Source of the DNA: Akkermansiaceae bacterium
GTDB taxonomy: Bacteria; Verrucomicrobiota; Verrucomicrobiia; Verrucomicrobiales; Akkermansiaceae
DNA length: 34,682 nucleotides
Assembly: GCA_903827375.1 (NCBI GenBank)
Contig: CAIKHZ010000306.1
Span: forward strand, 1-34,682
Direction of reading: 5' to 3'
Part shown: positions 1 to 34,682 of the stretch, piece by piece
Layout: each line of letters starts with the position of its first letter
How positions within the stretch are numbered: position 1 is the stretch's first letter
Made by a program: the position numbers and the translations under genes
Notes under the pieces: model-generated
Database searches by the model: none
Told to the model about the DNA's origin: nothing
Seen by the model: the letters and a program-made list of their open reading frames with translations, nothing else

Positions 1-1
1 G

Positions 2-169
2 GCGGAGTCGTTCGGAGGGGGCGGCGCGGCGCTGGCGCAGGGTGCCCGGCGCTTGGCTCGGTCACTGCGGGCCTTTGAGCTAGGTGGCGCGGACGAGTGC
101 GACCACAATGGTCCCAAGGAACTTTGGGTTACAGACAATAAGAATGGTGCTGACAATCCGTGTCCATGA
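2..169 (+). CDS. 3' end of an unidentified protein (partial)
   Basis: This frame is open from the window edge to a TGA at 167-169. Its third codon positions are strongly G/C for the first 30 or so codons, which the other two frames do not match. The visible residues include a Gly/Ala stretch and then an Arg/Leu-rich, amphipathic-looking segment (ARRLARSLRAFELGG). A tail of that type is seen at the C-terminus of methyl-accepting chemotaxis proteins, but the piece is too short to assign. After about position 95 the sequence becomes less G/C-biased, so the last 20 codons may be a read-through tail. The product is unknown. Confidence 0.35.
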   Translation, partial: AESFGGGGAALAQGARRLARSLRAFELGGADECDHNGPKELWVTDNKNGADNPCP

Positions 170-255
170 CCACCTCAGAGCAGACGGATTCCCCGGGACG
201 CAGGTTTGTATCTGCTCAATGCCACTGTGAATGACCCAACCAAGCAAACCGAAGC

Positions 256-1488
256 ATGAAACGTCCAAAGTATCCATTCCATCACACGGTGCCGATCAAG
301 GCGGCGATCAGCATGAAACTGATCCTCGCGGGAGCCGTGTGCGCAGGCAGTCTCCCTCCCGGCCTTTCAACCGCTGCTCAAGATCTGCGGGTCGAGTCGG
401 ACGCGGCCGCCGCCATCGTCCCCTATGTATCTTCTGATAATCTGGGTGTCCTTTACCAAGACAGCCACAATCGGATCCTTGAGAGATTTGGTTTTTCAGG
501 CGAATTTCAACTGCAATATGCGAGTGGCGAATCCAACCATGGCTCGTTCGGCTCGAAGGATATTCCTGCGAGGAGTCGCTGGGAGGAGATTGATGTTCGC
601 CGCTTGCGTGTGGGCTTTTTGTCTGAGTGGTTCGATGTCTTCAAATTTTATGGAAACATGGACATCAATCCGCAGTTGGATCCTGTTTACAAGGATCTCT
701 ACGACCTGGCCCTGACCTATGCCCCCAACGATGCTTTCAACCTGAGCATCGGTAAGAGCAAGGCGCGCTGGTTCACCCAGGAATACAACACCCGTACCCG
801 GGAGTTGATCGTCTTTGAACAGGCTCTCCTCGTCAGCACCTTGGTGCCACAGCAGCTCACCGGTATCTGGATCACCGGCAAAGCCGACCACTGGGTGTAC
901 GCGCTCGCCGGCTTTGCCGGCGACAATGAAACTGCGTTCAGCCGCTTCAATCGGGGTGCGGTGATTCAGTCCGAGGTGGGATATGATTTTGCATCTGAAC
1001 TCAAGGTTGATACGGCACTGGTCAAATTCGATTACCAGAAAAGCTCCAGCCCCGGAAACAGCAACGGCCCAGGAAAATTCAGCAATGCATTCTCCCTCAA
1101 CACCACCTATCAACAGGGGCGCTTCTATGCCTGTTCAGATATGCTCGGTGCCATTGGTCAAGGCACCCAGGGTGATGCTTGGGGCGTCGAGCTGACACCG
1201 ACGTATTTTCTTATCGAGCACCAGCTTCAGTTAGTTCTCCGCTATCAGTTTGCTCATGGCGACAACGCCGGCCTTCACCTGCAGAGCCGCTATGAAGGAC
1301 TGGCCTCAGGCATGATCGCCACCAAGGGCGCGGGCCGCGACTATAACGCCGCCTACTTGGGCCTCAACTACTATATCCACGGTCACAATCTCAAGCTCAT
1401 GGCGGGTGAGGAATTCAACAGCATGACTGGAGGAAAACAGAATTTCAACGGCTGGACCACCCTCCTGGGGCTGCGTGCCTCTTTCTAA
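256..1488 (+). CDS. Phosphate-selective porin O/P-like outer-membrane protein
   Basis: A 410-aa beta-barrel protein predicted to form a passive outer-membrane channel for anions or small solutes. A second Met at residue 20 (position 313) begins a more typical signal peptide (MKLILAGAVCAG, cleavage likely after STAAQ), so 313 may be the real start; neither start has a strong Shine-Dalgarno. The mature part has many alternating polar/aromatic strands, and the chain ends in Phe as barrel substrates of the BAM machinery do. The stretch with RRLRVGFLSEWFDVFKFYG and the following DINP segment resembles the OprP/OprO family (PF07396), in which an N-terminal strand and a downstream 'YAP' segment are conserved. 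Substrate specificity cannot be read from the sequence. It converges with the next gene, with 63 nt between stops. Confidence 0.7.
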   Translation: MKRPKYPFHHTVPIKAAISMKLILAGAVCAGSLPPGLSTAAQDLRVESDAAAAIVPYVSSDNLGVLYQDSHNRILERFGFSGEFQLQYASGESNHGSFGSKDIPARSRWEEIDVRRLRVGFLSEWFDVFKFYGNMDINPQLDPVYKDLYDLALTYAPNDAFNLSIGKSKARWFTQEYNTRTRELIVFEQALLVSTLVPQQLTGIWITGKADHWVYALAGFAGDNETAFSRFNRGAVIQSEVGYDFASELKVDTALVKFDYQKSSSPGNSNGPGKFSNAFSLNTTYQQGRFYACSDMLGAIGQGTQGDAWGVELTPTYFLIEHQLQLVLRYQFAHGDNAGLHLQSRYEGLASGMIATKGAGRDYNAAYLGLNYYIHGHNLKLMAGEEFNSMTGGKQNFNGWTTLLGLRASF

Positions 1489-1551
1489 TTGCGATCTTAG
1501 GGCTTACGAGGCATTTTCCCCCTGGGATGGCAGAGCCGAGGTCTGGGTGGC

Positions 1552-3987
1552 TCAAGGGGCCCGCGTGGTGCTTGGCGCAACGGCGCGTTTTGCACGGCGC
1601 AGCAGCAATTCGTAGCGCTTTTCCAGGGTTTCGGCGTGATCTGCATCGCCGGCAGTCCGATAGAAGCCGCACATCATTTTGTAGATTTCCACTTCGGTGG
1701 TGGCGCGGAACCAATTGGTGCTGCCGGTTTCCACGACCCGTTTGAAGGCCCGCTCGATATCGTGGGCCGCTTTGAGTGCCAGCTCCGGATCATCCTTGCA
1801 ATAGCCGAAATAATCTTGAGCCATCATTTTGAAGCCGGTGATGCTTCCGCCGTAGTCGCGCAGTGCCCGCTCATAGAGGTTGCCGATGTCGCGTTTCGCA
1901 TTGGGGCCGCCGCGTTGCATGATCAATTCCGCCTCGCGTTTGAGCGACGTGGCGATCAAATCCTTCTGCTCGCCCGCGTCGTGCTCGATTTTCCAGCGAT
2001 CACGCAGAAATGCGTGTTTGGCCTCTCCCTCCGTTCCGTAGGGAAAGACAAACTGCGATTCGGCAGTGGCGGCGAGTTGTGCCATCCGTGGGTTTTTTTT
2101 GAATTCGCGCCGCAAATCCAGCACGAACTTTTTCCAGTCAGCTAGGTTGTTAGGTACTGCTGGGTCGCCGGTGATGGTCGTTTGGCGGCTCATCAGGGCA
2201 AACAATGCTTGCCAGGTTTCGACGAAGGAATGGCCGATGCGATTGGCGAGGTGGACGGTGGCGGCGTGGTCCACGGGCATGTTGCTGGCGGCGAAAAAGT
2301 CCGCCAACCAGAAATGCCGCCAGACGGCGATGAAGGTGGCATGGGTTTTGTGAGATCGATCATTCCACAACTGGATTTCCTGTTCGCTGGTGGGCTCACC
2401 GGTTTGGGGATTTCCGGCGATGCCGTTGGAAGCGCCGCTGATGCGGCCGACTCCGGTGAACCACTGGTCGGGATCGGCTTTGATGCCAGCCCAGGCATGG
2501 CCGCCGAGATTGGTTTCGCCGCCGATGGTCATGGCGGGGATTCCTTGAGCGCGGGCGGTGTTGACGCAGAAATACGATTGGTCGCCGCAGATGCCACCCC
2601 ATTTGAGGATCTCGGCGAACGAGTATTCCTTGTAGGGGTTGTAACCATCGACGGCGCGTTTCATGAGATATTTGATCATCCCGTATGCGTTGCCCCAGCT
2701 TTTCCGGTTGAGGCGCATTTTTTCAAGTGACCATTCGAGTTCTGACGTGGGGACAGGAGCGCAAACCACCCAGATGAGGTCGCGGGCGCTTGACTTGTGG
2801 ACCGGGGCTGCCAGTTTGCATTTTTCGTCCTTTTCGACGTACCAGAGGTAGCGCTTGACGGGATCGACCGCAGATTCGGAAGCAGCCCCTGATTTGCCCG
2901 TCACCTGGGAAACTCCCATGGGTTTGTCAAAGACCACGGCACAGGCAACCGCCAACGAAAAGAATTTTTCATAATTTTTCTCATTGAGCGGCCACACGTC
3001 CATCAGGAACTTGAGCACCTTGCCGCAATCATTCTTGGGATGGAGGGTGACCAGCAATTCCTCCATCGCCTGGTTGTGGTGCAGCAGCCAGGAGAACATC
3101 CCCGCCGTGTAATGATCCGTCACTAGGCGGGTGATTTCGGATTCGGAAAACCAGCCGAGCGTCCTCCAGCGGAGGATCGCTTGATAGAGAACCGGTTCCT
3201 TCCATACGGCGTCGAAGCGGCTCAAGTCTCGCCCCTGAGGGATGCCTGCGAGGGCGGCATGGATGGATCGGGCGAGCAGGCTGCGATAGGCGCTCCATGC
3301 CTTGCCATCAGTCGCGAGGTCGAGAAGCTCACTATCGCGGCGGAGCGCCGCCTCGCGCTGCGAGTCCATGCCAGTGAGAAGCAGCACTGGTTCGGCGGCC
3401 AGGCGCTCCGCCTCGCTGGGTTTGGCTTTGGCGATGACCTTGTCCGGTTCGGGTACTTTCGCAGGGGGCGGTGGGGAAAGCGGGACTGCCGGAGGCACGA
3501 CCTTGGGTGCTTTGGCTGGAGCCCGTGCCACGACTGGCGGCTTGGGCGTCGCAGTCGGCGGGGGAGGGGGCTGCGGTGCCGGGCTGGCGGCAGGAGGTGC
3601 CGGAGGTGGCGCGGGTGTGATTACGTCCAAGACTTCGATGCAAATGAAAAACGCTGCCACGGCGAGGGCACCGACCCAAAAGGCGCTGCGGACGCTCTTC
3701 AGAGTGGGGTTACGGAATGCCCGGATCAAGCGCGCCTTGTGTTTGCCAACTGGCATGGGCAGGGGAGCAGCTGGTGATGGCGGACCGCTTCCCGGGATTT
3801 GGCCGTCGGCAGGCGGCTTTTCGGGTTGGTGAGCCTGGGCTGCCTCTAGCCGAGGGCGGACAACCGAGGACGTCGGATTGCGGTGAAGGGGGGCGGCGGA
3901 ACCCTTGGGAATCAGCCCGTCAGCCCCGGCTGGCTGGCCCGATGCTGCCGGTTGGACTGAAAAATTGCGTTTCGACGTTGGCTTCAT
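1552..3987 (-). CDS. Membrane-anchored transglutaminase-like cysteine protein
   Basis: An 811-aa protein. Residues 1-100 are basic and Pro-rich and probably cytoplasmic. Residues 101-123 form one hydrophobic segment, followed by a Pro/Ala-rich spacer (about 124-190) and a large domain expected outside the membrane. In that domain GGICGDQS (Cys467) and, 30 residues on, GGHAW (His497) followed by ADPD (Asp505 or Asp507) match the Cys-His-Asp arrangement of the transglutaminase/protease-like core. Proteins of this fold make or break amide bonds, so a role in cross-linking or trimming envelope proteins is possible, but no substrate is evident. The C-terminal 250 residues are helical and look like a degenerate repeat region. 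The start is supported by AAGGGG 7 nt upstream of ATG. It diverges from the PEP-CTERM gene. Confidence 0.65.
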   Translation of the reverse strand: MKPTSKRNFSVQPAASGQPAGADGLIPKGSAAPLHRNPTSSVVRPRLEAAQAHQPEKPPADGQIPGSGPPSPAAPLPMPVGKHKARLIRAFRNPTLKSVRSAFWVGALAVAAFFICIEVLDVITPAPPPAPPAASPAPQPPPPPTATPKPPVVARAPAKAPKVVPPAVPLSPPPPAKVPEPDKVIAKAKPSEAERLAAEPVLLLTGMDSQREAALRRDSELLDLATDGKAWSAYRSLLARSIHAALAGIPQGRDLSRFDAVWKEPVLYQAILRWRTLGWFSESEITRLVTDHYTAGMFSWLLHHNQAMEELLVTLHPKNDCGKVLKFLMDVWPLNEKNYEKFFSLAVACAVVFDKPMGVSQVTGKSGAASESAVDPVKRYLWYVEKDEKCKLAAPVHKSSARDLIWVVCAPVPTSELEWSLEKMRLNRKSWGNAYGMIKYLMKRAVDGYNPYKEYSFAEILKWGGICGDQSYFCVNTARAQGIPAMTIGGETNLGGHAWAGIKADPDQWFTGVGRISGASNGIAGNPQTGEPTSEQEIQLWNDRSHKTHATFIAVWRHFWLADFFAASNMPVDHAATVHLANRIGHSFVETWQALFALMSRQTTITGDPAVPNNLADWKKFVLDLRREFKKNPRMAQLAATAESQFVFPYGTEGEAKHAFLRDRWKIEHDAGEQKDLIATSLKREAELIMQRGGPNAKRDIGNLYERALRDYGGSITGFKMMAQDYFGYCKDDPELALKAAHDIERAFKRVVETGSTNWFRATTEVEIYKMMCGFYRTAGDADHAETLEKRYELLLRRAKRAVAPSTTRAP

Positions 3988-3994
3988 TCGAGTA

Positions 3995-4000
3995 CCCCTT
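3995..4000 (-). promoter_or_regulatory. Shine-Dalgarno of the transglutaminase-like gene
   Basis: AAGGGG on the minus strand, 7 nt upstream of the ATG at 3987. It is the clearest ribosome binding site seen in the window and fixes the start of this gene. Most other genes here lack one. Confidence 0.6.
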
Positions 4001-4142
4001 CCCGTTCAGCGTACCTTTCCATCACGCATTACCAAGCATTTTGAGAAGAATTTCGATTTTTTTCTTGCCATGGGGGAGTGTATCGTCACCTTTCAAGAAT
4101 AGTTGTTCTTGCATAGCAAATCACCGCAGACAAAAATCCAAA

Positions 4143-5078
4143 ATGAAAATACGCGTCGCTTCCCTATTTTGTAAATCCTTCCATTCGAATGGGCAATTCC
4201 AGCTTCAGAACGCAGGCCATCGGTGCGTGAGTGCCGGATGGCTCGGTGCGGCCGCCTTGCTGGCTGTGGGCACACTGCAAGCTGCCACGGTCACAGCCCC
4301 CTACAGCGAGGATTTTCAGTCCTACGGTGCCGGTGCATCGTTAGCTAACGAGACCATCGGTTCTACGGGTTCGCCTACGTCGAATACATGGACCACCGTC
4401 ACCAGTGGTGGCAATACCTATTACCAAAACAATTTGTCCGGGGGCGGCAGCGCCAAGGGACTCGACTCGCTGCAGTTCAGCAACCTCGGTCCAGTGATGG
4501 CGGCAGGCACCGGCTTCCAGGTCTCGGTGGAGCTACTGCCACCCACCTCTGTGACCGCTGGCGCTAATGTCACTCAAGGGGTCCGCTTCCTCGCCGCAAC
4601 GACCGGTACTGTCAACGACGCTTATGCCGTGGATCTAAATATCGGCACCCTCAATGCGGGGCGCTTGCGTCTTGTCGAGTGGACCGGTTCGACTGCTGCC
4701 ATCTATCCGGACACGGCGCAAGGCAACCAACCGCTAGTGCCGAATTACAGCTCGTCCAAAACCTATCAGCTCAACGTTCTCGGGATGTATGATGGTTTGG
4801 GCAGGCTATCGATCACGGCGACGATTTATGACATAGCCGTACCCGCAGATTCGGCCACTTCGACATTTACGACGGGTACCAATGTTCTGTCGCCCGACGC
4901 GACCCCCCGCACCGGCAATTTTTTTGGGCTTTACACATCAACGTCCGGGGCCGTTACCGAAGTCACCAACTTCGACAATTTCAGCGTCACCGTCGTCCCT
5001 GAACCAAGCGCCTTGGCCCTCGGCTTGGCTGGTTTGATCGGTCTTGCTGGATTCCGGCGCAGGCGTCAGGCACCGTAA
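4143..5078 (+). CDS. PEP-CTERM sorting-domain protein, LamG-like
   Basis: A 311-aa exported protein. The frame is open further upstream, but the ATG at 4143 gives a plausible basic N-terminus followed by a hydrophobic segment and a cleavage site near LQAAT. The body is rich in Gly, Ser and Thr and opens with a YSEDFQSY motif, as in many concanavalin-like PEP-CTERM proteins. The C-terminus has the full tripartite sorting signal: VPEPS, a short hydrophobic helix (LALGLAGLIGLAGF) and RRRR. In the known pathway exosortase/EpsH recognises this signal and the protein goes to the cell surface or biofilm matrix. No exosortase gene is in the window. No Shine-Dalgarno precedes the start (AAATCCAAAATG). 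A hairpin follows the stop. Confidence 0.85.
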   Translation: MKIRVASLFCKSFHSNGQFQLQNAGHRCVSAGWLGAAALLAVGTLQAATVTAPYSEDFQSYGAGASLANETIGSTGSPTSNTWTTVTSGGNTYYQNNLSGGGSAKGLDSLQFSNLGPVMAAGTGFQVSVELLPPTSVTAGANVTQGVRFLAATTGTVNDAYAVDLNIGTLNAGRLRLVEWTGSTAAIYPDTAQGNQPLVPNYSSSKTYQLNVLGMYDGLGRLSITATIYDIAVPADSATSTFTTGTNVLSPDATPRTGNFFGLYTSTSGAVTEVTNFDNFSVTVVPEPSALALGLAGLIGLAGFRRRRQAP

Positions 5079-5102
5079 CCCAACGTTTTTTGATGTTGGG
5101 TT
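5077..5102 (+). terminator. Hairpin after the PEP-CTERM gene
   Basis: AACCCAAC (5077-5084) pairs perfectly with GTTGGGTT (5095-5102) around a T-rich 10-nt loop, starting inside the stop codon. There is no clear U-tract after the stem, so it may be a weak terminator or an mRNA 3'-end stabiliser. Confidence 0.45.
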
Positions 5103-5184
5103 TGATATGGTTTGCAATCGGCTGTTGCTGGTTGCTTCTGCACGACGGCCAACGTCCCTCTCTGAGCTATTTCCGGCCAAACCC

Positions 5185-6888
5185 ATGAGAATTTTGCCTC
5201 CCAGTCTTTGTTTCAGTTGGATAGTTCGTGGGGCGCTGGTTGCTGCGACTGGCTCCTTGCACGCCGCGTCGGTGGTCACCTATCCGTACAGGGGGGTCAC
5301 CCAGATTGTCAGGACGGAAACCTCGCCAAGGGCCGAGCACATCAATGTGATGCAAATCGACCTGACGACGCCGGGCATCCGGTTTCTTGTATCCAAAGGC
5401 AACAACCCGGTCGATGCGACAAACCGCGAAGTGACCGCAGCGAAAACGCTGGACTACATGACGGCCCAAAACGCGCAGATTGCCATCAACGCGCATTTTT
5501 TCCAAGTCAGCGACTCTGGGGCAACCGCGACGAAATGGGTCGTCGGTCTGGCGGCGTCGCAGGGATATGTGTATTCCTCATTTGAGGGGCCAACTCCGGC
5601 CGCCGCCAACCCGGTCAACTCGCTGAGCCTGACCCAGGACTACGCGATCATGACCAACGTGCCAGCCCTCAACATTGATGCTCAGAACAAAGCGCAGATT
5701 GTGCATTACGATGCAGGCAATGCCGATAAAAAGCACGTGCTGGAGTCGGTAACCCTCTACAATGCCGTGTGCGGGTCGGCCCAGATCGTGACCAACGGAG
5801 TCAAGAGTATCCCCACATACACCGGCAACGTCGCAACCGGCTTGATCACCAACGGCACCTACTCGGATGGCAATTCCTGGTACAACGCCGTCAATGCTCG
5901 CACCGCCATCGGGCTCTCCGCCGATAACCGCACGCTCACGCTTTTTACCATCGACGCTGCAGGCGGTAGCACCGGCATGACCGTCGGCGAGGTCGCCGAT
6001 ATGCTCAGAACCGACTACCAAGTGTGGAATGCGCTCAATTTGGACGGCGGCGGGTCCACCACCATGGCCTTGCAAGACCCCGTTACAAAAACGCGATCCG
6101 TGATTAACTCGTCATCCAATGGCAGCACCCCTCGCATCGTCGCCACTAGCTTGGTCGTTTTTGCGGACCCCCAAATTGCCGTCGAGCAGCCATCAGGTAC
6201 CAACCTAACCAGTGGTGGGCCAGCCATCGACTGCGGCAGCGCCAACATTGCCGGCAAGCCGACCACGCTCACCTTCACGGTGCGCAGCAGTGGTGCTGCC
6301 GACCTCAGCGGGTTGGCCGTGACCAAGACCGGTGCCAACGCCGCCGAGTTCACCGTCAGTGCGCTGGGGGCCACCACTCTGGCAGCCACCACCAGCACCC
6401 CTTTCACGGTCACCTTCACTCCTACCGCCGCCGGTACCCGGAGCGCCACAATTCATATCGCCAGCAACGACGCGACCAAGAACCCGTTCGATATTAATCT
6501 AACGGGCACCGGGGTGGCCACTTCGGTGCAAGCATGGCGGATGCTTCATTTCGGCAGTTATGATAATAGCGGCGATGGCGCAGACCTCAACGATTACTGC
6601 AAGGACGGTCTCCCAAATCTTATCAAATTTGCCCTTGGACTGGATCCTAAATTGAGCGGGGCCGGGCTGCTGCCCAGCCCCCAGCGCAGCGAAAACGGCC
6701 TGACCCTTGGTTTCAACCAACCCGCCGGGGTCACTGGCATCACCTACTCGGTGGAAAGCAGCGAGACGATGCTTCCCGACAGTTGGAGCGCGCTCCCCGA
6801 CACGGGGACCTCACCGCAGCATTCCTTTAGCGTTCCTGTGGGAGGCAAAGGCATGATCTATATGCGCATCAAGGTTACCAGCCCTTAG
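5185..6888 (+). CDS. Secreted NAGPA-like phosphodiester glycosidase with a choice-of-anchor D-type domain
   Basis: 567 aa from the ATG at 5185. This start gives a clean signal peptide ending SLHAAS; the frame is open further upstream and overlaps the previous gene. Residues about 35-330 match the phosphodiester glycosidase family (NAGPA/DUF2233, PF09992). The landmarks are AINAHFF (101-107), an ARTAIGLSADNRTL block (about 238-251) and NLDGGGSTTM (285-294), the family's signature loop. Relatives remove phospho-linked sugars such as GlcNAc-1-phosphate, so an exopolysaccharide or cell-wall sugar phosphodiester is a likely substrate. Residues about 330-450 form an Ig-like domain of the choice-of-anchor D / ASPM-SPD-2-Hydin type (FTVTFTPTAAGTRSA). 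The last 110 residues begin with an Asp/Asn-rich loop and end in a small beta domain. No Shine-Dalgarno; the ATG is preceded by AAACCC. Confidence 0.75.
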   Translation: MRILPPSLCFSWIVRGALVAATGSLHAASVVTYPYRGVTQIVRTETSPRAEHINVMQIDLTTPGIRFLVSKGNNPVDATNREVTAAKTLDYMTAQNAQIAINAHFFQVSDSGATATKWVVGLAASQGYVYSSFEGPTPAAANPVNSLSLTQDYAIMTNVPALNIDAQNKAQIVHYDAGNADKKHVLESVTLYNAVCGSAQIVTNGVKSIPTYTGNVATGLITNGTYSDGNSWYNAVNARTAIGLSADNRTLTLFTIDAAGGSTGMTVGEVADMLRTDYQVWNALNLDGGGSTTMALQDPVTKTRSVINSSSNGSTPRIVATSLVVFADPQIAVEQPSGTNLTSGGPAIDCGSANIAGKPTTLTFTVRSSGAADLSGLAVTKTGANAAEFTVSALGATTLAATTSTPFTVTFTPTAAGTRSATIHIASNDATKNPFDINLTGTGVATSVQAWRMLHFGSYDNSGDGADLNDYCKDGLPNLIKFALGLDPKLSGAGLLPSPQRSENGLTLGFNQPAGVTGITYSVESSETMLPDSWSALPDTGTSPQHSFSVPVGGKGMIYMRIKVTSP

Positions 6889-7122
6889 GTGCTCCGCACA
6901 CTCGCCATCAACAATGCCCAGCGCCAGGGTCTTTGCGGGGGCTTCGTCGGGATCATCCATCAGGAAGATCACTGCCATCACTGCGGTGCCCGGACATCTG
7001 TGCTTGTTGTCTTGTCGTCTCCAGCATCCCGTTCTGTTGAAAAATTATCGCTTGCAGTTGACCGCAGCGGCCTGTGGCCCTATCACCAGCGCGCACAGGT
7101 ATAAAACATTCTTTTTTCTCTA

Positions 7123-8238
7123 ATGGAACCAACCACCACAGCTTACGGCACATGGAGCGGCGGCCGCTTCATGCACTTCGGAGAAACCCTCAGCGAGGAG
7201 CGCTTCTGCGGATGCATCAGCACGGCCTACGAGGCTGGCCTGCGCACCTTCGTCAGTGCTGACGTTTACGGCAACGGCAAGGCGGACGAATTGCTCGGCG
7301 TGGCCCTTCAGGGTGTGCCCCGCGATACATACTGCCTGGTTGGTATGATTGGCCATGATTTTTACCAAGGTCAGCGGGAGGGTAGCCGCGGATACCCGCG
7401 TTTCACTGACGAGTCCTTGCGCGGAGTTGAGGATTACGCGGGGTATGTGCGGATGGCGACGGATCGCTCGTTGGAACGCTGCGGAACCGATCATTTCGAT
7501 GTGCTGATGCTGCATAACCCGGACAACACTGGATTTACCAGCGAAGCGGTGTGGCAGGCCATGAGAGCGGTGAAGGACGAAGGTCTGACCACGCAACTGG
7601 GAATCGCCCCGGGTCCGGCCAATGGCTTCACCCTGGACCTCCTTGCGTGCTACGAGAATTTCGGTGAACTCATTGACTGGGCGATGCTGATATTGAATCC
7701 ACTGGAGCCGTGGCCGGTGGGCCTGACGTTGCCGGCTTGCGAGCGCCACGGGGTGAAAGTGCTCACGCGGGTGGTGGACTACGGTGGCGTTTTTCACGGC
7801 GATCTGAGTGCCAGCCATGAATTCAGGCCTGGCGATCACCGCACGTTCCGGCCCGAAGGTTGGGTCGCAGGAGCCCTGGCAAAGGTCGAACGGATGCGGC
7901 CTTTCGCTGATAAGCACGGGCTGACGTTGTTGGAATTTGCTTCGATTTGGAACCTCAGTCATCCCGCTGTGGCCAGCGTGGTGCCTACATTTATGCAGGA
8001 AAGCGGTGCTGCTGCCCGCCCAATCGAAGGGAAAATCCGCGAGTTTGCCCGCCTGCCCGACCTCCGCCTCAGCCCTGAGGAAGTGGAAGCCGTGCGGCTT
8101 ATCGGCGACAATACCGGATGCATGACCCTGAAGGGGGCCAGCCATCGCCACCTCACCAGTGAGCGGCCCGACGAATGGCCAATGCGCCAGGAATTGCTGG
8201 ATCTGGCCGCCCGCCAGGGGCTCGGATCCGAATGGTGA
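7123..8238 (+). CDS. Aldo/keto reductase homologue with altered catalytic residues
   Basis: A 371-aa cytoplasmic protein with the aldo/keto reductase layout: FVSADVYGNGKADELLG (residues 43-59), DHFDVLMLHNPD (123-134) and a GIAPGPANG block. Aligned with the family, Tyr49 and His131 of the catalytic tetrad are present. The usual Asp (FDTA..Y) is Val44, and the usual Lys (ATKVG) is Met75 in LVGMIG. Classical NADPH-dependent carbonyl reduction through Asp-Tyr-Lys-His is therefore doubtful. The protein may be a redox-inactive binder, a sugar epimerase/dehydratase-like relative, or an enzyme of different chemistry. The C-terminal 60 residues go beyond the usual barrel end. The gene stands alone, 234 nt after the previous one, and is followed by tandem hairpins. 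Confidence 0.75.
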   Translation: MEPTTTAYGTWSGGRFMHFGETLSEERFCGCISTAYEAGLRTFVSADVYGNGKADELLGVALQGVPRDTYCLVGMIGHDFYQGQREGSRGYPRFTDESLRGVEDYAGYVRMATDRSLERCGTDHFDVLMLHNPDNTGFTSEAVWQAMRAVKDEGLTTQLGIAPGPANGFTLDLLACYENFGELIDWAMLILNPLEPWPVGLTLPACERHGVKVLTRVVDYGGVFHGDLSASHEFRPGDHRTFRPEGWVAGALAKVERMRPFADKHGLTLLEFASIWNLSHPAVASVVPTFMQESGAAARPIEGKIREFARLPDLRLSPEEVEAVRLIGDNTGCMTLKGASHRHLTSERPDEWPMRQELLDLAARQGLGSEW

Positions 8239-8248
8239 TGGACTCGGC

Positions 8249-8297
8249 GTCCCCGCAAGGGGGCTCTCGGTTGCAAACTACCAGTTTTGGTAGTTTG
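8249..8297 (+). terminator. Tandem hairpins after the aldo/keto reductase gene
   Basis: Two stems follow the stop at 8238. The first, 8249-8264, has a 6-bp stem (including one G-T pair) closed by a GCAA tetraloop, with CCCC pairing with GGGG. The second, 8274-8297, is a perfect 10-bp stem (CAAACTACCA / TGGTAGTTTG) around GTTT. Neither has a long U-tract. They probably end or protect the transcript. Confidence 0.55.
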
Positions 8298-8578
8298 GGA
8301 CGGAATGAAGTCACTGCGGACTTCCGGAAGAGAACTGCAAGTATCGGATCCTGTGGATTCCGCAGTTTGCATTTCTTGTCGAACGAATTATTTTCAGTCT
8401 TCGCGGATTGATCAGTCATTTCGCAATTTGAGCATTGCGAAAGCCGCCTTATTGATCAGAATCCGTTGACAACGTTGGCCTTTGCGGTTCTGGTTTTTGC
8501 GTGAGTCGTCCTCCTTTCATTGGTGGCTCACCCATGATCAGTGTAGAGGTTTTTCGCAGTGATCTTTAACTAAAACCC
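8298..8578 (+). other. Intergenic leader upstream of cassette protein A
   Basis: This stretch, with the hairpins before it, makes a 340-nt gap without a convincing gene. It is more A/T-rich than the surroundings, as expected for a promoter region of the cassette protein A gene. A TTGACA hexamer occurs at 8466-8471, but I see no good -10 partner at 17-18 nt. Short frames crossing it have no coding character. Confidence 0.4.
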
Positions 8579-11500
8579 ATGCCAGCATCCCATCGGCTCA
8601 CCATTGCACCCCCGCTTCCGGCAACTGGAGCCGGCCGCGGCTTCGCGCTGGTGATTACTCTCGCCTTGATGGTCCTCCTCACGCTGCTGGTGGTCGGATT
8701 GCTCGGGCTCTCCGCCATTTCCCTGCGCAGCTCCCGCCAAGCCCAGGATCTGGCTGTGGCTCAATCCAATGCCCGCTTGGCCATGATGCTCGCCCTTGGC
8801 GAAATTCAGACGGCACTCGGCCCGGATAAACGAGTATCGGCAGACGCCTCCGCCGTGATTGCCACCGCCAAGCAAGCCCACTTGACCGGTGCATGGGATT
8901 CATGGCGCTGGGATCCCGCCAAATCCTCGGCCCCAGCCTACGGCGAAAAAGGCGCGAAATTCCGCCGCTGGCTGGTATCCACCGCCGATCCCGCCTCGGC
9001 GAAAAATTTTGGGTTGCCAGCGGCCGATTCCGTCGGCGAGGGGGTTGAGTTGGTTGGCACGCTGAGCAACCGGGGTGTAGCCAACTCGGTGCGGGCCGCC
9101 ACCATCGCCATCAGTGAGCCCAAGCGAACTGGGGGTGCCGCTTGGGCGGTTTTCGATGAAAGCGCGAAGGCTGCCATCGACATGGGAGATCCCGCTAAAG
9201 CGCCTGTCCTCGGTGAGGAAGTCGCCTCCCGCAACGCGCCTAACCGGTTTCGTGCAGACTCCGTAGATCCGCTCAAGCTTGCCAGTCTGAAAGCCCCTAA
9301 AAACCTGGTCACCCTGGAAACTGCGGTGATTCCCGCCGGCCCGACCAAGGCTCCGGAATTACGCAAACGCTTCCACGACTTCACCACTGCCTCGCTTGGA
9401 TTGCTCACCGACACCGCCAATGGCGGCCTCAAGACGGACCTCACATCGCTGTTTGAGGCACCGTCATTTCCCAGCGCCTCGTTTCCCTCTCTAACACTCT
9501 ACTCCAGCCCATCGACGGCGGCTCCGCGCTGGAGCTATCTGTACGATCACTACCGCAAGTACAAGGCCGTGACCACGGCCTCTGCCACCGCTGGCACCCC
9601 CATCTACACTCCGAGTGTGGCCGAGCTTGCGGTCACGTCCACTGGCATCGACCCGTCGCCGCAAAAGGAGCGCCTCTTGCCGGTCATCGCCAAGATGCAG
9701 ATTGTTTTCTCAATTGCTTCGCACCACGCCCACATCACCGACCGGGTGGCATTTATGGACACCCAGGGCGTGCCGAAGGGCAACTCGCAGCATGCCGTGC
9801 CGCACTTTGTTTACGAGCCGGTCGTTACCCTGTTCAATCCCTACGACGTGGAGCTCGACCTCAGGAAATTGCGCATTCGCATCTGGGACCCGCCCGTCGG
9901 CGTGCGCTTCGCTAAAATCAGTCAGGAAAAGGGCATTGGCTGGTATCGGCCTGATGCCTCTGGCGGCGGCGAATTCCAAGGCTTGGCCCGCTTGAACATC
10001 GCCAACGAGCACAACCCATCCGCTCGAAGGTCATACACGCTCATTCTAAGCGACGGCACCAGTGAGGCAGCAGCCTCCAGCTTGCACCTGCAACCGGGCG
10101 AGGTTAAAGTCTTCTCCAGCCGTGTGGAAAACGCTTGGTGCTGGGGGTTCGAGTGCGCCAATATGTGGGCACCACGCTCGTTCTTCGACTGGAACGCCGG
10201 CACTGACTTCGGCAATATCGATAACCGCACGGCCAATCGCATGGGCGTCGAGGCCGTGCCCGGTTGGGACCTGCGTGCCGGGATCCAAACCGACCACATG
10301 AGCTACAGCGACGCGCGTCCGGCGGCCACCCTTTATGATTTTGAACGATTGCCTGGTGGCCCCGGCGGTGGTTTCGTTTCGATCCGAATCACTGATGAGA
10401 TCCAGATTGACATGCAGCCGCAGCGGGCTACCGGGAGTGACACCACGGTGCCGGACTTTCAGGTGGATGTGCTTGCCGGAAACACTGAGGACGTGACCAA
10501 GGATATTTTGCGCTCCTATCGCTTCCGCTTCGCCAATCCCGTCGCCGAAATCAGCCAAAATCCAAAAAGCCCCATCATCAGCCGCAAGTTTCGGGTCTCG
10601 CAAACCCTTCAGGAATGGAACGATAAGAGCGTTGGTGGCAAAAAGCCCATCGCGATGTTGGAAATGACCGCCCACACCACCCACGACCCTCTCGACGATA
10701 GCAAAGCATGGATCTATAACAACCCGGTGATGGAAGGTGCCGAGCAGAAATCCGCCATCGTCGGTGCCGCAAATCAAAGCTATGATGTTCGATTGATTGA
10801 GCTCACCGGTTGGTCGAGTTTTCCGATCATCGAGTGGGATGCGACGAAGGGGCCCGGCTTCGGCCGCGGCTATTTTGGCGCGAGCCGTAGCTCGAGTGAA
10901 GGGGTGACGAACGTGCCGATGGTCCGTGTGCCAGTGGCACCGGCGGCGTCCCTCGGCGATCTCATCCCCACCAATCTAGTCGCCAGTTCGCTGCTGCCGC
11001 GTGTCGTCCACCCGTTTGGCAATTCCCGGGCACATCCCTTGCTGCCAGCCGGCCAAGTCTCTCGAGCTCTCGATAATGCCATGGCCCTCGACCATTCGTA
11101 CTACCTCAACGACACACTCTGGGACCGCTATTATTTTTCATCCGTGGCAGCCTACTCCAATGGCGTGCTCACCGCCAAACGCAGCCGCCATGACGTCCTC
11201 GAAGGTATCCTCGACGGCACTCAACCAGCCCTCAACACCCGCCTCCGACCTGCCGTTACCCCCGGCGATGCAGCCCAGCTCGCCACCCAAATCGATGGCT
11301 GGAATGATACCGATCGCTCTAAAAAGCTTGCCAGCCAGCTGGCCGTGAGTGGTCCGTTCAATCTCAACTCAACCTCTGTCGATGCCTGGCGTGCGGTGTT
11401 AGCTTCGTTGCGAGACCGCGCTGTCAACGCCTGGAAAAACCGCCCAACCCTCAACCCGGATGCCACCCCCTTCGTCCGCATGGCCCTGCCGCTCACCGGT

Positions 11501-12148
11501 GCCAATGACACCAGCGCCAACGTCAATGTCCTTGGCCAAATTCGCTGGGCCGGTTACCGCAGCCTCACAGACTATCAGATCGAAACCCTTGCCACTGCCA
11601 TTGTGGTGGAAATCAAGAAGCGCGGAGCCGAGGACAAGGCCCCGCCTTTGACCCTAGCAGAATTCATCAACCGGCGTCCCGGCTCTGCCGACGGCCTGCA
11701 TTGTCTCGCAGGCATTTTGCAGACAGCCATCGACAAATCGGGTGTCAACACCGCCAATCATGCCATGGACTCCAAGCTCATTGACGTCGCCAATATCGCC
11801 AGTTCCCGCAAGCTCGGTGCCGTCAATCTCACCGCAATGAACGGTTTTACCGGCGAAGGTTCACCTCCCATTCTCACCCAAGGGGACCTGTTAACCGGCT
11901 TGGCTCCCATCGCCACAGTGCGCGGCGATACCTTCAAAATCCGTGCTTACGGAGAAGCTACTAACAGTGCGGGTGTGATCCAAGCCCGTGCATGGTGCGA
12001 GGCCGTGGTTCAGCGACTGCCCGAGTTTGTAGATTCTGCCGATGCCCCGGAAACGGCCACCACCAGCCTTAGCCGCCCCATGAACCAAGCCTTCGGCCGC
12101 CGCTTCCGAATCGTTGCCTTTCGCTGGCTCAACCCCAAGGAATTTTAA
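8579..12148 (+). CDS. Verru_Chthon cassette protein A family (copy 1)
   Basis: A 1189-aa protein. Gly21 followed by FALVITLALMVLL begins a roughly 25-residue hydrophobic helix that resembles the prepilin-type leader of GspK/PilX-like minor pseudopilins. A family block follows (NARLAMMLALGEIQTALGPD, residues 65-83). The long remainder is expected outside the cytoplasm. The C-terminal third has DDT/GDTFKIRAYGEA and ARAWCEA blocks and ends in FRWLNPKEF, matching the second copy at 20338-23964 throughout. The TIGRFAM family is known from multi-gene cassettes in Verrucomicrobium and Chthoniobacter; its function is not established. The usual short pilin-like cassette members (B, C, D) are not present here; instead a secreted protein lies 6 nt downstream. 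The start ATG is preceded by AAAACCC rather than a Shine-Dalgarno. Confidence 0.85.
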   Translation: MPASHRLTIAPPLPATGAGRGFALVITLALMVLLTLLVVGLLGLSAISLRSSRQAQDLAVAQSNARLAMMLALGEIQTALGPDKRVSADASAVIATAKQAHLTGAWDSWRWDPAKSSAPAYGEKGAKFRRWLVSTADPASAKNFGLPAADSVGEGVELVGTLSNRGVANSVRAATIAISEPKRTGGAAWAVFDESAKAAIDMGDPAKAPVLGEEVASRNAPNRFRADSVDPLKLASLKAPKNLVTLETAVIPAGPTKAPELRKRFHDFTTASLGLLTDTANGGLKTDLTSLFEAPSFPSASFPSLTLYSSPSTAAPRWSYLYDHYRKYKAVTTASATAGTPIYTPSVAELAVTSTGIDPSPQKERLLPVIAKMQIVFSIASHHAHITDRVAFMDTQGVPKGNSQHAVPHFVYEPVVTLFNPYDVELDLRKLRIRIWDPPVGVRFAKISQEKGIGWYRPDASGGGEFQGLARLNIANEHNPSARRSYTLILSDGTSEAAASSLHLQPGEVKVFSSRVENAWCWGFECANMWAPRSFFDWNAGTDFGNIDNRTANRMGVEAVPGWDLRAGIQTDHMSYSDARPAATLYDFERLPGGPGGGFVSIRITDEIQIDMQPQRATGSDTTVPDFQVDVLAGNTEDVTKDILRSYRFRFANPVAEISQNPKSPIISRKFRVSQTLQEWNDKSVGGKKPIAMLEMTAHTTHDPLDDSKAWIYNNPVMEGAEQKSAIVGAANQSYDVRLIELTGWSSFPIIEWDATKGPGFGRGYFGASRSSSEGVTNVPMVRVPVAPAASLGDLIPTNLVASSLLPRVVHPFGNSRAHPLLPAGQVSRALDNAMALDHSYYLNDTLWDRYYFSSVAAYSNGVLTAKRSRHDVLEGILDGTQPALNTRLRPAVTPGDAAQLATQIDGWNDTDRSKKLASQLAVSGPFNLNSTSVDAWRAVLASLRDRAVNAWKNRPTLNPDATPFVRMALPLTGANDTSANVNVLGQIRWAGYRSLTDYQIETLATAIVVEIKKRGAEDKAPPLTLAEFINRRPGSADGLHCLAGILQTAIDKSGVNTANHAMDSKLIDVANIASSRKLGAVNLTAMNGFTGEGSPPILTQGDLLTGLAPIATVRGDTFKIRAYGEATNSAGVIQARAWCEAVVQRLPEFVDSADAPETATTSLSRPMNQAFGRRFRIVAFRWLNPKEF

Positions 12149-12154
12149 TATCAC

Positions 12155-13006
12155 ATGACCCACCGAGCCCTGCTTTTTATCGTTCCCGCCGTCCTCGCCT
12201 CCCTGCTCCAGCCAGCCGCAGCCCAAGAAAAATCCTCGTTCCAAGCCGAAATCCGCTTGCTCGCCTTCCAGCCCGACCAGGCGGTTGACGAGGCCTACGC
12301 CCACGATCCCGCAGTGCCCGAGCCAGCCGCAGCTACGGCCCTTGGCATCAAAGTGCCAGTCAAAAGCTATCTGAATCACGAGTTCTCCATCGTGCGTTTG
12401 ACTGGACAGCGAATCGTTCTGACGACTCAGGCGGAGCACGCTTCGCTCACCCGTCCTGATGAATTATTGGGTGAGGTTGCGTTGCCGGAGGGAGTTCGAT
12501 CCGCGATCCTGCTGTGCCTGCCGGCGGCCGTTGGTGAGAAGGCCCGCTTCCGGATTCTGGCCATCGACGACTCGAAGCGAGCCTTTCCTGCGGGCACCTT
12601 TCGCGTTTCTAACCTAAGCCCGCAACCCGTTCGGATTGTGCTTGAGGAAAAGACCTATCAATTTAATCCAGGTGAAATCAAGCTCATCACGGATCCGCCG
12701 GTGCGTGCGGGCAACCAATCCGGCATGAAGGCCTTCGCTTTTCACGACAACATCTGGCAACGCATCGGCTCGGGCATCTGGCCCCATCCCGGCCAAAACC
12801 GCGTCGTGCAAGTCCTCTTCACCAACCCCTCAACCGGTCAAGTCCAACTCCGCGCCTACGATGACGTCCCACCCCGCGACCCTGCTGCACCTGTGCGTCC
12901 CACTCCGCCAGCCCAGACAGCGCCGCCTGTGAAGACCCCGCCGCCTGGTAAGACCCCGCCGCCTGTGAAGACAGCCCCTCCGTCCACACGGGCTGCCAAG
13001 GGCTGA
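12155..13006 (+). CDS. Secreted partner of cassette protein A (copy 1), unnamed family
   Basis: A 283-aa protein with a Sec signal peptide (MTHRALLFIVPAV..., cleavage near AAAQ). I recognise no named domain. Residues about 65-230 read as a beta-rich domain and align block by block with the product of 19628-20335: a PV/PL segment before the first strand (SYLNHEFSIVRL), a strand ending in LCLP, the block FPAGTFRVSNLSPQPVRIV followed by NPGE, and a late VVQVLFTNPS strand. The C-terminus is an Ala/Pro/Lys tail with three repeats of PPxKTP type, probably an unstructured spacer or wall-contact segment. The 6-nt gap to protein A suggests co-transcription and translational coupling. It converges with xseA, with 2 nt between stops. 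Confidence 0.7.
   Translation: MTHRALLFIVPAVLASLLQPAAAQEKSSFQAEIRLLAFQPDQAVDEAYAHDPAVPEPAAATALGIKVPVKSYLNHEFSIVRLTGQRIVLTTQAEHASLTRPDELLGEVALPEGVRSAILLCLPAAVGEKARFRILAIDDSKRAFPAGTFRVSNLSPQPVRIVLEEKTYQFNPGEIKLITDPPVRAGNQSGMKAFAFHDNIWQRIGSGIWPHPGQNRVVQVLFTNPSTGQVQLRAYDDVPPRDPAAPVRPTPPAQTAPPVKTPPPGKTPPPVKTAPPSTRAAKG
12923..12976 (+). repeat. Three 18-bp tandem repeats coding a Pro/Lys tail
   Basis: Three consecutive 18-nt units (12923-12940, 12941-12958, 12959-12976) of the form CCGCCTGTGAAGACCCCG with a few changes encode a repeated PP(V/G)KTP motif. Such repeats can vary in number between strains by slippage. Confidence 0.75.
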
Positions 13007-13008
13007 GC

Positions 13009-14442
13009 CTAGCGACCCTCGGCGTCCATCACCCGGCTTGCGACTTGCCCGTCGGCAAATTTTGTGCGCAACACGTCACCGGGCCGAAGTGCTGCAACCG
13101 ATCGGGCGATCCGGCCGTCCGGGCCTAGGGTGATGGAAAACCCGCGTTGGAAAGTTGACTCCGGTCCGAGGGTTCGCAGCAGACCCCGTTGATGCACGAG
13201 TCGTTCGTGGTGACGCTGCAGGGCTACTTGGGCGAGTCGCTCGAGACGCTGGCGCTGGTTGGCAAGGGATTCGAAGCGGCGTTCGAGCACGCGTGCCGGG
13301 TGTTGAGACCGATGGCGGAGTCGCAGTTCGTTGAGGCGAATCGTGAAAGATTCGAGATTTCCGCGCAGAGATTGGGTTAGGGCGGCGCGCAGGGAATCAA
13401 CCCGCTGCATCGGCTCGCGCATGAGTTTTTCCCCGTCGCGTTGAAGTACGCCGCGCTTGAGGCCGTCGAGCAGCGCTTGCGCCCGAGCCACGCGTTCAGC
13501 CATCATCCGGGCCAGACGACGGCGGGTTTGCACCAGGCGCGCCTGCAATTCCGCCCCATCCGGCACCGCCAACTCTGCAGCAGCACTGGGGGTGGGTGCC
13601 CTTAGGTCGGCCACAAAGTCGGCTATCGTGAAGTCGATTTCATGGCCCACCGCTGAAATGACCGGCAGCGGACAAGCTGCAATCGCCCGCGCCACAATCT
13701 CCTCGTTGAAACACCACAAGTCTTCTAGCGAACCGCCGCCGCGTCCGACAATCAAGAGGTCACAGCGTGGATACCCAAACGACTCAGCACGGCCCAATTT
13801 GTCGATGGCTGCCGCAATCTCCCGTTCCGCGCCTCGCCCCTGAACCCGCACCGGCAGTAGCACCGGTTGCACCCATGGCGCGCGGCGCTGCAAAATGTTG
13901 AGAATGTCGCGAATCGCCGCACCCGTGTCCGACGTGACAATGCCGATAACCCTGGGAAATGTCGGCAGCGGCCGCTTGCTCGACGTCTCAAACAATCCCT
14001 CAGCTTGCAATTTGCGTTTGAGCGCCTCGAATCGAGCCTGCAAGTCGCCAACACCGGCCGGCTCCGCTCTCAGCACAATGAGCTGCAACTGGCAGCGCGC
14101 TTCATAGACGCTGGCCTCGGCAAACACTCGCACTTGGGCACCATCCCGCAGTGAGGCGGCCCCCGGTCGTTTGGCGGCTCCAAACATCGCGCATTGAATT
14201 TGCGCTCCTTCGTCCTTCAGCGAAAAGTACCAGTGGCCGCTGCCTTGTTTTTTCAAATTAGAGACTTCCCCCTCGACCCACAGTTCACCCACCTTGGATT
14301 CCAGAGCATGCTTCATTTGTCGAAGCAATTGCGTCACACTCAGCGCCTTGGGCGCGCTCGGTTGGGGAGGAGAAAACAGGTCCACGCCCGAAACTTCGCA
14401 GACCCTCAGCAAAGATCGAGTCGGAAATTTCGGCGACCTCAC
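13009..14442 (-). CDS. xseA: Exodeoxyribonuclease VII large subunit
   Basis: A 477-aa cytoplasmic nuclease subunit. With the small subunit XseB it degrades single-stranded DNA to oligonucleotides. An N-terminal OB-fold (about 33-130, with LWVEGEVSNLKKQGSGHWYFSLKD) is followed by the catalytic domain with VIGIVTSDTGAAIRDIL (165-181), VGRGGGSLEDLW (232-243) and AVGHEIDFTIADFVADLRAPTPSAAAEL, all family hallmarks. A coiled-coil region follows, then a C-terminal RGFSI block. The first 20 residues are unusual, and a GTG at residue 20 could be the true start. No xseB candidate lies next to it. Confidence 0.93.
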   Translation of the reverse strand: MRSPKFPTRSLLRVCEVSGVDLFSPPQPSAPKALSVTQLLRQMKHALESKVGELWVEGEVSNLKKQGSGHWYFSLKDEGAQIQCAMFGAAKRPGAASLRDGAQVRVFAEASVYEARCQLQLIVLRAEPAGVGDLQARFEALKRKLQAEGLFETSSKRPLPTFPRVIGIVTSDTGAAIRDILNILQRRAPWVQPVLLPVRVQGRGAEREIAAAIDKLGRAESFGYPRCDLLIVGRGGGSLEDLWCFNEEIVARAIAACPLPVISAVGHEIDFTIADFVADLRAPTPSAAAELAVPDGAELQARLVQTRRRLARMMAERVARAQALLDGLKRGVLQRDGEKLMREPMQRVDSLRAALTQSLRGNLESFTIRLNELRLRHRSQHPARVLERRFESLANQRQRLERLAQVALQRHHERLVHQRGLLRTLGPESTFQRGFSITLGPDGRIARSVAALRPGDVLRTKFADGQVASRVMDAEGR

Positions 14443-14675
14443 ACTTTCGCAGCAGGCTATGGTTGCCCGGTGACAGGTGAACCGTATGGATCTTGCGCTG
14501 AAGAGTTCAATCGCCAGCAGCCAGTCACTGGGTCCATGGTGCCCAGAAAATCAAAATCTAGCTGCCAACTTGTTTGAACACCCCCAAAATACCCGGTTGC
14601 ACAGCGTCAATCCGGCGTTTAAGCTCCGCGCGTCCTAAGCCCAAGTGAGTTTTTAAAATCGATTGACCTTCAACT

Positions 14676-16610
14676 ATGAATCTACCAAACCCGAATTTTT
14701 CGCTGGTGTTTTTGCGTCGGCTTGTTAGTGGCATGGCGCTGGTGTCGCCTCTGGCGGCACCTTTGGAGGCGGCAGATTTTGTCCATGAGGTGGTGCCTAT
14801 TCTCAAGCAGCACTGTGCGGAGTGCCATACGGACATGAAACAGAAGGGCGGGTTGTCGTTCAATACGGAGGAATCGTTTCGCAAGGGCTCCAAGAACGGG
14901 CCGATCCTCGATACCGCGCATCCTGAAAAAAGCCTCATTCTCAAGGTGATCGTCAGCGAGGACGAGGAGGAACGGATGCCGCCCAAAGGCGCTCGCCTTA
15001 GCGCCAAGGAAGTCGGGTTGCTCAGGGATTGGGTTGTTAGCGGAGCCAAGTGGGAGCCAGGATTCGCCTTTAAAAAGCCGCCTTACGAGCCTCCACTGCG
15101 GCCGCGATCACCGGTGTTGCCCGCAGCTCTGGGCAATCGCAGCAACCCGATCGACCGCATCATCGATCACTACCTCGCTGAGAAAAAATTGCCCAGTCCA
15201 GCCCCCTTGGACGACGCCGCTTTTCTGCGCCGCGTCCACATCGACCTTGTCGGCCTGCTGCCGGACGTCGGTGAATTGCGGGCGTTTCTAGCGGATCCGG
15301 CGGCGGATAAGCGAGCGCGGGTGGTTGACGCTCTGTTAGCGAACAAGACGGCCTACGCTGAGCACTGGTTGAGTTTCTGGAATGACCTGCTGCGCAACGA
15401 TTACGTCGGCACTGGTTACATTGACGGTGGGCGCAAGCAGATCAGTGCTTGGCTCTATCAGGCGCTTCGCGACAACATGCCTTATGACGAATTTGTGCGC
15501 CAGTTAGTGGCACCGAGCCCAGCCACGGAAGGCTTTGCTAACGGCATCAAATGGCGTGGCAGCATCTCTGCCGGACAGATTCCGGCAATGCAGTACGCTC
15601 AGTCAGTCGGCCAAGCGTTTCTTGGCATCAACCTCAAGTGCGCCTCCTGCCACGATTCGTTCATCGATCGCTGGAAATTGAGCGAAACCTACGGTCTGGC
15701 AGCAATCTTCTCCGACGAACCCCTCGAAATCGTCCGCTGCGACAAACCCACCGGCAAACCCGCCGTCCCCGGTTGGTTGTTCCCCGAACTCGGCACCGTC
15801 GATGTCACCCGCCCCAAGGCCGAGCGTCTCAAGCAACTCGCCGCCCTCATCACCGACCCGAAAAACGGTCGCACCCCGCGCACCATCACAAACCGGCTGT
15901 GGCAGCGCCTGATGGGCCGTGGCGTCGTGCATCCGGTTGACGCCATGCAGTCCGCACCGTGGAGCGAGGATTTGTTGGATTTGCTGGGTTCCCATCTGAC
16001 GGAAAATCACTACGACCTGAAACAAACGCTTCGGCTGATTTGTTTGTCGCAGGCCTATCAATCTAAGGCGGAGTCGTTCTCGGAGTTGCCTCAAGAGGGC
16101 CGTTACGTCTATCAGGGGCCGCGACCCAAGCGCCTGACCGCTGAGGAACTCACCGATGCAATCTGGCAGATTTGTGGCAGTGCTCCGGCCAAGTTTGACG
16201 CTCCGGTAACCCGCCAGACCAGCGGCGAGGGCGCTGCGGCCAAGCCGCCCATGGTGCGTGCCGCCCTGTTGCAATCGGATTTGTTGATGCGCACGCTGGG
16301 CCGCCCCAACCGCGAGCAAATCGTCACCACCCGGCCGCTTGATCTGACGACCCTTGAGGCGATGGACCTCAACAACGGGGCGATTCTCGACAGTCGGCTG
16401 GCGGAGGGAGCCCAAGCGCTTGTGGCACGCAAGTTTGCCAGTTCCGCCGCGCTTGTCAGCTATCTGTGGCAGGCAGCGCTTGCTAGAGAACCTGGCGCAG
16501 ATGAACTGCAGGCCGCCGTCGCTTTGTTGGGCGAAAAGCCCGCAGTGAGCGCCATTCAGGATTTATTGTGGGGCGTGCTGATGCTGCCCGAGTTCCAGAT
16601 CATCCGTTAA
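14676..16610 (+). CDS. DUF1549/DUF1553 protein with N-terminal cytochrome c domain
   Basis: A 644-aa exported protein. The signal peptide ends near PLEAAD. The N-terminal planctomycete-type cytochrome c domain has the haem-binding CAECH (residues 47-51) and a likely axial Met in ERMPPKG (Met101). DUF1549 follows (about 160-350: RRVHIDLVGLLP, a block with AEHWLSFWNDLLRND, and a second CASCH at 322-326). DUF1553 forms the C-terminal half (ITNRLWQRLMGRGVVHPVDAM). At 644 residues it is shorter than many relatives, which often carry extra LamG or Ig modules. The family is widespread in Planctomycetota and Verrucomicrobiota, always next to a DUF1501 gene. A role in extracellular or periplasmic polysaccharide oxidation has been suggested but is not proven. 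It sits 26 nt upstream of the DUF1501 gene. Confidence 0.88.
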   Translation: MNLPNPNFSLVFLRRLVSGMALVSPLAAPLEAADFVHEVVPILKQHCAECHTDMKQKGGLSFNTEESFRKGSKNGPILDTAHPEKSLILKVIVSEDEEERMPPKGARLSAKEVGLLRDWVVSGAKWEPGFAFKKPPYEPPLRPRSPVLPAALGNRSNPIDRIIDHYLAEKKLPSPAPLDDAAFLRRVHIDLVGLLPDVGELRAFLADPAADKRARVVDALLANKTAYAEHWLSFWNDLLRNDYVGTGYIDGGRKQISAWLYQALRDNMPYDEFVRQLVAPSPATEGFANGIKWRGSISAGQIPAMQYAQSVGQAFLGINLKCASCHDSFIDRWKLSETYGLAAIFSDEPLEIVRCDKPTGKPAVPGWLFPELGTVDVTRPKAERLKQLAALITDPKNGRTPRTITNRLWQRLMGRGVVHPVDAMQSAPWSEDLLDLLGSHLTENHYDLKQTLRLICLSQAYQSKAESFSELPQEGRYVYQGPRPKRLTAEELTDAIWQICGSAPAKFDAPVTRQTSGEGAAAKPPMVRAALLQSDLLMRTLGRPNREQIVTTRPLDLTTLEAMDLNNGAILDSRLAEGAQALVARKFASSAALVSYLWQAALAREPGADELQAAVALLGEKPAVSAIQDLLWGVLMLPEFQIIR

Positions 16611-16636
16611 TTCATTCACCACCTCCTTCACCCGCC

Positions 16637-18082
16637 ATGCAACCCATCGATCTCGATCCCGCCCAACCGCGCCGGGATTTCCTCAAAAAACTCTCCGCCG
16701 CTTCACTCGCGGCGTTGATGGCCCGGGCTCCCCGAGCCGCCGCCGCAGAAGCTGTCCATCAGCCGACCGCCACCGCCGACGCCTGCATCCTGTTGTGGAT
16801 GGGTGGTGGCATGGCGGCTCCGGATACCTTCGATCCCAAGGCCTATCAGCCGTTCGTGAAGGGCGCTCCGGTGGCCAAAATGCTCTCCACCTTTCCGGCG
16901 ATCAACACCGCCGTGGATTCTATCAAAATTTGCCAGGGTCTGGAGAACATCGCCAAGGTGATGGACCGGGCGACGCTGATTCGTTCTGCCGTGCAACCCG
17001 ACCTCGGTTCAATCCTGCATTCCCGCCACCAATACCACTGGCACACCGGCTACGTGCCACCCCAGACGGTCGCCGCACCGCATCTGGGAGCTTGGATGGC
17101 AAAGGTGTTAGGCCCGCGCAATCCCGTCATTCCGGCATTCATCAACATCGGCCAGCGTCTCGAAGGTGTTGGTGAGTCCGAGGAACTCAAGGCGTTCACG
17201 ACCGGCGGTTTTTTTGGTTCGGAATTCGGGCCAATGAGCCTGCCGTTTCCTGAGGATGCCATGCTCGCTGTGCGTCCGCCCAAGGGCATGGATCCTGGTC
17301 GATTCGCCAATCGCCAGGCGTTTTTCAAAAAGCTAGTTGATCAGAACCCGCATCGAGATTTGATGTCAGATTACCAGCAGCAATCGATGCTGCGTGCTCT
17401 GGAAAACGCCCACCGCTTGCTTTCCTCGCCCGAAGCAAAGGTGTTTGATCTGGGGTTGGAAACCAAGGAAACCCGCGAGGCGTACGGCAACACTCGTTTT
17501 GGTCAGGGATGCTTGCTGGCCAGAAACCTAGTGGAACATGGCGCGCGCTTTGTCGAGGTGACCACCGAATATGTGCCATTTTTGCATTGGGACACCCATG
17601 CCGATGGTCACTCGGTGATGGAACAGATGCATCGGGAGATCGATTCTCCAATTGCCCGCCTCATCCTTGATCTGGAAGAGCGGAAATTGCTGGACAGGAC
17701 TCTGGTTGTCATCGCCTCCGAGTTTAGCCGCGATGCCCTGATCGAAGGCGTGCCCGGCTCCAACGCGCAGGACCAGTCCAATGCCAAATCCGACACCCTG
17801 GAGGAACCCAAACACTACGGGCTCCACCGGCATTTTACGGGCGGCACCTCGGTGGTCATGTTTGGCGGCGGCATGAAGCGCGGCTTCGTCTATGGCGCCA
17901 CCGCCGATGAACGGCCACTCATCGCTATCAAAAATCCGGTTTCGATTTCCGACCTACACGCCACCATCTTTACCGCCATGGGCATCAGCCCGAAAACCAT
18001 GTACGAGATCGAACAGCGGCCATTTTACGCCACTCTGGACGCCAAGGGTGTCGCCATCAAAGACGTCTTCGCGGCCGGTTGA
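16637..18082 (+). CDS. DUF1501 family protein, Tat-exported
   Basis: A 481-aa protein. The start at 16637 was chosen because it gives a twin-arginine signal (RRDFLKK, residues 12-18) followed by an Ala-rich helix and an AAAAEA cleavage region; an upstream in-frame start would overlap the previous gene. The mature protein is a DUF1501 (PF07394) domain of the alkaline phosphatase/sulfatase-like fold. Visible landmarks are LLWMGGGMAAPDTFDPK, HSRHQYHWHTGY and a C-terminal DLHATIFTAMGI block. Family members pair with DUF1549 proteins as here. The gap of 26 nt suggests one operon. The substrate is unknown; a secreted sulfatase- or phosphatase-like activity on polysaccharide is inference. Confidence 0.88.
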   Translation: MQPIDLDPAQPRRDFLKKLSAASLAALMARAPRAAAAEAVHQPTATADACILLWMGGGMAAPDTFDPKAYQPFVKGAPVAKMLSTFPAINTAVDSIKICQGLENIAKVMDRATLIRSAVQPDLGSILHSRHQYHWHTGYVPPQTVAAPHLGAWMAKVLGPRNPVIPAFINIGQRLEGVGESEELKAFTTGGFFGSEFGPMSLPFPEDAMLAVRPPKGMDPGRFANRQAFFKKLVDQNPHRDLMSDYQQQSMLRALENAHRLLSSPEAKVFDLGLETKETREAYGNTRFGQGCLLARNLVEHGARFVEVTTEYVPFLHWDTHADGHSVMEQMHREIDSPIARLILDLEERKLLDRTLVVIASEFSRDALIEGVPGSNAQDQSNAKSDTLEEPKHYGLHRHFTGGTSVVMFGGGMKRGFVYGATADERPLIAIKNPVSISDLHATIFTAMGISPKTMYEIEQRPFYATLDAKGVAIKDVFAAG

Positions 18083-18085
18083 GAG

Positions 18086-18106
18086 CGGGCTTGGTCGCTT
18101 GGCCCG
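18086..18106. terminator. Short hairpin between convergent genes
   Basis: CGGGC (18086-18090) and GCCCG (18102-18106) fill the 24-nt gap between the DUF1501 stop and the stop of the opposite membrane-protein gene. The stem is only 5 bp with no U-tract, so its use as a bidirectional terminator is uncertain. Confidence 0.3.
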
Positions 18107-18595
18107 TCAGTCTGAGTCGCCAGTGCCCGTGCCAGCAGGGAAGCGTTTGCGGAAGAGCATGTAGGCGACGAGGCCGACCACAGCGATGTTAGCAAGCAGC
18201 GCCAGCATCATGCCCCAAGAGATTTTGAGGTAAAGTTCGTAAATCTCAATGGGCAGATAGATCGTGCCGCTCACCAGCGCCAGCCATTCCGCCCAAGCTC
18301 GCTCTTTCCACAAGCCATAGCCCTCGATAAAACGAAATAGCGCGTAAATGAGCGCCAAACCCGCAAAAAACCACAGATTGCCGTCCGTGATGTGGTCCGT
18401 CAAATCGATGAATATCTTCGGATATTTCCCAGCGGGATCCAGATTGACGCGGGAGATGAATTCCTCGGCGATGCGGTGGGCGTCTTTGTGCAGGAGTCCG
18501 AGCAGCCCACAGCCCACGGCGAGCACCAAACCGCCCTTGACCGCCTCGAACATGGCCACTGCGCGCAGGCTCTTGAGCAAATATCTCGAACTCAT
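18107..18595 (-). CDS. DUF2127 family integral membrane protein
   Basis: A 162-aa protein with four hydrophobic helices (about residues 14-36, 72-92, 100-118 and 126-150). The N-terminal LRAVAMFEAVKGGLVL block and the middle RFIEGYGLWKERAWAEWLA block are typical of DUF2127 (PF09900), a small membrane family of unknown function. No strong Shine-Dalgarno is visible upstream of the start. Confidence 0.78.
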   Translation of the reverse strand: MSSRYLLKSLRAVAMFEAVKGGLVLAVGCGLLGLLHKDAHRIAEEFISRVNLDPAGKYPKIFIDLTDHITDGNLWFFAGLALIYALFRFIEGYGLWKERAWAEWLALVSGTIYLPIEIYELYLKISWGMMLALLANIAVVGLVAYMLFRKRFPAGTGTGDSD

Positions 18596-18956
18596 GGCTG
18601 GGAGGGGATCACAGGTGTGCGGCAGCCGACTGCCAATTGGCGGAAATGGCTGGTGTGGTGCTTGTGAGCAGGGGCAATCTCATGGCTGATTGGCTGACAT
18701 GTGGTCCTGGCGGTGCTTGCAGTGACTTTCATTTCGGAAACCACTTGCCCCCGAGATTATGCAGCAGGCCCCACTTGCCAAGAATTTTTTGATTTGATTG
18801 TTAGCGAGGTTGCGCCCCAGCGCCAAGACGCCACCCCCCATCATTGGGGCAGGTATCGAGCCGTGCGTCACTTCCATATTCCGCAATCCTTCCCTTGGGG
18901 ACGAATCGGTCCCAGCACCCAGCCCACGTGCAAAAATCCAGCATGGTGCCAGGGCT
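18596..18956. other. 361-nt intergenic region
   Basis: It lies between two minus-strand membrane-protein genes and holds the likely promoter of the DUF2127 gene. The perfect 10-bp palindrome GCCAATTGGC (18632-18641), 37 nt upstream of that gene's start, could be an operator. A short CCCCA/TGGGG inverted repeat around 18835-18850 could end the upstream transcript. Frames through the region show no coding character, and I see no RNA gene. Confidence 0.4.
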
Positions 18957-19445
18957 CTATCTGCCCCTGTCGCCGCCGTATACCTGCCATTTTCGCACAG
19001 AGCTCCACCAACCGGCGTTAACCACTGCCAATTGCACCACCGCTACCACCAAGCCAAGCAGAACTTGTTGCAACCAGGATGTCGGTAACTCGCCGAGCAC
19101 GATGAGCCAGATCAGTAAGACCACAAGCATACCGTGGAGCGTGGCAGTGGTGATCCACACCCTCTTCCCCGTTTTGATATCCTGTCTGAAAAATGCGCTG
19201 AGGTAAGCCACCCCCATCCCGCCATCCAGTACGGCACAGATCCAAGGCGATATCACAGCCAATCCTGCCGGTATGTGTGACATTATCGGCTTCAGAATCG
19301 GCAATCTTCCTGGCGAAACCCTCATCCACACCAGCAGCAGCGCCACCAACAGGTGGATCAGTCCAATCAGGAAGTTCCACGTTCTAACAAATCTAACTTT
19401 GATGCGGATTGCCCTTTCATTCTCGGCAGAGTGATCTCTTCTCAT
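18957..19445 (-). CDS. Hypothetical four-helix membrane protein
   Basis: A 162-aa protein I do not recognise. A basic N-terminus (about 18 residues) precedes four hydrophobic segments at about residues 20-42, 60-87, 96-120 and 125-147, and a short basic tail. This suggests a small inner-membrane protein with both ends in the cytoplasm. The start lacks a clear Shine-Dalgarno (AAAACATG). It lies between the five-gene minus-strand run and the DUF2127 gene, 182 nt after the former, so it probably has its own promoter. Confidence 0.6.
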   Translation of the reverse strand: MRRDHSAENERAIRIKVRFVRTWNFLIGLIHLLVALLLVWMRVSPGRLPILKPIMSHIPAGLAVISPWICAVLDGGMGVAYLSAFFRQDIKTGKRVWITTATLHGMLVVLLIWLIVLGELPTSWLQQVLLGLVVAVVQLAVVNAGWWSSVRKWQVYGGDRGR

Positions 19446-19591
19446 GTTTTGGTTTTTTAGAGTGCTCCGTTCGACCGCAGTGACTCAAAGATTGCCTGCG
19501 TGCTAGCTTTGCGAGAGGGCACATAGACGGGAATGGCGCGGGTGACAAGTGAAAAACGTGTATTTGAAGTGTACTGGGATTGGATACCCAT

Positions 19592-19610
19592 GGCAAGGGC
19601 ATCCCTTGCC
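19592..19610 (-). terminator. Hairpin at the end of the minus-strand five-gene run
   Basis: GGCAAGGG (19592-19599) pairs perfectly with CCCTTGCC (19603-19610) around a 3-nt loop. On the transcribed strand it begins 17 nt after the stop of the last gene. There is no U-tract. Its position fits a transcript end for the long operon. Confidence 0.55.
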
Positions 19611-19627
19611 TCAGCACTCCAGAAAAT

Positions 19628-20335
19628 TTATCTCTCGGGCTTCCCATCAGCCGCCCGCATGGCCATGATGTGTTTGCTGCCGACCAGATCGCTGTCCGTC
19701 TGACTGTAGAACAAGACCACTTCCCGCTGATTTTCGTCGAGTTGCCATCTGGTCGAACGAATCAAGCGGACCTCATCATGGATCGAGGCGTGGATGTTGA
19801 CGTCTTGTGATTTGCCGTTTGCACCGGCGACATTGGCTTGCTCACCCGGCTTGAGAAGTTTCTTCTGATCCCCAATGCTCACTGCCAGCCTAACCTTGCT
19901 GCAATTCACCAGAAAATACGACCCGTAGGGGAAATCGGGCTCGGCAATGGGAATGATCCGATAGCCATTTGCATCTTTGTTAGGCACGAAGACCAATAGA
20001 TAACTGGTGGCGTCACCGGGAATCGCGGCGCTGGCCACCGGTGGTGAATCCAGAGTGGCAGCAGCCAGGAAGTTCAGGGTGCGGGGGCCAATCACCTCGA
20101 TGGGCTGTGACACCGTAAACACGTTGAGGGGAATATCCAACCACTTCAATGTCTTGGCGGCGGGCTTGCCACCGGACGCCAGATGGAGGGTGTTCAAGTC
20201 CCCCACAATATCTGTGGCGCAGACCGTGATGCTGATCTTTTTGTTGGCCTCTTGGGCGCATAAACCGGCAGGCATATACACGACGAGCGACAACCCGACG
20301 AGCACAGAAAGCTGGAAGTATTGCAGAAATGACAT
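19628..20335 (-). CDS. Secreted partner of cassette protein A (copy 2), unnamed family
   Basis: 235 aa from the ATG at 20335, which lies 2 nt after the stop of the upstream cassette protein A (TGATCATG). An earlier in-frame ATG at 20362 would overlap it by 25 nt. The signal peptide ends near GLCAQ. No named domain is recognised. It aligns with the product of 12155-13006 over most of its mature length: a strand before VFTVSQPIEVI, the strand ending LLVFVP, the block FPYGSYFLVNCSKVRLAV followed by KPGE, and EVVLFYSQT. It lacks the Pro/Lys tail of the other copy. The protein is probably periplasmic or surface-bound and beta-rich. It is the last gene of the long minus-strand run. Confidence 0.7.
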   Translation of the reverse strand: MSFLQYFQLSVLVGLSLVVYMPAGLCAQEANKKISITVCATDIVGDLNTLHLASGGKPAAKTLKWLDIPLNVFTVSQPIEVIGPRTLNFLAAATLDSPPVASAAIPGDATSYLLVFVPNKDANGYRIIPIAEPDFPYGSYFLVNCSKVRLAVSIGDQKKLLKPGEQANVAGANGKSQDVNIHASIHDEVRLIRSTRWQLDENQREVVLFYSQTDSDLVGSKHIMAMRAADGKPER

Positions 20336-20337
20336 GA

Positions 20338-23300
20338 TCAGATTTCGGATGATTGCAACCAACGGAATGACAGCACATTGAGCCGCCGTCCGAAGGTTTT
20401 GTTGATTTTGCTGGTGAGGCTTGCAAACGGTGTGTCTGCGCTGTCTTTGGAATCCAGATAGTCTAACATTCGAAACACAGTGGCCTCACACCAGGCCCTG
20501 GCGGTCACGTTGCCGTTGCTGTCTCGAGCCTCACCATAACTTCGAATTCGGAATGTATCATCCCGCACACAGAGAATATTGCCGATGCGCTTGAGCAGGT
20601 CAGCTTGCGTCACATAACCCGGTATGCCCGTCCAGCGGGATCCCGTCCCTGCGGCAGGGAAGTTGAGCTTCCAAGAGGAAATCTGCGCCTGCGTGATCAT
20701 GTCTCCACCACTCTTGTAGCGGCCGTTGATAGAATCGTCACTGGCAGTTGGGGAATTGCCATTGTACTCATCCCAATCGATCGCCGCCTGCAAGGCTCCA
20801 CAGAGACCGGTTTGCCCGCTATCAAGGCGGCGGTTGATGAAATCCGCCATGTCAAGGAAGGGGCCTCTCAGTTTTACCTGTCTAACACATTCGCGGGCAA
20901 GCCGGTCGATTTGTTGCTTGGTCAGCAATCGCACGCCCCCCCAGCTTGCCGGGTCGCCGGCATTGGATCCTTCCTTTGGATAGTTAGGAAGGGAAAATCG
21001 TGACACGACGACTTTATCTGTGGGGGCAGCGGTAGTTTTGATGGTGCCGGATTCTGGATCGACGTAACGAATCTCAGTATCGCGAAGTCCCGCCAGAATG
21101 GTTTTCCATGCGTCAACAGCCGTTGAATTCACATTGAAGGCCCCCTGCACGATGATATGTTTGGCAATGGATTTGTGGGCGGTTGGGGTGGGACTGTTGC
21201 CGGAAAACAGAGTTGCCAGCGTTTGGTTGGCGGTCTGGCCGCCGCCGGGACTGGGAAGGTAATGGCTGCCGGGAAGCGGGGCCGTGCCATCAAGGAATTT
21301 TCGGGTGATATCCTTGGCGCTTTGTTGCGAGCCAAATGCCAGGCCATGCTGCGAAGTGATGCCCGAGCAAAACCATCGATCCCAGAGGGCGTCATTGTTC
21401 AGAAACACGTGATCATAACAATCCCGGATCAACTGCATCTGGATGTGCCCGCCCCGGCCCTGCGCGTCGGGCACATCGGCGAAAATCGCGTTGCCGGCAA
21501 TTAGCGGACTGGCGAAGGATGAACCAAGCCCGAGTGCATCGTTAGTAGATATCTGCCACAGATGCCTGCCCGTGGCAAAATCCCTGCTATCTCCGGGGTT
21601 GAGCCGGAAATGCATGAACCCGGCCAGCGAAGCGGGCGCAACCAATGGAATCTCCGCCATCGGTGCCATGGTTTGCCCCGGATACTGGGAACCTCCCGCC
21701 GAAATCGCGCTGGCGATGTAGGACCGATTCGTCTTGGTGTCAAAATCCGGATTCAGTTGGTTTCCCGCGCCCACTTCAATGTGCAGATCATATTGCGCCA
21801 GCCCCTTCATGCGCGGCGTCGCCTCTCCGTACATGGCCCGGTTGTTCCACGGCTTGGCATGGATGAAGTTCTTGCTGCGGGCATCGAATGCCGCGTAGTC
21901 ACCACCCGGATTGCGCAGATCCTGGCCCGATTTTAGGACCAGCTGGAAATTGCCGAAGACGAGGCGGTTGGTGTCGGTGCTGAACGCCAGACGCTTGCCC
22001 GGAGCATCTTCAAGGATTTGGATCGGCTTGCCATCTAACACCGGGTTGAGGGCGATCTCATTGTATCGCTGGTCCTCCCCGGTCTCGGCATTGCGCACCG
22101 TCCAGTAATTCTGATAGTCGCCGCCATGATCGTTCCTCTTGTCATTCATCCGCATCGCCATCTCCACCCGCGTGCCAGCCGGTAAATTCACCAATCCAGG
22201 CAAGGCCACGTCAAATCCACCGTTGGCGGTCGGTGCCTGATACCCCGGGTAAAGCTCCACAAACCGGTAATCAGCCGCCGAGACTGCACTGGCAAGTGCT
22301 GAGAAAATACGGGTTTCTCCCGGCTTCAGGACGATCGGCACGGAATGATACGAATCGCCGGGTCCCATCATCGGATAGATGTTGAAAAGCTCGGCACCGC
22401 CATCCGCCCTGGCTAACGGCTGCCAGCCATTCGCAGTGGCGTTGATATATGCATTGAACTCTAACGCCCCAGGCGTGATCTGTATCCACAGCCGCGGCGA
22501 GGAAAGCGTCACATTGTACGGGTTCCACAAGACCACCACCGGGTCGTAGCCCATCTTGAAGTCGAAGTTCGCCGGGTTCGTGGCATTGGCGGTGCGCCGC
22601 AAACTCAGGACCAGCATGGCCCGCGCCACAATCGGGGTTCTTCCCCATCCGTAGTAGTCGAGGTTGGCGCGGTGCCAGTTAAAATTTATGTTAGGCGAAA
22701 GTCCGTTCCACCACAGTCCTTTGTGAAAGGGGACGGGGGCGCAGTCTTCCGGGGCTTCCTCGCCAAATCCGCCGGTGCCCGCCGCCAATTGATAGTATTG
22801 GTGGAGTTTATACCACGAGGGAAAATTGATGTCCTGCGGATAGAACGGGGCACTCAGATGCCCTTCATTCGCACGGATCGGAACAATCGTGCCGTTGCCG
22901 TTGGCGCGGTTGAATGTGCCATAGGCGTCGGGCAGTGTCGGCTGTTCCAACAGAAGGTTCAAATCAGTCTTTAACATCCCGTCCCGCACATTGACTGGCA
23001 GTCCGACGCTGAAAGCAGTTAGATCATGATAGTATTTTGCGAGGGCGTGGCGGAACGCGTCATTCTTTCCGGCAAGTCCCAGCGAAGGCAGGCTGATGGA
23101 CTTTGCTAGGGCTTGTCTATCGGCGGCAGGATATTTTCCCAATCCGTCCAACCAGTCAACACCGGCTGCCGGTTGGTCTGCAAGGCGCTGCGCCACAGCG
23201 GCGGTAGTGCCGGTTGGGGCGTTGGTGGCCGTGTAATGGTTTGCCAGAGCCCGCTGGTTGTCACCGCCGACCCACCAGGCGTAGCTGCTGGTTGTCAGGC

Positions 23301-23964
23301 TGGTTGCCAGGCCGGTTACCGGGACGAGCGGCACCGAGACGTGGTCAGAGGTGTTGGAATTTTCGCCCAGGGTTCCGCTGCCGACGATAACGACTTGGTT
23401 CGTGCCACTGGCCGCAGCCATTGGCGCATGGATCGATGTGAGGGATGCCGCATCGGGGTGGGAGACGAGCCAGCGCCGGAACCGGGATTTTCGGCCTTTC
23501 TGATAGGTGTTTTCAATTTGTGATCCGTTGAGCCAGGTATTCCAAGAATCCCAGGTCCCCATCCAGTGCGGGTTGGCGAAATCTTGGCTGATAGATCTTG
23601 GATCGAATCCCGCCGCGTCCGCTCCGCGCCCTTTGGCGTCATTCGCCAAGATCGCGGCACTGGCCGTGATTCGGCGGTCTGGGCCGCATTCCGCCTGCAA
23701 TTCGCCAAGTGCGAGCACCAGAGCCATTCTAGCGTTGGCCCTGGCGATGGCCATGGCTTGCCCGTGGCTGGTCGAACGCAGTGCGGTAGTCGATAGTCCG
23801 AGCAAGCCAACGGTCAAAATGAGGAGCAGCACCAGCAGGGAAAGCGTGAGCACCAAGGCAAACCCGCATTTCTGGCAACGCAATGCGCCTGCCAATGCCC
23901 GATGATTCGGTTTCCGAATCACGCCTTGTTTGCCGATGGATCGACTGACTTGACCTGTTAGCAT
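20338..23964 (-). CDS. Verru_Chthon cassette protein A family (copy 2)
   Basis: A 1208-aa protein with the same design as copy 1. A 33-residue basic leader ends at Gly34, followed by FALVLTLSLLVLLLILTVG, a prepilin-like hydrophobic helix, and the family block NARMALVLALGELQ...GPDRR (residues 77-98). The C-terminal blocks DTFRIRSYGEA, ARAWCEA and TFGRRLNVLSFRWL match copy 1 closely, while the middle is more diverged. A GspK/PilX-like pseudopilin with a very large extracytoplasmic part is the best structural guess. AGGA lies 4 nt upstream of the ATG. The gene follows the alpha/alpha-toroid gene by 35 nt and precedes the secreted partner by 2 nt. Confidence 0.85.
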   Translation of the reverse strand: MLTGQVSRSIGKQGVIRKPNHRALAGALRCQKCGFALVLTLSLLVLLLILTVGLLGLSTTALRSTSHGQAMAIARANARMALVLALGELQAECGPDRRITASAAILANDAKGRGADAAGFDPRSISQDFANPHWMGTWDSWNTWLNGSQIENTYQKGRKSRFRRWLVSHPDAASLTSIHAPMAAASGTNQVVIVGSGTLGENSNTSDHVSVPLVPVTGLATSLTTSSYAWWVGGDNQRALANHYTATNAPTGTTAAVAQRLADQPAAGVDWLDGLGKYPAADRQALAKSISLPSLGLAGKNDAFRHALAKYYHDLTAFSVGLPVNVRDGMLKTDLNLLLEQPTLPDAYGTFNRANGNGTIVPIRANEGHLSAPFYPQDINFPSWYKLHQYYQLAAGTGGFGEEAPEDCAPVPFHKGLWWNGLSPNINFNWHRANLDYYGWGRTPIVARAMLVLSLRRTANATNPANFDFKMGYDPVVVLWNPYNVTLSSPRLWIQITPGALEFNAYINATANGWQPLARADGGAELFNIYPMMGPGDSYHSVPIVLKPGETRIFSALASAVSAADYRFVELYPGYQAPTANGGFDVALPGLVNLPAGTRVEMAMRMNDKRNDHGGDYQNYWTVRNAETGEDQRYNEIALNPVLDGKPIQILEDAPGKRLAFSTDTNRLVFGNFQLVLKSGQDLRNPGGDYAAFDARSKNFIHAKPWNNRAMYGEATPRMKGLAQYDLHIEVGAGNQLNPDFDTKTNRSYIASAISAGGSQYPGQTMAPMAEIPLVAPASLAGFMHFRLNPGDSRDFATGRHLWQISTNDALGLGSSFASPLIAGNAIFADVPDAQGRGGHIQMQLIRDCYDHVFLNNDALWDRWFCSGITSQHGLAFGSQQSAKDITRKFLDGTAPLPGSHYLPSPGGGQTANQTLATLFSGNSPTPTAHKSIAKHIIVQGAFNVNSTAVDAWKTILAGLRDTEIRYVDPESGTIKTTAAPTDKVVVSRFSLPNYPKEGSNAGDPASWGGVRLLTKQQIDRLARECVRQVKLRGPFLDMADFINRRLDSGQTGLCGALQAAIDWDEYNGNSPTASDDSINGRYKSGGDMITQAQISSWKLNFPAAGTGSRWTGIPGYVTQADLLKRIGNILCVRDDTFRIRSYGEARDSNGNVTARAWCEATVFRMLDYLDSKDSADTPFASLTSKINKTFGRRLNVLSFRWLQSSEI

Positions 23965-23999
23965 AACATCCTAACTGACATGGGTTCAGGCATCTTTGT

Positions 24000-26900
24000 T
24001 CATGGCATGGTGACTTTGGCTCGAAGGAATCCTTTGCCTGCCAGTCCGCTGGATCCTTCCAGACTGAAGCTGCGGTATTCGTAGCCGGCACCGGCAGCGG
24101 GCAAACCTGTGGTGACAGGGGAGGGGAGTGCATTGACCTTTACCGGGTAGCTGTTCAAAGTGCTGCTGCCTTCGACGATGTAGGTGATGCCGTCCCAGGA
24201 TGCCGTCGGTGAGGGGTCTCCGCTGAAGTTGGGCGTGTGGATTCGAACCGCGATGGTTAGTATCAGCTTTCGGCCGGTTCCGTCATTGCTGTCAGCCGTG
24301 AATTCGAACAACTTGCCATGGTCCATGCCCTTGAGCGGGTCGCCGTTGAAAGCGAATTCGTAGAGGTTGGAGCAACCGTCGTTGTCGGGGTCCTGGCCCG
24401 GGTCGTTGTTTTCAGCGGTGAGTTTGCCGCTGGTCCATGCTGCGTAGGGATTGGCTAACGATACTGTGCCATTGGCGTGAACCACAAGCGGCACAGTTAT
24501 GTCTGCGGACCCGCTGGAAATAACCGGTGCCAGATCGTTGATGACGATGCTGTGGCTCGTGTCTGCCGACAGCCCGGTCACTTGAACGGATGTTGCGAAA
24601 TCCGCTGGCCACGGGCTGGTTAATGCGGCGAGTTGGCTGGACAGATCGATGTGCAGCACGGAACCTATCCATGAGACGTTGGTGCACCAAAGACCGTTGA
24701 CTCCCACGCCCGACGGCTTGCCGGCATCGACGTAACAGCCGTTCATCAAGCGGTCGGCGTTAGCTAGGCCGGTGAAAATGGCAGAGCATTCGCCCCACGA
24801 TGGATGGCTGCGGATGGCGGATTGGTTGTGGCCTTCATGATTGATATTTTCCGGGCCCAGGCCGGTGCCGTAGAGATTTGGATGGGCATAGATCTCATTG
24901 GCGATGTGCAAGGGATGGTTGATCAACACGGCACCGGAGCGTGCGGCGGCCACGCCCCGTTCCAATAAATCCTTGCGTCCCAACGTCTGTCCGTACCAAA
25001 GGAAGGACTTCACCGTCTCGCACTGGCGGGCATCCAGGGATGTCGCAGTATCGACGTTGTCCGCCGTAAATCCGCCAAACGGAAAGGCGGTATAGACATA
25101 TTGATGATGCCAACAAGCTTGAGAAAAAGAAAGGTAATCCACCACTTGCTCGCCGGTCGTTAGGTATTGGCTTGCGCCGGTTGCCCGGTAGAGGGAAGCA
25201 AATCCTTCGGCTGCCCAGATTGTGGAGAGGTTGCCCTTCACCGCAAGTCCTTGAGTCGGATCGCTGGTGAACGTCAGCGGATTCTGACCGTCGGAGAAAT
25301 ACGGTTCCAAATCCATCCAGAGTTGTTGTGGAACCACGTTTTGGGTGAGATAGCCCGCGATCTTTTGCGCAGCAGTCAGATAGGCGGGAGTGTGGGTCAC
25401 CGAAAACATTTCGGCCAGAAACCACATGCTGGCGGCCGACTGGGCATTGATGGGGAATGGGTCGTTAGCAACCATGGCAGGCGTGTAGTAGGAAGGAATC
25501 CGCCCGTTGGCGTCGATGATTGCAGCCAACCACCCGGCGTAGGGCGTTAGATAGGTGATGATGCGGCTGTCCTGCTCGCATTGCTTGTAATACTCGATCA
25601 TGTGGGCCGCAGTCTTGCTCATGGCCGGCACGTCATAAGTGTCGTTGTTTTTGGAAAACAGACTGTGGGCACCGGAGCTCACGCAGCCGCGCAGCCACTG
25701 CCGCGACGTCGCCAGATAGGTGAGACAGAAGAGCCCGTTGTCGTTCCGAGGCGCTTGCAGCGCCAAATTGATGATGTTTCTGGCTCGCGTCGTCATGTCC
25801 GGCATGCCGAGTTTTTGCCCCCAGTAATACATGCCGCTGGCATCCCGTACCGGGTTCCAGAACTCGAAATTCCACAGCGCGTCACCGAATCCCAGAACCC
25901 CCAGCGGTGCGACCATGCCGCAGACCGGCTGATTGTTCATCGTGAAATCGAGAAAGACCCCATGATCGGGGAAGCCGGGCACGGGTGCTTGGACGCTTGG
26001 CGGCATCGGCTGGGACACAACCCCATACACCAGCTTCACATATTCCTCGAAGGGCAGGGCCAGATGGGCCCGGGATTGGAACAACGGCTCGCCATACTTT
26101 TGCCATAGGTGACGGCTGGCTTTTTGATAGCCCAGGTTTGAGGGTTCCTGAGCCCCGAGGAGCAGGTCGAAGCCGTAGGCAATTGTGTTAGAGTTGAGAG
26201 CTCGGACCATCGATGAGTCGTTCTGTCGCTGATAGTGCATGTGGTGACTGACGATGAAATCCATCATGCCGTAGGAAAAAACCGGCTTGGCGGTTAGGCC
26301 CGAGGTGATGTTGAGGTCAAGCGCGGTGGGCATTGAGAATTTATCCGCCTCGGCCGGGATATCATAAATCGTGGCACCCACGTTCTGGGTTCGACGCGCA
26401 TCGGGCGAGAGGATTTTGTCACAATTGATGCTGTCCAAGTCCGGCACCATTGCGACGAAAAGTCCGCCGTCCTGCAAGACCACCGCAGGCGAATGAAAGG
26501 CGGTATCGCCGATGACTTGGTTGGCGGCGGGCGTGTTGCCCCAGCGAGTCTCGTCCTTCTTCACGGTGGGTGAGTGAACGAAGGCAGGTGCTCCGTCGTG
26601 ATTGAACAGATATGACGACATGCAATAGTCCAGCGAGTTCGCAGGCAGCACGGCGACGGTTCTCACATGGAAATAGCGGGTGCCGACATCGAGTTCCATC
26701 GTCTCGGTGATTTGCGCGCCCTGATGGGTGCCGGTCACCTGAATGACCACACGGGTCGGGCTGGCCGAGGTGATGGTGTATTGGCTCGCCGTCATTTCAT
26801 GGACCCGGTAACGCTTGGTATCCACGGCGGAATTGAAAAGCGGGTTACCGCCAGGATGGGCTGTGAAATCCGGAACAAACGAGGAACAGACCTGCTGCCA

Positions 26901-27914
26901 CTGAGCCGCCGCATCGGTCGCTGAAAACGTCTTCGTGAGGGTCCCGTTCAAACGCGTTAGATCCAGACTGACCAACCCGTTGTCCACGTGGAGCGACTGC
27001 CCGTCGTCCCGAACCACGAGGTTGCTAGATAGAGGAGTTACCTTGACGTGATAGGTGGTCGATGAACCATCGTGGCCGGTCACAACATAATCCTGAGGCG
27101 TGGTGAAGTCCCGGCTGCTGGCGGAAACCGGGTCGGCGGTGGCCAGCGGGGACAGCGTGAAGGTAGGGGCGAGATTTGCTAACCCGGTGCCTTCCGGCAC
27201 GCATATCGCAATGTCGGTTCCCGTGATCGTCGCAGCGCCCAAGGAACCGAACGTGAACGTCAGAATGGCGCTGGCCGGAGCTGGCTCGGTTACCGTTAGC
27301 CGCGCATGGTCAATGCCGCCACGAGTTGCCTGGCCCGCGCCCGCTGGTTTCGCCTCCAGCCAGATCCACAACGGCAATCCGTTATCTGCCGACTGTGCGG
27401 TGTAACTGAATTTGAAAGCATCGGCAATGGCGATGCCCGCAGCCACGCTCTCCACCGTCTGTGAGGCATACGTTTTTGCTGGCGTTGCGCTGCCCTCGTT
27501 GACGAATTTGGCCGTCGCGCCCCAAGCAAGGTTGACTCCCCGGCCGCCAAAAGCATCGGCGGCAAAGGTATAGGTTTCCCCGCCGACCATTGAGCCCAGA
27601 TTTTGCACGATCAAGCCGACATTGGTCGGATTCTGGTCTCCAACATCATTGACCAATCGCAAAACACGAGAGCCGTCGGCGGTGCCAGCGGTTCCCTCCT
27701 GGCCCGTCGGCATGCTGGATGCCTGAATATTGAGACCCGATAGGTTGGTCCATCCACTTGCTTCGTAGAGCCCGCCCAATGCACTGCTATAAAGCGCTCC
27801 AGTGCTTTCAAAACTGCCGTTGGTCAATGCCACTGAGGCATGGGCAGCGGCACTTCCGCAGAGGCATGCGACAAGGTAGCAGGCAAGAGAATTCTTAGGG
27901 TGTCGAGTGGTCAT
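24000..27914 (-). CDS. Large exported protein with DUF5018-like and probable alpha/alpha-toroid glycosidase-like domains
   Basis: A 1304-aa protein. The signal peptide (about 1-26) ends at AAAHAS. Residues about 28-210 form a jelly-roll-like module (NGSFESTG..., GGETYTFAAD) of the kind used for carbohydrate binding. Residues 217-293 are a DUF5018-like Ig domain (DFTTPQDYVVTGHDGSSTTYHV). Residues about 300-620 are beta-rich, and about 630-1060 are helical with repeated Trp/Tyr-rich hairpins (NFEFWNPVRDASGMYYWGQ, a GNLSTIWAAEGFASLYR block). This pattern suggests an alpha/alpha-toroid as in many polysaccharide lyases and hydrolases. No catalytic residues can be assigned. The end has an Asp/Asn-rich loop (DPDNDGCSNLYEFAFNGDP) and a terminal beta domain. 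The start has AAACCC before ATG and no Shine-Dalgarno. Confidence 0.65.
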   Translation of the reverse strand: MTTRHPKNSLACYLVACLCGSAAAHASVALTNGSFESTGALYSSALGGLYEASGWTNLSGLNIQASSMPTGQEGTAGTADGSRVLRLVNDVGDQNPTNVGLIVQNLGSMVGGETYTFAADAFGGRGVNLAWGATAKFVNEGSATPAKTYASQTVESVAAGIAIADAFKFSYTAQSADNGLPLWIWLEAKPAGAGQATRGGIDHARLTVTEPAPASAILTFTFGSLGAATITGTDIAICVPEGTGLANLAPTFTLSPLATADPVSASSRDFTTPQDYVVTGHDGSSTTYHVKVTPLSSNLVVRDDGQSLHVDNGLVSLDLTRLNGTLTKTFSATDAAAQWQQVCSSFVPDFTAHPGGNPLFNSAVDTKRYRVHEMTASQYTITSASPTRVVIQVTGTHQGAQITETMELDVGTRYFHVRTVAVLPANSLDYCMSSYLFNHDGAPAFVHSPTVKKDETRWGNTPAANQVIGDTAFHSPAVVLQDGGLFVAMVPDLDSINCDKILSPDARRTQNVGATIYDIPAEADKFSMPTALDLNITSGLTAKPVFSYGMMDFIVSHHMHYQRQNDSSMVRALNSNTIAYGFDLLLGAQEPSNLGYQKASRHLWQKYGEPLFQSRAHLALPFEEYVKLVYGVVSQPMPPSVQAPVPGFPDHGVFLDFTMNNQPVCGMVAPLGVLGFGDALWNFEFWNPVRDASGMYYWGQKLGMPDMTTRARNIINLALQAPRNDNGLFCLTYLATSRQWLRGCVSSGAHSLFSKNNDTYDVPAMSKTAAHMIEYYKQCEQDSRIITYLTPYAGWLAAIIDANGRIPSYYTPAMVANDPFPINAQSAASMWFLAEMFSVTHTPAYLTAAQKIAGYLTQNVVPQQLWMDLEPYFSDGQNPLTFTSDPTQGLAVKGNLSTIWAAEGFASLYRATGASQYLTTGEQVVDYLSFSQACWHHQYVYTAFPFGGFTADNVDTATSLDARQCETVKSFLWYGQTLGRKDLLERGVAAARSGAVLINHPLHIANEIYAHPNLYGTGLGPENINHEGHNQSAIRSHPSWGECSAIFTGLANADRLMNGCYVDAGKPSGVGVNGLWCTNVSWIGSVLHIDLSSQLAALTSPWPADFATSVQVTGLSADTSHSIVINDLAPVISSGSADITVPLVVHANGTVSLANPYAAWTSGKLTAENNDPGQDPDNDGCSNLYEFAFNGDPLKGMDHGKLFEFTADSNDGTGRKLILTIAVRIHTPNFSGDPSPTASWDGITYIVEGSSTLNSYPVKVNALPSPVTTGLPAAGAGYEYRSFSLEGSSGLAGKGFLRAKVTMP
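27036..27266 (-). repeat. DUF5018-like module, copy in the toroid protein
   Basis: About 231 nt coding a DUF5018-like Ig domain. A closely similar stretch at 34369-34602 lies in the peroxidase-like gene of the same operon. Both encode a YVVTGHDGSSTTYHV core, preceded by (V/A)P..(T/S)F/YTL.PLATA. The similarity is visible at the nucleotide level, which suggests a fairly recent duplication or gene conversion. Confidence 0.75.
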
Positions 27915-27938
27915 GGGTTTGTTAGCATGTATATCTGC

Positions 27939-30900
27939 TTAGCGTTCCAGGTGTCTTCCGCCGACGCGGAAGAACCGTTGTCCGGCTGTGCCAAGTGGCA
28001 GTTCCACAATATTCATTGGAGGCGTGGCCAAAATGCTGTTAGATGCTTCAACCCAATTCACCAGATCGCTGCTGGCAGAGATCGTGTAAACGCACTTTTC
28101 GGCGCTTTTCCACTGGATTCGCAGGCGATCAGGCGCTAGGAGGTCAAAGGATAGTATCTTCATGCAGGAATTGGCGTCGGTCGGGTCTGTGCCACTCACA
28201 TACTCGTCCATATTGCAGACACCATCGCCGTCCCAATCCTCGAAGGGGCCGCCGCCGGGCACATTTGTCCCGCCAAAGTACTTGATTTCCCAGCTATCAG
28301 CCATGCCGTTTCCATTCAGGTCTATCAAGGATTGTGTATCAAAAGCGCCTGTAAGATGGGAGGAGGCGAGCCCCAGCGCATTGGTGGCGAAAACCCGGTA
28401 GTAGTAAACCTGGCCTGGGACCAACCCGCCAAGGGTGGACATGAAGGCGCCGGGTCCGGACGATCCGACGACCTGCGAGTGTTGCCAGAGATTTGGGACA
28501 TCCCCCGCATCGGTCGTTCCCCACCCGATCCGCACGTCGGCCGGTTGATTGCCTGCTGAATATATCACCGAGCCATTGATGTTAGCAGACACGCCATCAA
28601 CGCCAGTGGGAACCCCGTTGGCAACCGCCAATAGCGGCTGGGAATCGTAAACCTTGCCGCCGGCAGCCACTGCCGCCCGGTTCATCATCTCGCGGTTCAG
28701 CCGGTCTTGGTATTTGTTCTCCCGCCAGATATCCATCGCGCATTGAAGCGTGGAGTTAGGCATGTCTTCGCGCGGCATCGCGGCGAGGGCGGCCTGGCCC
28801 TTTTGAATGATCGCCAATGCCTGCGTGTAGTTCGCGCCAGTGACACCGCTCAGGCACGGGCTTTTCTCTGGCCGGTCGAATGATATCTGTTCGCCAAGGC
28901 TCTTGACGCTGTCGGCGTCGTTGACGTTTTTGCTGGTGAACCCAGTGATCTGGCTCAACTGGCTGAAGGTCAGTGGCGAACGCCCGCCAGCATTGTCGGG
29001 GTAGTTAGAAGCGTAGCTTGGATAATAGACGGCGTTTAGATCGACCCATGTGACGATCCGGTCAAACTCCTCCGCGGTAAGCGTCACGCGTGCGGCGTGC
29101 GTTCCAAGGATCGTCTGAACCAGCCTGCTGGCGTGAGAGCCCCAACTCTTGGCCTGTTGGATAGCCGCCGGGCCAGCGCCGATGGCACCGGTGTAGCCCT
29201 TGCGCCAGAGTTCGGCGTAGGAGGCATTGAAGCAGACGCCCTTGTCGCCGGCGAGCACCACCTTTGCAGCGCCCGTGCCACCGTAGTCGTGACACTTCAC
29301 GCATTTCGCGTCGAAAACCGGCTGCACATCTGTGAGGTAGTTGAACATTTTTGGCGGCTGCCCCTGCCATCCTTGGAGGGTGTCTGGGGTTCGCTGGAAG
29401 GCGCTCGGCATGAGTGAACCGGTAAAATGGGGAGCCAGTCCGCGATTTTCATGGCAGCCGATGCAGCCCTGGCTTTCGCCGGCTTGAAAGATTGTGCCGG
29501 AGCGCATGGACTGAATCATCATGCCGTTAGCGTCCAGCAATTGGAAGAAGACGAAGCGATTTGCCGGCACCATGAAGTTAGCCGATCCATCCGGATCCAC
29601 CGGCACCGTGCCAAGGATGCGCTTGGTTTCAAAGCTGTCCCAGTTGACGCCGGGTGCCTCAATTCCTTGGGCACTCCAGACTTGGCTGCTGTAGTAGCGT
29701 TTTTCCGGGGATTCCACCACGCGCAGGTACTTCACATCGCCCCGCGCCACGCCAGCCATGTGTGTGCTCTTGTAAACATCCATGATATATACACGGCTGT
29801 CAGAATTATCGTACTTGCGCGGCACGGTCACCGTGTTAGGGCGAGGATGCGCCGCCAGCGGCATGGGATCGAAACAGCCCACGCTGCCGCTTCCCTCGTC
29901 GTAAACCGGGGTTTCGCTGCCGTTTTGCGCATCGAGCAGATAGATCGCCATGTGTTCGCCAACCACCTGTCGAGAGCAAAGGAAATAGCGCCCTCCCACA
30001 CCGGTGGCCGGCTCAACCAAGGGATACGGATCCTCGTGTTTCGGGCTGGTGCTGCCAAAGATATCAAAGTCATAGTTGACGTAGTTGTTCACACGAACCC
30101 AGCTCTCAAGTCCTGTTGGCCATGTTTGCAGCACTGCACCCGGCCCATCAAATGCCAGGCGGTGATCGAGCAGCGCGATCGCGCCCCAGGGGCGGTCATG
30201 ACAGGCGACGAAGTTGACGACGACGTAGGGCGTGCCTGGCACGGCATGTCCATCGACGACACCGCCCGGGCTGCTGGTATTATTGCCATAATACACGGTG
30301 TGCCCGGTGCCTTCCGGGTCCACTGTCCACAATCCTTGTGCGTCGCCGAAGTCCCGGTCCACGTATTCCCACCGATAGTAGAGGATCCGCCCATCCGGCA
30401 TCAGGCTGGGGTGCCCTTCAAAAAGAGTGCTCTTGCCGATTTGCACCACGTTGGCCCCATCAGCTTCCATGCGATACAAGTTATGGGATAAGTGCTTGTT
30501 GCACATCACATACTTCGGCTCGCGACCGGAGACGAATGCGATGCGGTCATCCGCCAGATAGATCGGGTCGAAATCATCCACCCCTGCCAGAGTCGTCAAT
30601 TGCTTGAGCCCGCTGCCATCCACATGGATCTCCCAGATATGATAGCTTTCGGCGGTGCTTTTTCGCCATGCGAACACGACCCGTTGGCCGGAGAAATGAA
30701 CGTCGGGGTCGCGAATCACGCCGTCAGGTCCAGCGTCGAGCAGAGTTTGGACGGCACCTGTTGCGGGGTCGAGAATCTTGAGAGCCGCGCTGCCGCCGGT
30801 GTAGGCCCCGTTGTTGTACTCATTAGGCGCAGAGGGAAACATCGTGTGGGTATTGTGGTGGTCAGGGAGGTATTGTTTGCGCAGCACAAACAGAATCGGC

Positions 30901-30983
30901 TGGTTGGTGACGGCCGTCGGCAGCGCCGCCTGAAGACTGGCGCCCGGCAGCAAAAAACCTAGGAGCAACCCGGCCACCCGCAT
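27939..30983 (-). CDS. Exported TolB-like propeller and di-haem cytochrome c protein, HZS-alpha-like
   Basis: 1014 aa from the ATG at 30983. The frame is open upstream into the preceding gene, but this Met starts a clear signal peptide (MRVAGLLLGFLLPGASLQA) 34 nt after that gene's stop. Residues about 25-420 show TolB/PD40-like propeller repeats (DPDVHFSGQRVVFAWR, GHPSLMPDGRILYYRW). Then come GTVPVDPDGSANFMVPA and two haem sites, CIGCH (507-511) and CVKCH (561-565), and the phrase VDLNAVYYPSY (about 647-657). This order resembles proteins annotated with the hydrazine synthase alpha middle domain in Planctomycetota and Verrucomicrobiota. Most of those relatives are not in anammox bacteria, so hydrazine synthesis is not implied. 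An FN3-like domain (about 798-884) and an Asp-rich loop plus beta domain form the C-terminus. Confidence 0.75.
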   Translation of the reverse strand: MRVAGLLLGFLLPGASLQAALPTAVTNQPILFVLRKQYLPDHHNTHTMFPSAPNEYNNGAYTGGSAALKILDPATGAVQTLLDAGPDGVIRDPDVHFSGQRVVFAWRKSTAESYHIWEIHVDGSGLKQLTTLAGVDDFDPIYLADDRIAFVSGREPKYVMCNKHLSHNLYRMEADGANVVQIGKSTLFEGHPSLMPDGRILYYRWEYVDRDFGDAQGLWTVDPEGTGHTVYYGNNTSSPGGVVDGHAVPGTPYVVVNFVACHDRPWGAIALLDHRLAFDGPGAVLQTWPTGLESWVRVNNYVNYDFDIFGSTSPKHEDPYPLVEPATGVGGRYFLCSRQVVGEHMAIYLLDAQNGSETPVYDEGSGSVGCFDPMPLAAHPRPNTVTVPRKYDNSDSRVYIMDVYKSTHMAGVARGDVKYLRVVESPEKRYYSSQVWSAQGIEAPGVNWDSFETKRILGTVPVDPDGSANFMVPANRFVFFQLLDANGMMIQSMRSGTIFQAGESQGCIGCHENRGLAPHFTGSLMPSAFQRTPDTLQGWQGQPPKMFNYLTDVQPVFDAKCVKCHDYGGTGAAKVVLAGDKGVCFNASYAELWRKGYTGAIGAGPAAIQQAKSWGSHASRLVQTILGTHAARVTLTAEEFDRIVTWVDLNAVYYPSYASNYPDNAGGRSPLTFSQLSQITGFTSKNVNDADSVKSLGEQISFDRPEKSPCLSGVTGANYTQALAIIQKGQAALAAMPREDMPNSTLQCAMDIWRENKYQDRLNREMMNRAAVAAGGKVYDSQPLLAVANGVPTGVDGVSANINGSVIYSAGNQPADVRIGWGTTDAGDVPNLWQHSQVVGSSGPGAFMSTLGGLVPGQVYYYRVFATNALGLASSHLTGAFDTQSLIDLNGNGMADSWEIKYFGGTNVPGGGPFEDWDGDGVCNMDEYVSGTDPTDANSCMKILSFDLLAPDRLRIQWKSAEKCVYTISASSDLVNWVEASNSILATPPMNIVELPLGTAGQRFFRVGGRHLER

Positions 30984-31017
30984 GACAGAGCCACAACGAT
31001 AGGCATCGCGCGGATTT

Positions 31018-34000
31018 TCAGAGTGAAAGTACATAAGCAGTGAGGTCATCAATTTCCGAGTCGGTGAGTTCGGCCACTCGCGCGGCGTGAACCGTGGTGA
31101 TAACTTCGCGCACGGTCGCCGCCCGGCCATCATGCAGATAGGGAGCCGTGCGCCACACCTCACGCAATGTCGGCGTGTCATAGGCCATCCCAGCCTCCCG
31201 GCCGGTGCCAGTGCCAATGTCGTGCTTCAGTTGGTCGGTTAGGTATGGGCCGCTATGACATGGCACGCAACCCTGAGTCTGGAAGTAGGTTTGGCCACGG
31301 ACGGCTGATGCGCTCAAGGCACCGTTTACCAAATACGGGCTGGGCACCGGGGTCAGGGAGGCCAGATAGGCATCTATCGTCTGGGCCAAGGCCTCAGGCT
31401 GGCCGGTGAATTCGATGTATTTCAGACCGGCTCGGATTGCGATCTGAGCATTGGCGCGGATGCCGGTCACCATGACTGGCGGGGTTTGCATCGAGTAGAG
31501 ATGGCTCTTGGTATTTTTGGGGCTGCCAAAGCCGTCGTTCATCAAATCCCAGTTGAGCGAATCGGCCCGCGCGTCGGGATGGCAACTAGCACAGCTTTGC
31601 CACTGCTGTAGGCAAAGCGTCGCATCGTTGTAGTTGCGTTCGCCCAAGCGAGCGCCCACAACCGGCTTTGGCCAACCCAACCATATATCTTTGGCAGCAT
31701 ATTCCTGACCGGGTACAAGACTCACTGCTGCGACCGAATCACTGAAATACTCGGCTGCGTAAAGCCGCGTCCCCGCCACTGCAATCCCGCGGGGGCCGTT
31801 GCCCTTGAGTGGCAGGCGTCGGCGAAAACCGGCCATAAACGTCAGGTCCTGCGGCACATCTTCCCCGGCATTCTGCAAGCGGGCCAGGAGAGCCGCCCGG
31901 TCAATCACGCTGATTTCATGGGTTCCGGCGTGGGCCACGCACAGGTATTGGCCGTCGGCAGTGCAGGCCACACCCCATGGGTTGGCCGCGCCAAGATCCA
32001 GATCGTCTAGCAGGACCGTGTTTACCAGCGTGGCGGCGGCTGCGTCGATGATGCTTAGCCCGGCCGTGTTCATCCACCCCCGCGTCACCTGCGTCGTCGG
32101 CGCGTAAAAGCGTGATAACAGATGGGTGACAAACACACTCGCACCGTCCGGAGACACACACAGCCCGCGCAGCGAATGCGCTCCCACGGGCAGTCGGACG
32201 GTGGCGACAACCTTGTTGGTCGGGGTGTCAATGACGCTAACCACGGAGGCAATCGTGGTACTGGTGGATGGCCCCGTAGGCAACAAGTTGGCAACGAAGA
32301 GCCGGCGACCGTCGGGCGTCAGCGCTGCGGTGTGGGGCTGGCGGTCCACCGGGATCCGCGCCAAGGTTTCGCCTGTGCTGATGGCAATGACCGAGACATC
32401 GTTATTGAAGCGGTTGCACACATAGAGCCGCGAGCCGTCGGGGCTGACCACTGGCGACATCGGGGTGTGGCCCACTTGCAATGTCTGTAGCAAGTCTCCG
32501 GTCAGGGCGTTAAGAACAAATACCTTGCCTGCCGCAACCCCAGCGGCAACGTACAGACGCGTGCCGTCCGGGCTGAGGGCAAGTCCGTTAGGCACATCCT
32601 GCACCGAGAACGTCTGCCACAACAGTTCAGCACTCAAGTTCACCACTGACACTTGAGTTGCGGTTTGTTCCGCCACGTAAAGTCGGCTGCGGCTGGCGTC
32701 CACCACCACCGCGCAAGGGGATAGATACCCATCCCGTTCGTCGTCCAATACCAATCCGACTGACTGGCTTGAAGTCAGCACCGCATTCCTGGAGTTAGAT
32801 AAATCCAGCAGGAAATAGCGATCATTCCTCAGCCCCGTGTTGCCGTTGACCCTAACGTCAATGAACACCTGCGTTTGGCCTGCCAAGAATGTGGCACTCC
32901 CGGAAACCGCCTGAAAATCCGAAGGGGATGCTGTCCTCAATTCGTAATCGAAGGAGACATTTTCAGGGTAGGCCGCTGATAAAGTGGCGATGAAGCGCAT
33001 CGGCGACTGCCCGCACTGGCTTGCCGCCATCTGGGCGCCAGACACCGACAAGAGAGGGGCGAACGCCGTGAATGTCTGCACTCCGGACCAGGATTCGCCG
33101 TAACTGTTAGCCGCACGGCAGCGATAATAGTAGGGTGTTTGCGGATTCAGGCCAGTAACAGGCGTGGAGAAGCTACCTGTTCCACGCGTACCCAGCGCGA
33201 CGCTGTGGGTCCACCCGTCAACGTTTGTGCCGGCATCCGTGTCGCCCCAGCAAAGCCAGACGCTCGACGGTGCCGCGCCGATGCTAACCACCGTTCCGGC
33301 CAGGGTGGCGGAGGTGGCCAGCAGGTTTGTTGCGCCTAATGAATTGGTCACCATCGGCAGATTGGGCTGTGTCGGCAAAACAGCACCGAAGTTGCAAAAG
33401 CCCGCGTTTGCCACGGTGTCCCGCTCAGCCTGAATCCAGTTTGCAGAGCGTGCCACTGCCGAGATGCGGACCTCATCCAGCGCGCCATTGAAATACTCGC
33501 CGAGAGGGCTGGTGTCCCGGCCGCCGATGCGGGCGTTGCGGCTTGTCGCCTGAAGGTTGCCGGTTTTGGGAGTTGAGCCGGTTAGCACGCCATTGACGAA
33601 GAGGCGGATATAACTGCCGTCGTAGGTAGCGGCCACATGCTGCCATTGTCCGACAGTCAGGGTCCCTGCGGTGACGGTGGTGGTATCCAGGCGGCAATGC
33701 AGCCCGGTCGGCATGGCGTAAAGTATCCAAGCATAATAGGGGTCGCTGTGGGTTGGATAGAATGACTTCCCGATAATGGTGTTGCCGGAGAGCTGGCTCG
33801 GGTTGATCCACGCCGATAGTGTGAGCTGATTATTCGTCACATTCAGGGAGGCGCTGTTGCCGCAATCGATGAAGCCCGAGCCGTTGAATGTGCGCCCTTG
33901 CCCCACCATGCCCGCAGCGGATACTGTGCCGCTGTTAGTCCCGCTATTCGCGTTCGAGGTGGCATCCGCCAAATTGTCCGTCAGGTGCCAGACACCCCGG

Positions 34001-34682
34001 AAGTTCTGGTCCCACACGCGGTTGGTGGCAGCCGGGGCGGGTGCGGCCGGGTTTCCCCAGTAGGCACGGATCACGGTGGTTGAAGTGAGTTTCGGCAGCC
34101 GCACCCATACCTGGGAAACACCGTTGGTATTCCACGACTCGATTTCATGCGTAAGGACCCCGGTGTTATCTGCGTCCGTGAAGCGCAGGTCGCGGCCTCC
34201 GCCCTGCAAATCCCCGTAGGCGAAGCCAGTGAGCACTGCCGGATCCAGCCTCACTAACAGCGGAAAGTCACTGAGCTCGCCCGTCCCAGCATAGCCGACG
34301 GTCTGGATCGCCACGCTCCGACTCCACTTCGCCGGATCAACGCCCTGCGTAACGCTGCCCGATAGTGGGGTGACTGTCACGTGATACGTCGTCGAGGAAC
34401 CATCGTGACCGGTCACCACATAATCCCGTGGAGCAGTGAAGTCCTGGCTGCTGCCGGAAACCGGATAGGCGGTGGCCAGTGGCGTTAACGTGTAGGTGGG
34501 GGCTAGGTTCGTCACCACCGTCCCGTAAGGCACGGTCATGGCGATGGTCCTGGCGGTTTGGTCGATCACCCCTGATCCATAGCCAGGGAAATTGAAGGTG
34601 AGCATTTCCGCTGTTACCGGCATCATGTCGAATGCAAAACCCGTGACGCTGTAGTTGACCGAACAGCCCACGGTGACGGTAA
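31018..34682 (-). CDS. Giant exported di-haem peroxidase-like protein (5' end outside window)
   Basis: At least 1217 residues; the frame stays open to the window edge, and the GTG at 34671 is probably internal. Domains in order (numbered from that GTG): end of a beta domain (1-20), DUF5018-like (23-101), DUF2341 (112-210, with DFPLLVRLD), LamG-type sandwich (225-430, with GVWHLTDNLADATSN and WQHVAATYDGSYIRLFVNG), FN3-like (448-536), Calx-beta-like (540-645) and YVTN-type beta-propeller (650-985, repeats such as NGLALSPDGTRLYVA). It ends in a di-haem region with CASCH (1027-1031), CVPCH (1135-1139) and the MauG/cytochrome c peroxidase tail YDTPTLREVWRTAPYLHDGR. Likely a secreted or surface haem protein acting on peroxide or an organic substrate, tethered to glycans through its LamG and Ig modules. 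Confidence 0.82.
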   Translation of the reverse strand, partial: TVTVGCSVNYSVTGFAFDMMPVTAEMLTFNFPGYGSGVIDQTARTIAMTVPYGTVVTNLAPTYTLTPLATAYPVSGSSQDFTAPRDYVVTGHDGSSTTYHVTVTPLSGSVTQGVDPAKWSRSVAIQTVGYAGTGELSDFPLLVRLDPAVLTGFAYGDLQGGGRDLRFTDADNTGVLTHEIESWNTNGVSQVWVRLPKLTSTTVIRAYWGNPAAPAPAATNRVWDQNFRGVWHLTDNLADATSNANSGTNSGTVSAAGMVGQGRTFNGSGFIDCGNSASLNVTNNQLTLSAWINPSQLSGNTIIGKSFYPTHSDPYYAWILYAMPTGLHCRLDTTTVTAGTLTVGQWQHVAATYDGSYIRLFVNGVLTGSTPKTGNLQATSRNARIGGRDTSPLGEYFNGALDEVRISAVARSANWIQAERDTVANAGFCNFGAVLPTQPNLPMVTNSLGATNLLATSATLAGTVVSIGAAPSSVWLCWGDTDAGTNVDGWTHSVALGTRGTGSFSTPVTGLNPQTPYYYRCRAANSYGESWSGVQTFTAFAPLLSVSGAQMAASQCGQSPMRFIATLSAAYPENVSFDYELRTASPSDFQAVSGSATFLAGQTQVFIDVRVNGNTGLRNDRYFLLDLSNSRNAVLTSSQSVGLVLDDERDGYLSPCAVVVDASRSRLYVAEQTATQVSVVNLSAELLWQTFSVQDVPNGLALSPDGTRLYVAAGVAAGKVFVLNALTGDLLQTLQVGHTPMSPVVSPDGSRLYVCNRFNNDVSVIAISTGETLARIPVDRQPHTAALTPDGRRLFVANLLPTGPSTSTTIASVVSVIDTPTNKVVATVRLPVGAHSLRGLCVSPDGASVFVTHLLSRFYAPTTQVTRGWMNTAGLSIIDAAAATLVNTVLLDDLDLGAANPWGVACTADGQYLCVAHAGTHEISVIDRAALLARLQNAGEDVPQDLTFMAGFRRRLPLKGNGPRGIAVAGTRLYAAEYFSDSVAAVSLVPGQEYAAKDIWLGWPKPVVGARLGERNYNDATLCLQQWQSCASCHPDARADSLNWDLMNDGFGSPKNTKSHLYSMQTPPVMVTGIRANAQIAIRAGLKYIEFTGQPEALAQTIDAYLASLTPVPSPYLVNGALSASAVRGQTYFQTQGCVPCHSGPYLTDQLKHDIGTGTGREAGMAYDTPTLREVWRTAPYLHDGRAATVREVITTVHAARVAELTDSEIDDLTAYVLSL
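34369..34602 (-). repeat. DUF5018-like module, copy in the peroxidase-like protein
   Basis: Partner of the module at 27036-27266. The stretch around 34370-34480 matches 27040-27140 with scattered mismatches only. Confidence 0.75.

Follow-up and report, generated by a model that had tools for sequence, protein, structure and literature searches.

A multi-copy gene pair encoding a giant GspK-like protein and an exported all-beta partner in Verrucomicrobiota

A gene for a giant GspK-like protein (hereafter, A) and, directly downstream of it, a gene for a smaller exported partner (hereafter, P) form a real and widespread pair that has no curated family above cut-off. Two copies of the pair lie in the window, the whole 34,682-nucleotide stretch of contig CAIKHZ010000306.1 from an Akkermansiaceae bacterium that we analyzed. 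In the first, A1 (positions 8579–12148, forward strand; 1189 aa), which we annotate as a giant GspK-like minor pseudopilin from its ORF, predicted structure and PDB neighbours, ends in a TAA stop and is followed after a gap of 6 nt by the ATG at 12155 of P1 (12155–13006, forward strand; 283 aa), a partner with a signal-like N-terminus described from its ORF, structure model and fold search. The second copy consists of A2 (20338–23964, reverse strand; 1208 aa; ORF, NCBIfam scan and alignment), another giant GspK-like protein, whose TGA stop is separated by 2 nt from the ATG at 20335 of P2 (19628–20335, reverse strand; 235 aa; ORF and alignment). The genes of each pair are arranged head to tail, and the two pairs lie on opposite strands, all of which agrees in coordinates, gaps and orientation with an earlier sequence-only reading of this DNA. 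A1 and A2 are 29% identical, and P1 and P2 19% (12-row alignment).

The same reading had remarked on a lack of short pilin-like B, C and D genes, and pattern and NCBIfam scans likewise revealed none in the window. Among window ORFs of at least 60 aa, a scan for prepilin starts with Glu at position +5 returned one match (18107–18595), and this lacks a Gly at the cleavage position. A looser K-type pattern, with no Glu5, returned four ORFs: A1, A2 and two others (3302–3832 and 18957–19445) that by eye are unlike prepilins. NCBIfam scans of 16 window proteins yielded no prepilin family besides weak matches to A, and no GspH/I/J-like genes were seen beside A1 or A2 in the window. Located 35 nt upstream of A2 on the same strand is a gene for a 1304-aa protein (24000–27914, reverse strand) with a signal-like start by eye; it matched nothing in Pfam at E 1e-5 or in NCBIfam at E 1e-3, and could be a cargo protein or a member of the operon. 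Promoter and terminator signals between 8200 and 13200 were no commoner than in shuffled sequences.

Structure prediction gives good support to the view of A as a giant protein of the GspK type, with the GspK fold at four times normal size. The A1 model, based on a 74-row alignment (pLDDT 90.8, pTM 0.90), has a long helix (residues 24–80) and a compact head. Foldseek ranked GspK first for this model at E = 0.12, and VIA-align, applied to the Foldseek candidates, placed chains from GspK/XcpX entries in the top four positions (Z 9.5–10.0, the next unrelated chain scoring 4.0), with 218/261, 215/259, 234/280 and 247/295 chain residues aligned to the model; Z values below 8 can be chance for models with no clear Foldseek match, and chains 6utu_C and 9a1f_T are presumed from their length to be the K subunit. 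Sequence and model together predict a prepilin site cleaved between G21 and FALVI, with no Glu at +5, and an N-terminal helix reaching residue 80 (8639–8818, forward strand). Glu at +5 was found in none of 65 A relatives (of 77, the others being incomplete or outside the pattern). A prepilin site lacking Glu5 and a GspK-like fold in the model, both of them features of GspK (most of its fold, at Z 9.5–10), uphold the GspK/PilX-like anchor that had been proposed for A, and by eye the two proteins also have an F-N-x-N motif in common.

In other respects A departs from ordinary GspK. It is about 1200 aa long rather than about 300, it adds a beta-rich head, it has a partner P, it occurs in 16 copies beside an ordinary-sized GspK, and, in contrast to a GspK operon, A1 and A2 are not adjoined by H, I or J genes. 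Given its length and its GspK-like fold, A reads as a GspK fold with about 900 extra residues. Residues ~365–750 of A1 (9671–10828, forward strand; limits approximate) are beta-rich and apparently inserted relative to GspK, with separate weak beta-sandwich matches (Z 2–4). The C-terminal region (residues 898–1189; 11270–12145, forward strand), recognized from conserved alignment columns, contains the motifs FNxNSTSxxAW, PFLSxxEFVNRR, DTFxIRxYGEA and FGRRFxxxxFRWL, and holds 39 of the 74 invariant columns in a 16-row alignment and 18 of 33 in the 74-row alignment. Sequence profiles were less responsive: the NCBIfam GspK model NF037980 gave A1 and A2 10.9 and 9.7 bits, short of its cut-off of 130, and a search of solved-structure sequences with the A and P family profiles returned no match to E 10.

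We reject one identification made in the sequence-only reading, that of A as Verru_Chthon cassette protein A. The TIGR02600 model for that family scored A1 and A2 at 19.8 and 19.3 bits, far below its cut-off of 332.3 and over only the first 58–59 of 1296 positions, and none of its 15 matches in the host genome exceeded the cut-off. Verru_Chthon A resembles A in being giant, in its GspK-like N-terminal helix, in its occurrence in the same bacterial order and in being multi-copy in some genomes. However, only the helix matches A well (hhalign probability 97% over the N-terminal 71 columns), and the gene neighbourhoods differ: TIGR02600 members adjoined prepilins of the B/C/D kind in six of nine loci viewed, and a search for P in the 10 genomes that have TIGR02600 members but no strong A match found nothing. 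Members over cut-off were present in 12 of 39 genomes (the host and 38 relatives), together with strong A matches only in two (G022 and G028). Slices from the C-terminal region and middle of A matched true Verru_Chthon A by hhalign at E 0.0024 (12% probability) and 1.3e-4 (54%), matches weak enough that we do not claim common descent beyond the helix; as far as sequence comparison indicates, A and Verru_Chthon A are at most sister kinds. Our search of the open-licence PMC literature found no mention of 'Verru_Chthon' and nothing joining GspK, pseudopilin and Verrucomicrob.

P, judged from sequence and model, is an all-beta protein with an export signal. P1 comprises an N-terminal signal (by eye), an all-beta part at residues ~28–241 and a Pro-rich tail, and its model (pLDDT 90.7) is all-beta. 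Most P proteins are 220–290 aa long; the N-terminus is hydrophobic in 73 of 77, and six have a lipobox-like site. These features bear out the soluble, beta-rich partner that had been envisaged. P1 had no Pfam or NCBIfam match at E 1, and P2 had a single Pfam match (12.7 bits against a cut-off of 29.7), with none above cut-off in either collection. The best fold match for P was the extracellular part of PepT2 (Foldseek E 2.3e-7; Z 12.5 over 179 residues), which is made up of two Ig-like domains. AlgF matched with Z 8.6 for its C-terminal domain and 6.5 for its N-terminal domain, and single-domain matches confined to residues 141–241 included AlgF, transthyretin and the C-terminal domain of cytolysins. 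Identity to PepT2 and AlgF is 8–13%, and the common fold gives no indication of function.

An A1-led search of the 6.1-Mb host assembly revealed 16 intact A paralogues and one internally deleted relic (on contig C249), and a homologous P lies directly downstream of 11 of the 16; conversely, host matches to P1 and P2 were mostly genes behind other A paralogues. The A paralogues are 28–33% identical to A1, and the P paralogues 17–23% identical to P1. By eye, the A genes on C256 and C180 are followed by a different secreted protein, that on C342 by a short ORF unlike P that resembles a transposase piece, and those on C343 and C45 by nothing clear. Three further host P matches have no A upstream (C159) or lie at contig ends (C169 and C157). 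Across the 39 genomes, P was present in 26 and A matches in 31, three of which (G027, G031 and G035) had matches at E 6e-6 to 9e-8 only. These genomes contain at least 150 P and at least 150 A matches, and among the matches listed, 109 of 150 P genes lie 2–357 nt behind a listed A on the same strand. Examination of 17 of the 41 P genes with no listed A showed that six are in fact directly behind an A, two are the second P of an A-P-P arrangement (one of them G018:C1), one is upstream of an A, one is behind a degenerate A, three are beside an A relic (G001:C67), three are orphans and one is at a contig end. At least four P genes stand without A (C159, G013:C16, G006:C23 and G018:C12).

The pairing extends to loci from named records, which included Haloferula, Luteolibacter, Rubritalea, Roseibacillus, Cerasicoccus and many MAGs. 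Of at least 537 such stretches, the best 80 contain 87 A genes of at least 400 aa (shorter A fragments were left out), and P lies directly behind 77 of these, at gaps of -11 to 81 nt. The 10 unpaired genes comprise four at contig ends, one fragment of a broken A and five genuine absences; in one of these (L098) a P lies upstream, on the opposite strand. Two loci (L100 and L109) hold A-P-A-P-A-P arrays, and the A-P-P arrangement was also seen; gene calls in the retrieved loci come from a simple script and may contain some errors. In a phylum sample of 145 genomes, A was found in 41 (a few by weak matches, E 1e-5 to 1e-9) and P in 21, all of which have a strong A match. Copy numbers in this sample are lower bounds (at most 19 P and five A candidates were scored in most genomes). 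Twelve of the 20 genomes with A only belong to one Akkermansia-like genus with no profile-detectable P. The conserved A-partner unit that had been claimed is therefore confirmed in the host and in the named-record loci, and partner homologues, in both surveys of gene order, are not found mostly away from A. At the same time, the five host A genes and five full-length named-locus A genes lacking P, together with the solitary P genes, imply that P is dispensable or able to act apart.

Distances among A proteins tracked those among P proteins closely (Mantel r = 0.926 over 88 pairs, a value reached by none of 2000 permutations), and the nearest neighbours of A and P agreed in 44 of the 88 pairs. 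Within the host genome alone, where species history cannot contribute, the correlation was r = 0.916 over 11 paralogous pairs (permutation fraction 0.0002 of 5000). This correlation, found also within one genome, indicates that the two genes duplicate and diverge jointly, and we conclude from the sequence distances that A and P are co-inherited, which strongly suggests that P binds A. It could be argued that A–P is instead an expanded, mostly redundant or degenerating family, linked by tandem duplication and not by joint function, as the relics might suggest (the internally deleted A on C249, that of G001:C67 and the broken A of L101). Yet the host paralogues, far diverged as they are, remain paired and open, and relatives of A1–P1 persist in Haloferula and Luteolibacter records at 46–50% (A) and 33–42% (P) identity, so that we consider this explanation very improbable.

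We propose, at somewhat better than even odds (roughly 0.55), that the A proteins are filament-tip subunits, paralogous to one another and perhaps interchangeable, and that each has its own cognate P, a proposal that draws on the gene pair, its co-duplication, the fold models and the machine genes seen in the host. A tip-complex role had already been suggested for the pair, and our observations are consistent with it; from them we infer the tip position, the binding of A and P, the sharing of one machine and the existence of tip cargo or ligands. A would be anchored in the inner membrane through its prepilin helix, be cut by prepilin peptidase and cap the pseudopilus of a shared type II secretion or type IV pilus-like machine, with specificity carried by the large head that ordinary GspK does not have. 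P would enter the periplasm via its own signal peptide, bind the head of its cognate A and either leave on the tip or keep the head ready for assembly, and the many A–P paralogues would equip the machine with a choice of tips suited to different cargo or surface ligands. A GspK-type minor pilin beside an exported non-pilin tip partner is found in PilX–PilY1 of type IV pilus minor-pilin operons, to which we liken A–P by proposed mode of working only; P is small and all-beta, and PilY1 is large. A tip formed by minor pseudopilins, with XcpX (GspK) topmost, and critical for substrate binding is described in an account of type II secretion (PMC6211770).

The host has a type II secretion locus (on C96) in which GspG scores over its cut-off, while GspD (E 1.5e-78) and GspH were identified by profile under curated cut-offs, and which also includes I- and J-like prepilins and L- and M-like genes (by position). 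Its GspK, of 312 aa, matches NF037980 at E 5e-18 and 65.6 bits, under the 130-bit cut-off, and has a prepilin site that likewise lacks Glu5. The presence of this normal-sized GspK means that the A proteins are extra GspK-like proteins and not the K of the sole system. One prepilin peptidase gene (on C159) and four GspF-type genes were found in the host genome. Many pseudopilin copies, as in the host, are also reported for another member of the Verrucomicrobiota, Verruconatronum alginivorum, which has 67, and whose type II system could, according to the authors, export its alginate lyases; those pseudopilins are described as PulG-like, and we set them beside A by description only (PMC13274419).

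Several observations count against the tip reading, namely the Foldseek match to GspK at E = 0.12 only and the NF037980 scores of at most 10.9 bits against 130, the unpaired A and P genes, the lack of GspH/I/J by A1 and A2, the weak enrichment of secreted neighbours and the preponderance, in A-only genomes of the phylum sample, of a single genus with no profile-visible P. Two other roles for P have to be considered. Pilus subunits are served by two-domain Ig-like chaperones, and P might be a periplasmic chaperone dedicated to its own A, folding or protecting the head without leaving the cell, the role of A being as proposed above. The usual size of P, its signal-like start and beta-sandwich folds, the cognate inheritance of A and P and the unusually large A heads would all suit such a chaperone, but known pilus chaperones, including any PapD-like chain, are absent among the structural matches listed for P, which leaves room for such a fold, and 10 A genes in the two surveys have no P behind them; we regard this role as rather unlikely. 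Alternatively, P could be cargo, with each A acting as a receptor-tip that secretes its own P to work outside. An export signal, the gene order and co-inheritance suit a receptor–cargo pair equally, but the fold matches for P singled out no enzyme, P is far smaller than its A carrier, and we find this reading improbable.

Cargo was also sought among gene neighbours, by comparing 82 of the 107 same-strand genes within 350 nt (the set was pruned by hand of short ORFs, of the A and P genes themselves and of the HTH-like ORF that follows the A on C342) with 69 background genes (from 80 drawn from 360). PATR was present in 9/82 neighbours versus 3/69 background genes (p = 0.23) and sulfatases in 8/82 versus 2/69 (p = 0.11), while subtilases made up 5/42 of the genes behind P versus 0/69 (p = 0.007). 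No 'cargo' family was clearly enriched except these subtilases, and five genes behind P with similar C-termini by eye are probably the same subtilases, from one orthologous lineage.

The A–P pair is a multi-copy system without a name in a phylum, including gut Akkermansia, in which little is known of secretion or of the biology of the cell surface. If the tip reading is true, the specificity of a type II-like machine would be changeable by tip exchange, and recognition by minor pseudopilins could be studied by comparing the 16 natural variants of a single genome.

Comparison of loci from Akkermansia-like relatives places the N-terminal part of A within an apparently invertible segment. At one site (X), by pyrG and a sodium:solute symporter gene (both named by eye), one A N-terminal part is situated between two facing C-terminal parts; it is joined to the symporter-side part in L193, L199 and L201 and to the other in L191 and L200, the joined A of L200 being split over two frames. 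At a second site (Y), beside genes that by eye are pst-like, L192 carries an intact A and L204 a split one with the N-terminal part reversed. A 13-bp inverted repeat, ACGGATTCTAAAT, bounds the segment in both loci tested (L202 and L204), and the repeat or a near variant is at the junction in the remaining loci. The repeat includes CGGATT, the motif that one study reports for Akkermansia invertons (PMC13343947), and partly on the basis of this inverted-repeat motif we infer that the A-only genus, of the same family, is Akkermansia. As a tentative and still doubtful extension of the tip reading, A–P might supply a shared pseudopilus machine with a collection of exchangeable giant tips, each combining a GspK-type head with its own Ig-like partner, and inversion of the N-terminal assembly module in the Akkermansia-like genomes might switch a tip off or connect it with another head. 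A 270-aa secreted protein encoded nearby aligned with P by hhalign over 183 columns (E 6e-4, probability 28%; E 0.007 and 6% with the profiles exchanged), and amounts to a lead at most.

In Akkermansia-like genomes, the N-terminal 315–322 codons of the giant GspK-like pseudopilin gene A lie on a roughly 1.2-kb segment that occurs in either orientation, differing from genome to genome. The segment lies at site X, beside pyrG and a sodium:solute symporter gene, in five loci (L191, L193, L199, L200, and L201) and at site Y, beside pst-like genes, in two (L192 and L204), the neighbors at both sites having been named by eye. Two further loci (L202 and L203) have mixed flanks, in which those of sites X and Y are swapped in a pattern as after a large inversion. 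In the loci tested, L202 and L204, the N-terminal segment is bounded by a 13-bp inverted repeat, ACGGATTCTAAAT. Long, near-identical inverted repeats were present in L191 (2965 bp at 100%) and L199 (3092 bp at 99.6%).

Within the window's own genome, two A paralogues that appear very similar by eye (L023 on contig C45 and L025 on contig C27) differ in that the exported partner P is present in one and absent from the other, and an A relic of which only the two ends are left was located on contig C249 (L030:7049-7599). Subtilases accounted for 5 of the 42 scanned genes directly behind P, and these five are probably the genes of L051, L071, L077, L093, and L106. By eye, the genes immediately 3′ of P in these same loci share a C-terminal likeness. 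In the window, two large genes (27939-34671, minus strand) lie upstream of, and on the same strand as, the gene for the 1304-aa protein with a signal-like start (24000-27914); they show matches to cytochrome c and beta-propeller families, and the one nearer to 24000-27914 also matches the HZS-alpha middle domain.

The same genome encodes two more giant GspK-like proteins, both adjoined by prepilins: one of 1219 aa on contig C225 (L186:8318-11977), with a weak N-terminal match to the A profile, and one of 978 aa on contig C68 (L187:3202-6138). A type II secretion locus on contig C96 (L184:441-9633) has the order G-H-I-J-K-L-M-D, where G, H, K, and D were called by profile and the others by position and prepilin motif. 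True Verru_Chthon A, which belongs to a distinct family (TIGR02600), forms one open frame with the preceding PEP-CTERM-like repeat-rich protein in L127 (6461-12682, minus strand); in L126 the corresponding genes adjoin, yet are separate. The upstream proteins in both loci were named by eye.
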